A stretch of DNA of 64,000 bases from Parasphingopyxis marina (GTDB lineage Bacteria > Pseudomonadota > Alphaproteobacteria > Sphingomonadales > Sphingomonadaceae): positions 372,001-436,000 of the forward strand of contig NZ_JACJVJ010000002.1 of assembly GCF_014237875.1 (NCBI RefSeq), written 5' to 3'. The position numbers and the translations under genes are program-made. Below, piece by piece: positions 1 to 64,000 of this stretch (its first letter is position 1; the number at the start of each line of letters is the position of its first letter). The notes beneath the pieces were generated by a model. That model was not told the origin of the DNA. It ran no database searches and saw nothing but the letters and a program-made list of their open reading frames with translations.

Positions 1-800
1 GCGGCGGCACCGAGGTGATCCATGTCTCGATGAACCGGGCCGAGGTCGATCCGGTCTATTTCCCGCAGATCGAGCTGATCGGCGATATCGCCAACGCGAT
101 CTGGCAGATCAAGGAAGACATCCTTCCCCAAGGTCACTGGAATTTCGACAAGATGCTCAAGGCGCACGCCGCGGAAGTGGAACATACGGCCACGCTCGAC
201 GACGATATGCGCTTCCCCATCTATCCGCCGCATCTCGTGAAGGCCGTGCGCGAAGCGATGCCGGCCGACGGCATCATCTGCCTGGACAATGGCGTCTACA
301 AGATCTGGTTCGCGCGCAACTATAATGCCCGCCAGCCCAATACCGTGCTGCTGGACAATGCGCTGGCGACGATGGGCGCGGGCCTGCCCTCGGCGATGGG
401 ATCGGCGATGGTCTATCCGGACCGCAAGGTGATGGCGATCTGCGGCGATGGCGGTTTCATGATGAACAGCCAGGAGATGGAGACGGCGGTTCGCCTCAAG
501 CTCAACCTCACGGTGCTGATTCTGCGCGACGACAGCTATGGCATGATCCGCTGGAAACAGGCCAATATGGGGTTCGAGGATTACGGCCTCACCTTCGGCA
601 ATCCCGATTTCGTGAAATATGCCGAAAGCTACGGTGCCCATGGGCATCGTGTCGAAAGCGCCGACCATCTCGAAGAGCTGCTCGTCACCTGCCGCGACAG
701 CGAGGGCGTGCATCTGATCGACTGTCCGGTCGACTATTCGGACAATGACCGCATCCTCAATCACGAAATCAAGGAATTGAGCGCAAATTTAGCACTTTAG
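1..800 (+). CDS. Acetolactate synthase-like TPP-dependent enzyme, C-terminal part (5' end outside window)
   Basis: The reading frame is open from base 3 to the TAG at 798-800, so this is the last ~265 residues of a protein that normally has about 550. The thiamine-diphosphate/Mg-binding motif is clear: GDGGF begins near base 443 and is followed by the NSQEME helix and the strand ending DDSYGMI, as in the C-terminal PP domain of acetolactate synthase, glyoxylate carboligase and related enzymes. The family joins two 2-oxoacid or aldehyde units in the cytoplasm. Which substrate this member uses cannot be decided from the fragment; it could be catabolic rather than the biosynthetic IlvB. A 134-base gap separates it from the cytochrome operon, so co-transcription is uncertain. 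Confidence 0.85.
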   Translation, partial: GGTEVIHVSMNRAEVDPVYFPQIELIGDIANAIWQIKEDILPQGHWNFDKMLKAHAAEVEHTATLDDDMRFPIYPPHLVKAVREAMPADGIICLDNGVYKIWFARNYNARQPNTVLLDNALATMGAGLPSAMGSAMVYPDRKVMAICGDGGFMMNSQEMETAVRLKLNLTVLILRDDSYGMIRWKQANMGFEDYGLTFGNPDFVKYAESYGAHGHRVESADHLEELLVTCRDSEGVHLIDCPVDYSDNDRILNHEIKELSANLAL

Positions 801-885
801 GCGGTTAAGCGGCGTGGTGAACGCTTGCAAGGCAGCGCCAGAACGAACATAAGTTGCGCAATAAAGGGGTCGCAAGAAATTCGGG

Positions 886-902
886 GGGCGCTTTAGGCGC
901 CC
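886..902. terminator. Perfect 6-bp stem with 5-base loop upstream of the cytochrome operon
   Basis: GGGCGC, loop TTTAG, GCGCCC. It lies between the end of the acetolactate-synthase-like gene and the first cytochrome gene. No T-tract follows, so it may be a weak or Rho-assisted terminator or a structured leader. The intergenic stretch 801-934 otherwise shows no clear promoter consensus. Confidence 0.3.
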
Positions 903-934
903 ATTATGGTCGGCAACCGCGCCAGGGGAGATTT

Positions 935-2329
935 ATGGCGGGGAAAGCGAAGTGGGCGATCGGACTGGCGGCGCTGGCGGCGATTGCCGGCTTTTCCGTG
1001 GGTATAGGCCAGGGCGCCGATACGCCCGCGGTCGCCGCGCAGACATCGTCGAACACCCATGTCGGCGTAGCCAGCTGCGGCGGAACCACCTGCCATGGCC
1101 GGCAGGAAGCCGATGGCGCGGTCGTGCGGCAGGACGAGCTTATGCGCTGGCAGGAACCCTCCAGCGCCACCGGGTCGCACAGCCGCGCCTTCGCCATACT
1201 CACCAATCCCCGGTCTCAGCGGATCGCCAACCGGCTCGGCATCGGCAACGCCTCGAGCGCGCCGATGTGCCTGGGCTGCCATACCGATTACGTTCCCGCC
1301 ACCCAGCGCGGGCCGCGCTTCCAGATGTCCGAAGGCGTGGGCTGCGAAGCCTGTCATGGCGGCGCGGGCGGCGGCGATCGCGGCTGGCTGGCCAGCCATT
1401 ATGCGGTCGGCAACACCCATAGCCGCAATGTTTCGCGCGGCCTTTACCCGCTCGACAATGCCCGGGCGCGCGCCTCGCTGTGCCTCAACTGCCATTTCGG
1501 CAGCGCCAGCGAAAACCAGTTCGTCAATCACCGGATCATGGCCGCCGGCCATCCCCGCATCGTGTTCGAACTCGATCTCTTTTCCACGCTCCAACAGCAT
1601 TGGGACGAGGATGGCGATTATGCGCGCCGCAAGGGCCGTACCAACCATGTGCGGATGTGGGCGGTCGGCCAGGCGACGGCGCTCGAACGCTCGCTGACCC
1701 TGTTCCAGAACCAGCGGCTGGGCACCGAAGGGCTATTCCCCGAATTCTACTTTTTCGATTGCCACACCTGCCATCGCCGGATCTACGACAACCCCAATGC
1801 GCAGCCGACCGGGATGCCGAACCCCGGACGCCCGATCCCGAGCGGCTTCCCGGCCTATCAGGACGAGAATATGATCATGCTGTCGGCCGCCGCGCGCGTC
1901 ATCGCGCCGGGCGTCGCCGCCGACTTCGATCGCGACAGCCGCGCGTTCCACGGCGCCATGGCACAGGGGCGGAGCGCCGCGCTGGAGGCCGCCGCCCGGC
2001 TCCGCGCCAGCGCCGGCCGGCTTGGCGACGCCTTTGCCGGGGCCAGCTTCACCCGCGACCAGAGCTTCGCGATCATCGACGCGGTCGCCAGCGGCGCGAT
2101 CGCCGAACGCTATACCGACTATGAGGGCAGCGTGCAGGCGGTGATGGCGACCGACACGTTGCTCAACGCGCTCGTCAGCCAGGGCACGGTCAACGAGAGC
2201 GCGGTCGGCGGCATCCGCGCCGATATCAACGCGGCCTATGCCGCGGTGCGCGAGCCCAATTCCTACCGGCCCACCGAATTCCGGGCGGCACTCGGCCGCG
2301 CGGCCGCTGCGATAAGGCGCCTGAGATGA
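935..2329 (+). CDS. Periplasmic multihaem cytochrome c (four CXXCH plus one CX4CH)
   Basis: A 464-residue protein. The start at 935 is preferred over an upstream in-frame start at 854 because GGGGAG sits four bases before it and it begins an N-terminal hydrophobic helix (residues 7-24, after K4 and K6) ending in an AXA-like site near residue 35, indicating Sec export. Covalent haem sites: CX4CH at 48-54, then CXXCH at 112-116, 137-141, 183-187 and 276-280. Scattered extra histidines (for example in the AAGHP motif near 203-207) could be axial ligands. The haem-rich N-terminal 290 residues are followed by an alanine-rich helical region. The layout resembles cytochrome c554-type tetrahaem proteins, but the partner is unknown. 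The stop overlaps the next start (ATGATG), indicating translational coupling. Confidence 0.88.
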   Translation: MAGKAKWAIGLAALAAIAGFSVGIGQGADTPAVAAQTSSNTHVGVASCGGTTCHGRQEADGAVVRQDELMRWQEPSSATGSHSRAFAILTNPRSQRIANRLGIGNASSAPMCLGCHTDYVPATQRGPRFQMSEGVGCEACHGGAGGGDRGWLASHYAVGNTHSRNVSRGLYPLDNARARASLCLNCHFGSASENQFVNHRIMAAGHPRIVFELDLFSTLQQHWDEDGDYARRKGRTNHVRMWAVGQATALERSLTLFQNQRLGTEGLFPEFYFFDCHTCHRRIYDNPNAQPTGMPNPGRPIPSGFPAYQDENMIMLSAAARVIAPGVAADFDRDSRAFHGAMAQGRSAALEAAARLRASAGRLGDAFAGASFTRDQSFAIIDAVASGAIAERYTDYEGSVQAVMATDTLLNALVSQGTVNESAVGGIRADINAAYAAVREPNSYRPTEFRAALGRAAAAIRRLR

Positions 2330-4314
2330 TGCGTTCCGGCAAGATTACCGCGCTGCTAACGGCAAGCGCGCTCGTCCTCGCCTCCTGCGGCGGCGGTGGC
2401 AGCGGCGGCACACCCGGCAACACCCAGGGCAATCCCGCACCGCCCCCGCCGCCCCCGCCGCCGGGATCGACCCAGCTCTACGACGTCCCTGCCCAGCGAT
2501 CCCTCTCGGCCGCGGACGTTCAGCGCGTGATCGCGCAGGCCGCGGGCGAAGCGAGCGCGCGCGGGCTTCCCGTGGTGATCGCGGTCGTCGACCGGGTCGG
2601 CAATGTGCTCGCCGTGTACCGGATGAACGGCGCCAACGAGGCGCTAAACATCCCCGCCCCGCCCGGCACCAATTTCGATCTTCAGGGGCTTGCCTTGCCC
2701 GCCCCCGCCGCGCGCGCGGGCGCGATCGCCAAGGCGATCACCGGCGCCTATCTCTCTTCGGGCGGCAACGCCTTTTCCACGCGCACGGCGAGCGAGATCG
2801 TCCAGCAGCATTTCCCGCCCGCGCCGACCACGGTCGGGCTGGAATCCGGGCCGCTGTTCGGCGTGCAGTTCAGCTCCCTGCCCTGCTCCGACCTCGCCCG
2901 CCGCTTCACCGGCGGCATGGGCCCGAGCGCGCTGATCGGGCCCAAGCGCACGCCGCTCGGCCTGTCCGCCGATCCCGGCGGTTTTCCGCTCTACCGTAAC
3001 GGCGTCGTTGTCGGCGGCGTCGGGGTGATGGGCGACGGCGTTTACGGCTTCGACCCCAACCGGCTCGACAATGACAATGACGACGAGGAGGCGATCGCGC
3101 TCGCCGCGACAAACGGCTTCACGCCGCCCGCCTCGATCCGCGCCAACCGCATTCCGGTCGACGGGACGACGCTCAAATATAGCGATGCGTCGACCGGCGA
3201 TTTCCAGAGCAATCCGGATGCGCCGCCCGCCTTTGGCTCGATCGCGGGTATGCTGGTCGACGTGCCCGGCTATTTCATGGCAGCAGGCGGGATCGTCGCC
3301 GGCACCGCCTATGGATCCGAAGCCTCGGGCATCCGCGCCTCGACGGCAGCCGAATTCTCGATCCGCGACGCGTTCGTGCTGTCGAACGGATCGGGCACCA
3401 ACCGCTTCCCGATCCGCGCCGCGACCGACGGGGCGGACGTCACGCAGCCGCTGACGGCGGCGGAAGTGACGGCGGTGCTCGAAGAGGCCTTTACCGTCAT
3501 GCAGCGCGCGCGCGCGCAAATCCGCCGCCCGCTCGACAGCCGCGCCCAGGTGACGATTTCGATCGTCGATACCCATGGCGAGGTGCTGGGCATCGTGCGC
3601 TCGCCCGACGCGCCGATCTTCGGCACCGATGTGTCGCTGCAAAAGGCGCGCACCGCGACCTTCTTCTCGGGCGCCCAGGCCGGCAACCTGCTGCTCGCCA
3701 ATACCGATGCCGGCGTTCCGGCCTTCGTGCCCGCGCTGCGCACTTTCCTGAACGATCCCAATGCGCTGACCGGCACCTTCGCCTTTGCCGACCGGTCCGG
3801 CGGCAATCTTTCGCGCCCCTATTTCCCGGACGGCGAAGTCGGCCGCCCCAACGGGCCCCTGTCGCGCCCGATCGACAGCTTCAACCCCTTCTCGACCGGC
3901 CTGCAATCCAACCTGATCGTCGGCAACATAATCCAGCATGTCGGCTTCATCTTCGGCATGAACCCGGACACGCCGGCGCGCTGCACGGCGATGCCGGATG
4001 TCGCGCCGGGCCAGAACCCGCTGGAAAACGGCATCCAGATCTTCCCCGGCTCGGTACCCATCTATCGCGGCAATGTGCTGGTCGGCGGCATCGGCGTGTC
4101 GGGCGACGGTATCGACCAGGACGACATGATCAGCTTTCTCGGCGCGCATAATGCGTCGGTACGGACCGGCACCATCAACAATGCCCCGCCGGAAATGCGC
4201 GCCGACCGGATCGTCGTGAATGTCGGCGGCAACAATGTGCGGCTGCGCTATGTCAACTGCCCGTTCGCGCCGTTCCTCGACACCGACGAGAACAATGTCT
4301 GCCAGGGACTGTAA
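2326..4314 (+). CDS. Lipoprotein with two GlcG/HbpS-like domains
   Basis: A 662-residue protein starting inside the stop of the preceding cytochrome gene. A lipoprotein signal ends in the lipobox LASC (Cys21), followed by a Gly-rich and then a Pro-rich linker (about residues 22-46), so it is likely tethered to a membrane on the periplasmic side. Two copies of a GlcG/HbpS-like (DUF336) module follow: the first with VVIAVVD near 84-90 and a GGFP...VGGVGV segment near 219-236, the second with VTISIVD near 410 and PIYRGNVLVGGIGV near 580-595. Characterised HbpS members bind or degrade haem; others are of unknown function. Within a multihaem cytochrome operon a haem-related or redox-accessory role is plausible but inferred. 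The duplicated, lipidated form is unusual for a family normally made of single ~140-residue domains. Confidence 0.8.
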   Translation: MMRSGKITALLTASALVLASCGGGGSGGTPGNTQGNPAPPPPPPPPGSTQLYDVPAQRSLSAADVQRVIAQAAGEASARGLPVVIAVVDRVGNVLAVYRMNGANEALNIPAPPGTNFDLQGLALPAPAARAGAIAKAITGAYLSSGGNAFSTRTASEIVQQHFPPAPTTVGLESGPLFGVQFSSLPCSDLARRFTGGMGPSALIGPKRTPLGLSADPGGFPLYRNGVVVGGVGVMGDGVYGFDPNRLDNDNDDEEAIALAATNGFTPPASIRANRIPVDGTTLKYSDASTGDFQSNPDAPPAFGSIAGMLVDVPGYFMAAGGIVAGTAYGSEASGIRASTAAEFSIRDAFVLSNGSGTNRFPIRAATDGADVTQPLTAAEVTAVLEEAFTVMQRARAQIRRPLDSRAQVTISIVDTHGEVLGIVRSPDAPIFGTDVSLQKARTATFFSGAQAGNLLLANTDAGVPAFVPALRTFLNDPNALTGTFAFADRSGGNLSRPYFPDGEVGRPNGPLSRPIDSFNPFSTGLQSNLIVGNIIQHVGFIFGMNPDTPARCTAMPDVAPGQNPLENGIQIFPGSVPIYRGNVLVGGIGVSGDGIDQDDMISFLGAHNASVRTGTINNAPPEMRADRIVVNVGGNNVRLRYVNCPFAPFLDTDENNVCQGL

Positions 4315-4317
4315 GCG

Positions 4318-6594
4318 ATGGCGGCGGCGCTTCCCCTGATCTATCTGGCGGCGGCCGGCCCGCATGGCGGGCTTCCCGCGGATTTTCTCGAAGCGGCGGC
4401 CGATCCCGATGTCAGCCCGGAAGCCCGCGAACTGGTCGATGCGATCTTCGCGGCGACGGAAAACGGGCAGCGCGACCAGATACTGGAACTCAGCAGCATC
4501 GGCGTGGTGCAGCTGCCGCCCTCGACGTCCCAGGCCGCGCTGTCGGCCGCGCTCGCGGCGGACCCCGTACCCGCGATCCTTGCCGACAACGGCGAAGAGG
4601 AAGCGCTGGCGGTGCTCGAACTGACCGACGCGATGATCCAGCTGGAACTCGAGCTGACGCCGGCGATGGAAGAACAGCCGCTGGAACTGGCAAGCGCGGA
4701 CATTCTCGCTTCGCCGCTCTCGGCCAACCCGATTCCGCTGGCCGCCTCCTTCGCCGTCTATGCGGCGATGCAGAGCACGGGCACGATGCGCCGCCGCGTG
4801 CCGGGCGAGGACGAAACCGGGCTCAACGAGGTTCAGGTCGAGGACGAACGCGAACCCGGCGATGCCGATGACACGCTGATCGAGGGCCGCCGACGCCCGG
4901 GCGTGCCCCAGCAGGACCTGCCCGACCCCGTGACCCAGGAAAATATCGGCGCGGTCCGCGCGCCGCCGCCCCAGGCTTTTCGCGGCGACGAATTTCCGGT
5001 TCCCGATCGCTGGCGGCTCGCCGAGGCGATCGGCGTCCATGAGAACCTGCTCGATCCCTATAACCAGAACACGCTGAAGGGCGATCGGCCGATACCGCTG
5101 CACCGCCTGCCCGACTGGCTGCCGATCAACGGCGACGACTGGTTCCTGGTCCTCAACGCGGTGTCGGACACGGTCGTCGAGCCGCGCAGCTTCCCGACCC
5201 CGGTCGGCGTCCAGACCACCGCGGAACCCGACAGTATCGACGTATTCGGCCAGGGCGACAGCCTCGTGCTCGCGCAGACCTTCATCACCGGTTTCGCGCT
5301 GATCAAGGGCTCGACCGCCTATCGGCCGCCGGATGTCGAATATCGCGTCACGCTTGCCACCCAGTTCAACTATGTCGATGTCAACGAGCGCCGCATCCTG
5401 TTCGTGGAGCCGAGCCGCCCGACCCACCGGTTCGACTGGTTCACGGGCGTCCAGGAACTCTTCATCGACTATCACTTCCGCAACACCTCGCGGCGCTACG
5501 ATTTCGATTCGGTGCGCGTCGGCGTGCAGCCGTTCAACGCCGATTTCCGCGGCTTCCTATTCCAGGACAACCAGCTGGGCGTGCGCTTCTTCGGCACCCG
5601 CGACAATAACCGTTTCCAGTATAATATCGCCGCCTTCACGCGGCTGGAAAAGGATACGAATTCGGGGCTGAACGACCTGTTTTCGACGCCGCGTTCGGAT
5701 TATGTGTTCCACGCCAATCTTTTCCGGCAGGATCTGCCCTTTCCCGGGCTGACGAGCCAGATCAGCGTTACCTACAACATGAATCGGGAACGCAACGACG
5801 TCGAGATCGACGATAACGGCTTCCCCGTGCGCCCGGCGCTGCTCGGATCGTTGCAGGGCCGCGAATATGACGTCGTCTATCTCGGCTATAATGCGGACGG
5901 CCGGATCGGGCGGATCAACCTGTCGGGATCGGCCTATCTGGCGCTCGGCGAGGATCGCAACAGCTTCTTCACCGACCAGCCCGCCGACATCTTCGCCTAT
6001 TTCGGCGCGGCCGAGCTCAGCTACGATGTCGACTGGATGCGGTTCCGGCTTTCCGGGCTTTACGCATCGGGCGACGGCAATCCCTATGACAATACCGAGC
6101 GCGGCTTCGACGCGATCTTCGAAAATCCAATCTTCGCGGGCGCCGACACCAGCTACTGGATCCGTCAGGTCATCCCCTTCGCCGGCGGCGGCCGGGCGGT
6201 CGGCGTCAACGGCCGCAACGGCATCCTCAATTCGCTGCGCTCGTCCAAGGAACAGGGCCAGTCCAACTTCAACAATCCCGGCACCCTGCTGGTCGGCGTC
6301 GGCGCGGATTTCGATATCACTCCGCAGCTGCGGGTATCGGCCAATGCCAACCATTTGTGGTTCGAGGACACGGCAACCCTGCAGGCGCTGCGCAACGAGG
6401 GCAGCGTGCCGCGCTCGATCGGCTACGATCTTTCCGCTTCGGCCATCTACCGCCCGCTCGCCACGCAGAATCTCGTTTTCCGCCTGTCGGGCGCGGTGTT
6501 CGAGGCGAGCGACGGCTTTTCGGACCTTTTCGCCCAGGATCGGCGCTCCGGCACCTATTATTCCGTCCTTTTCAATGCGATATTGACCTACTGA
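4318..6594 (+). CDS. Outer-membrane beta-barrel protein of the cytochrome operon
   Basis: A 758-residue protein. About the first 230 residues are Ala/Glu/Asp/Pro-rich and contain no barrel-like strands. From about 260 to the end, alternating amphipathic strands separated by polar turns, with many Tyr/Phe/Arg residues, end in an aromatic residue (final Tyr), as expected for an outer-membrane barrel. No family was recognised with certainty; alginate-export-type or MtrB-like porins are the nearest idea. The N-terminus (LPLIYLAAAGPHGG) is only a weak signal peptide with no positive n-region. The gene is in the same frame as the preceding lipoprotein, separated only by TAA and one codon. It overlaps no neighbour and is followed after one base by the decahaem gene, suggesting a porin partner for it. 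Confidence 0.72.
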   Translation: MAAALPLIYLAAAGPHGGLPADFLEAAADPDVSPEARELVDAIFAATENGQRDQILELSSIGVVQLPPSTSQAALSAALAADPVPAILADNGEEEALAVLELTDAMIQLELELTPAMEEQPLELASADILASPLSANPIPLAASFAVYAAMQSTGTMRRRVPGEDETGLNEVQVEDEREPGDADDTLIEGRRRPGVPQQDLPDPVTQENIGAVRAPPPQAFRGDEFPVPDRWRLAEAIGVHENLLDPYNQNTLKGDRPIPLHRLPDWLPINGDDWFLVLNAVSDTVVEPRSFPTPVGVQTTAEPDSIDVFGQGDSLVLAQTFITGFALIKGSTAYRPPDVEYRVTLATQFNYVDVNERRILFVEPSRPTHRFDWFTGVQELFIDYHFRNTSRRYDFDSVRVGVQPFNADFRGFLFQDNQLGVRFFGTRDNNRFQYNIAAFTRLEKDTNSGLNDLFSTPRSDYVFHANLFRQDLPFPGLTSQISVTYNMNRERNDVEIDDNGFPVRPALLGSLQGREYDVVYLGYNADGRIGRINLSGSAYLALGEDRNSFFTDQPADIFAYFGAAELSYDVDWMRFRLSGLYASGDGNPYDNTERGFDAIFENPIFAGADTSYWIRQVIPFAGGGRAVGVNGRNGILNSLRSSKEQGQSNFNNPGTLLVGVGADFDITPQLRVSANANHLWFEDTATLQALRNEGSVPRSIGYDLSASAIYRPLATQNLVFRLSGAVFEASDGFSDLFAQDRRSGTYYSVLFNAILTY

Positions 6595-6595
6595 T

Positions 6596-9500
6596 ATGGG
6601 GGGCTGGCTCACACTTCCGCGCATGGCGCTGATGCTCTCTGGAGCCGTGGCGCTGTTCGCGATTCTCGCCGGCCCGATCGTCGCGGCCGGCGGCGAAGTC
6701 GCGATCCCGCGCGACTATGAGGCGGCCGGCGTCCTCGCCGAACCCTCGCCGCGCAACCAGACCCAGGAAGAGGCCGACGCCAAGAGCGCCGGCTGCATGA
6801 GCTGTCACACCAATACCGACGAGCTTTCGATGCATGCGACGCCGGCTGTGATCCTCGGCTGCACCGATTGCCATGGCGGCAATCCGGACGTCGCGCTCAC
6901 CGATCCGGCGCTCGATTTCGACGATCCCGCCTATCTCGCGGTGCAGAACCGCGCGCATGTGCTGCCGCTCTATCCCCAGGCCTGGCACTGGCCGGGCAGC
7001 GCCAATCCGGCGCGCAGCTACACGCTGCTCAACCGGGAAAGCCCGGAATATATCCGCTTCGTCAATCCGTCCGACTATCGCGTCGTGCGCGAAGCCTGCG
7101 GCGCCTGTCATATCGAGGTGATCGAGGCGGCCGAACGCTCGCTGATGGCGACCGGCGCGATGCTCTGGGGCGGGGCCGCCTATAATAACGGCATCCTCCC
7201 CTTCAAAGTCTATATCAACGGCGAGGCTTATACCCGCGACAGCGAACCCGCCGCGCTCGCTTCGCCGCGCACCGCGCCGGGCGAAGACGGCGAAGTCATC
7301 GACCCGCTCGACCAGAGCCGGATCACCGAAGCCCATGCTAATCGCGGCGCCCTGCCCGGCCTCGTCCCGCTGCCGACCTGGCATGTCGTGCCGCCGGGCG
7401 ACATCTTCCGCGTGTTCGAACGCGGCGGCCGCAACATCAACTCGCAATTCCCCGAGATCGGCATTCCCAATATCGGCGGCAACATCCAGCGGCTCGAAGA
7501 GAATGGCCGGCCGGACCTGCGCCAGTCCAACCGGGGCAGCGGCACCGGCCTGCGCGTCTCGATCCCCGTCCTCAACATCCACAAGACGCGGCTCAACGAT
7601 CCCTTCACCTGGTTCATGGGCACGAGCGAACAGCCCGGCGACTATCGCCATTCGGGCTGCGCCTCCTGCCATGTCGTCTATGCCAATGACCGCGAGCCGC
7701 GCCATTCGCTGACCTATTCCCAGTTCGGCCGCGACGGGCAGACGATCACCGTCGATCCGACGATCAACCGGCTGCGCCAGGGCCAGCACCGCACGAATAT
7801 CGAGGGCAATCCGACCGACGAGGATAGCCAGGAGCATGAGGTCGATGTGTCGATGCGGCCCGGCCAGTGCGGCGCGGCCTTCGACCTGCTGGCCCGCCGG
7901 CTGGAGGAACAGGGCATTCGCGGCTCGGGCGGCGGCCATGGCGAGGCCGGCGATCATCACGAAAGCGGCGACGCGCCCCATGATGAGGAGCATGAAACCG
8001 AAGCCCATGACGGCGTCGGCGGCCCCGAAGAAGACGCGGCGCATGGCGAATCGGGCGAAGTGCCGATGGAGCTGCGCGAGCGCGGCCATCCGCTGCGCCA
8101 CGCCTTCACCCGCGCGATCCCGACATCGCAGTGCATGAGCTGTCACATGCACCAGCCCAACGTCTTCCTGAACAGCTTCCTCGGCTACACGATGTGGGAC
8201 TATGAGAGCGACGCGCCGCTGATGTGGCCGCGCGAACAGGTCTACCGCACCGCCGAGCAGATGTTCGCGATCCTCGATCGCAACCCGGAAATGGCGTCGG
8301 TGCGCGGTTGCTGGGGCGATATCGACTTTGTCCGCAACGTGACCGACCTCATAAATCCGCAGGCGCGCAACACGCAGTTCGCCGACTATCACAGCCATGG
8401 CTGGAACTTCCGCGCCATTTTCCGGCGGGACCGGGAAGGCAATATGCTGGACGAGGACGGCAATATCCTCGATCCCGACGATCCCGAGCTGTTCCGGCGC
8501 GAAGGCGAAGGCCAGTTCGTGGAGGTCGGCACGAATCCGGGCCGCGCCGTCCATATGATGGATATCCATGCCGAACGCGGCATGCAGTGCGCGGATTGCC
8601 ATTTCGGACAGGATAGCCATGGCAACGGCCTGATCTATGGCGAAGTCGCGAGCGCGATCGAGATCGGCTGCCGCGATTGCCACGGCACCGCCGACGAATA
8701 TCCGACGCTGCGGACGTCCGGCCCGGCCGCGCCGCCGACCGGCAATAACCTGATGCTGATGCGCAACCCGGACGGCCAGCGCCGCTTCGAATGGATGCGC
8801 GACAATGCGGGGCGCCGGATCCTCGTCCAGCGCTCGATCATCGATCCCGATCTCGAATGGGAAGTGAGCCTTGTCCGCGACAGCGTCGACCGCACCCATC
8901 CCGATTTCAACGAGTCCTCGGCGCGCGCCAAGCTGATGGGCCGCAGCGGCGCGGAAACCGGCGTGTTCGAATTCGGGCCCGGCGTTGCGCCCGAAGACCG
9001 CGCCCATCCCGACGACGAGATGGCGTGCTTCACCTGCCATCTGAGCTGGACGACATCGTGCGGCGGTTGCCACCTGCCGATCGAGGCCAATGCGCTCACG
9101 TCCAGCAACCATTATGACGGCATCCAGAGCCGCAACTTCGCGACCTATAATCCGCAGGTCGCGCGCGACCAGATGTTCCAGCTCGGGCGGCATGGCGACA
9201 CGCGCGGCAACATCATCGCCCCGGTCCGCTCCAGCTCGGCGCTGGTCCTGTCCTCGACCAACATCAACCGCGAACGCATCTATGTGCAGCAGCCGCCGAT
9301 CTCCGCATCGGGCTATTCGAGCCAGGCCTTTGCGCCGCATTTCCCGCACACCGTGCGCCTGACCGAGACCAAGACCTGCACCGATTGCCATCTGAGCCAG
9401 GAGAACAACAACAACGCGATCATGGCGCAGCTGCTGCTGCAGGGCACCAACTTCGTGAACTTCGTGGGCCTCAACGCCTGGGTCGGCGAAGATCAGGGCT

Positions 9501-10939
9501 TCCAGGCCGTCCGCGTCACCGAATGGGATGAGCCGCAAACCGTGTTCGGTTCGTACCTTCATCGGTACGCTTACCCCGATTATTACCGCATCCATGTCGA
9601 GGATCATGATCGCGAACTGCGCGAATTCGTGCGCGGTGAAATCTTCGACGACGACATTTCCGGCGAAACCCGCGCGGTCGAGGAAATCCAGCACATCACC
9701 CAGCGCACCAACGGAGCGGCGCGATGCCTGCAGCTGCGCGGCGAATATATGTTCGTCGCCGAAGGCCGTGGCGGCTTCCAGGTCTATGACGTCGCCAGCG
9801 TTGCCAATAAAGGTTTCTCCGAGCGCATCATCACCGCCCCCTTCTCCCCGCTCGGCCATGATACGCGCGTCGACAGTACCAACGCGACCTGCATGGCGCT
9901 GCCCACCAACCAGAATATCGCGCCGACAAGGCAGGAAACGATGGCGGCGACGATGGTGACCGGGCCGGATGGCGAACAGCACAGCCTGCTCGACATCAAC
10001 CGCGAACAGCGCTTCCACCCGATCTACAATTACGCGGTCGTTACCGACAGCGTCGAAGGCCTGTTCCTCGTCAACGTCAACACGATGGCCGACGGCGAAT
10101 TTCGCAACAACTTCCTGCGCCGCGCCGAGCTTTCGAACGGCGAGCGGGCCTGGAACGAGAATGGCGTGCTGAACGGGGCGCGGCATATCGTGCTGGGCGG
10201 CCATTATGCCTATATCGCCGCCGATGCCGGCCTCGTCGTGGTCGATCTCGACGATCCGCTGAGCCCGCGCCATGTCGCGACCATCCCGATGACGGACGCG
10301 CGCGCCTCGGCGCTGCAGTTCCGCTATCTCTGGGTGACGACGGCGGCCGGCGTCGAGCTGGTCGACGTTACCGATCTCGAAAACCCGCGCCACATCCCTG
10401 GCGCCACCTTCCCGCTGGCCGATGCCCGCCGGCTCTATGTCGCCCGCACCTATGCCTATGTCGCAGCCGGGCGCGACGGGCTGGTGATCCTCAACGTCAC
10501 CAATCCCGAAGCGCCGGTCGAGCATACCCGCTATGCGCGCGAGGGCGAAACGCCCGACACGCAGGACGTGATCGTCGGTTCGACCAACGCCTCGCTCTTC
10601 GCCTATATCGCCGACGGCGTGAACGGGATGAAGGTGCTGCAGCTGACGAGCCCGGACAGCCAGCCCAATTTCTACGGCTTCTCGCCGGCGCCGGTGCCCG
10701 AACTCATCGCCTGGATGCGCACCTCCTCGCGCGCACTGGCGCTCTCCAAGGGCCTCGACCGAGACCGCGCCGTCGATGAAACCGGCGGGCAGATGGCCGT
10801 GTTCGGCCGGCACGGCTCCCGTCCCTTCACCCGCCAGGAAATGGAACGGCTGTTCCTCAACAGCCGCGGGACGCCCTATCTGGTGAGCGACGACGTCAAC
10901 ATGGACGAATGGGTGGAGACCGCCTTCACCCGACGCTGA
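6596..10939 (+). CDS. Decahaem cytochrome c with C-terminal LVIVD-repeat domain
   Basis: A 1447-residue protein starting one base after the barrel gene stop. A hydrophobic segment at residues 8-31 is the likely export signal or anchor. Ten CXXCH sites occur at 67, 89, 168, 355, 513, 665, 692, 811, 822 and 928 (first Cys). Residues 448-484 form a His/Asp/Glu-rich insert that could bind metal or be a flexible linker. From about 1040 to 1390 there are repeats of the LVIVD type (for example [36 protein letters not shown]), expected to fold as a beta propeller and sit at a surface. The combination suggests a cell-surface or periplasmic electron-transfer protein that works with the barrel. Electron donor and acceptor are unknown. 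This is by far the largest gene in the window. Confidence 0.88.
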
Positions 10940-10974
10940 TGCTTTGCGCCCTGGGTGCGCGAGCTGCTCAAATT

Positions 10975-10983
10975 TGCTATACT
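10975..10983 (+). promoter_or_regulatory. Extended -10 promoter element for the SDR/hydrolase operon
   Basis: TGCTATACT matches an extended -10 (TGn followed by a TATAAT-like hexamer with one mismatch). It lies 28 bases before the SDR start at 11012, and the -35 region is poor. This would start transcription separately from the cytochrome operon ending at 10939. Confidence 0.45.
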
Positions 10984-11011
10984 CGCCAACAATAGAGCTT
11001 TGGGAGGGCGT

Positions 11012-11800
11012 ATGGCACGGCTGAGCGGCAAGGTGGCAATCGTTACCGGCAGCGGACGCGGCCTCGGTAGGGCGATCGCCAAATGCTTTGCTGCCGAAGG
11101 CGCCAAGGTCGCCATCGTCTCGCTGACACCGGAAAAGATCGATGAAACCGTTGCGGAGATCGAAGCGACGGGGGGAACTGCGCTCGGTGTGCCGTGCGAC
11201 GTGCGCGAGGCCGCTCAGATCGTATCGGCGGTGGAACGGACGGTCGAGGCGTTCGGCCCGGTCGACATTCTCGTCAACAACGCCTTCGCTCATGATTTTC
11301 CGATGCTACCGCTCACTGAAATGACGCCCGATCTCATCCACCGGCTGGTCGACGCCGGGCCGGTTGCATCCCTCCATTTCATGCAAGCCTGCTATCCGCA
11401 CATGGCCGGTCGCTATGGGCGGATCATCAATTTCGGCACCGCGCTCGGCATCAAGGGCATTCCCGGCCTCGCCCATCTCGCCATCGCCAAGGAAGGGATT
11501 CGCGCCCTCACCCGCGTCGCCGCGCACGAATGGGGGAAGGAGAAGATCACGGTGAACGCGATCTGTCCCTTCGCGATGACCGACGGGATGATGGAGATGG
11601 GCAAGAAGTTCATGGCAGTGGCTGCGGCGAATCCCGATGCGCCGCCGCCGAGGCCGCCCGAAACACCCGTTGGGCGCATCGGTTCGGCGGAAGAGGATAT
11701 CGCCCCGGTCGCGCTATTTCTCGCCAGTCCGGATTCAGGTTACATGACGGGCTATACGTTCATGGCCGACGGCGGAGGCGCAATCGACGCCGCCCGATAG
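11012..11800 (+). CDS. Short-chain dehydrogenase/reductase family protein with altered catalytic residues
   Basis: A 262-residue Rossmann-fold SDR. The start at 11012 is chosen because GGGAGG precedes it by a few bases and the SDR N-terminus begins there; an in-frame start at 10955 would add 19 unrelated residues. Cofactor motif TGSGRGLG at 12-19 and structural NNA at 89-91 are intact. In the active-site region the YxxxK motif reads LAIAK (Leu156, Lys160), and the usual Ser 13 residues upstream is Thr143. The fold and cofactor site are therefore kept while the catalytic Tyr is missing, so it may be a divergent enzyme or a non-catalytic paralogue. It heads a likely operon with two alpha/beta hydrolases. 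Confidence 0.85.
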   Translation: MARLSGKVAIVTGSGRGLGRAIAKCFAAEGAKVAIVSLTPEKIDETVAEIEATGGTALGVPCDVREAAQIVSAVERTVEAFGPVDILVNNAFAHDFPMLPLTEMTPDLIHRLVDAGPVASLHFMQACYPHMAGRYGRIINFGTALGIKGIPGLAHLAIAKEGIRALTRVAAHEWGKEKITVNAICPFAMTDGMMEMGKKFMAVAAANPDAPPPRPPETPVGRIGSAEEDIAPVALFLASPDSGYMTGYTFMADGGGAIDAAR

Positions 11801-11834
11801 GGCGTTGGAAACGCTATCGCCGAGGGAGGCAGAT

Positions 11835-12542
11835 ATGACGGCAGCTTCGACATTCGTCCTCGTCCATGGCGGCTTTGTCGGCGGCTGGTATTGGCGCCCG
11901 GTCGCGGACATATTGCGCCAGCAAGGCCACCGCGTGTTCGCGCCGTCGCTTACCGGGTGCGCAGATCGCTCGCATCTTCTCTCTCCGGATATCGACGTCA
12001 CGACGCACGTCATGGACGTCGCTAATCTCATCGCATGGGAAGAGTTGAGCGATATCGTTCTCGTCGGCCATAGCTATGGCGGCATGGTCATTTCCGGGAT
12101 CGCCGATGCGGTTCCCGAAGGGGCGATCCGTTCGATCGTCTATCTCGACGCGCTGTATCTGGACGATGGAGAGTCGATGGCGGATCATGCGCCGGGTTTT
12201 CGGGAAGCAGTAGGCGATCACGATCCAATCCCCGTCCCGCCGATCGAGACTTTCGGCTCCCATGAACTGAACGAGGCGCAACTGGAAAGCGCGGTACGTC
12301 GCCAAACCCCGCAACCTGCCGCGACCCTGCTGAAACCCGCAAGCGTCGGGGGCGCACGCGACAAGGTTCCCAACAAGACCTTCATCTGGGCGCGAAACAG
12401 CGGGATCGAAGCATTCGAGCAATGCTACAAGCGCCTCAGGGACAAATCGGACTGGCACACCGAAATCGTCGAGCACGGCCATGAGCTGCCGCTGAGCGTT
12501 CCCGAAGAAGTCGCCCAGATACTGCTTAACGCCGCGCGATAA
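11835..12542 (+). CDS. Alpha/beta hydrolase (first of a tandem pair)
   Basis: A 235-residue cytoplasmic hydrolase. The start at 11835 follows GGGAGGCAG; an in-frame start 30 bases upstream overlaps that ribosome-binding site and is rejected. Oxyanion motif HGG at 11-13, nucleophile elbow GHSYGG with Ser80, and a terminal GHE histidine near residue 215. The compact architecture resembles the hydroxynitrile lyase / plant methylesterase-like branch of the superfamily. Substrate is unknown. It is about half identical by eye to the next gene, so the pair arose by tandem duplication. Confidence 0.85.
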   Translation: MTAASTFVLVHGGFVGGWYWRPVADILRQQGHRVFAPSLTGCADRSHLLSPDIDVTTHVMDVANLIAWEELSDIVLVGHSYGGMVISGIADAVPEGAIRSIVYLDALYLDDGESMADHAPGFREAVGDHDPIPVPPIETFGSHELNEAQLESAVRRQTPQPAATLLKPASVGGARDKVPNKTFIWARNSGIEAFEQCYKRLRDKSDWHTEIVEHGHELPLSVPEEVAQILLNAAR

Positions 12543-12555
12543 AGGAGATTGGCTG

Positions 12556-13260
12556 ATGTCCACGAACCCTGCGACATTCGTCCTCGTCCATGGCGGCTGG
12601 TGGGCCGGTGACTGGTGGTGGAAGGATGTCGCACAACCGCTGCGCGCCGCCGGACACAGCGTTTACACGCCGGTGCTCACCGGCCTTGGGCCGCGTTCGC
12701 ACCTGCTCTCGCCGGATGTCGATCTCAGCACGCATATTCTGGATATCGCCAACCTCATCAAATGGGAGGAGCTCGATAACATCGTGCTGGTCGGCCACAG
12801 TTATGCGGGCATGGTGATTTCGGGCGTCGCGGAAAATGTTCCGGAAGGAATAATCCGCTCGATCGTCTATCTCGACGCCTTCTTTCCCGAAGACGGCCAG
12901 TCGGTCGCTGACTTCTTTCCGCCCGAGGCGCTCGAGGCGATCATCGGCAAGGACGACCCGGTGCCGCCACCCAACTGGTTCGGCGGCGACAATGCGGCGC
13001 TCACCGCGCTTTTGACCAAGGGTGGCACGCCGCACCCCCGCGCGGCGCTGTTCGAACCGGCGCGCCTCACCGGCGCGCGCGACCGCATCGCCAAAAAGAC
13101 TTATGTATTGGCCGCGACCAACCCCGGCGGGAATGCTGATACGGCCCGAAAATTGCGGGCGGATCCGTCCTGGACGGTCGAAGAAATCGACTGCGGGCAC
13201 ATGACGATGATCGACGCGCCGAAGGAAACGGCGGAGATATTGTTACGCGCTATTCCTTAA
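12556..13260 (+). CDS. Alpha/beta hydrolase (second of a tandem pair)
   Basis: A 234-residue paralogue of the preceding gene, 13 bases downstream and preceded by AAGGAG. Oxyanion motif VHGG at 11-14, nucleophile elbow GHSYAG with Ser82, and catalytic His in DCGHMTM near 215. A Trp-rich stretch (WW at 15-16 and WWW at 20-22) replaces the less aromatic equivalent of the first copy, hinting at a different substrate pocket. It is probably co-transcribed with the SDR and the first hydrolase. Confidence 0.85.
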   Translation: MSTNPATFVLVHGGWWAGDWWWKDVAQPLRAAGHSVYTPVLTGLGPRSHLLSPDVDLSTHILDIANLIKWEELDNIVLVGHSYAGMVISGVAENVPEGIIRSIVYLDAFFPEDGQSVADFFPPEALEAIIGKDDPVPPPNWFGGDNAALTALLTKGGTPHPRAALFEPARLTGARDRIAKKTYVLAATNPGGNADTARKLRADPSWTVEEIDCGHMTMIDAPKETAEILLRAIP

Positions 13261-13375
13261 GCGAGCTGCCCCATTCGGGTCATATGTGCTTGGCCTGCGC
13301 TTCCTCGTATCGTCTCGACTTGATCACGATACACTGCATGCCATGGGGATAGTCAGGCCGAAGGAAATGTCGCCC

Positions 13376-13444
13376 ATGGAACTGCTGGGCGATCACAGCG
13401 TTCTCCATCTGGCGTATTTTTTCCACGACCGACGGGACATATGA
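13376..13444 (+). CDS. Possible short leader ORF (22 codons) coupled to the next gene
   Basis: AAGGA at 13361-13365 lies ten bases before ATG 13376. The frame ends at TGA 13442-13444, which overlaps the ATG of the downstream gene at 13441 (ATGA). The peptide is MELLGDHSVLHL... and has no recognised domain. A second in-frame ATG at 13367 is too close to the Shine-Dalgarno sequence. It may be a translational-coupling leader or chance. Confidence 0.25.
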   Translation: MELLGDHSVLHLAYFFHDRRDI

Positions 13445-14022
13445 TCGACGAGCCGAGCCTCAAACCCCGCATGACGGGCGATGAACGGCAGCGCTATGCG
13501 CAGCTGGCGTCTCGCGCATCCAATGTGCTGGAATTCGGGGCGGGCGGAAGCACGCTCCTGGCCTTCGAGAACGGCGTCCAGACCGTGACCAGCGTGGAAT
13601 CCGACAAGCTGTGGCTGGATCGCCTGCGGACCCATTCCGCGATGTCGCCCTATGTGCAGAGCGGCGCTTGGCAGCCGGTTCATGCGGACATCGGCGAGGT
13701 CGGCGCATGGGGCAGGCCCGCCGACAAAAGCCATATCGAAGACTGGCCCAACTATCATCGGGAAGTCTGGGACCGGTTTCCCCGCGCCTATGATCTTATC
13801 CTCGTCGACGGGCGGTTTCGCATCGCCTGTGCGATGCAGGCCGCGATCCGCGCGCCGGGATCGACCCTCGTATTTCACGATTTCTACCTGCGCCCGCACT
13901 ACGAACCGGTACTCGAGGTTTACGAGGTCGCCGAACGGATCGACTATATGGCGATCCTGTCGCTCAACAAGGCGATCAATGCGCCGGCCATCCTCAAGGA
14001 ATATGCGTCGGACCCGCGCTAG
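13441..14022 (+). CDS. Putative class I SAM-dependent methyltransferase-like protein
   Basis: A 193-residue protein with LEFGAGGST at about 32-40, which fits the glycine-rich SAM-binding loop (motif I), followed by a strand ending in VESD (acidic residue that would bind the SAM ribose), and later DLILVDGRFR resembling motif IV. No signal peptide or membrane segment. The target is unknown. Its stop overlaps the convergent phosphodiesterase gene stop by four bases. A small ORF ends on its start codon. Confidence 0.65.
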   Translation: MIDEPSLKPRMTGDERQRYAQLASRASNVLEFGAGGSTLLAFENGVQTVTSVESDKLWLDRLRTHSAMSPYVQSGAWQPVHADIGEVGAWGRPADKSHIEDWPNYHREVWDRFPRAYDLILVDGRFRIACAMQAAIRAPGSTLVFHDFYLRPHYEPVLEVYEVAERIDYMAILSLNKAINAPAILKEYASDPR

Positions 14023-14888
14023 CTTGCAGTCTTGTCCTTGGCGTGCTCGTCGAGAAGATAGCGGACGAGCGGCTGCATCGTTTCGTCATAGCGGGCGAGC
14101 TGCACATGCTCCTCCGCGTCGTCCATATGCGTGATCAGCGCGTCGCCGTTCCAGTAATGGAGCGAATAGCCGGGCGGATCCGCGACGATCATCGGCCGCT
14201 TGTCGGGTTTTCCGGGATCGATCTCCCGGAGATCCAACGCCACCAGCGGCGCCGTCGACGGCGTCACCGCAAGCGGCAATCCCGACCAGCCCGTCATGAT
14301 CGGCCGGTGGATATGCCCGGCGACCATGCCGATGACATTGTCGGCGCCCGACAGCGCCTCGCGCAGCCGCTTCACCCATGCCGCTTCCGGTTCGGTCGTC
14401 ATCCAGGGAATGCCGGTTTCGATCGGCGGGTGGTGGAGAACGATCAACACCGGCTTTTCGGTTTCCTCCGCGAGCCTTTCGGACAGCCACTCTGCGCGCG
14501 CTTCGCAGAATGCGCCGCCGTGACGGCCGGGTTCCAGCGTATCGAGCACGATCAGCCGGATCGGCCAATTCTCCTCGTCGACGACATATTGGATGAAGCC
14601 GCCCGAATGCGGCACTTCGGGGAAGAGCTTCCGGAAATTTTCGCGATCGTCATGATTGCCCATGCACGGCCAGACCGGAAACGGGCATTGGCCGAAGGCG
14701 GATTTGAGCCGGCGATAGCTGTCGGCATCGCCCTTGTCGGTGAGGTCTCCGGTGGCGAGCAGCAGATCGGGGCGCGGCTCCATATCGCCCAGGCGGTGCA
14801 ATACCTGATCGAGCCGGCGACGGTTGAATTCCGCGGGGTCGTCCGGATCGAAGCCCAGATGAATATCGGTGATCTGCGCAATCAGCAT
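14019..14888 (-). CDS. Metallophosphoesterase, CpdA-like (probable 3',5'-cyclic-nucleotide phosphodiesterase)
   Basis: A 289-residue cytoplasmic protein of the calcineurin-like fold. All metal-binding motifs are present: DIH at 8-10, GDLTD at 47-51, GNHD at 77-80, HHPP at 152-155 and GHIH at 191-194. This set and the length match the class III cyclic-nucleotide phosphodiesterase branch typified by CpdA, which hydrolyses cAMP. The substrate remains inference, since related proteins act on other phosphoesters. It lies 65 bases downstream of, and on the same strand as, the operon encoding a protein with two cyclic-nucleotide-binding domains, so a shared signal is plausible. Confidence 0.8.
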   Translation of the reverse strand: MLIAQITDIHLGFDPDDPAEFNRRRLDQVLHRLGDMEPRPDLLLATGDLTDKGDADSYRRLKSAFGQCPFPVWPCMGNHDDRENFRKLFPEVPHSGGFIQYVVDEENWPIRLIVLDTLEPGRHGGAFCEARAEWLSERLAEETEKPVLIVLHHPPIETGIPWMTTEPEAAWVKRLREALSGADNVIGMVAGHIHRPIMTGWSGLPLAVTPSTAPLVALDLREIDPGKPDKRPMIVADPPGYSLHYWNGDALITHMDDAEEHVQLARYDETMQPLVRYLLDEHAKDKTAS

Positions 14889-14953
14889 GGTCGTTGGTCT
14901 TCACGTCCTACCATGCGACCTCCCCTGTCCTGCCCCATGACCGCCGATCCCAA

Positions 14954-16795
14954 TCAGCGGTCTTCCCTTGGGTTGATTGCCAACCCGCCATAATCGCGTA
15001 CGCGCTCCGGCCTCTGGCCCCGGTTGTTCCGAGCGCGGACGAGATAAGGTGCCGCATCGTCGGCATGATAGCTGTGACACATAGCACAGGTCGAAACGAT
15101 TCTTTCGCCGCTCGGCGATCCGCCGGCATGGCATTCGCGGCAGGTTTCGATGCGCGGCAGCAGCACGTCGCTCGCCTCTTCGGAAGTATCGGCGGCATGG
15201 CAGGTGCTGCATTCCTCGGTTTCGTGCGCCTTATGATCGAACCAGCCATAATGCATGTAGCGCGCGATCTGCCGCACCGGCGTGATATCGAAGTTCAGGC
15301 TCCCGCGGATCGGCGGCTGCACGACCTGATGGCAATCATAGCAGGCGCCGTCACGCGAAAAGACCGCGCGGATGGCCTGGTCGGCGCGCGCATAGCGGGT
15401 GCGCGCGGCGAACTGGTAGCGGCCCACGGTCCGCGCCTGGCTGTCGTCGCCGGGCCGACGCCGGTGCATGCCGGACAGGTCGATCGGGCGCGGCGGCGCG
15501 GTGCCGCGATAGAAGGCGCGGATATCGGCCACCACCATTTCGGGCTCGCCATGGCGCAGCGTGCGGATCGTGCCGCCGATGCGATCGAAGGCAAGGCTGT
15601 GGCACATCTGGCAATTGGCCTCCATCGTGATCGGCTCGAAGCGCACGCCGTCGGGCGTCTCGACATGGCAATCGGCGCAATCGAGCGCGTTGCCGAAGCC
15701 ATATTGCGCGCTCAGCCGCTGGGCCATGCGGGCCACGCCGTTGCTCTGCGAAAGGTGCAGCTCGTGCGGGAATTTGAGGCCGTTATCTTCGCGCAGATCC
15801 TCGGTATCGAGGCTGGTGCGCCGATATTGCGGCCGCGATCCATCGACGCCGCCGGGCGTCAGCATGATCCGCGGGCGGAATTCGGGATGGCCATCGACAA
15901 AGTCGTGAACATCCTCGAACCGGGTGTCGGTGAGCCGCGCATCCAGGCCGGTATGGCAATCCGCGCAAAAGCGCTGCGGCGCCGCCGGCATCGGGCCGGA
16001 CCCTTCATGTTCGATATGGCAGGAGGCGCAGCTATTGTCCGGCCGGTTGAAGGCATGGGCGACCGAGCGCAGGAAGGATCGGCCAAGGCCCAGTTCGGGT
16101 TCGGCGATCGCCATCCGGTCGGCCGGCGCATGATCGGGCACGCCGGCATGGCATTCGAGACAGGCGCTGTCGCGCACCGAAACGAACGCCTCGACATGGC
16201 AGGACTGGCAATCATTGGCGAGGTTGGAATGCGCTTGCGACATCGGCCCGCTGATCCACATCGTATCGGCATGAAAGCCGGGCCCGCGTTCTTCGACGCC
16301 CTGGCTCGAAAAATAGGCGAAGATCGGCCAGGCGAGGCAGGCGACCAGGATCAACACCGCGAACACCCAGGAACTGATCCGCTTGCCGGGTACGATGCCG
16401 GCGAGATTGAACAGCTTGTGCGCGGCGACCTTGTCCGCCGCCTCTTCGCGATCGACGGTGATCGCGATCCGGCCTTCGTCTTCGCCGTCTCCCATCGCGA
16501 CGCTCAGGCGATGCGGGCCGATGCGGATATTGCCGCCGCGCTGGGCGCTGATGTCTCCGCGTGTCGTGGAGCGGCCGTTGATGTTGACCGGCAGATTTTC
16601 CTCCGTGACGACGCGAACCTGGTTGCGGCCCTCGCGCGTCAGCGTGGCATGGTGCAGCGTAACCCCGAGATCGGAGAGCAGGATATCGCATTCGGATGCG
16701 CGGCCGACCGACAGCGAATCCTTGTCGACCGTCTTGGAGCGGATGATCTCGCGGCCACCGGAGGTGCGCGAACGATATTTTACGACAAAGCTCAT
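14954..16795 (-). CDS. FHA domain - transmembrane - decahaem cytochrome c fusion
   Basis: A 613-residue protein; the start at 16795 is seven bases after the upstream gene stop. Residues ~20-100 form a forkhead-associated domain: VGR at 30-32, CDILLSD at 36-42, VTLHHA at 45-50, and a late NG at 73-74, matching the usual GR / DxxLSD / (V/I)SxxHA / NG pattern. One transmembrane helix spans about 143-163. The remainder carries ten CXXCH sites with first Cys at 196, 212, 256, 277, 373, 395, 485, 529, 552 and 570. Haem is attached in the periplasm, so the FHA part must be cytoplasmic. FHA domains bind phosphothreonine peptides; here one is joined directly to a periplasmic electron wire. It is the last gene of a three-gene redox operon. 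Confidence 0.9.
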   Translation of the reverse strand: MSFVVKYRSRTSGGREIIRSKTVDKDSLSVGRASECDILLSDLGVTLHHATLTREGRNQVRVVTEENLPVNINGRSTTRGDISAQRGGNIRIGPHRLSVAMGDGEDEGRIAITVDREEAADKVAAHKLFNLAGIVPGKRISSWVFAVLILVACLAWPIFAYFSSQGVEERGPGFHADTMWISGPMSQAHSNLANDCQSCHVEAFVSVRDSACLECHAGVPDHAPADRMAIAEPELGLGRSFLRSVAHAFNRPDNSCASCHIEHEGSGPMPAAPQRFCADCHTGLDARLTDTRFEDVHDFVDGHPEFRPRIMLTPGGVDGSRPQYRRTSLDTEDLREDNGLKFPHELHLSQSNGVARMAQRLSAQYGFGNALDCADCHVETPDGVRFEPITMEANCQMCHSLAFDRIGGTIRTLRHGEPEMVVADIRAFYRGTAPPRPIDLSGMHRRRPGDDSQARTVGRYQFAARTRYARADQAIRAVFSRDGACYDCHQVVQPPIRGSLNFDITPVRQIARYMHYGWFDHKAHETEECSTCHAADTSEEASDVLLPRIETCRECHAGGSPSGERIVSTCAMCHSYHADDAAPYLVRARNNRGQRPERVRDYGGLAINPREDR

Positions 16796-16802
16796 CGCGC
16801 CC

Positions 16803-17699
16803 CTACCAGTAGAAAAACACGCTGATGATGTGCGCCGAAAGCGCTGCGAGAAGCGCAAAGGTGACGGGCACATGGATATACAGCCAGACCTGCAACAGCC
16901 CCTTTATCCGCAGATGGCGGCGAACCCGGGCGAGCGCCGCCTGCTTGCGGGAAAGCAGCGCCTCCAGCCGGTCGTAGAGAGTGTCGAGCGGCGAATCCCC
17001 GGCGCTGGACCGGGCACGGAATTCGGCCAGCGCCTCGGCGGTTCCGCCGATCTGCTGACGCGAGGACAGGCGCCGCCAGATCCCGCCGGAAAAGGCGTTC
17101 TCGTCGATCGCCCGCTGCACGACCGCCGCGCTACCGGCTTCGAGCGGCTGGGCGGCATCGAATAGCTGGCGATTGATATCGGCCAGCGTCTCAAGCATTT
17201 GCGCCTCGGTCGTCTCGTCCCGGTTCGTACTGAGCTTGCCCGGCAGGGTCGTATAGGCCGTGATCCCGAACAGGCCCGAGAGGATGACGATCATCATCAG
17301 CACCCAGGCCAGGGTGTGGACGTTCCAGCCCAGCTGGAAGCCCGTATGCAAGGTGCCGATCACGATCAGCGAAAGGCCCAGATAGACATGCGCCGAAGTC
17401 CAGGCCTTGAGCGACCAGCGACCCGGCGTCATCGCGCGTTTCCTGACGCCGAGAAAGGCGAGCCAGACGATCAGCAGCACGCCTGCGGTGCCCAGCGTAT
17501 AGCCGAACCAGCTGCCGCCATTGGGCCGCGGTTTGATATCGATCAGCAGATAGGCGACGATCAGCGTGGCCGAGATCGCGCCGGCCATCTTCGCCCAATA
17601 GAGGCGGCGATAGCGCAGGAAGCCCTCATGCTGCACGCCGCCCTTCAGGGTCGTGCGGTCGATTTCGCCGCCGGTCGGTTCCGCGCCCCGTGTCGCCAT
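16803..17699 (-). CDS. Dihaem cytochrome b-like integral membrane protein
   Basis: A 298-residue protein with about five transmembrane helices (around 37-54, 67-84, 103-120, 127-148 and 270-296). Within helices, His104 and His118, and His276 and His290, have the same 13-residue spacing, which would allow two bis-His b haems; His128 is a further candidate. A cytoplasmic or periplasmic helical loop (about 155-265) separates helices four and five. No exact family is recognised, although it is reminiscent of cytochrome b561-like or ferric-reductase-like membrane subunits. The start at 17699 lies two bases after the preceding stop; a longer frame upstream is the shadow of that gene. It probably passes electrons between the flavin/FeS protein and the FHA-decahaem cytochrome or the quinone pool. 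Confidence 0.75.
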   Translation of the reverse strand: MATRGAEPTGGEIDRTTLKGGVQHEGFLRYRRLYWAKMAGAISATLIVAYLLIDIKPRPNGGSWFGYTLGTAGVLLIVWLAFLGVRKRAMTPGRWSLKAWTSAHVYLGLSLIVIGTLHTGFQLGWNVHTLAWVLMMIVILSGLFGITAYTTLPGKLSTNRDETTEAQMLETLADINRQLFDAAQPLEAGSAAVVQRAIDENAFSGGIWRRLSSRQQIGGTAEALAEFRARSSAGDSPLDTLYDRLEALLSRKQAALARVRRHLRIKGLLQVWLYIHVPVTFALLAALSAHIISVFFYW

Positions 17700-17701
17700 G
17701 G

Positions 17702-20146
17702 CTAGAGCTGCTCCGTTTCGAGCCGGGAAACCGACAGGAATTCTTCCGGCGCCACGCGGATGGCCGCGCCGGTCGGGCAGGCACGCACACAGGCCGGGCC
17801 GCCCTCGATCCCCGCGCACATATCGCATTTGATCGCCTTTTTCGGCGTGTCGTCCGCGACATTGGCATCGATCCAGTCATGGTCGGGCTCGCCAGGGCCC
17901 GGGCCGATGCCGAAGAACAGCCAGCTCAGCAGCGAGGGCTTTTTCGGGGGCGTCTTTTCCATGCGGATCACGCCATAGGGGCAGTTGCGCTGGCAATTGC
18001 CGCAGCCGATGCAGGTCTCGTCGATGAACACCTCGCCATCGTCGCCGCGATGAATCGCGTTGGGCGGGCAATCGGCCATGCAATGCGGATGTTCGCAATG
18101 GCGGCAGGATGTCGGCACATGGAGATGCGCATAGGTACGCCCGGCTTCGCGGTTGAGACGCGAGAGCCCGTCATGGCTGTCGGCGCAGGCCTTTTCGCAA
18201 TTGTCGCAGCCGACGCACAGATGTTCGTCGATCAACAGCACGTCGGTCGCTTCGCCGATGCCGTTTTCGACCAGGAAGGAGGCGACCGAACTGTACATGT
18301 CGACGACGCCGGAGAAGCTGTCCTTCTTCGCCTCGACGAAATTGTTCACGTCTTCGCGCGCGGACATGTCGCGCCGGGCGCGGTCGAGCAGCTGCGGTTT
18401 GCGCTCGAGCAGCGTACCGAACGCCGCGCCATCGACCTTGATGACTTCGGACTTGATCGCCGCGCGCACGGTCGCGGTCCGGCGGCCGCCGTCGAGCAGC
18501 GACATTTCGCCGACATAGCTGCCCGCCGGCAGATAGGAGAGGAAGACCGGTTTCCGGCCGACCATCTTCTCGACGACCATCGAGCCGGACCGGATGACGA
18601 AGATATCGGTCCCCTCCTCGCCTTCGTTGATGATCGCCTCGCCCGCCTTCACATTCACGATTTCGGCGGTCTTCATGACCTCGACGAGATCTTCGGAGGT
18701 CAGGCCCGATCCGAACATCTGCAAAAGCTGGCGCTCGGTGGAGATGTTGGTGATCGCGCGCTTGGCCGCCGGTACCGTCGCCATCAGCTTGAGCGCCGCC
18801 ATGCGGGGGATTTCGACGACGATCGTGTCTTCCGCGGCGGTGATCGTCGAACCGCGGCGGCGGCCGGAAACCAGCCCGACTTCGCCGAAGATGGACCCCT
18901 GGTCGATCGGCGCCGTCAGCGAGGGATCGGCCTCGCTCAACTGAACCGACACCTTGCCCTCGGCAATGCCGAACAGCGAGGAGCCGGGCTCGTTCTTTTC
19001 GAAAATGGTCGCCCCGCGCCGGAAGAACTGCACTTCGGAATCGAGCATGAATTCGCGCATCTGCAGCGGCGAAAGCTCGTTGAGGATGGTGACGCGCGCG
19101 CGCAGAAATTCCAGCCAGTCGGCCACCGAGCGGCCGCCGGGAAGGCCCCGGAACTTTTCCTCGAGCAGCGGCTCGTCCGCCGGTTTGAGATCGGTATTGC
19201 CGTTGATGAACTCGACGACGTCATAGCCCTGGTTCATGCAATGTTTGATCAGCGGATAACCGGCGAGCGCGCCGATGACGAAGATTCCCTTCTTCGTCGA
19301 TTCGAAGGCCGGCGACAGCTTGGGAAAGGCCTCCCGCTCCTCGCTGGCAAATTCGACGCCGCAGGCTTCTACGAATTTGCGCGGCGGCGCGGAGCCCATC
19401 CGCGCGATGATCCGGTCGCACCGGATCTTGGTCTGCCCGTCGCGGGTGTCGAGCATGATCTGCTTGTCGAGCACCTCGGAGGGCGTCGTCTCGGTCATGA
19501 TGTTGATGCGGCCCTGCTCGCCCGCCTGCTGGAGCAGCTTGACGTTGGCATCCTTGGCGCGCGCGAACTCGGCCGAACGGTTGAGGATGGTGACGACATT
19601 GCCCTGCTCGGCATCGGCGGCGAGGCCGAGCGCATTCTCGATTCCCGCATCGCCCGATCCGATGACGATGATATGTTCGTCGACATATTCGGTGGGATCG
19701 TCGAGCTGGTACTGGATATGCGGCTTGTCGCCGCCGGGAACCCGCATCGTGTTCGGGTTGCCCTGCGTGCCGATGGCGAGGATCACATTTTCGGCCTGGA
19801 TCGTCTCGCCGCCCGCCAGCTTGATCTGGAAATTGCCGGCATCGCCGGTGATTTCGGTCACGTCCGCGTTGAGCTTGACGTTGACGCCGAGGCTGGCCGC
19901 CTGCTCGTCCCAGGTGCCGAGCACCACTTCGCGCTTGCCGGCGTCGAAATCCATGTCCGAACGCAGGATCAGCTGGTTCGGCGTCGCCATGACGTGCTTG
20001 CCCTTCTGATACTTGTAGATCGTATCGGAAAGATGGTCGGTCTTTTCGAGAAGGACGTGGGACAGGCCCAGCTCCGCCGCACGTCCGGCCGCGCTGAGCC
20101 CGGCAGGCCCAGAGCCGATGATCGCTATGCGATAGGCGTCTGCCAC
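17702..20146 (-). CDS. FAD oxidoreductase fused to two cyclic-nucleotide-binding domains and four [4Fe-4S] sites
   Basis: An 814-residue cytoplasmic protein with modules in order: an FAD/NAD(P) pyridine-nucleotide oxidoreductase of the thioredoxin-reductase type (GSGPAG at 11-16 for FAD, IGSGDAG at 162-168 for NAD(P), FVIGAL near 289-294); two CRP-like cyclic-nucleotide-binding domains at about 357-455 and 480-580 (phosphate-binding cassettes GEVGL...RRRGS and GEMSL...RRTAT); and a polyferredoxin at 640-800 with Cys groups at 644-654, 681-693, 712-722 and 774-790. The polyferredoxin resembles electron-transfer subunits such as HybA or DmsB. The classical CXXC of thioredoxin reductase is absent, so it is not a disulfide reductase. 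It is the first gene of the operon with the cytochrome b-like and FHA-decahaem proteins. The role as an NAD(P)H-linked, cNMP-gated electron input is inference. Confidence 0.88.
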   Translation of the reverse strand: MADAYRIAIIGSGPAGLSAAGRAAELGLSHVLLEKTDHLSDTIYKYQKGKHVMATPNQLILRSDMDFDAGKREVVLGTWDEQAASLGVNVKLNADVTEITGDAGNFQIKLAGGETIQAENVILAIGTQGNPNTMRVPGGDKPHIQYQLDDPTEYVDEHIIVIGSGDAGIENALGLAADAEQGNVVTILNRSAEFARAKDANVKLLQQAGEQGRINIMTETTPSEVLDKQIMLDTRDGQTKIRCDRIIARMGSAPPRKFVEACGVEFASEEREAFPKLSPAFESTKKGIFVIGALAGYPLIKHCMNQGYDVVEFINGNTDLKPADEPLLEEKFRGLPGGRSVADWLEFLRARVTILNELSPLQMREFMLDSEVQFFRRGATIFEKNEPGSSLFGIAEGKVSVQLSEADPSLTAPIDQGSIFGEVGLVSGRRRGSTITAAEDTIVVEIPRMAALKLMATVPAAKRAITNISTERQLLQMFGSGLTSEDLVEVMKTAEIVNVKAGEAIINEGEEGTDIFVIRSGSMVVEKMVGRKPVFLSYLPAGSYVGEMSLLDGGRRTATVRAAIKSEVIKVDGAAFGTLLERKPQLLDRARRDMSAREDVNNFVEAKKDSFSGVVDMYSSVASFLVENGIGEATDVLLIDEHLCVGCDNCEKACADSHDGLSRLNREAGRTYAHLHVPTSCRHCEHPHCMADCPPNAIHRGDDGEVFIDETCIGCGNCQRNCPYGVIRMEKTPPKKPSLLSWLFFGIGPGPGEPDHDWIDANVADDTPKKAIKCDMCAGIEGGPACVRACPTGAAIRVAPEEFLSVSRLETEQL

Positions 20147-20292
20147 AACTTCCCCCTGCCGTCCCGGCCCAAATCGAATAATGATCCGGTTTTGCCCGGA
20201 TTCTCAACGAATTCCTGTGCGCCCGATCACCACTCTATCATCTTTGCAGGGACAAGCTAGATAGGGCGGGCATTTTTTGGAATAGTGCCGGC

Positions 20293-21273
20293 ATGACCCA
20301 AGCAAGTGAATCGAAAAGCGAAAATCGCGGCCGGGGAAGCGTGGGAACCGCCCGCTACGCCCTGATCGCCGCCGCCGCGATCGCCACCTTTTCCATCGGC
20401 TATGCGATAGCCCGGGGCGACGAACGGGGCGCGGCGGCCAGCGGAGCGCCGAGCGGCGCGATCGACCCCTCGCTAACCGACGAGGATATTGCCGGCGCGA
20501 TTCCCGATCTCGAAGCACGGGTCGAGGCCAATCCGGAGGATGAGGAAGGCTGGGCGATGCTCGGCCTCGCCTATTACCAGGTCGGCCGCTACCCCGACGC
20601 CGCCGAGGCCTATGGCCGGGCGAGCGCGCTCGATTCTACCAATGCCCGCTATTTCTCGGCGCGCGGCGAAGCGCTTGCGCTGGCCGCCGACGGCGCCTTT
20701 CCCGCCGAAGCGGCGCAGGCCTTTGCCCGCGCGCTGGAGCTCGATCCCGCCGATCCCCGCGCCCGCTATTTCGAAGGCGTCCGCAAGGACATGGCCGGCG
20801 ATCATCGGGGGGCGGTCGACGACTGGATCGCGCTGCTGCGCGATACGCCGCCCGGTTCTCCCTGGGAGGGCGATCTCCGCCAGCTGATCGCGCAGGTGGC
20901 GCAGGCCGAGAATATCGACATCGAAGGCCGCGTCCCGCCGCCCGGCACCGCCGCCCAGACCAACCTCCCGGCCGCCGTCACGCAGGGCATTCCCGGGCCG
21001 ACGCCGCAACAGATGCGCGAAGCCAGCCAGCTGCCCCAGGGCCAGCAGGACATGATGGTCGAGGATATGGTCGACGGGCTCGATCAGCGGCTGCAGGGCA
21101 ATCCCAACGATGCCGATGGCTGGATCATGCTGATGCGCTCGCGCATGCAGCTCGGCCAGTCGGCGCGGGCGAGCCAGGCCTGGCGGCGCGCGCGCGAAGC
21201 CTTTGCGAACAATTCCGCGCAGCTCGAGCGAATCAACAATTCCGCCCGCGCACTGGGCGTGCCGGGGGCCTAG
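20293..21273 (+). CDS. ccmI: CcmI/CycH-like TPR protein of cytochrome c maturation
   Basis: A 326-residue protein with one N-terminal membrane helix (about 22-40), then a periplasmic region with TPR units around 65-170 (EDEEGWAMLGLAYYQVGRYPDAAE is the typical first repeat) and another TPR-like segment at the C-terminus (NPNDADGWIMLMRSRMQLGQ). This arrangement fits the CcmI/CycH component that presents apocytochrome c to the haem ligation machinery. No other ccm genes are in the window. Its position divergent from the multihaem operon, in a segment encoding 25 predicted haem sites, supports the call. The stop overlaps the TetR gene stop by four bases in convergent orientation. Confidence 0.75.
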   Translation: MTQASESKSENRGRGSVGTARYALIAAAAIATFSIGYAIARGDERGAAASGAPSGAIDPSLTDEDIAGAIPDLEARVEANPEDEEGWAMLGLAYYQVGRYPDAAEAYGRASALDSTNARYFSARGEALALAADGAFPAEAAQAFARALELDPADPRARYFEGVRKDMAGDHRGAVDDWIALLRDTPPGSPWEGDLRQLIAQVAQAENIDIEGRVPPPGTAAQTNLPAAVTQGIPGPTPQQMREASQLPQGQQDMMVEDMVDGLDQRLQGNPNDADGWIMLMRSRMQLGQSARASQAWRRAREAFANNSAQLERINNSARALGVPGA

Positions 21274-21869
21274 CTTTCCGCCTGGGCGTGTGAATGCCGC
21301 CAGTCGCCGAACTGGTCGACCGCGGCGTCGATCAGCTCGGGATCATTGGGAACCTGGCCGCCGATAACGAGCTGCGCCAGCCCGTGGACCAGCGCCATCG
21401 CCTGTATCGCCGCGATGTCCTGCGCGCGCCTGCCCGATCCTTCGGGCATCAGCGCGGCGATATTCTCGCGCAGCGACACGCCTGCCCGGCTCTCGGTCGA
21501 CAAGGCCAGCGCCTCCTCTTCCCCGGCCGCGGGCATATAGGCCGTCATCAGGCCGAACAGCGCCGGGTTGGCGACGGCGAAATGGACATAGGCCTGGCCG
21601 GTCGCCCGAAAGGCCTGTTCGCGGTCGGGCTTGCCGGCAGCCGCGGCCTCCTGCGCATCGAAAAGCTTCTCATAGCCTGCCCGGGCCAGCGCGTGGAGCA
21701 GCGCGTCCTTGTCCGGGAAATGCCGGTACACGGCGGTGGCGCTGACCCCGGTTTCGCGGGCGACTTCGCGCAGGCCGATATCGCCATCGCCCTTTTCCCG
21801 CAGCAGCCGCAAACCCGTCTCCACCAGCGCGCTGCGCAGATCGCCGTGATGATAGCTCTGTTTTTTCAC
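21270..21869 (-). CDS. TetR-family transcriptional regulator
   Basis: A 199-residue protein with a typical TetR helix-turn-helix near the N-terminus (GDIGLREVARETGVSATAVYRHF) and a divergent helical ligand domain. The GTG start at 21869 is preferred: it gives the usual KKQSYHHGDLRSAL opening and has AGGAAAA upstream. The longer ATG start at 21926 would place coding sequence across the strong inverted repeat 21880-21926, which is more likely the operator. It is divergent from a carotenoid oxygenase gene, the probable target along with itself. Confidence 0.85.
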   Translation of the reverse strand: MKKQSYHHGDLRSALVETGLRLLREKGDGDIGLREVARETGVSATAVYRHFPDKDALLHALARAGYEKLFDAQEAAAAGKPDREQAFRATGQAYVHFAVANPALFGLMTAYMPAAGEEEALALSTESRAGVSLRENIAALMPEGSGRRAQDIAAIQAMALVHGLAQLVIGGQVPNDPELIDAAVDQFGDWRHSHAQAES

Positions 21870-21879
21870 GCTTTTTCCT

Positions 21880-21926
21880 ATGTTGACATCGTTACCATTA
21901 AACGCCAATCTTAACAATGTAAACAT
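21880..21926. promoter_or_regulatory. Long inverted-repeat operator between tetR and the carotenoid oxygenase gene
   Basis: Two 20-base arms (21880-21899 and 21907-21926) separated by AAACGCC match at 16 of 20 positions. The outer parts read ATGTTGACAT and, on the other strand, ATGTTTACAT; each arm also carries an inner GTTA. A perfect TTGACA (21883-21888) lies in the left arm and TTTACA on the opposite strand in the right arm, so the regulator would cover both -35 elements. The segment is markedly AT-richer than its surroundings. Confidence 0.7.
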
Positions 21927-21976
21927 AGCGAGTCGAAATCAACCCCGAACACCGTATCGGCAGAGGAAATCGCCCC

Positions 21977-23410
21977 ATGGCCAGCGTTATCGAAAAGACC
22001 ATCCGCAAGACCGTCACCTCCGGCATCCTCGGCGTCGCCAAGGTCAGCGCCGCGCTCAAGAGCCGCGAGGGCGATCATCCCTATCTCACCGGCATTCACA
22101 AGCCGATGGCCGAGGAGCTGACCCTCACCGAGCTGGAGGTCGAGGGCTCGATCCCCGCCGAACTCGACGGCCGCTATCTGCGGATCGGCCCCAACCCGGT
22201 GGCAGAGGTCAATCCCGCGACCCATCACTGGTTCATCGGCGACGGCATGGCGCACGGCCTGAAGATCGGCGGCGGCAAGGCGCTCTGGTATCGCAACCGC
22301 TGGATTCGCTCCGAAGCCGTCAGCAAGGCGCTGGGCGAACCGCCCGCACCCTCGCCCCATGGCCGCGAGCGCGGGACCGCCAATACCAATATCGTCGGCA
22401 TCGGCGGCCGCACCTGGGCGATCATCGAAGCCGGCAATTCGCCGGTCGAGCTTTCCGAGGAACTGGAAACGCTGTCGATCAACCCGTTCGACGGATCGCT
22501 GCAAAATTCCTACACCGCCCACCCCCATCTCGATCCGGCGACCGGCGAAAGCCACGCCATCTGCTATCGCGGCGACGTGCAGGACACCGTCTGGCACACC
22601 GTTCTCGACAGCGCGGGCAAGGTGATCCGCGAAGAACCGATCACGGTCGCCCACGGCCCCAGCATCCATGATTGCCAGATCACCGAAAATTACGTGATCG
22701 TCCTGGACCTGCCCGTCACTTTCTCGATGAAGACGCTGATGGGCGGCCACCCCTTCCCCTATCGCTGGAATCCCGAGCACAGGGCGCGGGTCGGCCTGAT
22801 GCCGCGCACCGGCACGAATGCCGATATGCACTGGTTCGATGTCGAGCCCTGCTATGTCTTCCACCCGGCAAATGCCTTTGAAACCGAAGACGGCAGCGTG
22901 ATCATCGACGTGGTCGCGCACGACAAGATGTTCGACGACGGCCATGACGGGCCGGACGGATCGCGCTCCGCTTTCGAACGCTGGACGCTGCCGGCGGGCG
23001 GCACCAAGGTGCAACGCACGGTCGTCGACGGCGAGATGCAGGAATTTCCGCGCTACGACGAACGGCGGACCTGCAAGCCCTATCGCTACGCCTATTGCAT
23101 GGCGGCGGAAAACCCGCACGACATCCCGGGGCTGATCGCCGACACGCGGCTGTTCAAGCACGATCTCGACGCCGGCACCCGCGAGGTCCATGATTTCGGG
23201 CCGCATCGCCATCCCGGCGAATTCGTTTTCGTACCGCGCGGAGACGGGGAAGATGAAGGCTGGCTCGTCGGCCTCGTCATCGACATGACCGACGACACGA
23301 CCGAGCTCGCGATCCTCGACGCGGCGAATTTCACCGCGCCGCCGGTCGGCACCGTCCGCCTGCCCCACCGCATCCCGCCGGGCTTTCACGGCAACTGGGT
23401 GGCCGGCTGA
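21977..23410 (+). CDS. Carotenoid oxygenase family protein (carotenoid/stilbene cleavage dioxygenase)
   Basis: A 477-residue protein of the RPE65/lignostilbene dioxygenase superfamily, a seven-bladed propeller with a non-haem Fe(II) centre held by four His. Candidates are visible in the expected contexts: His182 (TAHPHLDP), His231 (SIHDC), His296 (FHPANAFE) and His471 (GFHGNW). GPNP at 71-74 and HWFIGDGMAHG at 84-94 are further family signatures. It cleaves a C=C bond of an apocarotenoid or stilbene-like aromatic; the substrate cannot be read from sequence. GAGG lies about ten bases before the start. It is divergent from and probably repressed by the TetR protein. Confidence 0.9.
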   Translation: MASVIEKTIRKTVTSGILGVAKVSAALKSREGDHPYLTGIHKPMAEELTLTELEVEGSIPAELDGRYLRIGPNPVAEVNPATHHWFIGDGMAHGLKIGGGKALWYRNRWIRSEAVSKALGEPPAPSPHGRERGTANTNIVGIGGRTWAIIEAGNSPVELSEELETLSINPFDGSLQNSYTAHPHLDPATGESHAICYRGDVQDTVWHTVLDSAGKVIREEPITVAHGPSIHDCQITENYVIVLDLPVTFSMKTLMGGHPFPYRWNPEHRARVGLMPRTGTNADMHWFDVEPCYVFHPANAFETEDGSVIIDVVAHDKMFDDGHDGPDGSRSAFERWTLPAGGTKVQRTVVDGEMQEFPRYDERRTCKPYRYAYCMAAENPHDIPGLIADTRLFKHDLDAGTREVHDFGPHRHPGEFVFVPRGDGEDEGWLVGLVIDMTDDTTELAILDAANFTAPPVGTVRLPHRIPPGFHGNWVAG

Positions 23411-23520
23411 TCCCGCGCGAAGAGCGAAAGCGAGCTTTTCCGGCGCAAACGACTTCTTTCGTTGCAATTTGGGGCCCTCTCCCGCATGAAACCGCCCGAA
23501 ATCGAGGTTAGGCGGCAAAT

Positions 23521-24897
23521 ATGCGCGAATGGACACCACAGAGCTGGCGTGATGCCAATGGCATCCAGATGCCCAACTATACCGATGCGGATGCACTCGC
23601 ATCGGTGGAGGCGACGCTCGCCAACTATCCGCCGCTGATTTTCGCCGGCGAGGCCCGCCAGCTGCGCGCCGACCTTTCCGAGGTCGCGCAGGGCAAGGCG
23701 TTCCTGCTCCAGGGCGGCGATTGCGCGGAAAGCTTCGCCGAGTTCAACCCGACCAATATTCGCGATACCTTCCGCGTCATCCTGCAGATGGCCGTGGTCC
23801 TGACCTATGCGTCCAAGGTGCCGGTGGTGAAGGTCGGGCGGATGGCCGGGCAGTTCGCCAAGCCGCGCTCGTCCGACGTCGAGGAACAGGGCGGCGTCTC
23901 GCTGCCCTCCTATCGCGGCGATATCGTCAACGACATCGCGTTCGAGGAAGCCTCGCGCGTTCCCGATCCCCAGCGCATGATCCGCGCCTATAGCCAGGCC
24001 TCCGCGACGCTCAACCTGCTGCGCGCCTATGCGAGCGGAGGCTATGCGAACCTCCACAAGGTGCATAGCTGGACGCTCGATTTCATGGGCAAGAGCCCCT
24101 GGGCGACGAAGTTTGAGGAACTGGCCGGGCGGATCGGCGAGGCGCTGGCCTTCATGGACGCCTGCGGCATCAACGCCGACATGGTGCCGCAATTGAACGG
24201 CACGCAATTCTATGTGTCTCACGAGGCGCTGCTGCTGCCCTATGAGGAGGCGCTGACCCGCCGCGACAGCCTGACCGGCGACTGGTACGACACGTCCGCC
24301 CATTTCGTCTGGATCGGAGACCGCACGCGGTTCGAAGATTCCGCCCATGTCGAATATTTCCGCGGCATCGCCAATCCGATAGGCATGAAATGCGGGCCGA
24401 GCCTCGATCCCGACGATCTGCTCAAGCTGCTCGACACGCTCGACCCCGAACGCTCGCCCGGCCGGATCACGCTGATCAGCCGCTTCGGGCATGACAGTAT
24501 CGAGGAGCAGTTTCCGCGGCTCGTACGCGCCGTGAAGGCCGAAGGGCATCCGGTGATCTGGTCGTGCGACCCGATGCACGGCAACACGATCAAGGCGGAT
24601 AGCGGCTACAAGACCCGGCCTTTCGAGCGTATCCTTGCCGAGGTGAAGGGCTTCTTCGCCGTCCACCGCGCCGAGGGCACCTATGGCGGCGGCATCCATT
24701 GCGAAATGACCGGCCAGGACGTGACCGAATGCACGGGCGGCGCGATCGACGTCACCGACCAGGATCTTGGCGATCGTTACCACACCCATTGCGATCCGCG
24801 CCTGAATGCGGGGCAAAGCATCGAGCTGGCGTTCCTGCTCGCCGAGATGCTCAACACCGAAATGGCGGCGCGCGAGAAAGAGGCAGCGGCGGCTTAA
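23521..24897 (+). CDS. aroG: Class II 3-deoxy-7-phosphoheptulonate (DAHP) synthase
   Basis: A 458-residue enzyme of the plant/actinobacterial type II family: it condenses PEP and erythrose-4-phosphate as the first step of the shikimate pathway. Typical landmarks are WTPQSWR at the N-terminus, [11 protein letters not shown] near 61-71, [14 protein letters not shown] near 103-116, the GDNIVND-like segment, DPMHGNT near 350, and [10 protein letters not shown](D/N)VTEC near 396-410. Length and motifs are complete. It is monocistronic in appearance, with 110 bases upstream and a convergent GGDEF gene downstream. The symbol follows mycobacterial usage for type II enzymes. Confidence 0.93.
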
Positions 24898-24990
24898 GCG
24901 GATACGCACGAAAGCACTGCGGATTTTCCTGTCCTACACGGGCCCTGTTTTGATATCCTGAAACCCGGTTCTTTCTCAGCGGTATATGAG

Positions 24991-25009
24991 CACCGGTCCT
25001 CGGCCGGTG
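24991..25009. terminator. Stem-loop between convergent genes
   Basis: CACCGG, a 7-base loop, CCGGTG. It lies in the 219-base gap between the DAHP synthase stop and the convergent GGDEF gene stop. No T-tract is present, so a factor-independent terminator is only weakly supported. Confidence 0.3.
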
Positions 25010-25067
25010 GGCGATGCCTTGCGGCCCATCCGCGCCGGGCGTAACCTTCGGCGATTACCCCCGGCCT

Positions 25068-25087
25068 GTGTCAACCAGTGTCAACCG
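25068..25087. repeat. Tandem 10-bp repeat GTGTCAACC(A/G)
   Basis: Two directly adjacent copies of GTGTCAACC followed by A or G, in the same convergent intergenic gap as the stem-loop. Function is unknown; it may be chance. Confidence 0.4.
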
Positions 25088-25116
25088 GATGTGACCTTTC
25101 ACTCCGGCCGGCAGGA

Positions 25117-26925
25117 TCAGGCGGCGGCTTTCTTGTCGCGCGCGGTCGCCACGACGATGCGGTCGCGACCGCTTTCCTTGGCCCGATACAGCGCCGCATC
25201 GGCGGCGTTGATCAAGCGGTCGACGGGGACCAGTTCGGGCGCGCTTGCAAGGCCGATCGACACCGTGATCGCGCCGAGAGCGCGGTCGCCCTGGTGCAGG
25301 CTGAGCGCGCGGATTTCGGCGCGGATCTGTTCGGCGCGATCATTTGCCGCGTCGAGGCCAAAATCGGGCATCAGCAGCGCGAATTCCTCGCCACCATAGC
25401 GGAAGGCCATACCGTCTTCCCGCGTCGAATTTGCAAGTACGGTACCGATTTCCCGCAGCACGATATCGCCCGCTTCATGGCCATGGGTATCGTTGAACCG
25501 TTTGAAATGGTCGACATCGAGCATCAGGCAGCTCAGGGGAAAATCGCCCCGTCCTGCAGCGCCGGCGAGTTCCGCGAGATTTTCATCGAAGGAACGCCGG
25601 TTCGGAATCCCGGTCAATCCGTCGATCATCGCCATCTCGCGCAAGGCTTCGCGGAGCCGGAAATTGGCCAGCGACGACGCGATATTCTCCGCCAGCAGGT
25701 TGATGTAGATTTCGGCGGCGTCGTCCTGCGCGCTGCCCGGCTCGCGCGCTTCGAGATACAGCAGGCCGATCGTTTCCTGCTGGACCGTCAGCGGCAAGCA
25801 GATGCTTTCGACGATCTCGCCATCCGCCGCGCCGAGATGCTCGCAGGCTATATCGATATCGTCCCCGAGCGGCTTGTGCATCACACCGCGCCGCAAGGCC
25901 CAGCAGCTGTTGAGCGGAAATTCCGCGCCCGAATGCCGAGGATCGAGCCAGCTACAGCTCTCGGCCATCACCCTGCGCGCTCCGTCGAGCACATAAAGGC
26001 GCCCGGCATGGCTGGGGATGATTTGCGGCGCAAAGCGTTCGACGATGCCGTTGAGGTCGGCCATCGTCTGGCAGCCCTGCATCCGCTGGATCATGCGCGA
26101 CAGCAGGTCGCGCGCCGCCCGGTCGGCCTCGCGCTCGCGTTCGAGACGCTGGCGTTCAAGGCCGTTTTCGCGAAAGACGCGAATCGCTCCGGCCATATCG
26201 CCGATCTCGTCGACCTGGTCATAATCGGGCGCTTCCACCTCGTAATCCTGCGCCGCGAGACGGGTGAGCACGTCGCTGAGCCGGACCACGGGCCGCAAGA
26301 TGCGTTGGCGCAACACGAAGAAGAGAACGCAGAAGAAGAGCAGCGCGGTGATCGCGACGACGATTTCCGAAATGGTCCGCCAGAGCCGCGCCGCCCGTTC
26401 GGCATCGGCGACCTCGTTGGCGGTCCGTTGATCGAGACGATATTGGAAACGTTCGATCATATTGTCCATGCGCGCGAGTTCGCGCTCATATTCCGGGCCG
26501 AACATGATCCCGCGGGCCGTATCGCTGTCGCCGCCCTGATAGGCCGCGATCGCCGCCTCCTGTTCGTCATGCAGCGTGTCGGCCCAGCCTATGCCTTCGG
26601 CCAGGGCGTCGAGCTCGTCCGGAAGCGCGCCGGCATCCTCGATATGGGATATCCGGCCTTGGATTTCGTCGAGCTGATCGACATGGCGCCGGTAAACCGT
26701 AAGATGGACCGGATCCCCGGTGATCACATATTCGCGCGCCTGATCGGTGAGCCGGTATATTTCCGCATCCAGCCGCGACGTCGCCTGGTCGAGCCGATAG
26801 CGTTGCTCGACAGCCGCGCGCTCCTTTTCATGAGCGCTCGACGCCAGCAGCATCGTCGTGCCCGAAACGACCGTGAGCGCCACCGTCGCCCCATAGGCCC
26901 AGTTCGTGATTGTCGCTAACCGCAT
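25117..26925 (-). CDS. Membrane-bound HAMP-GAF-GGDEF diguanylate cyclase
   Basis: A 602-residue sensor. Transmembrane helix 1 at about 9-28, a helical periplasmic region rich in heptad-like Leu/Asp/Arg to about 184 (CHASE3-like in length), transmembrane helix 2 at 185-206, HAMP linker at 207-258, GAF domain around 285-425, and a GGDEF domain from about 437. The active-site loop is RYGGEEF (GGEEF 511-515), so cyclic-di-GMP synthesis is expected. The usual RxxD product-inhibition site nine residues upstream is not conserved (RED with Gly at the Asp position), so feedback inhibition may be absent. The next upstream gene on the same strand is also a GGDEF protein. Confidence 0.88.
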   Translation of the reverse strand: MRLATITNWAYGATVALTVVSGTTMLLASSAHEKERAAVEQRYRLDQATSRLDAEIYRLTDQAREYVITGDPVHLTVYRRHVDQLDEIQGRISHIEDAGALPDELDALAEGIGWADTLHDEQEAAIAAYQGGDSDTARGIMFGPEYERELARMDNMIERFQYRLDQRTANEVADAERAARLWRTISEIVVAITALLFFCVLFFVLRQRILRPVVRLSDVLTRLAAQDYEVEAPDYDQVDEIGDMAGAIRVFRENGLERQRLEREREADRAARDLLSRMIQRMQGCQTMADLNGIVERFAPQIIPSHAGRLYVLDGARRVMAESCSWLDPRHSGAEFPLNSCWALRRGVMHKPLGDDIDIACEHLGAADGEIVESICLPLTVQQETIGLLYLEAREPGSAQDDAAEIYINLLAENIASSLANFRLREALREMAMIDGLTGIPNRRSFDENLAELAGAAGRGDFPLSCLMLDVDHFKRFNDTHGHEAGDIVLREIGTVLANSTREDGMAFRYGGEEFALLMPDFGLDAANDRAEQIRAEIRALSLHQGDRALGAITVSIGLASAPELVPVDRLINAADAALYRAKESGRDRIVVATARDKKAAA

Positions 26926-26997
26926 GAAAATCGGTCCTAATCGAACATGATGGGATAAAGGTTAACGGTCGGAACCGCGCATCGGCGCGCGATGCGG

Positions 26998-28785
26998 TCA
27001 GGCGGTGCGCGGATTGAGCACCGCTCCGCCCTGCGCGGCTTCCGGGCCATTGCCGGACCCGCCTTCCAGCACGACCCGGTCCCGGCCCTCCAGCTTGGCG
27101 GCGTAAAGGGCGGTATCCGCTGCGCTGAAGATTTCGTCGGCCGGCCTGCCGTCGATCATCGCGACCCCGATACTGACCGTGATCGGTTCGTTGAGCGATC
27201 GCACCGCCTGTTCGATCGTTACTATAAAGGTCATGCGGATCGCATCGGCGAGGATACGCGCCTCCTCGGCGTTCCGGGCATCGAGCATCAGCGCAAATTC
27301 CTCGCCGCCCAGCCGGTACGCCTTGCGGCAATAGCCCTTGGCCCGCACGTTGCGCATCAGCTTCCCGGATTCGCGCAGTACATCGTCTCCAACCTGGTGG
27401 CCGTAACGGTCGTTGATCTGCTTGAAATGGTCGAGATCGAGGATCGCCAGCGCGCCGGTGGGATTGCGCGTCAGCGCGAGATCGAAGCTGCGGCGGTTGC
27501 CAAGTCCGGTGAGCCCGTCGGTATCGGCGAGCTTCTGCAGCTCCTGCTCCCGGGCGACGGCCTGGTCGCGCTCACGGCGCAGCACCATGACGCGATAGGC
27601 AACGCCCATCGCCGTAACGATCGCCTCGAGGCTGAGGCCCAGATAGAGGGTATAGTCGATTTCCGTCGGCAGGATGTAGAGATCGAGTCCGCGCATGATC
27701 CGCTCGCTGGCGAGCAAGGCGGACAGCGACCAGCCGCCCAATATGAACCATGCCGCCTTGCTGCCCTTGCGCAGGGCATAAGGGATCAGGACTACGAACG
27801 CCGCGAGCTGCGGGAGATAGGCGAGGTGATACAGGTTGCGCCCGATAAAGGGCATCATCGGGTAGATGGTCATCATGCAGGCCGCATTGACGGCAAGCAG
27901 GATACTGGTCCCCACGACGAAGCGCTTTTGCCGCTCCGAGAATATCCCTTCTTCGATAAAGGCGAGCGAAAAGAAGCCGGCGAAGGCGACGGCCATCGAC
28001 AGGGCCGAATAAGCAAGGATGATCCGCAGCCAGAGCCCGGTCTCGGGAAAGAAGAACATCACGAGGTTCGACGAACACAGGGTATAGACGACGATGCTGG
28101 TCGCCATGAGCGCGTGCAGCAGCATGAAGCGATAGCGCAGGAAGAAATAGAAGGCGCCGCTATAGAGGATCGGCAGGAGGACGAGCCCGCAGAAAATGGC
28201 GAAGACCACCGAACGGCCGTAGCGCTGATGCGCGGCCGTGCTCGCCGAAACGATTTCGACCGTCGTGATCGAGGCGCGCGACCAGAGCCCGTCGACGCCG
28301 ATCAGGATCTCCTCGACCGCGCGCTCGCCGCCATCGATGCGGATCGAATAGCGGGCGCCCGCGGTCCAGCGCCTCGCGATATCTTCCGAATCGTACCGGC
28401 GCACCGACCATTGTCCATCGGACCCGCGCAGGGCGACCGTAAGCTCGTCCACCGGGGCGATATCGCTTTCGAGGTAGAGCGGGCCATCGGGCAGGCCAGC
28501 ATCGGCCGTCGTGAGCCGGACCCAGGCATAGAGGCCGAAAACCTCCGCTGAACCGGCCGAGCAATCGAAATCGGCACTGCGCGCTTCGGCTTCGGCGAAA
28601 CTGAGTGGTGTGTCCGTCTGGAGAAGGCAGCCGTCTTCGAAAGGCTGAACCCCGGGTTCAGCCGATGCCTGGACGGGGCCCAGAAGCACCAATAGCGCTG
28701 CTGCGAGCGCGAAAATCGCGCGCGCGTTCCCGGCGCTCCATCGCAACGCCGTCAGAAAAAGCGCCATTCGGCCCATGCGTTCCAA
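26998..28785 (-). CDS. 7TMR-DISM-type diguanylate cyclase
   Basis: A 595-residue protein: signal peptide or first helix (to about residue 42), a periplasmic ligand-binding domain of about 140 residues of the 7TMR-DISM extracellular kind, seven hydrophobic helices between about 190 and 400, then a GGDEF domain with active-site motif GGEEF at 493-497. It should make cyclic-di-GMP in response to an extracytoplasmic signal. No RxxD inhibitory site is seen upstream of GGEEF. Alternative starts at 28776 and 28767 give a very similar leader. A 72-base gap precedes the other GGDEF gene, so the pair may be co-transcribed. Confidence 0.85.
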   Translation of the reverse strand: MERMGRMALFLTALRWSAGNARAIFALAAALLVLLGPVQASAEPGVQPFEDGCLLQTDTPLSFAEAEARSADFDCSAGSAEVFGLYAWVRLTTADAGLPDGPLYLESDIAPVDELTVALRGSDGQWSVRRYDSEDIARRWTAGARYSIRIDGGERAVEEILIGVDGLWSRASITTVEIVSASTAAHQRYGRSVVFAIFCGLVLLPILYSGAFYFFLRYRFMLLHALMATSIVVYTLCSSNLVMFFFPETGLWLRIILAYSALSMAVAFAGFFSLAFIEEGIFSERQKRFVVGTSILLAVNAACMMTIYPMMPFIGRNLYHLAYLPQLAAFVVLIPYALRKGSKAAWFILGGWSLSALLASERIMRGLDLYILPTEIDYTLYLGLSLEAIVTAMGVAYRVMVLRRERDQAVAREQELQKLADTDGLTGLGNRRSFDLALTRNPTGALAILDLDHFKQINDRYGHQVGDDVLRESGKLMRNVRAKGYCRKAYRLGGEEFALMLDARNAEEARILADAIRMTFIVTIEQAVRSLNEPITVSIGVAMIDGRPADEIFSAADTALYAAKLEGRDRVVLEGGSGNGPEAAQGGAVLNPRTA

Positions 28786-28876
28786 ACCCCAAATACCGAA
28801 AAGGGTTTACGGCCAAGCATTTGAATAAAGGTTAACCGAGCGTTGCGATCTCCGCCGCCATCGGGGCGTTTCAGGG

Positions 28877-29419
28877 CTAAAACGGGTTCAGTGTATAGCC
28901 CTGCTGCTGGAGCAGCGCGTGCGCCGTCATCGCGGACAAGGCCATCTCTACCCCGGGCAGAAGATCGGCATTAGCGACACCGTAATAGGCCGCGCTCTGG
29001 CCGCAGACATAGAAGCGGACGCCGTGACGCTGAAGCTCGGCAACCGCTGCACCACTTCCGTTTTCAGCGCCGTCAGTATGCGCGCCATAGAATGGGTCGC
29101 GGGTGACGTCCCGCACCGCCCGGCCGTGAATGACGATCGCAAGGTGAATGCGCTCTTCCGGAACCCCGGCTTCGGCGTGCATATTGAGAAACCGGGCGGC
29201 GCTGGCGAACGTCCGGTTGATCTCGCCGGGATCCGCAGCCGTCGAAACGTCGAAGACGACCCGAAATTCTGCGTCGGCTGGAATTTCCATATCCTGCTCG
29301 ACATTGGCGACATTGCCGAAACCCGGGATGACGGGACCGGGATGAAAAGCATCGCTTTGCGAAGCCGCGGGCGCAGAGGCCGCCATCAAGGCCGCTATAA
29401 TACCCCATTTCAAAGACAT
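28877..29419 (-). CDS. Exported DsrE-family protein
   Basis: A 180-residue protein with a Sec signal (about residues 1-20, ending ASAPAASQS). The mature part has the DsrE/DsrF-like pattern: VFDVSTAADPGEINRTFASAARFLNMHAEAG, the strand HLAIVIHG, and RFYVCGQSAAYYGV near 137-150 with a single Cys in the position where sulfur-carrier relatives hold the reactive Cys. DsrE-like proteins take part in sulfur transfer, but many periplasmic members are uncharacterised. It is on the same strand as the FrnE-like gene, 68 bases away. Confidence 0.75.
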   Translation of the reverse strand: MSLKWGIIAALMAASAPAASQSDAFHPGPVIPGFGNVANVEQDMEIPADAEFRVVFDVSTAADPGEINRTFASAARFLNMHAEAGVPEERIHLAIVIHGRAVRDVTRDPFYGAHTDGAENGSGAAVAELQRHGVRFYVCGQSAAYYGVANADLLPGVEMALSAMTAHALLQQQGYTLNPF

Positions 29420-29487
29420 GTCCGCGCCCTTCCCTGGCTCCGTCGAGGAGGACCCAGCCTAGCGGGACCGCGCCGAAAACAAAATGT

Positions 29488-30171
29488 TCAGGCAGGAACG
29501 GCGGAAAGCGGGGATACGGGCTTGGACATTTCGCCGGCGATGTGCCGCAGTGCCTTTTCGAATGTCGGCGCGGGCTGGCCGCCATTGATCACATAGATAT
29601 CGTTGATGATTATCGTGGGAACCGACTGGATGCCGCGATCCCGGTTGTGCCGCTGCTCGGCGCGGACATGCCCGGCATAGGATCCGCTCGTCAGCACCTC
29701 CATCGCTTTCGCCCGGTCCAGTCCAACGCTTGCCGCGATATCGGCCAGCGTCTCGTGATCGCCGATATTGCGGCAATCGGTGAAATAAGCCTGGAACAGC
29801 GCGTGCTTGAGCGGACGCTGCCTGCCCTCGTCCACCGCCCATTCGAGCAGTCGGTGCGCATCGAAAGTGTTGTAGACGCGAAAGCCCGGCCCGGCGTTCA
29901 TCGCGAAGCCCGTTCCCTCGGCCCGCGCCTTGATCTCGTCGCTGCGCGCTTTCGCCTCTTCGGCGGGCATCCGGTATTTTGAGGCAAAATATTCGGCCCG
30001 GTCGACGCCTTCGACGGGCATATCGGGATTGAGTTCAAATGGGTTGAAGCGAACGGTCGCGTCGATCTCGTCGCCGATCGCGTCGAGCGCCGCTTCGAGA
30101 TTGCGAAGCCCGATCACGCACCAGGGGCAAGAGACATCGGAAACGAAATCGATCTTGAGACGAACGGCCAT
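29488..30171 (-). CDS. DsbA-family oxidoreductase, FrnE-like
   Basis: A 227-residue cytoplasmic thioredoxin-fold protein. The start at 30171 is preceded by GGGAGAG and gives MAVRLKIDFVSD; an upstream in-frame start at 30264 would add 31 residues with no family similarity. Active-site motif CPWC at 15-18 follows the first strand, and NPFELNPDMP near 51-60 is typical of FrnE / 2-hydroxychromene-2-carboxylate isomerase-like members. A late TIIINDIYVINGGQP segment carries the cis-Pro-like loop region. No signal peptide is present. FrnE proteins are thiol-disulfide oxidoreductases linked to oxidative stress in some bacteria. Confidence 0.85.
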   Translation of the reverse strand: MAVRLKIDFVSDVSCPWCVIGLRNLEAALDAIGDEIDATVRFNPFELNPDMPVEGVDRAEYFASKYRMPAEEAKARSDEIKARAEGTGFAMNAGPGFRVYNTFDAHRLLEWAVDEGRQRPLKHALFQAYFTDCRNIGDHETLADIAASVGLDRAKAMEVLTSGSYAGHVRAEQRHNRDRGIQSVPTIIINDIYVINGGQPAPTFEKALRHIAGEMSKPVSPLSAVPA

Positions 30172-30287
30172 GGCGGCTCTCCCTGCGCTGTACGGAGTCG
30201 GCGAAACGCCGAAGAGCGGATCATAGCACAGATCCGCGCGGGAGTTGACCTCGCCTCCCCTCACCCCTAAATCAGCCGCCCGCTTAT

Positions 30288-30362
30288 GGCCCCTTCGTCT
30301 AGCGGTTAGGACGCGGCCCTCTCACGGCTGAAACACGGGTTCGATTCCCGTAGGGGTCACCA
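30288..30362 (+). tRNA. tRNA-Glu (anticodon CTC)
   Basis: A full cloverleaf of 75 bases including encoded CCA. The acceptor stem GGCCCCT (30288-30294) pairs with AGGGGTC (30352-30358) with one G-U pair; discriminator A, then CCA. The anticodon stem CGGCC/GGCTG encloses the loop CTCTCAC, giving anticodon CTC for GAG codons. The T-arm is ACGGG-TTCGATT-CCCGT. No integrase or attachment-site duplication is seen nearby. Confidence 0.97.
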
Positions 30363-30448
30363 GGGCATTCCTTCCCGGCACGCACGCATTCCACCCGATG
30401 AAAAGTCCGGGCAAGCCTTTGCTTGTTCAAGGCCGGTTAGATCACCTA

Positions 30449-30464
30449 CCTTCGATATCGAAGG
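30449..30464. promoter_or_regulatory. Perfect 16-bp palindrome over the ribosome-binding site of the aldehyde dehydrogenase gene
   Basis: CCTTCGATATCGAAGG is an exact palindrome whose right half runs into the AAGGAG Shine-Dalgarno sequence (30461-30466) before the start at 30470. It could be an operator for a dimeric repressor or an RNA hairpin that hides the ribosome-binding site. About one palindrome this long is expected by chance in 64 kb, so its position is the main argument. Confidence 0.4.
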
Positions 30465-30469
30465 AGAAG

Positions 30470-31942
30470 ATGGTGGCAGAAAGGGAGAAGCCCGCGGAGC
30501 GCGAATGGCGGATGCTGATCGGTGGCGAATGGCGCGATGCCGAGAAAAGCTTCCCGTGCATCGATCCTTACACCGAAACCGAATGGGGCGCGGTGCCCGA
30601 AGCCTCGGCAACCGACATAGGTGATGCCGTCGAAGCGGCCGCCGGAGCCTTTGATAGCTGGCGCACGACATTGGCGGCCGAGCGCGCGCGGCTTCTCTAT
30701 CGTCTCGCCGATCTCGTCGAAGCGCATGGCGAGGAACTGACGCGGCAGCAGATATTCGAAAACGGCAAACTCATATCGGAGATGCGTCCGGGCATCGGCG
30801 CATTGGCCGGCGACACCCGCTTCTTCGCGGGTCTCGCCGAAGCGCATAGCGGCTTCGCCGTGCCGCCGCCCCGGCCCAATTTCACCACCTATGTGAAGCG
30901 AGAACCGATCGGCGTGGTCGCTGCGATCACGCCGTGGAACACGCCGCTGGCGCTGCTCGGCTGGAAACTCGGCCCGGCACTCGCTGCCGGCAACACCCTT
31001 GTCGTCAAACCCTCCGAAGTAACGCCGACTTCCACACTATTGCTTGCCGAGCTTGCCGAGCAGGCCGGTTTTCCTCCCGGCGTCATCAATGTCATCACCG
31101 GTCACGGCGCGTCCGGCGTGGCGCTCGTCGCACATCCGAAAGTGGACAAGATTGCCTTTACCGGTTCAACGGCGACCGGCCAGGCGATTGCGGTCGAAGC
31201 GGCAAAACGCACAGCGCGGGTGTCACTCGAAATGGGTGGCAAATCTCCCAACATCATCTTTGCGGATGCCAATATCGACAGTGCCGTGAACGGCGTGATG
31301 GCGGGTATCTTCGCCGCAACCGGACAGAGCTGCATGGCGGGATCGCGCGTGCTCGTCGAAGCGCCGGTTTATGATCGGGTTGCCGAACTGCTCGTCGAAC
31401 GGGCGGAGAAGATGATCGCCGGCGATCCGCTTGATCCCGGCACCCAGCTCGGTCCCCTCGCCTCACGCGCTCAGCTCGAGAAGGTGCTCGGCTTTTTCGA
31501 GGTGGCGAGGGAGGAAGGACTCCAATGCCTTACCGGCGGCAAGCGCCTCGACAGGGCCGGCTTCTTCGTCGCGCCGACCGTCTATGGCGACGTTTCCAAC
31601 GATTGCCGGATCGCGCGCGAGGAAATTTTCGGGCCAGTCGTCGCGCTGATCCGTTTCGAGGGCGAGGAGGAAGCCGTGCGCATCGCCAACGATACGCGCT
31701 ACGGACTGGCCGCCGCGGCCTGGACCGAGGATGTCCGCCGCGCCCATCGCATGGCCGATGCGCTGCGCGCCGGCACCGTCTGGATCAACAATTATCGGAT
31801 ATTGGGGCACACCATGCCGTTTGGCGGCGTCAAGCAAAGCGGGCTTGGACGCGAAATGGGCGCACAGGCGCTCGACGCCTATACCGAGTTGAAGAGCATC
31901 TGGATCGACCAGGGCAATCCGGTCGAATTTCAGGTGGGGTAG
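30470..31942 (+). CDS. NAD(P)-dependent aldehyde dehydrogenase
   Basis: A 490-residue member of the ALDH superfamily; it oxidises an aldehyde to the carboxylate in the cytoplasm. The start at 30470 is chosen because GAAGGAG precedes it; an upstream start at 30398 overlaps the palindrome region. Landmarks: PWNTPLALLGWKLGPALAAGN around residues 155-175, cofactor motif FTGSTATG, general-base Glu in LEMGGKSPN, and nucleophile Cys in GQSCMAGSR. The catalytic set is complete. It is followed 12 bases later by a flavin oxidoreductase and then a bicupin, indicating a small catabolic operon of unknown substrate. Confidence 0.9.
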   Translation: MVAEREKPAEREWRMLIGGEWRDAEKSFPCIDPYTETEWGAVPEASATDIGDAVEAAAGAFDSWRTTLAAERARLLYRLADLVEAHGEELTRQQIFENGKLISEMRPGIGALAGDTRFFAGLAEAHSGFAVPPPRPNFTTYVKREPIGVVAAITPWNTPLALLGWKLGPALAAGNTLVVKPSEVTPTSTLLLAELAEQAGFPPGVINVITGHGASGVALVAHPKVDKIAFTGSTATGQAIAVEAAKRTARVSLEMGGKSPNIIFADANIDSAVNGVMAGIFAATGQSCMAGSRVLVEAPVYDRVAELLVERAEKMIAGDPLDPGTQLGPLASRAQLEKVLGFFEVAREEGLQCLTGGKRLDRAGFFVAPTVYGDVSNDCRIAREEIFGPVVALIRFEGEEEAVRIANDTRYGLAAAAWTEDVRRAHRMADALRAGTVWINNYRILGHTMPFGGVKQSGLGREMGAQALDAYTELKSIWIDQGNPVEFQVG

Positions 31943-31954
31943 GAGAGGAACAGG

Positions 31955-33346
31955 ATGAGCGAGACATACGATCTCATCGTTATCGGCTGCGGCGCGGCCG
32001 GGCTGTCGACGGCGGTCGCCTATGCCGAGGCGAGGCCCGACGCGAAAATTGCCGTGCTCGAACGCGCAACAAGGAAGGGCCGAGGAGGTGCGACGCGCTG
32101 GACGAGCAGCTGGTTCCGGATCACCGAAGACCGCCAGCTCGATCCGGCCTTTATCGGCAAGATGGAAGAAGTATCGGGCGGCAAGGCCGATCTCGACTAT
32201 TGCCGTATGCTGGAGGCAGAAGCCAGGGCCACGCTCGATTTTCTCGAAGGGCATGGCGTCGAGCTGATTTTCTTCAAACAGCCCTTTGCCAACCGCAACA
32301 CCGGCGGCGGGCTCGGCATGCCGGCGCAGGGCGGCGCTGGTATCGTCGACGGGCTCGCCGCCCGGTTCGAAGCGTCCGAAGGCGCCGACATTCTTTATGA
32401 GACCGAAGCGGTGCGGCTGACGCAGGACGAGCAAGGCCGGGTCGACGGCGTCGTCGTCCGCAACCCCGACCGCGCCGAACATGTCTTGAACGCCCCCGCT
32501 GTGGTCATCGCCTGCGGCGGCTTCGAGGGAAACAAGGCCATGCTCGCCGAACATCTCGGCGCGCGCGGAGCAGAGCTCGACGTAATCGCCCCGACGTTGG
32601 TCAACAATACCGGCGACGGGCTGAGGATGGCGACCGCGCTCGGCGCCGACACCGCCGGCCAGTTCGACATGTTCCATGGCGAACCCGTCGACACGCGCTC
32701 GTCCAAGCCCGATGCCGTTGTCTACCCCTACCCCTTCGGCATCCTCGTCAACGGCGAGGCCAAGCGCTTCTTCGACGAGGGCCAGGACAGTTTCGATTCG
32801 ACTTTCGAGCTGCTCGGCTACGAGATCTGGAAGAACCAGAACCAGACGGCGTTCCTGATCGCCGACCAGCAGTTTCTCGCCATCCCCAATGTTGAAGGCA
32901 TCAACCTGTCCGATCAGCCGCCTATCGAAGCAGACACCATTGCCGAACTGGCGGAAAAACTCGGCCTCGATCCCGCCGCGCTCGAAGCAACCGTCGCCGA
33001 ATATAACGAGGCCGTCGAGCCGGGAGAGTTCGACCCGACGATTCGTGATGGCAAGGCCGCTCCTTCGCTTACGCCGCCGAAATCGAACTGGGCGCAAACG
33101 GTCGAACAGGCCCCCTTCCTCGCCTGGCCGCTGACCTGCGCGATCACCTTCACGTTCGGTGGCCTCCGCTCGGATAGCCGGGCCCGCGTCGTCCGGCCCG
33201 ACGGCACACCGATCCCCGGCCTCTATGCGGCGGGCGAAGTCACAGGACTTTATTACAAGGAATATCCAGCGGGCACCTCGGTACTGCGCTCGGCGACCTT
33301 CGGGCGGATCGCCGCGCGCGAGATCGCCGCCACGGCGGGAAACTAG
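31955..33346 (+). CDS. FAD-binding oxidoreductase of the fumarate reductase / tricarballylate dehydrogenase group
   Basis: A 463-residue flavoprotein. An ADP-binding motif GCGAAG at 11-16 opens the protein and a C-terminal motif PIPGLYAAGEVTGLYYKEYPAGTS closes the FAD site, as in TcuA, 3-ketosteroid dehydrogenases and fumarate reductase flavoprotein subunits. It should oxidise or reduce a C-C bond next to a carboxyl or keto group. No signal peptide or haem domain is present, so it is cytoplasmic and needs another electron partner. It sits between the aldehyde dehydrogenase and the bicupin, 12 and 4 bases from them, which supports one pathway. The substrate is not determined. Confidence 0.85.
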   Translation: MSETYDLIVIGCGAAGLSTAVAYAEARPDAKIAVLERATRKGRGGATRWTSSWFRITEDRQLDPAFIGKMEEVSGGKADLDYCRMLEAEARATLDFLEGHGVELIFFKQPFANRNTGGGLGMPAQGGAGIVDGLAARFEASEGADILYETEAVRLTQDEQGRVDGVVVRNPDRAEHVLNAPAVVIACGGFEGNKAMLAEHLGARGAELDVIAPTLVNNTGDGLRMATALGADTAGQFDMFHGEPVDTRSSKPDAVVYPYPFGILVNGEAKRFFDEGQDSFDSTFELLGYEIWKNQNQTAFLIADQQFLAIPNVEGINLSDQPPIEADTIAELAEKLGLDPAALEATVAEYNEAVEPGEFDPTIRDGKAAPSLTPPKSNWAQTVEQAPFLAWPLTCAITFTFGGLRSDSRARVVRPDGTPIPGLYAAGEVTGLYYKEYPAGTSVLRSATFGRIAAREIAATAGN

Positions 33347-33350
33347 CCCG

Positions 33351-34199
33351 ATGGCCGAGATCATTCACACCGCGCGCATGCCCTGGGGCGAAAATCTCGC
33401 TGCCCAGCGATCGGGCGGCATGGCGCACAAGCTGCTGTTCGAGGGCGAAGAAGGCAGCCCCGACAATTACATGCTCGTGCTCGCCGACGAGAAGGACGAT
33501 TATTTCTCGCCGCGACACCGCCATCCCTGGGATCAGGTCCGCTATTGCCTTACCGGCACCGTACCGATCGGCAAAGGGCTGGGCGTCGCGGCAGGAGAGG
33601 CCGCCTATTTTCCGGAAGGCGCCCATTACGGCCCGCAGGAAGGGGGCGGCGACCGGATCGAACTGTTGCTCCAGTTTGGGGGCGCCAGCAAGCTCGGTTA
33701 TTTCGGGGCCGAAAGGCTAAAGGCTGCGCGCATCGAAATGCAGGCCTTCGGCCGTTTCGAAAAAGGCGTCTTCTCGCGCACAGACGGCGAAGGCCGAACG
33801 AACCAGGACGCCTATGAAGCAATCTGGCAGCACATCACCGGTGAGCCGCTCGCCTATCCCGATCCCGCATATAAGACACCGGTCGTGATGAGACCCGAGG
33901 CACTGGCCTGGTCTGATACCGGGGAAACCGGCGTGCGCCGCAAGCTTGCCGGCGTCTTCCCGCATCGCGGACTGACGGTCGCGCTCTACGATATCGCCGC
34001 GGGATCGACGGCCACGCTTTGCGACGATGGCCGACTCGATTTCCTGTACCTGCTCCAAGGCAGCGGCGCGATCGGTCCGGATCGCTACGAAAAGGAAAGC
34101 GTTGTCCGGTCGGATTGGAGAGCCACCGAGATACTACACGCCGAAACCGATACGCGCTGCCTGGCGATCGGCGTAGCTAGGGTTTTGCGCGCGCCCTGA
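33351..34199 (+). CDS. Bicupin-like protein of the aldehyde dehydrogenase cluster
   Basis: A 282-residue protein whose start at 33351 lies four bases after the flavoprotein stop; a longer upstream frame is a shadow of that gene. The N-terminal half has a cupin motif 1 core, SPRHRHPWDQVRYCLTG near 48-62, with two His in metal-ligand position, and PEGAHYGPQE as motif 2. The C-terminal half (about 195-280) repeats a weaker cupin pattern without the full ligand set. Cupins range from dioxygenases to isomerases and binding proteins; no function can be named. Operon position implies work on the same substrate as the two upstream enzymes. Confidence 0.7.
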   Translation: MAEIIHTARMPWGENLAAQRSGGMAHKLLFEGEEGSPDNYMLVLADEKDDYFSPRHRHPWDQVRYCLTGTVPIGKGLGVAAGEAAYFPEGAHYGPQEGGGDRIELLLQFGGASKLGYFGAERLKAARIEMQAFGRFEKGVFSRTDGEGRTNQDAYEAIWQHITGEPLAYPDPAYKTPVVMRPEALAWSDTGETGVRRKLAGVFPHRGLTVALYDIAAGSTATLCDDGRLDFLYLLQGSGAIGPDRYEKESVVRSDWRATEILHAETDTRCLAIGVARVLRAP

Positions 34200-34247
34200 T
34201 CCGCAAAACCCTTGAGGTGTTCCCAATCGCGCCTACAGTCAGGCGCC

Positions 34248-35231
34248 ATGCAGATCGTGACAGCCGATATCGGCGGAACCCATGCGCGCTTCGCTCTGGC
34301 CGAGGTCGACCAAGGCCGCGTCATCGCGCTCGGCGAACCAGTGAAGATGCGCACCGGCGATCATGCGAGCCTGACCACCGCCTGGGAAGCGTTCGGCGCA
34401 ACGCTCGGCGAAAATTTGCCCAGGGCAGCCGCTATCGCCATCGCCGCGCCGATCCGTGGCGATGTCATAAAGCTCACCAACAGCCCCTGGGTGATGCGAC
34501 CTGCGAAGCTCGCCGAAGAACTCGGCGTCGAGCATCATGTTTTGCTCAACGATTTCGCCGCCATCGCCCATGCCGTGGGCGCGGTCGACGAATCTCATTT
34601 CGCCACGATTTGCGGGCCCGACATTCCCCTGCCCGACACCGGCATCGTCAGCGTCGTCGGCCCCGGCACCGGTCTTGGCGTCGCCGCGCTGCTCCGCGAA
34701 CCCGGCGGCCAGCGCGTTATCGCGACCGAGGGTGGGCATGTCGATTTCGCCCCGCTCGACGGTATAGAGGACCGGCTGCTCTCCCGGATGCGCGAAAAGC
34801 ACCGCCGGGTTTCGGTGGAGCGGATCGTGTCCGGGCCCGGCCTGCGCGCCATTTACGAAACGCTCGCCGAGATCGAAAACCGCGCCATGCCGCGAGGGGA
34901 CGACCGCGCGCTGTGGACGGCCGCGCTCGAAGGTGTCGACAGCCTAGCTGTGGCTGCGCTCGACCGCTTCTGCCTGTCGCTCGGTGCGGTCGCAGGAGAC
35001 ATCGCGCTCTCCCACGGCCCCGGCCCGGTCGTGATCGCCGGCGGGCTGGGCTACCGGCTTCGCGCGTTGCTGCCGCAATCGGGTTTCGCCGAACGCTTCG
35101 CCGCCAAGGGCCGCTACGAAACGCTGATGCGCGCGCTGCCTGTAAAGCTCATTACCCATCCCGAACCCGGCCTGTATGGCGCAGCTGCCGCCTTTGCGCA
35201 GGCTTATCGCGGAGGCGTTGACGCGACATAG
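34248..35231 (+). CDS. glk: Glucokinase
   Basis: A 327-residue ROK-independent glucokinase of the Glk type (ATP:glucose 6-phosphotransferase). The start at 34248 gives MQIVTADIGGTHARFAL with the phosphate-1 motif DIGGTHAR; the frame upstream is not family-like. Other landmarks: LLNDFAAIAH with the catalytic Asp, VVGPGTGLGVAAL (ATP site), ATEGGHVDFAP (sugar-binding Glu/His), and a C-terminal VVIAGGLGYRL. The active site is complete. The ribosome-binding site is weak. It lies 23 bases before the PEP carboxylase gene, so the two central-carbon genes may be co-transcribed. Confidence 0.92.
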   Translation: MQIVTADIGGTHARFALAEVDQGRVIALGEPVKMRTGDHASLTTAWEAFGATLGENLPRAAAIAIAAPIRGDVIKLTNSPWVMRPAKLAEELGVEHHVLLNDFAAIAHAVGAVDESHFATICGPDIPLPDTGIVSVVGPGTGLGVAALLREPGGQRVIATEGGHVDFAPLDGIEDRLLSRMREKHRRVSVERIVSGPGLRAIYETLAEIENRAMPRGDDRALWTAALEGVDSLAVAALDRFCLSLGAVAGDIALSHGPGPVVIAGGLGYRLRALLPQSGFAERFAAKGRYETLMRALPVKLITHPEPGLYGAAAAFAQAYRGGVDAT

Positions 35232-35254
35232 CGATTGACCCGCCCCATGCTGCG

Positions 35255-37945
35255 ATGCAACATGAGCATATGCCTACTCCACCGCCGATATCGCAGAACG
35301 AAGACGTCCGCTTTCTCGGAAAACTGCTCGGCGATGTGATCCGCGCCTATGGCGGCGATACATTGTTCCGCCGCACCGAATATATCCGTGCCGCCTCGGT
35401 AGACCGGCATCGGGGACTAGCCGGATCCGACGCCATCGATCCCGGTATCGACGCGTTGACCCTTGATGAAACGCTGTCTTTCGTCCGCGGCTTCGGCCTG
35501 TTTTCGATGCTCGCCAACCTTGCCGAGGATCGGCAGGATCTGCTCAACCCCACCGACACCGGCCTCGCCGAAGCGCTCGCCGAGCTCAAGGAGCATGGAA
35601 TTGCGAGCAAGGACGTGGTGGCAATGCTTGAAGATGCGCTGATCGTACCCGTGCTGACAGCGCATCCCACCGAGGTTCGGCGCAAGAGCGTGATCGATCA
35701 CCGCAACCGGATCGCCGAGCTGATGCGGATGCGCGATCGCGGCCGAGTCGAAACGCTCGAGGGCGACGATGTCGAAGATTCGATCGTCCGCCAGATCGCC
35801 CTGCTCTGGCAGACTCGGCAGCTGCGTCGCGTGCGGCTCTTCGTCGCAGACGAGGTCGAGAACGCGCTCTCCTATCTGCGCGAGATCTTCCTGCCGGTTC
35901 TGCCCGGCCTTTATAATCGCTGGGAAGAAGCGCTGGGCGACCGCCCCGCTAGTTTCGTTCGTCTTGGCAGCTGGATTGGCGGGGATCGCGACGGCAATCC
36001 CTATGTCACGGCCAGGGAGCTCAAACTTGCGCTCGGCCGGGCCGCTGAAACCGTGCTCGGCCACTATCTCGACATGCTCCACGAACTGGGCGCGGAACTC
36101 TCCATTTCGAGCGAGGTTTCGGAGATCGAACCCGCCGTCATCGCGCTCGCCGATGCGAGCGGGGACGAAGCGCCGAGCCGCGCCGACGAACCCTATCGCC
36201 GCGCGATCGCCGGCATCTACGCGCGGGTCGCCGAAACGCATTGCCAGCTGACCGGCAAACCCCCTGCCCGCCCGGCCGCGATTGCCGCAGCAGCCTATGC
36301 CAGTCCGCACGACCTCCAGACCGACCTGCGCACGCTGGCACGCTCGCTCGTCGCGCGCGGTGGCGAGACGTTGGCGTCGAGCGGCGCGCTTGGGCGGCTG
36401 ATCCGCGCGGTGCGCACATTCGGCTTCCACCTCGCTACGCTCGACATGCGGCAGAACAGCGCCGTTCATGAGCGTGTCGTTGCCGAATTGCTCGAAAAGG
36501 CAGGCGTCGAGGCCGATTATCTCGCGCTCGACGAAGCGGCGCGAGTGAAACTGCTGCGTACCGAACTTGCCTCGCCGCGGCCGCTGCGAACGAAATGGGC
36601 CGACTATTCCGACGAAACGCGGAGCGAACTCGCGATCGTCGAGGCCGCCGCCGACGCGCACGCCAAATACGGCCCGCAATGCATCACCAATTATGTGATC
36701 TCGATGGCCGAAACGGTTTCGGACATGCTCGAAGTGCAGCTGATGCTGAAGGAAGCCGGTCTCTACCGCCCCGGGGAAATCCCGCAGGCGCCGATCATGG
36801 CGGTGCCGCTGTTCGAAACGATCGGCGATCTCGAAAACGCGCCGGGGATCATGCGCGATTATTTCGCGCTGCCCGAAATCGCTGCACTGGTGAAGGCGCG
36901 CGGGCATCAGGAAGTGATGATCGGCTATTCCGATTCCAACAAGGATGGCGGCTATCTGACATCGAGCTGGATGCTAAGCCGGGCGAGCGAAGCGCTGGCG
37001 CCCGTCTTCGCCGATAACGGGATCAAGATGCAGCTGTTCCACGGCCGCGGCGGATCGGTCGGCCGCGGCGGCGGTTCGGCCTTCGAGGCGATCCGGGGTC
37101 AACCCGCAGGCACCGTCAACGGCCGCATCCGGATCACCGAACAGGGCGAGGTGATCGCCGCCAAATATGGCACGCCCGAAGGCGCGCGCTCCAACCTGGA
37201 AGCGATGGCGGCCGCCACGATCCTTGCCACGCTGGAGCCCGAGCAGCTTTCGGCCAAGGACCGCGAGCGCTTTTCCGAAGCGATGGACACGCTCTCGGGC
37301 GATGCGTTCCGCGCCTATCGCGCGCTCGTCTATGACACGCCCGACTTTGCCGGCGTTTTCCGCCAGATGACACCGATCGCGGAGATCGCCAATCTGAAGA
37401 TCGGCTCACGCCCGGCGAGCCGCAAGAAATCCGGCAAGATCGAGGATCTGCGCGCCATCCCCTGGGTTTTCTCCTGGAGCCAGGCGCGGGTCATGCTGCC
37501 CGGATGGTACGGCGTCGGCCACGCGCTGTCGGCATTCGAGGACAAGGGATTGCTGCGCGAAATGGCTGCAGCATGGCCGTTCCTGCAATCGACGCTCGGC
37601 AATATGGAAATGGTGCTCGCCAAATCCGACATGGGCATCGCCCAGCGCTATGCCGGGCTCGTCGAGGACAAGGAAAAGGGCGAGGCGATCTTCGCGCAAA
37701 TCCGCGAAGGATGGAGCCTGACCCACGATTCGCTGCTTTACGCGACCCGCCAGACGCGGCTGCTGGAAAAATCGCCGAAACTCGACACCTCGATCCGGCT
37801 GCGCCTCCCCTATATCGAACCGCTCAACCTGCTCCAGATCGAGCTGCTGAAACGGCACCGCGCCGGCGAAACCGACGAGCGGATCGCCGAGGGCATCCAG
37901 CTCTCGATCAATGCGATTGCGACGGCGCTGCGCAACAGCGGCTAG
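35255..37945 (+). CDS. ppc: Phosphoenolpyruvate carboxylase
   Basis: An 896-residue cytoplasmic enzyme that makes oxaloacetate from PEP and bicarbonate. Catalytic landmarks are complete: the HPTE motif with His137, GGDRDGNPYVT around residue 240, GYSDSNKDGGY (family signature) near 556-566, FHGRGGSVGRGGG near 594-606, and the C-terminal tail LRNSG close to the usual QNTG end. Length matches family norms. A second in-frame start at 35270 gives a protein five residues shorter. It follows glucokinase closely. Confidence 0.95.
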   Translation: MQHEHMPTPPPISQNEDVRFLGKLLGDVIRAYGGDTLFRRTEYIRAASVDRHRGLAGSDAIDPGIDALTLDETLSFVRGFGLFSMLANLAEDRQDLLNPTDTGLAEALAELKEHGIASKDVVAMLEDALIVPVLTAHPTEVRRKSVIDHRNRIAELMRMRDRGRVETLEGDDVEDSIVRQIALLWQTRQLRRVRLFVADEVENALSYLREIFLPVLPGLYNRWEEALGDRPASFVRLGSWIGGDRDGNPYVTARELKLALGRAAETVLGHYLDMLHELGAELSISSEVSEIEPAVIALADASGDEAPSRADEPYRRAIAGIYARVAETHCQLTGKPPARPAAIAAAAYASPHDLQTDLRTLARSLVARGGETLASSGALGRLIRAVRTFGFHLATLDMRQNSAVHERVVAELLEKAGVEADYLALDEAARVKLLRTELASPRPLRTKWADYSDETRSELAIVEAAADAHAKYGPQCITNYVISMAETVSDMLEVQLMLKEAGLYRPGEIPQAPIMAVPLFETIGDLENAPGIMRDYFALPEIAALVKARGHQEVMIGYSDSNKDGGYLTSSWMLSRASEALAPVFADNGIKMQLFHGRGGSVGRGGGSAFEAIRGQPAGTVNGRIRITEQGEVIAAKYGTPEGARSNLEAMAAATILATLEPEQLSAKDRERFSEAMDTLSGDAFRAYRALVYDTPDFAGVFRQMTPIAEIANLKIGSRPASRKKSGKIEDLRAIPWVFSWSQARVMLPGWYGVGHALSAFEDKGLLREMAAAWPFLQSTLGNMEMVLAKSDMGIAQRYAGLVEDKEKGEAIFAQIREGWSLTHDSLLYATRQTRLLEKSPKLDTSIRLRLPYIEPLNLLQIELLKRHRAGETDERIAEGIQLSINAIATALRNSG

Positions 37946-38009
37946 GCGATTGACGCGCGCGAGGAAAATGCCGCAAAGCGCGCGCGAAATCTGCCGAGGG
38001 GAACGATCC

Positions 38010-38462
38010 GTGAAAACACCGAACAGAATAGTCATCGCTGCGTTTACCCTGAGCGCGCTATCCGCCTGCGGGTCCGGCGACAGCGGCAATGACGAAACGA
38101 CGGTGACCGAAACGAGCGGCGGGCCACCGGAAACCGCCCCTGAAGGCGGTGAAGAAGCGGGCAGCGCGGCTGCGGGCGAACGGCTTTTCGCGCAGTGCAT
38201 GGCTTGCCACTCTGTCGAGCCCGGACGCAACGGCCTTGGTCCCTCGCTGCACGGGGTCTTCGGCCGGGCGGCGGGCGCGGACGCCAGTTTCAGCTATTCG
38301 CCCGCGATGCGCGACAGCGGCATCACCTGGACGGCGGAGGAACTCGACCGGTTCATCGAACGGCCGATGCAGACGATACCCGGTACCCGGATGAGCTTTA
38401 TCGGCGTCCGCGACCCGCAGGGCCGCGCCGATCTGATCGCCTATCTCGAAACGCTGCAATAG
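38010..38462 (+). CDS. Lipid-anchored class I cytochrome c
   Basis: A 150-residue protein from a GTG start preceded by GAGGGG. The lipoprotein signal ends in LSAC (Cys20) and is followed by a Gly/Thr/Glu-rich linker to about residue 55. One CXXCH at 63-67 (CMACH) and the axial Met128 in PGTRMSF are in standard positions for a cytochrome c2/c550-like monohaem domain with LGPSLHGVFGR near 76-86. It would carry electrons at the periplasmic face of the membrane, for example to a terminal oxidase. A longer frame starting at 37911 overlaps PEP carboxylase and is rejected. Confidence 0.88.
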   Translation: MKTPNRIVIAAFTLSALSACGSGDSGNDETTVTETSGGPPETAPEGGEEAGSAAAGERLFAQCMACHSVEPGRNGLGPSLHGVFGRAAGADASFSYSPAMRDSGITWTAEELDRFIERPMQTIPGTRMSFIGVRDPQGRADLIAYLETLQ

Positions 38463-38468
38463 GCGCCG

Positions 38469-39479
38469 TCAGCCCGGAATATCGAGAACGATTTTCCCGA
38501 AATGCCGTTGCGAGGCCTGATGCGCGAAGGCCTCGGCGAGTTTTTCCAGCGGATAATGGCTGTCGATCACCGGCTTGATACCATTTGCCTCGATCGCCTC
38601 GATCATGTCGCGCTGGTCGGCCTGGCTGCCGACGGTGATACCGGTCAGCACGAGATTCTTCATCATGAAGAGCGCGGTCGGCACCTCGCCGCTCGTGCCG
38701 GTCAATACCCCGATCAGGCCGATATGCCCGCCGCTGCGCGCGGCCTGGATCGACTGTTCGAGCGTGCCCGGCCCACCGACCTCGACCACCGTGTCAACGC
38801 CGCGCCCGCCGGTCCATTGGAGCGCCGCCTTCCCCCATTCGGGAGTTTCCTTGTAGTTGATCAGGTGATCGGCGCCGAGATCCTCGAGTCGGTCCAGCTT
38901 TTCACCCGATGACGAGGTCGCGATCACCGTCGCGCCGGCCGCCTTGGCAAATTGCAGCGCGAAGATCGAGACGCCGCCCGATCCCTGCACCAGCACGATA
39001 TCGCCGGGCTTGGTCGTCGTCACCGCGAACAGCGCACGCCAGGCTGTCAGCGCGGCGCAAGGGAGGGTCGCCGCCTCGGCCATGCTGTAGCCCTTGGGTG
39101 CGCGGGTAAACGCGTTCGCGGGCATCGCGACATATTCCGCCGCGAAACCGTCGGCATGATCGCCGGGCACACCAGCCCGCCTTTCGGTCGTTCCCTCGCC
39201 GTCCTGCCAGTTGGGGAAAAAGGCCGAAAGCGCCGTATCGCCGGGCTTCCAGCCCGAAACGCCCTCGCCCAGCTCGACAACTTCGCCCGCGCCGTCGGAC
39301 ATCAGGATACGCCCGTCACCGGTCGGAATCCCGCCCAGCGCTACGACGAAATCATGATAGTTGAGCGAGCTCGCCGCGAGTTTCACCAGCAGTTCGCCCG
39401 GCCCCGGTTCCGGCCGGTCGCGTTCGAGAATTGCGATATTGTCGAGCCCGCCGGGTTTCTTGAGCGCCGCGACCTTCAT
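38469..39479 (-). CDS. Zinc-independent quinone oxidoreductase / MDR-family dehydrogenase
   Basis: A 336-residue medium-chain dehydrogenase/reductase. The NADPH site VLVQGSGGVSIFALQFAKAAGA is near 166-187, and the N-terminal catalytic domain lacks the Cys/His zinc ligands of alcohol dehydrogenases, as in the QOR branch. It opens MKVAALKKPGGLDNIAI. The start at 39479 overlaps the stop of the crotonase gene (ATGA). It probably reduces a quinone or enone with NADPH. The cytochrome c gene ends seven bases away in convergent orientation. Confidence 0.88.
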   Translation of the reverse strand: MKVAALKKPGGLDNIAILERDRPEPGPGELLVKLAASSLNYHDFVVALGGIPTGDGRILMSDGAGEVVELGEGVSGWKPGDTALSAFFPNWQDGEGTTERRAGVPGDHADGFAAEYVAMPANAFTRAPKGYSMAEAATLPCAALTAWRALFAVTTTKPGDIVLVQGSGGVSIFALQFAKAAGATVIATSSSGEKLDRLEDLGADHLINYKETPEWGKAALQWTGGRGVDTVVEVGGPGTLEQSIQAARSGGHIGLIGVLTGTSGEVPTALFMMKNLVLTGITVGSQADQRDMIEAIEANGIKPVIDSHYPLEKLAEAFAHQASQRHFGKIVLDIPG

Positions 39480-40297
39480 CGGGCGGCATCGGTGAAATTG
39501 CCCGCGCGCTTCTGCATGCCGGCCATCACCGCCTCGATCTGGTTGGGCTTGCCGATTACCGCGCCCTGTTCGCGCGATTCTTCGAGCAAAATCTCCGCCG
39601 CGCCGAAATCGCGCGACATGTTCAGCAGGCGCTTCGCGCCGCGAACGGCGTCCGGGCTCTTCGTCGCAATTTCTCGCGCCATCGCCATCGCGTCTTCGAG
39701 CGGCGTTGCGGAGACATGCGTTGCGAAGCCGAATTCCAGCGCCGCATTTCCATCGAATTCTCGGTGCGTAAAGGTGAGCTCCCGCACCACATCGTCGCGC
39801 GCGAGCGAACGGACGATGGCGATGCCTGCCATATCCGGCACCAGCCCCCATTTCATCTCCATGATCGCATGGCGCGTGTCCGGTGCGGTGATCCGGATAT
39901 CGGCTCCGCAAGCGATCTGAAACCCGCCGCCAAAGGCCACGCCGTGCACGGCCGCGATCACCGGCACCGGCAAGGTGTGCCAGCCCCAGGCGACCTGCTG
40001 GAAACGATTGGCATCGCCATGGGTACGGCCCTCGAGGTGGTTCGAACCGGAGGCCGTACCGGCTTCCGACTGCTGCGCCATCCCGGCGAAGCTCGCCATG
40101 TCGAGACCGGCGCAAAAGGCCTTGCCCTCGCCCGACAGTACGACAACCCGCAGGCCGCTTTCTCCGTTCAGCCGGTCGATCGCGTCGATGATTCCGTCGA
40201 ACATTGCCGGATCGAGCGCATTCATCTTGTCCGCCCGATTGAGCCGCACATCGGCGACGCCATCCTCGCCGATGGCGATGGTCACGCGTTCCGTCAT
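39476..40297 (-). CDS. Enoyl-CoA hydratase/isomerase (crotonase) family protein
   Basis: A 273-residue crotonase. The start at 40297 follows AAAGGAG and gives MTERVTIAIGEDGVADVRLNRADKMNAL; further upstream the frame is antisense to the XdhC-like gene. Oxyanion-hole segments GKAFCAGLDMASFAG (near 58-72) and HGVAFGGGFQIACGADIRI (near 108-126) are intact. The usual hydratase Glu pair is not fully evident, so isomerase or another crotonase activity is possible. It is translationally coupled with the quinone oxidoreductase through ATGA, which suggests a shared acyl-CoA or enone pathway. Confidence 0.87.
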   Translation of the reverse strand: MTERVTIAIGEDGVADVRLNRADKMNALDPAMFDGIIDAIDRLNGESGLRVVVLSGEGKAFCAGLDMASFAGMAQQSEAGTASGSNHLEGRTHGDANRFQQVAWGWHTLPVPVIAAVHGVAFGGGFQIACGADIRITAPDTRHAIMEMKWGLVPDMAGIAIVRSLARDDVVRELTFTHREFDGNAALEFGFATHVSATPLEDAMAMAREIATKSPDAVRGAKRLLNMSRDFGAAEILLEESREQGAVIGKPNQIEAVMAGMQKRAGNFTDAAR

Positions 40298-40388
40298 CCC
40301 AAACTCCTTTTCTTTCATGCTCTGGCACAGGCTTGCGAGGCCGCGCAACCGGCTTGCGCTTTCGCCGCCGAACGGGCCAAAGGACGGC

Positions 40389-41327
40389 ATGAACGGAGAT
40401 CTCGACCGGTTGCTGGCACGCGCCGCCGAATGGCGCGGCGCGAAGACGGCGCTGGCAACTGTGCTCAGCACTTGGGGATCGGCGCCCCGTCCGCGCGGAA
40501 GCCATATGCTCATTCACGAGGATGGCCGTTTCGCGGGATCGGTATCGGGTGGCTGCGTCGAGGGCGAGGTGTTGCAGGCAGCCGCCGAGGTGATTGCTGA
40601 TGGCAGGTTTCGGCAGCTGACCTTTGGCGTCGCCGACGAAAGCGCATGGGACGTGGGCCTTCCCTGCGGCGGCAAGATCGCGATTTTGGTGCAGCCCGTG
40701 GGCGACGATGGCTTCGCGCCGATGCTGTTCGACCGGATCGCCGAAGCCCGGACCGCTGGACAATCGCTGTCACTGTCGACCAACCTCCAAACGGGACTGA
40801 CGCACCCCGGCGCCCGTGAAGAGGATTGGGATAATATCTACACCCCGCCGCGCCGCCTGCTGATCGTCGGCGCCGTCCAGATCGCGCAGCATCTCGCCCG
40901 GATCGCGCGCGAAATCGATGTCGCACCGACCGTGATCGATCCACGCGCGCGCTTCCTGACCGCCGAGCGCTTTCCCGACACGCCGCTCGACGACCGCTGG
41001 CCGGACGAGGCGATTGCTGCGCACAAAATCGACAGCGCGGCGGCCATTGTCACGCTAAGCCACGATCCCAAGATCGACGATGCCGGGCTGATCGCCGCGC
41101 TGGCAACGCCTGCCGCTTATATTGCGGCCCTCGGTTCGCAAAAGAGCCATGCCGCACGGATCAAACGGTTGCGCGAGGCCGGGATTTCAGAAGAAAACCT
41201 TGCCAGGATGGACGCTCCCGCAGGGCTGCCGATCGGCGCGATGGGCCCGGCCGAAATTGCCTTGTCGATCGCGGCCGGCATGGTCGCGGCCTTCGCTCAG
41301 AAGGAACCCTGGACCCGCATCGCATAG
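40389..41327 (+). CDS. XdhC/CoxI-family protein
   Basis: A 312-residue protein. The start at 40389 gives MNGDLDRLLARAAEWRGAKTALATVLSTWGSAPRPRGSHMLI, the typical XdhC_CoxI N-domain, followed by SVSGGCVEGEV near 51-61. A C-terminal Rossmann domain has LLIVGAVQIAQHLA near 155-168, where the usual GxGxxA is changed to GAVQIA. Characterised XdhC proteins insert sulfurated molybdenum cofactor into xanthine dehydrogenase-type enzymes. No molybdoenzyme gene is in the window, so its client is elsewhere or unknown. Its last 31 bases overlap gspN in convergent orientation. Confidence 0.8.
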   Translation: MNGDLDRLLARAAEWRGAKTALATVLSTWGSAPRPRGSHMLIHEDGRFAGSVSGGCVEGEVLQAAAEVIADGRFRQLTFGVADESAWDVGLPCGGKIAILVQPVGDDGFAPMLFDRIAEARTAGQSLSLSTNLQTGLTHPGAREEDWDNIYTPPRRLLIVGAVQIAQHLARIAREIDVAPTVIDPRARFLTAERFPDTPLDDRWPDEAIAAHKIDSAAAIVTLSHDPKIDDAGLIAALATPAAYIAALGSQKSHAARIKRLREAGISEENLARMDAPAGLPIGAMGPAEIALSIAAGMVAAFAQKEPWTRIA

Positions 41328-42019
41328 CCGTTGGGGCCGGGCTGAAAGCCCGCCCGTGTCAGTCGTTCGCGCGCGGAATCATCCTCGGCGCGGACCGAAA
41401 GGTCGGCGACATAGTTGCCGTCGGCGCCGATCCGGACGTCGAGCCGCTCCATCCCGCCGTCGCTGGCCAGCGGCAGCAGCAGCGCATCTTCGGCGCATTG
41501 CGCATTGCCCACCAGGGTCCGTGCCGCGATCACATCGCCCATGGACCCACCCAGTTCCGCGCGGACCAGGCCCGACGCGTCCTGGCAAAGCCCGTTCGCG
41601 AAATGGACGCTGACATCCTCCAGATTCAGCAGCGACACGGGTAGCGGCGCAAGCAGCTGGCCCGCCGCCACGGAAACGGTCGCATCGTCGAGCCCCGCTT
41701 CGCTTCCCGCGATCGTCAACGCGGCGCGGAGCCCCTGCATATCCTGTCCGGCTACGAGATGACTTTCGATCGAAACGCGCGCCCGTCCGGCGAATAGCGG
41801 GAAAAAGCCGAGCCCGGCATCAAGATGGCCGAGCCCCGCATCGCCATAGCGCGCGTCGAGCAGCAGCCCGCTCCAGATGCTGCCCCGCGCCTCACGCGCC
41901 GTCAGTCCCTGATCGTCGAAACCGAGAAAGCCGAGCCCGAACCGCATCGGGATCGACACGAGAAGCGCGATCAGGAAAATGATCAGGAAGAAGACCCGGC
42001 GGCCCATCGGCATGCGCAT
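41297..42019 (-). CDS. gspN: Type II secretion system protein N
   Basis: A 240-residue inner-membrane protein: one N-terminal helix at about 7-25, then a periplasmic beta-rich domain. The call rests on size, topology and the end position of the gsp operon. GspN is an accessory component missing from many type II systems. The start codon overlaps the gspM stop by one base; a second start at 42010 is possible. The gene overlaps the convergent XdhC-like gene by 31 bases at its 3' end. Confidence 0.8.
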   Translation of the reverse strand: MRMPMGRRVFFLIIFLIALLVSIPMRFGLGFLGFDDQGLTAREARGSIWSGLLLDARYGDAGLGHLDAGLGFFPLFAGRARVSIESHLVAGQDMQGLRAALTIAGSEAGLDDATVSVAAGQLLAPLPVSLLNLEDVSVHFANGLCQDASGLVRAELGGSMGDVIAARTLVGNAQCAEDALLLPLASDGGMERLDVRIGADGNYVADLSVRAEDDSARERLTRAGFQPGPNGYAMRVQGSF

Positions 42020-42504
42020 CAGCCCTGCCCCCCACGCCGGAAGGTAACATCCACCGATAGGGTTTCGTCCGAATTGGGCCGTACCGTCAGCGCGTCGACC
42101 GAGAGCCCCATCCGGCCTTCAAGGCCTGCCACCCAGGCGAAAAAAGTCTGGGGCCGAACCGCGCCGATGATGACGCGCACGCCGTCAGTGCCGACAGGCT
42201 CGGTCTCGGCCGTGTTGAAGCCGGTACGCACCGCTTCGGCGAGAACGATATCGACGATGCGGCCTTCGGGCGCGGTAACGGGATTTGTCCGCGCCGCCTC
42301 GATCTGGTCGAGACGGTTATCCACCCGCCCCAGCGCAATGACTGCCATGTCGTGCCGCGCCTTCACCGAATCCAGCGCCATGCCGAGCGGACGCACGATC
42401 GCCAGCCATGCCAGCACGATTGCGAAAAGGCCCGCCGCGCCGAGAAACAGCCAGCGCTCGCGCTGGGTGCGCGTCGACCACCATCGCTGGAACCGTTCGC
42501 TCAT
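42019..42504 (-). CDS. gspM: Type II secretion system protein M
   Basis: A 161-residue inner-membrane protein with the GspM plan: cytoplasmic N-terminus beginning MSERFQRWWSTRTQRERW, one helix at about 20-40, a coiled-coil stretch to about 70, and a small ferredoxin-like periplasmic domain. It works with GspL in the inner-membrane platform. It overlaps gspL by four bases and gspN by one. Confidence 0.85.
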   Translation of the reverse strand: MSERFQRWWSTRTQRERWLFLGAAGLFAIVLAWLAIVRPLGMALDSVKARHDMAVIALGRVDNRLDQIEAARTNPVTAPEGRIVDIVLAEAVRTGFNTAETEPVGTDGVRVIIGAVRPQTFFAWVAGLEGRMGLSVDALTVRPNSDETLSVDVTFRRGGQG

Positions 42505-43604
42505 GGCGCCCTCACCGTAAAATCGCCGATCTGCCGTCCGCCGCCATCGCGCACCGCGCCGGGCGTCACGACGAGCCCGGCCTGCGCCATGCGCTGCTGC
42601 AACGCCGTCAGCTCGGGTTGGCCGGGAGCCGCGGCAACAATCTGCAAGCTGCCATCCTGCGCATAGATCATCGACTGCAGTTCGACGCCGGCCGTATCGC
42701 GGATCGCCGCGAAGGCGGCGCTGGCGATCTCGCCATAGCCGGGGCCGCCGCCCGCCTGGTACAGCCGTTCGCGCAGTTGCGCCTCGGGATCGACGATCTC
42801 GACATTACCGGGGATCGCATCGCGCGCCCGCGCCACCGCTTCGCGCTCCAGCCCATCGGCGGCGAAGCTGTAGCGCGCGATCATCGTCAGCTGGATCAGC
42901 AGGGTGACGAGCAGGATCGCCGCACCGATCAGCGCGAGCCGTTTCACCAGCCCGGCCTCGAGCTTCCAGCGCCGCCGCTTCGCATAGCTGCCTTGCCGCA
43001 AATTCAGGGTGCCGCCGTCAAGCACCGCGCCGAGATCGTTATCGAACGCGGCGGCATCGATGCTCTCGACCCGCTCGTCGCCAACGAGTAGCGCCGCGAT
43101 TTCCGGCTCCGCCGCAAAGGCGCGCTTTGGCCCGCGGACATTGTCGAATCCTGCACGCTTGAACAGGCGCACGCCATCTTCGGGCGGCGCGAGCAGCATC
43201 GGTTCGGGCACGACGATATCGGGATCGAGCCCAAGCGCGGCCGCTTCGGCGAGCCAGCCATCGATCGTTCCGCGCGCGACGATTGCGAGCGGGCGTTCGC
43301 CATCTTCGTCCGCCTCAGGGCCGTAGGCGACATGCACCATGTCGGTGGGTTCCGCGCTGACCTCGCCCGCCATGATCCGGGCCGCTGCAAGCGCCTGCGG
43401 CGGTGCGAGCGAGCCGGGTATCGCGGCCCAATGGATCGCAACATCGCTACCCGGCACAACGAGCACGACGGCCTCGCCCTCATCTTCGCCCGGTATCGGC
43501 AGTCGTTCATGTCCCGATTGGCGGATAACGATCCGGCCATCGGCAATGCGTAGCCAGCCCGGCTCGGCACCGAGATAGACGATCAGGAATCCGCGCTCGC
43601 TCAT
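42501..43604 (-). CDS. gspL: Type II secretion system protein L
   Basis: A 367-residue inner-membrane protein. The cytoplasmic actin-like domain (residues 1-~230) starts MSERGFLIVYLGAEPGW; one transmembrane helix lies at about 240-262 (LALIGAAILLVTLLIQLTM); a periplasmic domain completes it. GspL links the GspE ATPase to the assembly platform. The start at 43604 overlaps the gspK stop by four bases; upstream in-frame sequence is the shadow of gspK. Confidence 0.88.
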   Translation of the reverse strand: MSERGFLIVYLGAEPGWLRIADGRIVIRQSGHERLPIPGEDEGEAVVLVVPGSDVAIHWAAIPGSLAPPQALAAARIMAGEVSAEPTDMVHVAYGPEADEDGERPLAIVARGTIDGWLAEAAALGLDPDIVVPEPMLLAPPEDGVRLFKRAGFDNVRGPKRAFAAEPEIAALLVGDERVESIDAAAFDNDLGAVLDGGTLNLRQGSYAKRRRWKLEAGLVKRLALIGAAILLVTLLIQLTMIARYSFAADGLEREAVARARDAIPGNVEIVDPEAQLRERLYQAGGGPGYGEIASAAFAAIRDTAGVELQSMIYAQDGSLQIVAAAPGQPELTALQQRMAQAGLVVTPGAVRDGGGRQIGDFTVRAP

Positions 43605-44590
43605 TCGTCCGCTCCCCAGCGCCGCGACACGACCCGAGCGGGTGCAAGGCTGGCGTCGATCAGCGCGGATTGCGCGAGTTCGACCTCGCCCAGCGCGACT
43701 TCGAGTTCGAGCCGGAAATAGCGCGAACGGATCTGCGGTTGGCCGATCACCTCGGCCAGCGGTTCCTGTCCGGCCAGCGCCGGCTGGTTCCAGAAATCGG
43801 CGACCGAATTCCAGCCCGTCGCCGGACGCGCGGCGATCGCCTGGCCGGCGCCGGCGATATTCAGGGTGTTGGGCAGCAGCATGGCGACGAGCGGAGCCTG
43901 TTCCGGAAGCAGGGTGTTGACGTTGATCGGCGACAATTCGGTCGTCGGGAGGGCGCAGAGCCAAGGGCGCATCCGCTCATAATAGGCGGGCGTGACCCCG
44001 GCAACCGCGCGCAGCTCGCTGACTTCGGCAAAAACGGTGTTGCCGGTCCGATAGGGTTGGTCCGCGCCGCTATAATTGCGGTCCTCGCTGCCCTGGCGCG
44101 CCGGGCTGCTATCGGCATCGATCCAGTCGGCGGCCGACCAGGCGATACGCTCGGCGTCTCCCGGCGGGATTTCGAGCGCGGTCATCAGCGCGGTAAACTG
44201 GATGACCGCGACCTGATCGGTGGTCAGCGCGGCGGGGTCATTGCCCTGCCCCAGACTGTTGACGTTGAAACAGTTGCCGCCGTCCCAGACCCGCGCACGC
44301 GCCACGCCGCCGTCGGGAAGCGGAAGCAGGGTTTCCTCCCCCTGCCAATCGCCTTCGAGCGTCGTCTTGCCCGGCGACCGCGCGAGCAAATCGTTGATGC
44401 GGACAACGGCCAAAGATTCCGCGCCGGTCGAATAGGCGCGCGCCTGATCGAGCGCGGAAATATTCCCGGCAAGCCGGGTCGCGAATTGCAGCCGTTCGAG
44501 CGAGGCCGCGGCCAGAGTCGACATCACCGCGACGACAAGCAGCACCGCAAGCAGAGCCGCGCCTTCCTCGGAGGGCTTGCCCGGCCTCAC
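43601..44590 (-). CDS. gspK: Type II secretion system minor pseudopilin K
   Basis: A 329-residue pseudopilin from a GTG start that forms GTGA with the gspJ stop. The prepilin-like N-terminus is RPGKPSEEGAALLAVLLVVAVMSTLAA, with the short positive leader, Gly before the cleavage point and a hydrophobic helix. GspK lacks the usual Phe+1 and Glu+5 here as is common for this subunit. The large globular domain contains a repeat of the saposin-like/DXD calcium region typical of GspK (SAADWIDADSSP). GspK caps the pseudopilus tip with GspI and GspJ. Confidence 0.88.
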   Translation of the reverse strand: MRPGKPSEEGAALLAVLLVVAVMSTLAAASLERLQFATRLAGNISALDQARAYSTGAESLAVVRINDLLARSPGKTTLEGDWQGEETLLPLPDGGVARARVWDGGNCFNVNSLGQGNDPAALTTDQVAVIQFTALMTALEIPPGDAERIAWSAADWIDADSSPARQGSEDRNYSGADQPYRTGNTVFAEVSELRAVAGVTPAYYERMRPWLCALPTTELSPINVNTLLPEQAPLVAMLLPNTLNIAGAGQAIAARPATGWNSVADFWNQPALAGQEPLAEVIGQPQIRSRYFRLELEVALGEVELAQSALIDASLAPARVVSRRWGADE

Positions 44591-45189
44591 AGCACCGTTC
44601 CCGTCTGGAAGAGTTGGCGAACCGGACCGAGGCCCTGGATCACGACCGTCAGCTCGACAGCATCGGGAAGCTCGGTCGCGAGCGTCGGATCCCAACGCTC
44701 GCGCCAGTCGCCCTCGCTCCGGTAACGCAGCGCGACGCTTTCGATACCCTGGACAAGCCGCGCCGGCGGCAGGGCTTCCGCGCCATCGACATAGGGATAG
44801 GCAATGCGTTCGAGCGTACCGTCGACCAGGCGGTAATCGACCTTTTGCAGCGAGGAGCGCGCCTCGCCGTCATAATTGGTCCAGCCGCGGCGCACGAAGC
44901 TGATCAGCAAATCGCCGTCCGCGCCGCCGCCGCCGAAAAAGGCATTCTGCCGCGCCCCCGCCTCGTCGCGCGCGGGGCGCGGGGCGATCTGCGAGAGGTC
45001 GCTGGTCAGCTGCGCGTTCATCCGCCGGATCGCGCCCATATCGGCAAGCGCGTCGGCCGAAGCGGCCTGCGAATCCACGCTGAAACGGAGCAGCGCGACA
45101 CCTGCCGCCGAAATCAGGCTGAAGATGAACAGCGACACCATCAGCTCGGTCAGAGTGAAGCCGCGCTCGGAGTTTTGCCTCCCCCTCAT
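44587..45189 (-). CDS. gspJ: Type II secretion system minor pseudopilin J
   Basis: A 200-residue pseudopilin with the class III signal ERGFTLTELMVSLFIFSLI (cleavage after Gly10, Phe+1, Glu+5). The globular part is typical of GspJ, a tip-complex component with GspI and GspK. The start overlaps the gspI stop by four bases. Confidence 0.9.
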   Translation of the reverse strand: MRGRQNSERGFTLTELMVSLFIFSLISAAGVALLRFSVDSQAASADALADMGAIRRMNAQLTSDLSQIAPRPARDEAGARQNAFFGGGGADGDLLISFVRRGWTNYDGEARSSLQKVDYRLVDGTLERIAYPYVDGAEALPPARLVQGIESVALRYRSEGDWRERWDPTLATELPDAVELTVVIQGLGPVRQLFQTGTVL

Positions 45190-45566
45190 TGCGCGGCAAA
45201 CCGGAACACGGTGAGGCCCGCCGCCTGCGCGCCGTTTTCATCGGCGACGGCGATTTCGATCTGCAGGATGCGCGATTCGGGCGACTGATCGGTGACGCGG
45301 GCCCATTGCCAATTGCGCCCGCCGCTCACTTCGCTACCGGTCTCCGTGCCGATCGACGGGGGCTGTGGATCGGTGAGCGCTTCGACCGCAATATTGCGGG
45401 CGACGATCTGGCCGATCGTGCGGTCGGCGATCTGGGTGGTGTTGGCAACTGTCACGGTTTCGAGATTGAGCAGCGCCAGCGCAGCGATGCTGAACACCGC
45501 GAGCGCGACGAGCATTTCGAGCAGGGTGAAGCCCGCCTCTCTGGAGTGGCACCTATCCCTGGACAC
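45186..45566 (-). CDS. gspI: Type II secretion system minor pseudopilin I
   Basis: A 126-residue pseudopilin with the prepilin signal REAGFTLLEMLVALAVFSIAAL (cleavage after Gly12, Phe+1, Glu+5) and a short C-terminal domain, as usual for GspI. Its start overlaps gspH by 14 bases. Confidence 0.9.
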   Translation of the reverse strand: MSRDRCHSREAGFTLLEMLVALAVFSIAALALLNLETVTVANTTQIADRTIGQIVARNIAVEALTDPQPPSIGTETGSEVSGGRNWQWARVTDQSPESRILQIEIAVADENGAQAAGLTVFRFAAQ

Positions 45567-46008
45567 GGATCGTTCCGTCGGCGCCGATGGTGACGCCGAT
45601 TTGCTGGCCGTCGCGCGCCAGGGTCAGGTCCAGCGGATCGGTCAGTCCCGTCGCATCGAAAATCGCGCGCGTGCGCTCCCCGTCCTGCTGCGCGACAGTC
45701 ACCTGGGTTCCTTCCGGCCATTGCCGGTCCTGAAAGGGCGGACGCTCCATCGCAGCCCAGCGTTCCCCGTCATGCCGTTCGAAACCGTAACCCGCGGGCG
45801 ACACCCATAGCGCCGTATCGCGCATCTCGGCGACCGCCGCTTCCTGCGCGGCCCGGGCGCGAGCGGCAAAAGCCTCGCCCTCGTCGACAAGCCGGCCGCG
45901 CGGATCGGGCATCGTCAACACCACGGTAGACGCGAGCAATCCGATGATGACGAGCACCACCATCAGCTCGGTCAGGGTAAAACCGGCCTCGCGCATGGCG
46001 CGCCTCAT
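45553..46008 (-). CDS. gspH: Type II secretion system minor pseudopilin H
   Basis: A 151-residue pseudopilin with the signal MREAGFTLTELMVVLVIIGLLA. The start at 46008 (MRRAMREAGF) leaves 16 bases after gspG; 45996 (MREAGF) and more distant 46050 and 46086 starts are alternatives, the last two overlapping gspG. GspH links the tip complex to the GspG fibre. Confidence 0.87.
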   Translation of the reverse strand: MRRAMREAGFTLTELMVVLVIIGLLASTVVLTMPDPRGRLVDEGEAFAARARAAQEAAVAEMRDTALWVSPAGYGFERHDGERWAAMERPPFQDRQWPEGTQVTVAQQDGERTRAIFDATGLTDPLDLTLARDGQQIGVTIGADGTIRVQG

Positions 46009-46024
46009 GGCGTGAAGGCCGCTG

Positions 46025-46477
46025 CTATTGCCAGTTGCCGATATCCGCATTTTCCGCTTCGCCGCCCGGTTGGCCGTCGGCGCCATAGGTCATGATATCG
46101 AAGGGGCCGCCGCCCCGCGTGCCCGGCGCCACATAGATATAGGCGTTGCCCCAGGGATCGTTCGGCAGTCGCCTGATATAGCCGCCCTGCCGATAACGTT
46201 GAGGCTGGGCGAGATCGCTGGGCGGCGCGATCAGCGCCTGCAGGCCCTGTTCGCTGCGCGGATAGGTCATATTGTCGAGCCGATATTGTTCGAGCGCCGA
46301 TTCCAAGGTCGCGATGTCCGCGCGCGCCTTGGTGTTGTTCGCCTGGTCTGCGGCGGGCAGCACGTTGATGATTACGATCGTCGCCAGCAGGCCGAGAATG
46401 ACGAGCACGACCATGAGTTCGGTCAGGGTGAAGCCCTCCTCGTCGAAGGCGGGGCGGATGAGACGGGCAAGCAACAT
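46025..46477 (-). CDS. gspG: Type II secretion system major pseudopilin G
   Basis: A 150-residue protein with signal EEGFTLTELMVVLVILGLLATIV and the strongly conserved GspG body: KARADIATLESALEQYRLDN, YPRSEQGLQAL, GYIRRLPNDPWGNAYIYV, with the C-terminal Asp residues that bind calcium in family members. It forms the pseudopilus shaft. It lies ten bases after gspF. Confidence 0.95.
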   Translation of the reverse strand: MLLARLIRPAFDEEGFTLTELMVVLVILGLLATIVIINVLPAADQANNTKARADIATLESALEQYRLDNMTYPRSEQGLQALIAPPSDLAQPQRYRQGGYIRRLPNDPWGNAYIYVAPGTRGGGPFDIMTYGADGQPGGEAENADIGNWQ

Positions 46478-46486
46478 GATTCTTTC

Positions 46487-47728
46487 CTAGGACATGGCCA
46501 AAGTGTTGAGCTGCAGAATGGGCAGCAGGATCGCGAGGATGATGAGGGTCACCACTGCGCCCATGACGATGATGATCGCCGGTTCGAGCAGCGCCAGCGT
46601 CGCCTGCGTAAAGGCGTCGAACTCGCGCTCGAGATAGTCGGCGGCCCGTTCCAGCATGGTATCGAGCTGGCCCGAGGCTTCACCGCTCGACGCCATATAG
46701 ACGAGCAGCGGCGGGAAGATGTCAGACTTGCGCATCGCAGCGGACAGGCTGCCACCCTGGCGTACCGCTTCGGCAATCTCTTCGGATGCCTTTTGCTGCG
46801 CGCGGTTGTGGACTGTCCGCGCAGTGAGGGTCAGGCCTTCGAGAACCGGCAGGCGTGCGCCGATCATCGTGGCCAGGGTCCGCGCCATGCGCGCGGCGTG
46901 GAGATCGCGGATCAAACGTCCGAGAATCGGAAGGCGCAGCACGCGTCGATCGAAACGCAGCCGGAAATCGTCATTCTGCAATGCGCGCCACAGGCCGAAC
47001 CCGGCAAGCGCCAACACGATCAGGATCGCCCACCACCAGTTTGCAAGAAAGCTCGAAAGCCCGATCACGATCCGCGTCAGCAGCGGCAATTCCTGCCCGA
47101 CACTGTCGAACTGGTCGACCACCTGCGGCACCACGAAAATCATCAGCGCGAAGACCACGGCGATGGCGACGAAGGTCAGCATGATCGGATAGGCGAGCGC
47201 CGTCAGCACCTTGCCTCGCACCTCGGCCTGGCGCTCCTGCAGGTCCGCGAGCCGAGTGAGGATGGTGGGCAGCGCGCCCGAACTTTCGCCGGCCGCGATC
47301 ATTGCGCGATAGAGCGGCGGGAAGCTTTTCTTTTCGCGTTCCATCGCGCGGGAGAGCCGCTGACCCTCGGTGACGCCGCTGTGAATCGCATCGAGCACGC
47401 GGCGCACGCTCGGCTTTTCAGCCTGCAGGGCAATAGTGCGCAGCGCCTCCTCAAGCGGGCTGACATCGACCAGCGTCGCCAGCTGACGCGTGAAGAGCGT
47501 CAGTTCCTTGGCCGAGAGGTGCTTGCGCAACTCAATCGAACGGCTGAGCAGCGGCGTCGTATCGTTCGCCGCGGCCCGGGGCCTCGCGCCCGTGCCTTGC
47601 GCAATCTGCACGACGTAAAGTCGCCGCGCATCGAGCCGCTGCCGTGCATCGGCGAGAGACTCGCCGTCGACCGTACCGCGCTTTTCGCGGCCCGCCGGAT
47701 CGATGGCGAGATAATCGAAGCTAGGCAT
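46487..47728 (-). CDS. gspF: Type II secretion system inner-membrane platform protein F
   Basis: A 413-residue polytopic protein with the duplicated GspF fold: two T2SSF domains (around 75-195 and 275-400) and three transmembrane helices near 175-195, 225-245 and 380-405. Length and the opening FDYLAIDPAGREKRG are typical. It overlaps gspE by eight bases. Confidence 0.93.
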   Translation of the reverse strand: MPSFDYLAIDPAGREKRGTVDGESLADARQRLDARRLYVVQIAQGTGARPRAAANDTTPLLSRSIELRKHLSAKELTLFTRQLATLVDVSPLEEALRTIALQAEKPSVRRVLDAIHSGVTEGQRLSRAMEREKKSFPPLYRAMIAAGESSGALPTILTRLADLQERQAEVRGKVLTALAYPIMLTFVAIAVVFALMIFVVPQVVDQFDSVGQELPLLTRIVIGLSSFLANWWWAILIVLALAGFGLWRALQNDDFRLRFDRRVLRLPILGRLIRDLHAARMARTLATMIGARLPVLEGLTLTARTVHNRAQQKASEEIAEAVRQGGSLSAAMRKSDIFPPLLVYMASSGEASGQLDTMLERAADYLEREFDAFTQATLALLEPAIIIVMGAVVTLIILAILLPILQLNTLAMS

Positions 47729-49301
47729 CGACCGGTTCGGGCTCCTCCGCCCGCGACACCCGCACCGCTTCCTCGGCCGATGTCATGCCCTCGCGCACCA
47801 GCGACCGCGCGGCGGAGCCAAGATTGGGCGCGTGAAGGAAAGCGTGTCGGGCGATCTGCGATTCGTCGCCGCCGGCATTGATCATCCGGCGGATATCGTC
47901 ATCGATACGGATGATTTCGAACACGCCGATCCGACCCTTATAGCCGGTATTGTTGCATTCGGGGCAGCCGCGCGCTTCGTAGATCGGCGTTCCCGTGTCG
48001 AAGCCGAGCAGCGCCGCAACCGCGCTCGATGCCTGGACAGGCGCGCGGCAATTCTCGCACAGTTTGCGCACGAGGCGCTGGGCGACCACGGCCCGCAAGG
48101 TGGACGCCAGCAGGAACGGTTCGATCTTCATATCGCGCATCCGCGTGATCGCGCCGACCGCGTCATTGGTATGGACCGTGGACAGCACGAGATGGCCGGT
48201 GAGCGAGGCCTGCACGGCGATCTCGGCGGTTTCCCGGTCGCGGATTTCACCGACCATGACAACGTCCGGATCCTGCCGCAGGATCGCGCGCAGGCCGCTT
48301 GCAAAGGTCAGCCCGACTTTCGGGTTGACCTGGGTCTGGCCGACGCCGTCGATCGCATATTCGACCGGGTCCTCGACCGTGAGGATGTTGCGGGTACCGT
48401 CGTTGAGCAGCCGCAGCCCGCCGTAAAGCGTCGTCGTCTTGCCCGATCCGGTCGGTCCGGTAACGAGGATGATACCGTTGGGCTCGCCCATCGCACTGCG
48501 GAATACGGTGTCGACCCGCTCAGGCATGCCGAGTTCTTCCAACCCGAAACCGGCATTGTCCTTGTCGAGAATGCGCAGCACGACGCGTTCGCCTGCCCGG
48601 CTCGGCAGGGTGGATACGCGCACATCGAGCATCTTTCCGCCCAGGGTCAGCGCTATGCGCCCGTCCTGCGGCACCCGGCGTTCGGCAATGTCGAGCCGCG
48701 CCATCACCTTGATACGGCTCACGATCGTCGAAGCGACATGCGGCGGCATACGCAGGGTTTCGTGCAGCACGCCGTCCATCCGCATGCGCACCACAAGGCC
48801 GGTTTCATAGGGTTCGATGTGAATGTCCGACACGCCCTGCCGCGCGGCATCGGCGATGATGCCGTTGATTAGGCGGATCGTCGGCGCATCGTCGGCGCTG
48901 TCGAGCAAATCCTCGGCGGTTGGGATATCGCTCGCCAACGTATCGAGATCGCCGAGCCCGCTTGCTGCGTCGGCAGCGATACGGCCGTCGATCGCATAGC
49001 GTTCGGAAAGCAGCGTATCGAACTGCGCGGGCGCCACCATCTCGACATCGAACGGACGGGAGAGGAAGCGGCGAACCTCAAGCAGCGCGCGCGGATCGTC
49101 ACCTTCGCGCAGCGCCACCCGAAAGCGCGCGTCGCTCTCCTCGCCTTCGAGCAGCGCAACGCCGAATTTGCGCGCGAAGCCATAGGGGATGTTGACGGAG
49201 AGGCCCGACACCGGTTCGGCGTCCCCGGCTGCGATCGCGGCCGCCGCTTCGGCAGGCGTGTCCGTACCGCCTATCTCGTCGCCGCGCCTGACCGTCGTCA
49301 T
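47721..49301 (-). CDS. gspE: Type II secretion system ATPase E
   Basis: A 526-residue cytoplasmic secretion ATPase. Walker A GPTGSGKTTTLY lies near 283-294, an Asp box (NILTVEDPVEY), Walker B with MVGEIRDRETAEIA near 350, a His box, and the zinc-binding C-x2-C...C-x2-C region (CENCRAP and CPECNNTG, about 418-455). All catalytic features are present. It starts one base after the gspD stop region. Confidence 0.95.
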   Translation of the reverse strand: MTTVRRGDEIGGTDTPAEAAAAIAAGDAEPVSGLSVNIPYGFARKFGVALLEGEESDARFRVALREGDDPRALLEVRRFLSRPFDVEMVAPAQFDTLLSERYAIDGRIAADAASGLGDLDTLASDIPTAEDLLDSADDAPTIRLINGIIADAARQGVSDIHIEPYETGLVVRMRMDGVLHETLRMPPHVASTIVSRIKVMARLDIAERRVPQDGRIALTLGGKMLDVRVSTLPSRAGERVVLRILDKDNAGFGLEELGMPERVDTVFRSAMGEPNGIILVTGPTGSGKTTTLYGGLRLLNDGTRNILTVEDPVEYAIDGVGQTQVNPKVGLTFASGLRAILRQDPDVVMVGEIRDRETAEIAVQASLTGHLVLSTVHTNDAVGAITRMRDMKIEPFLLASTLRAVVAQRLVRKLCENCRAPVQASSAVAALLGFDTGTPIYEARGCPECNNTGYKGRIGVFEIIRIDDDIRRMINAGGDESQIARHAFLHAPNLGSAARSLVREGMTSAEEAVRVSRAEEPEPVDA

Positions 49302-49302
49302 C

Positions 49303-51435
49303 TCACTCCTCCTCGGGCTGCGGCACCGGCACGGTGCGCACCGTCGTGCTGCTAGTGCTGACTTCGGGCAGGATGATTTGGGGATCGATAGGCGGTGGGA
49401 CTACGGGCGGTCGGCCCGGCGGCGTCATACCGAGATATTGGCGCACCAAGGTGTCGATCGGCGGCTCACGATCGGGATTGGCGAGATATTGCTGCGCGCG
49501 GACATAGCCGTAGCGCCGCTCCATCACTTCGCGCCGGTCCTCCGCCGTGCTCAGGATCGTCGGCCGGATAAAGACGACAAGGTTGGTCTTGACCCGGGAG
49601 CGCCCACGCGAGCGGAACAGCTCGCCGATGATCGGGATATCGCCGAGGATGGGGATGCGCTGGATTGTGCGCCTCTCATTGTCGTCGAGCAGGCCGCCAA
49701 GCGCGATGATTTCACCGTCATTGACGCTGACCGTCGTCTGGATCTCGCGCTTGTTGATGATCAGCTCGTTGAAATCGTCCGACACTGGCCCGGCAATCGA
49801 GCTCACTTCCTGCCGGATATCGAGCCGGATCGCCCCGCCGGCGTTGATCTGCGGCCGGACCTCCAGCTCGATGCCGACATTTTCCCGCTGGATCGTCCGG
49901 AAGGCGTTGTCGAAATTGCTGGATAACGCTTCGCCGGTCGAGATCGGGATTTCCTGGCCGACCAGGATATGGGCTTCCTGATTGTCGAGCGTGGTGATCG
50001 ACGGGGTCGAAAGCACGTTGGAATCGGTATCCTCCTGCACCGCGTTGAGGATGGCTCCGAAGATCAGGTCGGACCCGATTTCGGACGCGAAGCCGAGAAA
50101 GCCGCCGCGGGCGCCGAGGATCGAGCGCGCCGCATTTTCGCGCAGCAGATCGCCAACCCCCGAATTGTTGGTGGTCGTAACGACATTCCCGTTGATGACC
50201 GTAGTCGTCTGATCGAGTTCGTCGGCGAGTACGCCACCGGCAAGATCGAGGATGCGGGGACTGACATTGGAATAGTTGGTAACGGCGAACGGCGCGTCCT
50301 CTCCGCCGAACAGGAACTGGACGCCGAGCTCGCGCGCCGCCTGGTCCGAAATCTCGACGATGATCGCCTCGACCAGCACCTGATCGCGCCGCGTATCGAG
50401 CTGGCGGACGAGCTCGCCCAAGGTCCGCTGCATTTCGGGCGGCGCCGAGATGATGATCGCGTTGGCACCTTCATAGCCGGTGACGATGACCTGCTGGCCG
50501 GGACGTCCGCCGATCGATGCGGCATCGCCGCCACCCGAAGCCGGAGCGGCCGCGGCTGCAGGTGCGGGTGCCCCGCTGGACGTTGCGCCCGATACGCTGG
50601 ACGCCTGCCCGGTCACCCGTTCGAGCACCGGCAGGATCTGCGCGGCATCGGCGAATTCCAGAAAGATCACGCGAATCTCGGTACCGCTGGCGGCGCGCGC
50701 ATCGAGTTCGCGGGCGAGTGCGGCAAGCCGGGAAACGGTGGCCGGGTCACCGCGCAGCAGCAACGAATTGGAACTGTCGACCGGCACCACGGCAGCGGGC
50801 GCCGGACCTTCGCCTCCGGTCACCAGCGCCTGCAGCGAAGCCGCGATTTCGCGCGCGCCGGCATTGGAAAGCGAGATAACCTCGCTGTTGGAATTGTCGA
50901 TATCGACCCGCGAGATCACTTCGCGCATCCGCCGGACATTGTCGGCGAAATCGGCGATGACGAGCGAGTTGCCCGCGGTGTTGGCGGTGATCGAGCCCTC
51001 CTGGCTGACGAGCGGACGCAATGTTTCGACCGCGCTCGTGGAGGGGATATTGCGCAGCCGGAATATCTCCGTGACGAAAGCGTTGTTGGAGGCGCGCGCC
51101 GATCCGACCGCTGTCGGCTGCGCGGCGGCGTTGGCGGTCGGTTGGATACGCAGGGCGCCGCCCGCGGTCGGCACGGCGACGAGACCGTTGGCGCGCAGCG
51201 TGGAGAGGAACACTTCGAAATATTCGGAGCGCGAAAGCGGCCGGTCCGTCACCACCGTCACTGTACCGCTGACGGCGGGATCGATCACGAACGTCCGTCC
51301 GGTGACCCGCGACGCATCCTGGATAAAGGCGCGGACATCGGCGTTGCGCAGGTTCAGCACATGTTGCGCGCTGACCGGCGCCAAGGGTGCGGCGATCAGG
51401 GCCAAGAGGGCCATAACGGAATAGATTTTCTTCAT
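49303..51435 (-). CDS. gspD: Type II secretion system outer-membrane secretin D
   Basis: A 710-residue secretin with a Sec signal (about 1-23, ending SAQ). N0 and three KH-like N-domains occupy about 25-340, interrupted by an Ala/Gly/Ser-rich insert near 285-310. The secretin barrel domain follows, with NVLSTPSITTLDNQEAHILVGQEIPI near 475-500 and the signature-like VNDGEIIALGGLLDDNERRT near 575-595. The long Pro-rich C-terminal tail is unusual, and no pilotin gene is visible nearby. Its stop precedes gspE by one base. Confidence 0.95.
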   Translation of the reverse strand: MKKIYSVMALLALIAAPLAPVSAQHVLNLRNADVRAFIQDASRVTGRTFVIDPAVSGTVTVVTDRPLSRSEYFEVFLSTLRANGLVAVPTAGGALRIQPTANAAAQPTAVGSARASNNAFVTEIFRLRNIPSTSAVETLRPLVSQEGSITANTAGNSLVIADFADNVRRMREVISRVDIDNSNSEVISLSNAGAREIAASLQALVTGGEGPAPAAVVPVDSSNSLLLRGDPATVSRLAALARELDARAASGTEIRVIFLEFADAAQILPVLERVTGQASSVSGATSSGAPAPAAAAAPASGGGDAASIGGRPGQQVIVTGYEGANAIIISAPPEMQRTLGELVRQLDTRRDQVLVEAIIVEISDQAARELGVQFLFGGEDAPFAVTNYSNVSPRILDLAGGVLADELDQTTTVINGNVVTTTNNSGVGDLLRENAARSILGARGGFLGFASEIGSDLIFGAILNAVQEDTDSNVLSTPSITTLDNQEAHILVGQEIPISTGEALSSNFDNAFRTIQRENVGIELEVRPQINAGGAIRLDIRQEVSSIAGPVSDDFNELIINKREIQTTVSVNDGEIIALGGLLDDNERRTIQRIPILGDIPIIGELFRSRGRSRVKTNLVVFIRPTILSTAEDRREVMERRYGYVRAQQYLANPDREPPIDTLVRQYLGMTPPGRPPVVPPPIDPQIILPEVSTSSTTVRTVPVPQPEEE

Positions 51436-52301
51436 TCGCTTACCCTTGCGCGAAACGAAACGGTTTCGCCATTGCGTTCGACTTGGACGAAGCCGTCCCC
51501 CTGCCCCAACTGGCTGGCAAAGGTGACGGCCTGCCCCATATCCTGAACCCGCTCGCCGTTGATCGAGGTGATGATGTCGCCGGGCTCGAAACCGGCGGCG
51601 CGCATCGCCGCCGCATCTTCGCCGCTCGGCTGGAGAATGATGCCGGTGACGCGATTACCTTCGCGGCGCGGCGAAATCTGCGTGCCGCCGGCAAGCTGGG
51701 ACGGCGTGACCGCACGGCCGCCCGACGGTCGCCGCGCCGCTTGCGCGGCGGGCGACGGGGCGGATGCGGCCGGCCGACTGGCAGCAGGTGATGCGGCGGC
51801 CTGTTGCGCGGGCGGCGCGGACGGTGACGTCGATTGATCGAGGAAAATCTGTTCGCTGGCGCCGCCCCGGGAAATCGTCACAAAATCGAAATCGACCGCT
51901 TCCAGCACGACACCCGGCATGATCTCGTCGCCGACGGTGAAGCTGTCCTGCTGGCCGCCGGCCAGAGCGATAATCGCCGATCCGCGTCCGCTCGCCTGGT
52001 CCTGCCGCACGCCATAGAGTTTGAGATCGAGATCGGTGACGACGATCCGGCCATCGCCCTCAAGGCGGAAAAACGGGTCGAAGCTTTCGAACAATGCCAT
52101 ATCGGGCGCGCCCAGAGCGGGCATTCCACCATCGCTGCGCCACTCGCCGACCGGGCCAACCGGCGTCGCCACCGCCCAGAACAGCCGCGCGCACTGGACG
52201 GCAAGCACCGCCAGCAGCAGCAGCTCCAGCGCGGAAATCCAGTTTGTACGCGGTAGCCGTCTCAGCAGTCGCTGGGCACGGGCATCGAGCGATAGGCGCA
52301 T
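51432..52301 (-). CDS. gspC: Type II secretion system protein C
   Basis: A 289-residue inner-membrane protein: one N-terminal helix (about 22-42), the HR region (about 85-160) that contacts the secretin, an Ala/Pro-rich linker, and a C-terminal PDZ domain (about 205-280; FEPGDIITSINGERVQDMG). It couples the platform to GspD. Its stop overlaps the gspD start by four bases. The 97-base gap upstream probably holds the main gsp promoter, though no consensus is clear. Confidence 0.92.
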   Translation of the reverse strand: MRLSLDARAQRLLRRLPRTNWISALELLLLAVLAVQCARLFWAVATPVGPVGEWRSDGGMPALGAPDMALFESFDPFFRLEGDGRIVVTDLDLKLYGVRQDQASGRGSAIIALAGGQQDSFTVGDEIMPGVVLEAVDFDFVTISRGGASEQIFLDQSTSPSAPPAQQAAASPAASRPAASAPSPAAQAARRPSGGRAVTPSQLAGGTQISPRREGNRVTGIILQPSGEDAAAMRAAGFEPGDIITSINGERVQDMGQAVTFASQLGQGDGFVQVERNGETVSFRARVSE

Positions 52302-52398
52302 GAATAGTTCCCCGAAACACGCCCGCTAGGCGCACAGTGTTACACCCCGATGACGGCTTTTATGACAATTCGGTGACATGTGCGACTCTGAGAGCGAC

Positions 52399-53196
52399 TC
52401 AAAGCCCCGGAAAAATTGCCGAAATCGCGTCGCGCGCCAGCCAGAGCGGCCATGCCGCAACGGCAAGGAAAGCACCAAAGGGAAACCTGTCGGTAGCGGT
52501 CACGGGCTCGCCGCGGGCCCGCGAAGAAATAATCGCGAGCAGCCCCGTCACGCTCGCGAGCAGCAGCACGAAAGGCAGCATCGTCCAGCCGAGCCAGGCG
52601 CCGATTGCCGCGAGCAGTTTCGAATCGCCGCCGCCCAGCCCCTCGCGCCCGCGGATCATCCGATAGGCCTGGCCAATCAGGAACAGCGTGAAGAACCCCG
52701 CGGTCGCGCCGACCAGGCTGTCGGCCGGCGCTGGCCGCTCCGTCAGCCAGGAAAAAACGAAGCCGAATGCCACGAGCGGCATGGTGAGCCTGTCCGGCAG
52801 CCAGAAATGGCGGATGTCGAGTATTGCAAGCGCTACCAATCCCCATCCGAAAATCGCGCCACCCAACCCGACAAGCCCGGGATGGAAAATAAAGGCCAGC
52901 GCACCGACCAGTCCCGCGGCCAGTTCCGCAACCGGGTGCGCCCGGTCGATATCGCCGCCGCACTGCCGGCAGCGTCCGCGATTGGCCAGGAAACTGAGGA
53001 GAGGGACAAGGTCTCGCGGGGCGAGTGGCGCGCGGCAGGCATCGCAATGCGAACGCCCCCTTGTCGCCCCGCGCCCCGCCGGCCAGCGGATCGCGAGCGT
53101 GGCGAGATAGCTGCCAACGATAACGCCCAGCAGAAAACCGAACCCCGCGCGCGCCTCTACAGGGAGCGCCGCCGCCGCTGCGACAATTTCATCCAT
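52399..53196 (-). CDS. gspO: Prepilin peptidase
   Basis: A 265-residue polytopic membrane aspartic protease (A24 family) that cleaves and N-methylates pseudopilin leaders. The cytoplasmic zinc-binding domain has C-x2-C pairs (CDACRAPL and CRQCGG). Catalytic Asps lie in LDIRHFWLPD (about 146) and GGGDSKLLAAIG (about 201). About seven hydrophobic segments are seen. It is 97 bases upstream of gspC on the same strand, so it probably belongs to the locus. Confidence 0.93.
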   Translation of the reverse strand: MDEIVAAAAALPVEARAGFGFLLGVIVGSYLATLAIRWPAGRGATRGRSHCDACRAPLAPRDLVPLLSFLANRGRCRQCGGDIDRAHPVAELAAGLVGALAFIFHPGLVGLGGAIFGWGLVALAILDIRHFWLPDRLTMPLVAFGFVFSWLTERPAPADSLVGATAGFFTLFLIGQAYRMIRGREGLGGGDSKLLAAIGAWLGWTMLPFVLLLASVTGLLAIISSRARGEPVTATDRFPFGAFLAVAAWPLWLARDAISAIFPGL

Positions 53197-53214
53197 CAGA
53201 GGAAATCGGCTCGG

Positions 53215-53703
53215 CTAATCGACCTGCTCATCGGCTCCGACGCCATAGATATGGCCGACCTCCACGAAACCGCTGCGGCCATGGACGTCGAACTCGCACC
53301 AGCCGTTCCGGCAGTGGCTGATCCGCCCTACAACTCCCGGCTCCGCGCGATAGCGAATTCCCGCGCCCGCCTGCGGGGCCTCGCGCAGTGGCCGGACATC
53401 GCCGACAATCATTGCCGTGCGTTCGCTCGACAGCAAATTGACCAGCATCCAGCCCTGCACGCCTTCCGGATCCTCGACCTTGCGCCAATTCTGATAAATC
53501 TCGATGACCCGCACCGGCAGCCCCTCACGCTGGTAAAGCCAACTGATCGGGAAGTTGCGCCCCGGGCCCGTGCGCATCCGTGCCTGCCCCGCGGCGACCG
53601 ATGCCCAATAGGGCGGGTCGCGGTCCTGCGCGGCAAGGCTTTGGGGAATCGTCAGGCTCAGCAGCGCGACGATCGCCGTCAAGAATCGCAAGCCCCTTCT
53701 CAT
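53215..53703 (-). CDS. Exported SH3-domain protein
   Basis: A 162-residue protein. The start at 53703 (MRRGLRFLTAIVALLSLTI) gives a better signal peptide, ending SLAAQD, than an in-frame start at 53736. The mature part contains two bacterial SH3-like units: RMRTGPGRNFPISWLYQREGLPVRV near 43-68, then RYRAEPGVVGRISHCRNGWCEFDVHGRSGFVEVGHIYG near 117-154. Such domains often bind peptidoglycan or mediate contacts at the wall. It lies 18 bases before gspO on the same strand, suggesting it is expressed with the type II secretion locus. Confidence 0.8.
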   Translation of the reverse strand: MRRGLRFLTAIVALLSLTIPQSLAAQDRDPPYWASVAAGQARMRTGPGRNFPISWLYQREGLPVRVIEIYQNWRKVEDPEGVQGWMLVNLLSSERTAMIVGDVRPLREAPQAGAGIRYRAEPGVVGRISHCRNGWCEFDVHGRSGFVEVGHIYGVGADEQVD

Positions 53704-53818
53704 TTTCGCGCTGCCCCTTCTGCCTGTGGTCGCCAACCGTCTCTAAACACTGCCACGGCTCCGCTTCAAGCCGCGATCCGCTTGACGCATGGCGGCGCAC
53801 GCGCCAATTCCCCTTGCG

Positions 53819-54808
53819 ATGACAGAAACCCACCGCCCGAAGACGATCGTCACCCGCAAACTACCCGCCGCCGTCGAGGCGCGGATGGCCGAGCTTTTCG
53901 ATCTCGAGCTGAACGCCAGCGACGTGCCGATGACCGAGGCGCAGCTCAAGGAAGCGGTTGCGCGCTGCGAAGTGTTCGTACCGACGGTAAGCGACGATAT
54001 TACGGCGGACGTACTCTCGGCCGCCGGCTCGCAACTGAAGCTGATCGCGAATTTCGGCGTCGGGGTCGATCATATCGACCTGGCGGCCGCCCGCGCGAAG
54101 GACATCCTCGTCACCAACACGCCGGGCGTGCTGACCGAAGACACCGCGGACATGGTCATGGCGTTGATCCTTGCCGTGCCCCGCCGCCTCGCCGAGGGCG
54201 AAAAGCAGGTGCGCGCTGGCAAGTGGCGAGGCTGGGCGCCGACCGGCATGCTCGGCCACCGGGTCAACGGGAAGCGGCTCGGCATAATCGGCATGGGGCG
54301 CATTGGCAGGGCCGTGGCCCAGCGCGCCCGCGCCTTCGGCCTGGAGATTCATTATCACAACCGCCATCGTCTACCCGACCAGGTCGAAGAGGAATTGGCG
54401 GCAACCCATCACGAGGATCTCGACGACATGCTCGCCGATATCGACATCCTCACGATCAATTGTCCCTATACCAGCGAAACCCGTCACCTGATCGACGAGC
54501 AGCGGCTCGCGCTGCTGGGATCCGACGTATACATTATCAACGCGGCGCGCGGCGAAATCATCGACGAACAGGCACTGACGGACGCCCTGGAAAAAGGCAC
54601 GATCGCCGGTGCAGGCCTCGATGTCTACGAGAACGAACCGCATATCGGCGAACGGCTGCTCGCGCTCGAAAATGTCGTGCTGCTGCCGCATCTCGGCTCG
54701 GCGACGTTCGAAGGGCGCGAGGCAATGGGCGACCGGGTGATCGCGAATATCCGCGTCTGGGCGGACGGCCACAGGCCGCCGGACCAGGTGCTCGAAGGCT
54801 GGGCCTGA
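53819..54808 (+). CDS. D-2-hydroxyacid dehydrogenase (glyoxylate/hydroxypyruvate reductase-like)
   Basis: A 329-residue NAD(P)H-dependent enzyme. The nucleotide motif GIIGMGRIGRAVA lies near 149-161. Catalytic Arg in NAARGEIIDE, Glu in GLDVYENEPH and His in LLPHLGSATFEGREAMGDRV are all present. NFGVGVDHIDL near 76-86 is typical of the glyoxylate reductase subgroup. No ribosome-binding site is strong; an alternative start at 53789 adds ten residues. The gene diverges from the SH3 gene. Confidence 0.9.
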   Translation: MTETHRPKTIVTRKLPAAVEARMAELFDLELNASDVPMTEAQLKEAVARCEVFVPTVSDDITADVLSAAGSQLKLIANFGVGVDHIDLAAARAKDILVTNTPGVLTEDTADMVMALILAVPRRLAEGEKQVRAGKWRGWAPTGMLGHRVNGKRLGIIGMGRIGRAVAQRARAFGLEIHYHNRHRLPDQVEEELAATHHEDLDDMLADIDILTINCPYTSETRHLIDEQRLALLGSDVYIINAARGEIIDEQALTDALEKGTIAGAGLDVYENEPHIGERLLALENVVLLPHLGSATFEGREAMGDRVIANIRVWADGHRPPDQVLEGWA

Positions 54809-54840
54809 GCCCAACTAATTATATAATCGGGGGAGCGACG

Positions 54841-56145
54841 ATGGCGAGGATTTTGAAAGCGGCGGCCGCTACGGCGGCGGCGGTCATGGTGGGAACCGCG
54901 CATGGGGCAACCGGCCTCCCCGCGCCCGTCGTCGTCAACTCGGGCGATACCGCCTGGCTGCTCACCGCGAGCGCGCTGGTGCTGATGATGACGCTGCCGG
55001 GCCTTGCGCTTTTCTACGGCGGGCTGGTGCGGACCAAGAATTTCCTCTCGGTCGTCATCCAGGTTTTCGGCATCGCCTGTATCGCTTCCATCCTCTGGGT
55101 GGCGATCGGATACAGCCTCGTATTTGCCGAAGGATCGCCGTTCCTGGGCGGTACCGGCCTCGCCATGCTTTCCGGGCTAGGCGAAGTGTTTCCCGGCACC
55201 ACCGTTCCCGAAACCAGCTTCGCGCTGTTCCAGATGACCTTCGCGATCATCACCCCCGCGCTGATGGTCGGCGCCTGGGTGGAGCGCGCGCGTTTCGGCT
55301 GGGTGATGGTGTTTTGCTCGCTGTGGCTGCTGATCGTCTATGTGCCGGTCGCACACTGGATCTGGGGCGGCGGCTGGCTCGCAACCCGCGGCGCGATGGA
55401 TTTCGCCGGCGGCATCGTCGTCCACACCACGGCTGGCGTCTCGGCGCTCGTGATCGCCCTGCTGCTGGGCCGCCGCGACGGCTTTCCCAAGAAACTGATC
55501 CCGCCGCACGGCGCCGCCGTCACCATGGCGGGCGCGGCCTTGCTCTGGGTCGGCTGGTTCGGGTTCAACGGCGGATCGGGCTTGGTTGCCGATTTCGGCG
55601 CCGGTCAGGCGATCCTCAACACCCATATCGCAGCCAGTGTGGCCGCGCTGAGCTGGGCCGCGATCGAAAAGATCCGCTTCGGCAAATCGACCGGAATCGG
55701 CATGGCGACCGGCGTCATTGCAGGCCTAGCGACGATTACCCCGGCGGCGAATGTCGTCGGCATCGGCGGCGCGATGCTGCTCGGGCTTCTCGCGGGCATC
55801 ATCTGTTTCGGCGCCGTCGGCCTGATCAAGCGGCGCTTCGCGATCGACGATTCGCTCGACGTCTTTGCCGTCCACGGCGTCGGCGGGATGCTCGGCGCAA
55901 TCCTGCTCGCCATATTCATGGCGCCCGGGCTGGGCGGCGTCGGTTATGCCGATGGCAACACGATGGCAAATCAGCTGATGACCCAGCTCGTCGCGGTCGG
56001 CGTTGTCGCACTGTGGTCGCTCGTCGCGACCGCCGCGCTCGCCTGGATCACCGGCATCGTCTTCCCGATGCGCGCGACGCGCGATCAGGAGTTGGAAGGG
56101 CTGGACCTCTCCCAGCATGGCGAAAAGGCCTGGGATTTCGAATAG
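54841..56145 (+). CDS. amt: Ammonium transporter
   Basis: A 434-residue Amt/Rh protein with a cleavable signal (about 1-22) and eleven transmembrane helices. The pore twin His are His195 (VVHTTAG) and His345 (VHGVGGM). The gene starts at 54841 after GGGGAG; earlier in-frame sequence belongs to other genes. No glnK is adjacent, which is unusual because amt is often paired with it. It takes up ammonium. The cytoplasmic tail ends in WDFE. Confidence 0.95.
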   Translation: MARILKAAAATAAAVMVGTAHGATGLPAPVVVNSGDTAWLLTASALVLMMTLPGLALFYGGLVRTKNFLSVVIQVFGIACIASILWVAIGYSLVFAEGSPFLGGTGLAMLSGLGEVFPGTTVPETSFALFQMTFAIITPALMVGAWVERARFGWVMVFCSLWLLIVYVPVAHWIWGGGWLATRGAMDFAGGIVVHTTAGVSALVIALLLGRRDGFPKKLIPPHGAAVTMAGAALLWVGWFGFNGGSGLVADFGAGQAILNTHIAASVAALSWAAIEKIRFGKSTGIGMATGVIAGLATITPAANVVGIGGAMLLGLLAGIICFGAVGLIKRRFAIDDSLDVFAVHGVGGMLGAILLAIFMAPGLGGVGYADGNTMANQLMTQLVAVGVVALWSLVATAALAWITGIVFPMRATRDQELEGLDLSQHGEKAWDFE

Positions 56146-56160
56146 GGATTGCGAACGAAC

Positions 56161-56192
56161 GCCCCATAAGGGGCCGGGGCGCTAATCCCCGG
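56161..56192. terminator. Overlapping stem-loops between amt and the convergent flavoprotein gene
   Basis: GCCCC-ATAA-GGGGC (56161-56174) and CCGGGG-N7-CCCCGG (56174-56192) are alternative or adjacent hairpins between two convergent genes; the second spans the stop codon of the flavoprotein gene. No T-tract is present. A bidirectional terminator is plausible from the position. Confidence 0.35.
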
Positions 56193-57585
56193 TCTGGATA
56201 CGCTCGACGAGCTGCTTCACGGTCGGCACGAAGCCGTTTGAATAGAAGGGGTCCGTCTTGAAATTGAAGGCGTTGTGCCCGGCGAACATCAGATTATGTT
56301 CCATCGGCCCGCCATGGACGATGTCCTGCAGGGTCTTCTGGATGCAGAAGGAACGTGGATCGGCGAGCCGGCCGGTCGTGTAATTGTCCTTGTCCTTCCA
56401 AGACGAGAATTGGCACTGCGACAGACAGCCCATGCAATCGGCCTGATCCTTGCGGATGAGCGCCGCTTCTTCGGACGTCACGAAAACGAGCGTGTTGTCC
56501 GGCGTTTTCAGCGCCATCGCAAAGCCCAGCGCATCCCATTCCCGGGCGCGCAGCAGGTCGTTGCGGGTGACCCAGTAATTCTTGCCCCGCACACCGACAT
56601 CGAGCTGATACTGGTGATCGCCGGCCGCTTCGAGCGAAAAGGCGATCTGGCGTTCCGATCGCCCCTCGAGATTTTTGAGGAAATCGTTGCGCACGGCCGA
56701 AGAGTAGAAGCCCGTGGGCGAAAATTTGTGGAGCAGGATATCGCCCTCGTCGAGGGTCATCAGCCGGTCTTTCCACGCCTGCGGAATCGGGCTTTCCTGG
56801 GTCAGCAGCGGACGGGTGCCGTACTGGAAGGCGACCTGGCCGAGCTCGGGGTTGCCGATCCACTCTTCCCAGTCGCGCAGATACCAGACGCCGCCGGCCA
56901 TCACGATCGGCAGGTCGTCCGAAATCCCTTCGGCGCGCATCACATCGCGCAATTCCTTGACACGCGGATAGGGATCTTCGGGCTTTTCCGGGTCTTCGGC
57001 ATTGGACAGGCCGTTATGGCCGCCGGCCTTCCACGGATCCTCGTAAACGACCGCGCCCAGCCATTCGGCGGCCTTCGAGTAAGCGCGCTTCCACAGCGCG
57101 CGAAAGGCGCGGGCCGAACTGATGATGGGCAGATAGTGAACTTCGTACTGGGCGGCGATCTCGGAGAGCTTGTAGGGCATGCCCGCGCCGCAGGTGACGC
57201 CGGAAACCAGCCCCTTCGTCCGTTCGAGAACGCCGTTGAGAACGGCCTGAGCCCCGCCCATTTCCCAAAGCACGTTGATGTTGATGGCGCCGCGTCCGCT
57301 AGCGACGTCGAAGGCGCGCTTCACCTGCTCGACCGCGCCGTCGATCGCATACTGGATCAGTTCCTCGTGCCGGTCGACACGCTTGGCACCGTGATAGACT
57401 TGCGGGATGACCCGGCCATCGGCGTCGTAATTGTCGGCGTTGACGGCCGAAACCGTACCGATGCCACCGGCCGCCGCCCAGGCGCCGGAACTCATATGGT
57501 TGGTCGCGGCAACGCCCTTGCCGCCTTCGATCAGCGGCAGCACTTCGCGCCCGCCGTAGCTGATCGCTTCGATACCCTTGAACAT
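56182..57585 (-). CDS. Nitronate monooxygenase / 2-nitropropane dioxygenase-like flavoprotein
   Basis: A 467-residue TIM-barrel FMN protein of the NPD-like group. GAGMPYKL near 139-146, PIISSARAFRALWKRA and PIVMAGGVWYLRDW near 221-234 (glycine-rich FMN-phosphate region) are consistent. The C-terminal third carries four Cys (CMGCLSQC and SFC), which could bind a metal or FeS cluster; this extended, longer branch differs from the ~330-residue nitronate monooxygenases. The substrate is uncertain. It is 63 bases downstream of the glycosyltransferase gene. Confidence 0.82.
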   Translation of the reverse strand: MFKGIEAISYGGREVLPLIEGGKGVAATNHMSSGAWAAAGGIGTVSAVNADNYDADGRVIPQVYHGAKRVDRHEELIQYAIDGAVEQVKRAFDVASGRGAININVLWEMGGAQAVLNGVLERTKGLVSGVTCGAGMPYKLSEIAAQYEVHYLPIISSARAFRALWKRAYSKAAEWLGAVVYEDPWKAGGHNGLSNAEDPEKPEDPYPRVKELRDVMRAEGISDDLPIVMAGGVWYLRDWEEWIGNPELGQVAFQYGTRPLLTQESPIPQAWKDRLMTLDEGDILLHKFSPTGFYSSAVRNDFLKNLEGRSERQIAFSLEAAGDHQYQLDVGVRGKNYWVTRNDLLRAREWDALGFAMALKTPDNTLVFVTSEEAALIRKDQADCMGCLSQCQFSSWKDKDNYTTGRLADPRSFCIQKTLQDIVHGGPMEHNLMFAGHNAFNFKTDPFYSNGFVPTVKQLVERIQTGD

Positions 57586-57648
57586 AGTGTCTCCGACCCG
57601 TTTTTTTTGGCCTATACTGGCATTTTCGGAGGTGCGCGACCTCTTTGC

Positions 57649-58785
57649 TCAGGCTGTGAACAGTTCCGGACGGCCCAATGCGGCCGCGTAAAGTGCGCGA
57701 TATTCCCCGATCATGTGGATTTCATCGAACTGGGCGCGCGCTTTTTCGCGGTTCGCTGCGCCCGTTGCGCTTCGGACATCGCGATCCATGGCCAGAATGT
57801 CAAGCGCGCCGGCCAGCGCATCGGCGCTCCTCTCGACCACGAATCGCCGATTTTCCGACGCGATCATCGAAGCGACATCGCCGATATCGGGCGATACCAC
57901 GGGCAATCCGGCAGCCATCGCCTCGACGACCGAGATCGGGAATTGCTCGCTGAGAGAGGAGAGCGCAAAAATGTCGAAATGGCCGACATAGCGCCAGGGC
58001 CGTTCGAGAAAACCGGCCAGCAGCACGCGGTCCGAAATGCCGCAGGCCATCGCCTCCGCCTCGATCGCTTCGCGCTCGGGACCTTCGCCGACGATGACCA
58101 GCCGGACATGATCGGGAAGCTGCGCGACGGCGCGCACGAGCAGGGGCAGGTCCTTCACCGCGCGCAGGCCGGCGATCGTACCGATTACCATGTCTCCCTC
58201 GCGCCGCTCGAAACCGGGAATCGCATCGCGTTCGGGCGGTCCGCCATAGCGGGCTGTGGCGATGCCGTTCGGAATGTGCCGCACCCGCTCGTCGGGCTGC
58301 TTCCAGACCGCTCGGGCGATGTCCTGCAACCTGTTCGAGGGCACGACGAGCCGATAGAGTGTGCGAAAGGCCAGTCGGCGGTAGAGAGTACGGCTGAGCT
58401 TGAGGCCGTCGGCCTCGTCGGCATTGAAACCGTCTTCGTGATGAATGATCGGCGGCAGACCGCTGCCGGCAAGCCGATGCGCCATCACCCCGTCCATCGC
58501 GCCCCAATTATAGCTGAGCACGAGATCGAAGCCTTTCATATAGGCCGCCAGCGCGCGCATCCGGGCGCTCGTCGGCCTTCCGGCAAGCGCCGGAGCATCT
58601 TCCGGGAAATCGACGGCGAGACCGGGGTCGATCGCCGCGCGCGCGCCGAGCTGATCGGGCATGGCGCTGACGATCGAATGGCGCACGCGCTCGCCGAAAT
58701 CGTTCATCAGGCGAATCGCGCGCGCTTCCTTTCCGCCAAGCGAAAAGGTCGAATGGAGGTGGATGATGTGCGGCGTTGCGGCCAT
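57649..58785 (-). CDS. Glycosyltransferase family 4 protein
   Basis: A 378-residue GT-B enzyme. The N-terminal Rossmann half starts HIIHLHSTFSLGGKEARAIRL with the acceptor-side GGKE motif. The C-terminal half has the nucleotide-sugar site: IGTIAGLRAVKDLPLLVRAV, LVIVGEGPERE and the E-x7-E region FALSSLSEQFPISVVEAMAAGLPVV. No signal or membrane helix. It transfers a sugar from a nucleotide donor to an unknown glycan or lipid. No other polysaccharide genes are adjacent. Confidence 0.88.
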   Translation of the reverse strand: MAATPHIIHLHSTFSLGGKEARAIRLMNDFGERVRHSIVSAMPDQLGARAAIDPGLAVDFPEDAPALAGRPTSARMRALAAYMKGFDLVLSYNWGAMDGVMAHRLAGSGLPPIIHHEDGFNADEADGLKLSRTLYRRLAFRTLYRLVVPSNRLQDIARAVWKQPDERVRHIPNGIATARYGGPPERDAIPGFERREGDMVIGTIAGLRAVKDLPLLVRAVAQLPDHVRLVIVGEGPEREAIEAEAMACGISDRVLLAGFLERPWRYVGHFDIFALSSLSEQFPISVVEAMAAGLPVVSPDIGDVASMIASENRRFVVERSADALAGALDILAMDRDVRSATGAANREKARAQFDEIHMIGEYRALYAAALGRPELFTA

Positions 58786-58824
58786 TACTCCCCCCTCCCC
58801 CCAACGAAACTCCGCAGATCAGCC

Positions 58825-59646
58825 CTAGAAGCGGTAGCTCATCCGCACGAGCAGCTGGATATCGGACAGGCCGACCCGGGTCGGGACCGTCGGCGTATCG
58901 GCCGAGCCCGCGACATCGTAGGTTTTGGAGCCATAGTTCGAATAACGCAGCTCTATGCTGCCAAGGGCGTGCCCGCCGAACCAGCCGAGAATGCCTGCGC
59001 CGCCCGTCCAGCCCATATGGTTGGCGCTGTCCGAAGCGGTAACCGTGCGCGTGCCGTCGACGCCGTCCTGCACCAGCGTATTGCCCACACTATCGACGCT
59101 GACATGCGCCGCGGCGAGACCTGCCGTGACGAAATAGACGAGATCCTCGTTGCGCATCCCGACCCGGACGCGAGCCGAGCCGGAATAGTCGATATCGGCC
59201 GAGACATTGCTGGTCAGCAGGCGCGCCGGCGGCGCGGGGTCGCCGGTAACCTCTTCGATCAGCTGGGCCTCGTAATTGGTGCCCGCGGTGGTGATCGAGG
59301 CATCGACCTCGATGCCGAACAGCATGTCGCGCGTCGCATAGTTGAACCCGACCTGGCCGCCGCCGAGCAGGCTGAGGCCGCTACCGTTGCTATCACGCGG
59401 GATCGTCGCATCGGCGGCAGGCAGCACGATATCGGGATCGCCGGCGGTTGCGCCGGGAATGGTTTCTTCCGGTCGGGTCACGGTCCGCGAACCCAGGCTG
59501 ATCGTGCCCCGGGTCATCCCCACATGAATGCCCGCATAAACCCCCGAAAAGGGATCGCGCGCGCTGGTTTCGGCGGACGCCCCGGTTACGGGAACGGCAA
59601 ATGCAGCGACGGACGCGGCGGTAAGGAATATGCTTTTCTTGAACAC
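58825..59646 (-). CDS. Small outer-membrane beta-barrel protein
   Basis: A 273-residue protein with a Sec signal (about 1-25, ending ASAE). GVYAGIHVGMTRGTI near 35-49 and the C-terminal LSDIQLLVRMSYRF ending in Phe are typical of the OmpA-type/Omp25-like eight-stranded barrels of alphaproteobacteria. Function is unknown. It is 39 bases upstream of the glycosyltransferase start in the same orientation. Confidence 0.85.
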   Translation of the reverse strand: MFKKSIFLTAASVAAFAVPVTGASAETSARDPFSGVYAGIHVGMTRGTISLGSRTVTRPEETIPGATAGDPDIVLPAADATIPRDSNGSGLSLLGGGQVGFNYATRDMLFGIEVDASITTAGTNYEAQLIEEVTGDPAPPARLLTSNVSADIDYSGSARVRVGMRNEDLVYFVTAGLAAAHVSVDSVGNTLVQDGVDGTRTVTASDSANHMGWTGGAGILGWFGGHALGSIELRYSNYGSKTYDVAGSADTPTVPTRVGLSDIQLLVRMSYRF

Positions 59647-59732
59647 GGCGGGCTATCCTCTCCAGAACTCGGGGAATTACGGGTCCCGCGAATAGTCGAG
59701 TTGCCGCGCCCCCGCAACGGCGCAGCAGACAA

Positions 59733-60623
59733 TCACGCGGATTGTCGTTCGCGCTCTTCCACCCGTTCCAGCAACCGGTCGATGGCGGAAACCGCTTCGG
59801 GTTCGTCGAGCAGCGGCGCATGGCCCGTGTCGGGCACGACCGTAATGTCGAGATCGGGCTTGCGGCGCTGCATCTCGGCGGCAGTGGCGGCGGACAGAAG
59901 CTCGGACAGCGCGCCGCGCACGAGCATTGTCGGCACATCGGCGAGTTTGGCAAAGGCCGTCCACATATCGAAGCCCGATTCGCCGCCCGTCACGCGCAGC
60001 GGCTCGGCAATCCGCATGTCGTAGTCATAGCCGATGCGCCCGGACGGCTGGAGCTTGCAGAGCCGCTTCGCCATCGCCAGCCACTGTTCCAGGGCCCAGT
60101 TCGGATACACGTCTCCAAAGCCGTTCTGGAGATTGCGCGCCGCGTGGAGCCAAGTCGGGAAATTGCCGCCCTTGCCGACATAGCCCCTGATCCGCTCCAG
60201 ACCCTCGTCTTCCAGCACCGGGCCGATATCGTTGAGCAGCGCGCCCGCAAGCCGCTCCGGCCGTGTCGCCGCCTGCAGCATCGTCACGATTCCGCCCAGC
60301 GACGTGCCGAACGCGACATAGCGTCCGATCTTCTCGGCCGCCAGAAACGCCTCGACATCCTGCACATAGGTAAGCGGAACATAGCTTAGCGGATCGGGCG
60401 CATAGGCGCTCTCGCCGCGGCCGCGCATTTCCAGCACGTACAGCTTCCAGTCCCCGGCCAGCCGCTCGGCAACCGGCTCCCAGTCCCGCGCATTGCGCGT
60501 GAGCCCGTGCATGCAGATGATCGGCGGCTTTTCGGCCGGCCCGTCATAGAGACGATAGTGGAGACGCAGCCCGTCTTTCGACCACCACACACCGTCTTTA
60601 TATTCCGCCCGAGTTTCCGGCAC
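59733..60623 (-). CDS. Alpha/beta hydrolase
   Basis: A 296-residue hydrolase. Oxyanion motif MHGLTRNARDW near 39-49, nucleophile elbow FGTSLGG with Ser near 109, and a terminal catalytic His in PDTGHAPLLDEPEAV near 268. It opens at 60623, 37 bases from the divergent SelO gene. The substrate is unknown; it is unlike the two tandem hydrolases earlier in the window. Confidence 0.88.
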   Translation of the reverse strand: MPETRAEYKDGVWWSKDGLRLHYRLYDGPAEKPPIICMHGLTRNARDWEPVAERLAGDWKLYVLEMRGRGESAYAPDPLSYVPLTYVQDVEAFLAAEKIGRYVAFGTSLGGIVTMLQAATRPERLAGALLNDIGPVLEDEGLERIRGYVGKGGNFPTWLHAARNLQNGFGDVYPNWALEQWLAMAKRLCKLQPSGRIGYDYDMRIAEPLRVTGGESGFDMWTAFAKLADVPTMLVRGALSELLSAATAAEMQRRKPDLDITVVPDTGHAPLLDEPEAVSAIDRLLERVEERERQSA

Positions 60624-60660
60624 GCTTGCTTCCTTCCATCAGAGCCCCCCATATCGAGCA

Positions 60661-62064
60661 ATGGCCATTTCCCCGCAAGCGTCGTCCTACACGCCCGATC
60701 CGGCGATCCTCGAGCTCGGCCCCGATTTCTACGATCCGGTCGAAGCGGCGGACTTTCCCCAGACAATCCTGCGGTTCCGCAACGATCGCTGGGCGACGAC
60801 GGTGGGGCTCGCCGATCTCTCCGACGAGGAATGGCTCGCCCATTTCGGCCGGTTCCAGCCGCTCGACGGCAATCTGCCGCAGCCGCTGGCGCTGCGCTAT
60901 CACGGCCACCAGTTCCGCAACTACAACCCGGATATCGGCGATGGCCGGGGATTCCTCTTCGCCCAGATGCGCGATGGACTGGACCGGTTGATGGACCTCG
61001 GCACCAAGGGATCGGGCCGGACACCCTATAGCCGTTTCGGCGACGGGCGGCTCACATTGAAGGGCGGCGTGCGCGAAATCCTGGCGACGGAAATGCTCGA
61101 GGCGCTCGGCGTCGAAACCTCGAAGAGCTTTTCGCTGATCGAGACGGGAGAAGCGCTGGAACGCGGCGACGAACCTTCTCCCACCCGCTCCTCGGTGCTG
61201 GTCCGGCTTTCCCACGGCCATATCCGCATCGGCACTTTTCAGCGGCTCGCTACGCTCCGCCAGCCGGAGAATATGCAAAAGCTCGTCGCCTATTGCCTCG
61301 ACCGGTATTTCGGCGAGCAGGGCGGTGCGGATGGGCCCGAGCGCCTGCTCGCCCATGTCGTGCAAGGCGGAGCGAAGCTCGCCGCTTCCTATATGGCCGC
61401 CGGTTTCGTCCATGGCGTTCTCAACAGCGACAATATCGCGATCACGACCGAAAGCTTCGATTACGGCCCCTGGCGCTTCACCCCCAACTGGACGCCGGGC
61501 TTCACCGCCGCCTATTTCGACGAGGCCGGGCTCTATTGCTTCGCGCGGCAGGCCGAAGCGATCCATTGGGGTATCGCCCAGCTCGCGGTTTCGCTGCGCC
61601 TCATCGCCGAGGCCGAACCGCTGATCCCGCTCGTCGAAAGCTTCGGCGAGCGGTACCGCCAGGCCTATGTCGATGCGATGCTCGCGCGCCTGGGGGTCGC
61701 CAGCCGCGGCATGAACCAGGATATCACCCTGCTGACCGCGATCGAAGAAGCGATGCGCGACGCCGATATCGCCATCGACCGCTTCTTCTTCGACTGGCGC
61801 GGCGGACAGCGGCGCGCGCCCTCCCCCGCCGACACGCTCTACGCCGCCGACCCGTTCCGCAAAGTTGCCGACGCGATGGCCACCTATGCCGCCGAAGCGC
61901 CAGTCCATCCCTATTGGTCCGACGCGGCCCCCTGCTCGATGCATATCGACGAAGTCGAGGCGATCTGGGCGCGGATCGACGAGGCCGACGACTGGCAAGC
62001 CCTTCACGACAAGATCGCCGCCATCCGCCGAATGGGCGATGCAATGGGCGGGAAACAGACGTGA
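60661..62064 (+). CDS. selO: SelO-family protein adenylyltransferase
   Basis: A 467-residue pseudokinase-fold enzyme. SelO proteins transfer AMP to Ser/Thr/Tyr of target proteins, including redox proteins. Landmarks: LGTKGSGRTPYSRFGDGRLTLKGGVREILATEMLEALG around 113-150 (nucleotide-binding region with Lys116, Arg120 and Arg126), HGVLNSDN with Asp257/Asn258 (metal binding) and DYGP at 267-270. The usual GHQFG motif reads GHQFR near 82-86. The C-terminus has no Cys-rich redox end. It diverges from the hydrolase gene. Confidence 0.9.
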   Translation: MAISPQASSYTPDPAILELGPDFYDPVEAADFPQTILRFRNDRWATTVGLADLSDEEWLAHFGRFQPLDGNLPQPLALRYHGHQFRNYNPDIGDGRGFLFAQMRDGLDRLMDLGTKGSGRTPYSRFGDGRLTLKGGVREILATEMLEALGVETSKSFSLIETGEALERGDEPSPTRSSVLVRLSHGHIRIGTFQRLATLRQPENMQKLVAYCLDRYFGEQGGADGPERLLAHVVQGGAKLAASYMAAGFVHGVLNSDNIAITTESFDYGPWRFTPNWTPGFTAAYFDEAGLYCFARQAEAIHWGIAQLAVSLRLIAEAEPLIPLVESFGERYRQAYVDAMLARLGVASRGMNQDITLLTAIEEAMRDADIAIDRFFFDWRGGQRRAPSPADTLYAADPFRKVADAMATYAAEAPVHPYWSDAAPCSMHIDEVEAIWARIDEADDWQALHDKIAAIRRMGDAMGGKQT

Positions 62065-62128
62065 ATCTCGCCGCTTGCCTCTACCGGGGCGCGCGGGCAT
62101 GGTTGGGCGAAATCATGTTGGGCAACTC

Positions 62129-63538
62129 GTGACCGAATCGATCTTTTCTTCCAATCCGGCGACCGGCGAGAATATCTGGGAACGCCCTGTCGGCGATGCC
62201 GAGACCGAAGTCGAAATCGCCCGTGGCGGCTGGGCCGCCTGGGCGGCGCGTTCGCACAGCTATCGCATTGAAACGATGCGGCGTTTTGCCAATATCGTGC
62301 GCGGCAAGCTCGAAGAATTCTCGAAGCTCATATCGGCGGAAACCGGCAAGCCCTTCTGGGAGACCCGGACCGAGGTCGAGGCCGTCATCAACAAGGTCGA
62401 TATCTCGGTCGAATCCTATTTCGAGCGCACCCCGATGCTCCACAAGGAAGGTGCGCTTAGCGAGCAGAATGCGCTGCGCCACAAGCCGCACGGCGTGCTC
62501 GCGGTGCTCGGGCCGTTCAATTTCCCGGCGCACCTGCCCAACGGCCATATCGTGCCCGCCCTGATTGCCGGCAACGCAGTCGTCTTCAAACCTTCGGAAA
62601 AGACACCCGCGGTCGGCGAATATCTGGTCGATTGCTACCACGAGGCCGGGGTACCGGAAGATGTCGTCCGGCTGCTCGTCGGCGGGCCTCAGCAGGGCCA
62701 GCAGCTTGCGGGGTGCGAAGGTATCGACGGCGTACTCTTTACCGGCTCGGCGCGTGCCGGAATGGCGCTGCACAAGCATTTCGCCGATCGGCCCGACAAG
62801 ATTCTCGCGCTCGAACTCGGCGGCAACAATCCGCTCGTCGTCTGGGACGCGCCCGATCTCGGTGCGGCGGCGGCACTGGCCGTCCAGTCCGCCTTTATGA
62901 CCGCAGGCCAGCGCTGCACCGCCGCGCGGCGCCTGATCGTCGAAGACGGCAAGCAACAGGCGCTGCTTAAAGAGATCGAAAAGATCATCGAGAAGATCAT
63001 CGTCGGCCCACCCGACGCCACTCCGGCGCCGTTCATGGGTTGCGTGATCGACAATCAGTCCGCCGACCAGGTGATGGAAAGCTTCATGGACATCCTGATG
63101 AAGGGCGGCAAGGCGATCTCCTACATGCATCGCACCGAAGACGATAAACCGTTCCTCACGCCCGGCCTGATCGACGTTACCGGCGTCGATGACATTCCCG
63201 ACGAAGAGGTTTTCGGTCCGTTGCTCCAGGTTATCCGCGTCCCCGATTTCGAATCGGCGATCGCCGAGGCGAACAATACGCGGTTCGGTCTGTCGGCCTC
63301 GCTGATCAGCGGGTCGCCCGAACTCTATAATCGCTTCTGGGCCGGCGCGCGGGCGGGAATCATCAACTGGAACAAGCCGACCAACGGGGCCTCGTCCCGG
63401 GCGCCTTTCGGCGGTGTCGGCTATTCGGGCAACCACCGCCCGGCGGCCTATTATGCCGCCGACTATTGCGCCTATCCGGTCGCTTCGTCCGAAGCGCCCT
63501 CGGCCCGCGCCACGATCGGTGTCGGCCTCAAGGAATAG
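62129..63538 (+). CDS. astD: Succinylglutamate-semialdehyde dehydrogenase
   Basis: A 469-residue aldehyde dehydrogenase of the AST arginine catabolic pathway. The family signature GPFNFPAHLPNGHIVPALIAGNAVVFKPSEKTP at about 127-159 is diagnostic; general-base Glu in LELGGNNPL and Cys in AGQRCTAARRL are intact. The GTG start at 62129 gives VTESIFSSNPATGE, the usual N-terminus; ATG 62099 is an in-frame alternative adding ten residues. No astA, astB, astC or astE is visible in the window. It starts 64 bases after selO. Confidence 0.9.
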   Translation: MTESIFSSNPATGENIWERPVGDAETEVEIARGGWAAWAARSHSYRIETMRRFANIVRGKLEEFSKLISAETGKPFWETRTEVEAVINKVDISVESYFERTPMLHKEGALSEQNALRHKPHGVLAVLGPFNFPAHLPNGHIVPALIAGNAVVFKPSEKTPAVGEYLVDCYHEAGVPEDVVRLLVGGPQQGQQLAGCEGIDGVLFTGSARAGMALHKHFADRPDKILALELGGNNPLVVWDAPDLGAAAALAVQSAFMTAGQRCTAARRLIVEDGKQQALLKEIEKIIEKIIVGPPDATPAPFMGCVIDNQSADQVMESFMDILMKGGKAISYMHRTEDDKPFLTPGLIDVTGVDDIPDEEVFGPLLQVIRVPDFESAIAEANNTRFGLSASLISGSPELYNRFWAGARAGIINWNKPTNGASSRAPFGGVGYSGNHRPAAYYAADYCAYPVASSEAPSARATIGVGLKE

Positions 63539-63577
63539 GCGCTTCGCGCGACTCGCTCCGTTATTCGCCGCCGGCGA

Positions 63578-63605
63578 TTGACGCATCTGCTTCCGATTAT
63601 ATAAT
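63578..63605 (+). promoter_or_regulatory. Near-consensus sigma-70 promoter
   Basis: TTGACG at 63578-63583, a 16-base spacer, and a perfect TATAAT at 63600-63605, 31 bases before the methyltransferase start at 63636. The AT-rich patch 63595-63620 stands out from its GC-rich surroundings and has loose dyad symmetry, which could also be an operator. Confidence 0.7.
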
Positions 63606-63635
63606 GTTATATCAAGACAATCAGGAAGCCCCGCC

Positions 63636-64000
63636 ATGTCCGACACTGTGATCCAGGACGCCTTCAAAGGCGAAAATGCCCGCTCCTATGACGATCAATG
63701 GTCGAAGCTCGACCCGTTCCGCCGGGTCCAGCATCTCCTGCTCGACATTGCTTTTGACGAACTGCCCGCCAAGGCCCGTATCCTGAGCGTCGGCGCGGGC
63801 ACCGGCCAGGAAATCCTGTTCCTCGCAGAAAAACATCCGGGCTGGTCGTTTGTCGCGGTCGATCCCTCCGCAGACATGCTGGCGGTATGCCGGGAGAAGA
63901 TGGACGCGATCGGAGCCGGGGACCGGTGCCGCTATCACGCCGGCTTTCTTGAGTCGCTGTCTGAAACCGAGCCGTTCGATGCGGCAACCTGCCTGCTCGT
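63636..64000 (+). CDS. Class I SAM-dependent methyltransferase (3' end outside window)
   Basis: The first 121 residues of a cytoplasmic methyltransferase. SAM-binding motif I is VGAGTGQEI near 51-59, followed by an acidic strand end (FVAVDPSADMLAV) near 72-84, and DAATCLL as motif IV region at the window edge. AGGAAG precedes the start. The target is unknown. The gene has its own strong promoter. Confidence 0.85.
   Translation, partial: MSDTVIQDAFKGENARSYDDQWSKLDPFRRVQHLLLDIAFDELPAKARILSVGAGTGQEILFLAEKHPGWSFVAVDPSADMLAVCREKMDAIGAGDRCRYHAGFLESLSETEPFDAATCLL

Follow-up and report, generated by a model that had tools for sequence, protein, structure and literature searches.

A predicted PCC4-like electron conduit whose inner half is probably NAD(P)H-linked and under cyclic-nucleotide control

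In a 64,000-nucleotide stretch of DNA from Parasphingopyxis marina (hereafter, the window), three genes, here called A, B, and C, form a tight minus-strand operon, and we suggest that their products probably, though by no means certainly, make up the inner half of a PCC4-like trans-envelope conduit that would be linked to NAD(P)H and controlled by a cyclic nucleotide. The basis of this reading is sequence motifs, gene order, a gene fusion, a module swap, and co-occurrence, from which we infer cofactor occupancy, complex formation, the ligand, gating, and the location of the K2 and K4 proteins described below. An earlier note on this DNA had placed a three-gene redox operon at 14954-20146, and all three genes are found there on the minus strand, separated by 2 nt (A-B) and 7 nt (B-C). 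The start of B is most likely the ATG at 17699 rather than the end of the longer open reading frame at 17828, and that of C is most likely the ATG at 16795 rather than 16873. Beyond this operon, C is followed by a phosphodiesterase-like gene (14019-14888), and the plus strand of the window holds another operon linked to the first (854-10939), with gaps of -4 (K5-K3), 3 (K3-K2), and 1 nt (K2-K4); its first gene, K5, is listed with a TTG start and may truly start downstream. The features are as follows.

Gene A, 17702-20146, minus strand: 814 aa, GTG start at 20146
Flavin domain of A, about residues 5-310: TrxR/YpdA-like, FAD plus NAD(P)
cNMP pockets of A, Glu422/Arg431 and Glu547/Arg556: two cyclic-nucleotide-binding domains, between the flavin and FeS modules
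FeS module of A, residues 644-790, C-terminal: 16 Cys, four [4Fe-4S] sites
Gene B, 16803-17699, minus strand: 298 aa
Gene C, 14954-16795, minus strand: 613 aa
FHA/YscD-like domain of C, about residues 22-104: N-terminal
TM segment of C, residues 144-162: one segment
K7 (gene D), 14019-14888, minus strand: 289 aa, calcineurin-type phosphoesterase, 65 nt after C
K5, 854-2329, plus strand: up to 491 aa, c554-like cytochrome, four CXXCH and one CX4CH
K3, 2326-4314, plus strand: 662 aa, lipoprotein-like N-terminus (LASC, by eye), HbpS-like stretches
K2, 4318-6594, plus strand: 758 aa, conserved C-terminal strand ending in an invariant Tyr
K4, 6596-10939, plus strand: 1447 aa, hydrophobic signal-like segment at the N-terminus, ten CXXCH, LVIVD repeats at the C-terminus
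K6, 20293-21273, plus strand: 326 aa, adjacent to A and divergent from it; a CcmH/CycH-type TPR protein (cytochrome c biogenesis)

In Pfam, A matched Pyr_redox_3 and Pyr_redox_2 (114 and 102 bits), cNMP_binding in two stretches (115 bits, above cut-off), and Fer4_7/Fer4_11, and it scored 46.8 bits against PF13247 (cut-off 26.2). In 37 full-length A proteins, the window's included, the 16 FeS cysteines and the GxGxxG motif for FAD are invariant (37/37), and the NAD motif reads GxGxx(G/A), with G in 23 proteins and A in 14. The Glu and Arg of the phosphate-binding cassette are the motif of cyclic-nucleotide-binding domains; this pair (G-E ... R) is invariant at both pockets in all 37 proteins. 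The motifs thus bear out the four [4Fe-4S] sites and the two cNMP domains that had been proposed for A. A hydrophobic TM-like segment was not found in A. A thioredoxin reductase fused to CRP-like domains was considered as an identity for this protein and rejected for the missing CxxC redox disulfide (CxxC is absent from the first 600 residues in 37/37 full A). The match to the YpdA bacillithiol reductase model TIGR04018 reaches 133.7 bits, below the curated cut-off of 339.9.

B contains the motifs W100xxxH104x13H118 and W272xxxH276x13H290 together with SGLFG at 141. Across 27 B proteins, two WX3HX13H motifs are present in every member, H104, H118, H128, H276, and H290 are invariant, and SGXXG is found in 24/27 homologues. 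B is a membrane protein, probably with five helices, lying at about 26-53, 64-90, 97-119, 124-159, and the end of 237-297 in a low-confidence structure model that was built from six sequences and is weak (mean pLDDT 59.4); TM3 was missed by the hydropathy cut-off and is helical in this model. The histidines of each pair are 14 residues apart on helices 3 and 5, an arrangement that fits two stacked b haems, and two b haems are expected in B from its motifs, in agreement with the dihaem-b-like label of the earlier note. The score against Ni_hydr_CYTB was sub-threshold (25.4 bits, cut-off 30.1), a PDB fold search with the B model found nothing (best E 0.21), and PDB profile searches for B and K2 returned coiled-coil or chance matches only. 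In two genomes (loci L069 and L070), A and B are one open reading frame, which fits docking of the FeS end of A on the cytoplasmic start of B.

The window's C has ten CXXCH motifs, in line with its initial description as a decahaem protein, and all ten are kept in the C proteins of 35/35 loci (the window's own included); the C proteins of two further loci, L069 and L070, have nine. Its N-terminal part scored 21.8 bits against Pfam FHA (cut-off 20.7), with GarA as the best solved match (5.5e-9) and GarA/OdhI as the nearest solved relatives, and among 27 C proteins of the lineage with full-length A, Pfam found FHA in 21 and YscD_cpl in 24. Because a single TM segment follows the FHA-like domain, this domain would be cytoplasmic and the haems periplasmic. 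FHA domains that bind phosphothreonine have a Gly-Arg pair and a phosphate-contact Ser and Asn. Among the 27 proteins, G31-R32 is present in 27, a Ser at position 46 in 1, His49 in 17, and Asn73 in 16; with the phosphate-contact Ser in 1/27, C does not match the phosphothreonine-binding motif. Furthermore, Pfam found no FHA domain in the one sister C that was scanned, from L071. Gating by protein phosphorylation through the FHA domain, as proposed in the earlier note, is therefore not supported and was rejected as a core feature, and the FHA domain of C is probably an assembly or docking domain. The window's genome has one PF00069 kinase match; phospho-signalling may occur in this genome, but is unsupported for C.

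PCC4 is a predicted porin-cytochrome conduit defined from gene clusters by He et al. 2017 (PMC5566968). In the passages that describe it, it comprises a porin, 4-, 5-, and 10-haem cytochromes, and an IMP with five helices, two WX3HX13H motifs, and SGXXG; in Subgroup II a PF13247 Fe-S gene lies upstream of the IMP gene, and in one species FeS and IMP are annotated as a single gene. As far as these passages go, the window resembles PCC4 at several of these points: B fits the IMP signature (W100/W272, SGLFG at 141), which is common to PCC3 and PCC4, the PF13247 gene A lies 2 nt upstream of B, the ten CXXCH of C and the four CXXCH plus one CX4CH of K5 correspond to the 10- and 4-haem cytochromes, and the single FeS-IMP gene resembles the A-B fusions of L069/L070. 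The view that no described complex has this combination thus does not hold, because PCC4 as there predicted already contains the FeS/IMP/decahaem core, and the ABC system is a variant within a predicted, uncharacterised conduit family. The window differs from PCC4 in that the pentahaem k18 is absent from its genome (E 1e-20) and K4 is in its place, in having K2/K3/K4 apparently in place of the porin k10 and k18, and in its flavin-cNMP-FeS fusion, the FHA-like domain on the decahaem protein, and the PDE-like gene. The words 'cyclic', 'FHA', and 'forkhead' are absent from the main text of PMC5566968, and those of its passages that name NADH, NAD, or flavin assign no such partner to PCC4. PCC3 has an extracellular cytochrome with very many haems, a description that K4, with ten CXXCH in 1447 aa, does not fit.

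The k18 gene also occurs in 22 genomes without full-length A, and 8 of these 22 were examined. All eight have a sister operon with k13 (FNR-type), k10, k18, an IMP with two WX3HX13H motifs, a flavin-less A (A'), and a tetrahaem gene; A' has the FeS part and the cNMP pocket motif in 8/8, and the decahaem gene is complete in 7/8, the L141 copy reaching the end of its stretch. Judged by gene content, these operons are PCC4 operons in the sense of He et al. The k10 protein, encoded next to k18, has a barrel-like C-terminal end and a weak score in the strand test described below. k13 lies beside a flavin-less A' in L071-L073 too, and in L071 Pfam detected cNMP_binding in A' (88 bits) and NAD_binding_1 plus Fer2 in k13. 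Overall, the cNMP pocket motif is present in 12/12 A' (4/4 and 8/8), and a k13-type FNR gene was found in no fetched stretch that carries full-length A. Two unrelated flavin modules, TrxR-like in A and FNR-type in k13, thus fill one slot, an indication that the redox partner on the inner side is NAD(P)H; and because the cNMP domains are kept with the FeS part in both lineages, they are probably functional there. Together with the invariant ligands and the A-B fusion, the separate FNR-type gene beside A' supports the continuous path from NAD(P)H through FAD, FeS, and haem b to haem c that the earlier note had drawn. The NAD(P)H-flavin module fused into A is new relative to PCC4; also new are the intact cNMP pocket motif in A and A', the PDE-like gene after C, and the linked outer module.

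C homologues share 67-77% identity in Parasphingopyxis and 39% in a Parvularcula metagenome genome, and they are present on 12 Sphingobium megaplasmids. Co-occurrence was scored throughout in the same 385 alphaproteobacterial genomes, the window's included: C was found in 39 (E 1e-3; the matches in G061, G064, and G224 are weak or partial), A in 36 (E 1e-60), all within the 39 C genomes, and K4 in 29 (E 1e-10), all within the 36 A genomes. k18 (E 1e-20) occurs in 7/36 A genomes, six times instead of K4 and once, in G160, alongside it; K4 or k18 is present in 35/36, and neither was found in G025, which is 86% complete. Twelve further ABC genomes have K4 in 8 cases and lack it in 4 (G385, G515, G410, G516); the K4 of G742, G698, and G573 is encoded at another place in the genome. 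Whether the three genes occur separately in relatives, a point raised at the outset, is answered mostly in favour of the earlier note: C and B are adjacent in 35/35 loci and A lies beside them in 33/35 (the window's included), but in L014 (G178) and L027 (G351), and likewise in G274, A adjoins K4 instead, and in G120 A is on a different contig from B-C (L123, L124). The order B-C-K3-K2-K4-A-K5 runs on one strand in L127 (G351) and L125 (its relative G274), and K5-A-B-C-K3-K2-K4 does so in L129; in G224, B-C lies at a contig end and A had no match. In a phylum sample, the B profile matched 30/398 genomes, and an open reading frame with at least six CXXCH is present in 29 of the 30 surrounding stretches; for G410, the remaining one, C comes some 750 bases later. 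The A-B-C order is conserved across Alphaproteobacteria and beyond.

Within the outer module, K2 had no Pfam match at E 0.1 and is a possible candidate for an outer-membrane beta-barrel. This assignment draws on a home-made strand-alternation score with reweighted aromatics, a weak test in which one soluble control reached 2.24: the z values were 3.4 for the window's K2, 0.96-2.8 for ten other K2, and 0.57-1.67 for four k10, compared with 2.76 for the TpsB positive control and -1.67 to 2.24 for nine other window proteins. A structure model of K2 from its single sequence was unusable (pLDDT 31.6). K2 was rejected as a detectable k10 relative, because profile comparison with hhalign gave a probability of 0.2 and no similarity. 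K4 was rejected both as a k18 relative, the similarity being limited to a short haem-motif stretch, and as ExtM, whose model it matched with 63 bits (cut-off 800) across 52 residues. K3 was flagged in 28/30 stretches with K2, the two misses being a contig end and the edge of the fetched window stretch.

The cyclic-nucleotide input suggested by the earlier note is backed by the pocket motif in 37/37 A and 12/12 A', by a PDE-like neighbour, and by four PF00211 cyclase matches in the window's genome, of which the closest precedes the window by some 15 kb. The neighbour, K7, has metallophosphoesterase motifs, and its best NCBIfam models are SpdA (138.6 bits, cut-off 400) and CpdA/PRK11148 (83 bits, cut-off 225), so that it falls below both cut-offs. 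K7 was flagged in 12 fetched stretches. Besides the window itself, these come from three Parasphingopyxis, from seven genomes that belong to the window's family, and from G617, which is of a different family and has K7 at a place not adjacent to C; in Sphingobium herbicidovorans, a metallophosphoesterase gene also lies 3' of C. CRP/FNR boxes, searched by consensus, were absent 5' of A and of K5, and a single loose pattern lies at 746.

Our working hypothesis is that NAD(P)H would reduce the FAD of A, from which electrons would pass through the four [4Fe-4S] sites of A to the two b haems of B, with H104/H276 on the cytoplasmic and H118/H290 on the periplasmic side. C, with its ten c haems, would receive them next and hand them to K5, after which they would cross the outer membrane by way of a K2 barrel that carries or faces K4, the decahaem/propeller cytochrome. 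Starting from NAD(P)H, outward flow would be downhill and is taken as the default. A cyclic nucleotide would open or close electron entry at the FeS module of A, which is suggested by the cNMP domains lying between the flavin and FeS modules and being kept with FeS when the flavin gene is separate, and the PDE-like K7 would reset this signal. Taken further, cNMP domains in the NAD(P)H-entry subunit might gate trans-envelope electron flow directly, with a PDE resetting them, as a general property of PCC4-type conduits, a tentative extension that we would put slightly below an even chance.

An account that overlaps with this hypothesis and differs from it in the last step is that NAD(P)H electrons serve one dedicated reaction, with K4 (or k18) as its catalyst on the cell surface or within the periplasm. 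In five distant alphaproteobacterial genomes, K4, at 61-66% identity to the window protein, is the most conserved member of the set, ahead of A (52-54%), K2 (47-52%), B (43-46%), and C (28-33%); this pattern would be expected for an enzyme rather than a wire at the K4 end and leaves room for a specific reaction there, and the regular presence of the HbpS-like K3 with K2 points the same way. Against this account, no catalytic family was recognised in K4 (Pfam, NCBIfam), and the inner module also occurs with a different outer cytochrome, k18; we regard a dedicated reductase as unlikely, though deserving serious consideration. Less likely still is electron uptake, in which an extracellular donor would feed B and then quinone, and A would be no more than a side branch for NAD(P)H formation or a redox/cNMP sensor. 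In the passages concerned, He et al. (PMC5566968) propose for PCC3 and PCC4 that electrons flow inward to the quinone pool. A close relative, L002, is a metagenome genome titled Biocath_Alpha_32, and the invariant H128 of B could serve a quinone site. Both lineages, however, have an NAD(P)H-flavin partner, in the form of two unrelated modules; this and the A-B fusion argue for NAD(P)H, and not quinone alone, as the inner terminus; and reduction of NAD+ by Fe(II)-level donors is uphill without proton-motive input. A signalling device, in which the multihaem end would read the redox state outside the cell, the cNMP/FHA end would relay or integrate this signal, and net electron flow would be minor, would account for the two kinds of signalling-type domain (cNMP and FHA), the latter a real FHA relative as its GarA match indicates, but is very improbable given the near-absence of the phosphate-contact Ser, the missing FHA in the L071 sister C, the lack of an output domain in A, B, and C (Pfam), cNMP domains that bind a ligand and do not make one, and a linked cytochrome-rich outer module that speaks for bulk electron flow.

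Apart from PCC4, several known systems share parts of the conduit that we favour. In a table line under 'Other', PMC10734462 lists a 'Forkhead-associated protein' with 10 haems (Gallionellaceae cluster 403, 27 genomes); by label alone this is likely the same kind of protein as C, and the passages found there give no operon, partner, or function for it. CbcL of Geobacter sulfurreducens (PMC9129911) is one quinone-linked polypeptide with six helices and nine c haems; as described there, it resembles B-C in leading from a dihaem-b membrane part to a periplasmic multihaem c part, in CbcL for extracellular reduction, and differs in joining dihaem b and nonahaem c in one chain where the window has separate genes and ten CXXCH. 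The passages on CbcL mention no flavin, FeS, or cNMP module. As outlined in parts of PMC5566968 and PMC10734462, MtrCAB/MtoAB share with the window a porin plus multihaem cytochromes across the outer membrane. K2, without a Pfam match at E 0.1, shows no MtrB-type relationship. The inner partner of MtrCAB/MtoAB is CymA, whereas that of the window's outer module would be ABC. Hmc, Tmc, and Qrc of sulfate reducers unite an FeS subunit, a membrane cytochrome, and a multihaem c in one inner-membrane complex, and are not known to have a flavin or a cNMP module; the window differs from them in that no model among the NCBIfam matches listed for A, B, or C reached its own cut-off (A: best 25 of 159). 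Passages of PMC11475568 and a term search of PMC13386937 yielded nothing on the present system, an absence that weighs weakly with open-licence PMC text as the source.

If the conduit reading is true, predicted PCC4 conduits gain NAD(P)H, reached through two flavin modules that can replace each other, as their inner terminus, and a cyclic nucleotide as their control input. The surprising part would be that a cyclic nucleotide directly controls a trans-envelope chain in sphingomonads and other Pseudomonadota; allosteric second-messenger gating of a respiratory-type chain, rather than control via transcription, would be unusual. One named culture, Sphingobium herbicidovorans MH, has the full set (ABC, K7, and K5-K3-K2-K4) on its chromid pMSHV, which makes knock-outs and electrochemistry feasible.

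Across the same distant genomes, K4 (window 6596-10939), the decahaem protein with LVIVD repeats, is more conserved than A, B, C and the possible barrel K2, and this 10-haem protein is possibly the actual enzyme of the system. Within the same outer module, the HbpS-like, lipoprotein-type K3 (window 2326-4314) sits among cytochrome genes and stays next to K2. Genes resembling K5-K3-K2-K4, with a TPR gene near them, are also borne on plasmid pMC4 of Sphingopyxis indica (L122, 8552-18251); the record of that plasmid shows no match to gene C.

Two genomes from a single genus, which belongs to a different class from the window's, have A and B fused in a single ORF of ~1120 codons (L069, about 3046-6420; L070, about 7344-10703), and nine CXXCH motifs were counted in C of both. 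Elsewhere, a 24- or 21-CXXCH protein adjoins the B-type inner-membrane protein (L074, 9194-11891; L084, 9297-11929), and these loci look like PCC3, a predicted porin-cytochrome conduit (He et al. 2017). A separate FeS-FAD protein is encoded close to the L074 locus. Immediately after C, several alphaproteobacteria carry a K9 cluster gene of about 150 aa (e.g. L096, 9309-9755); the copy in L096 was without any Pfam match.

Two further features lie upstream of the window:

L106, 467-2338 and 2369-10588: FhaC-like barrel and 2739 aa exoprotein, a two-partner-secretion-like pair (read by eye)
L109, G000:C2:356930-357442: frame of 688 codons with a PF00211 cyclase-like domain, ~15 kb ahead of the window

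Near the S. herbicidovorans cluster, too, there is a ShlB/FhaC gene (L121). The cyclase-like protein of L109 is a possible source of the signal.
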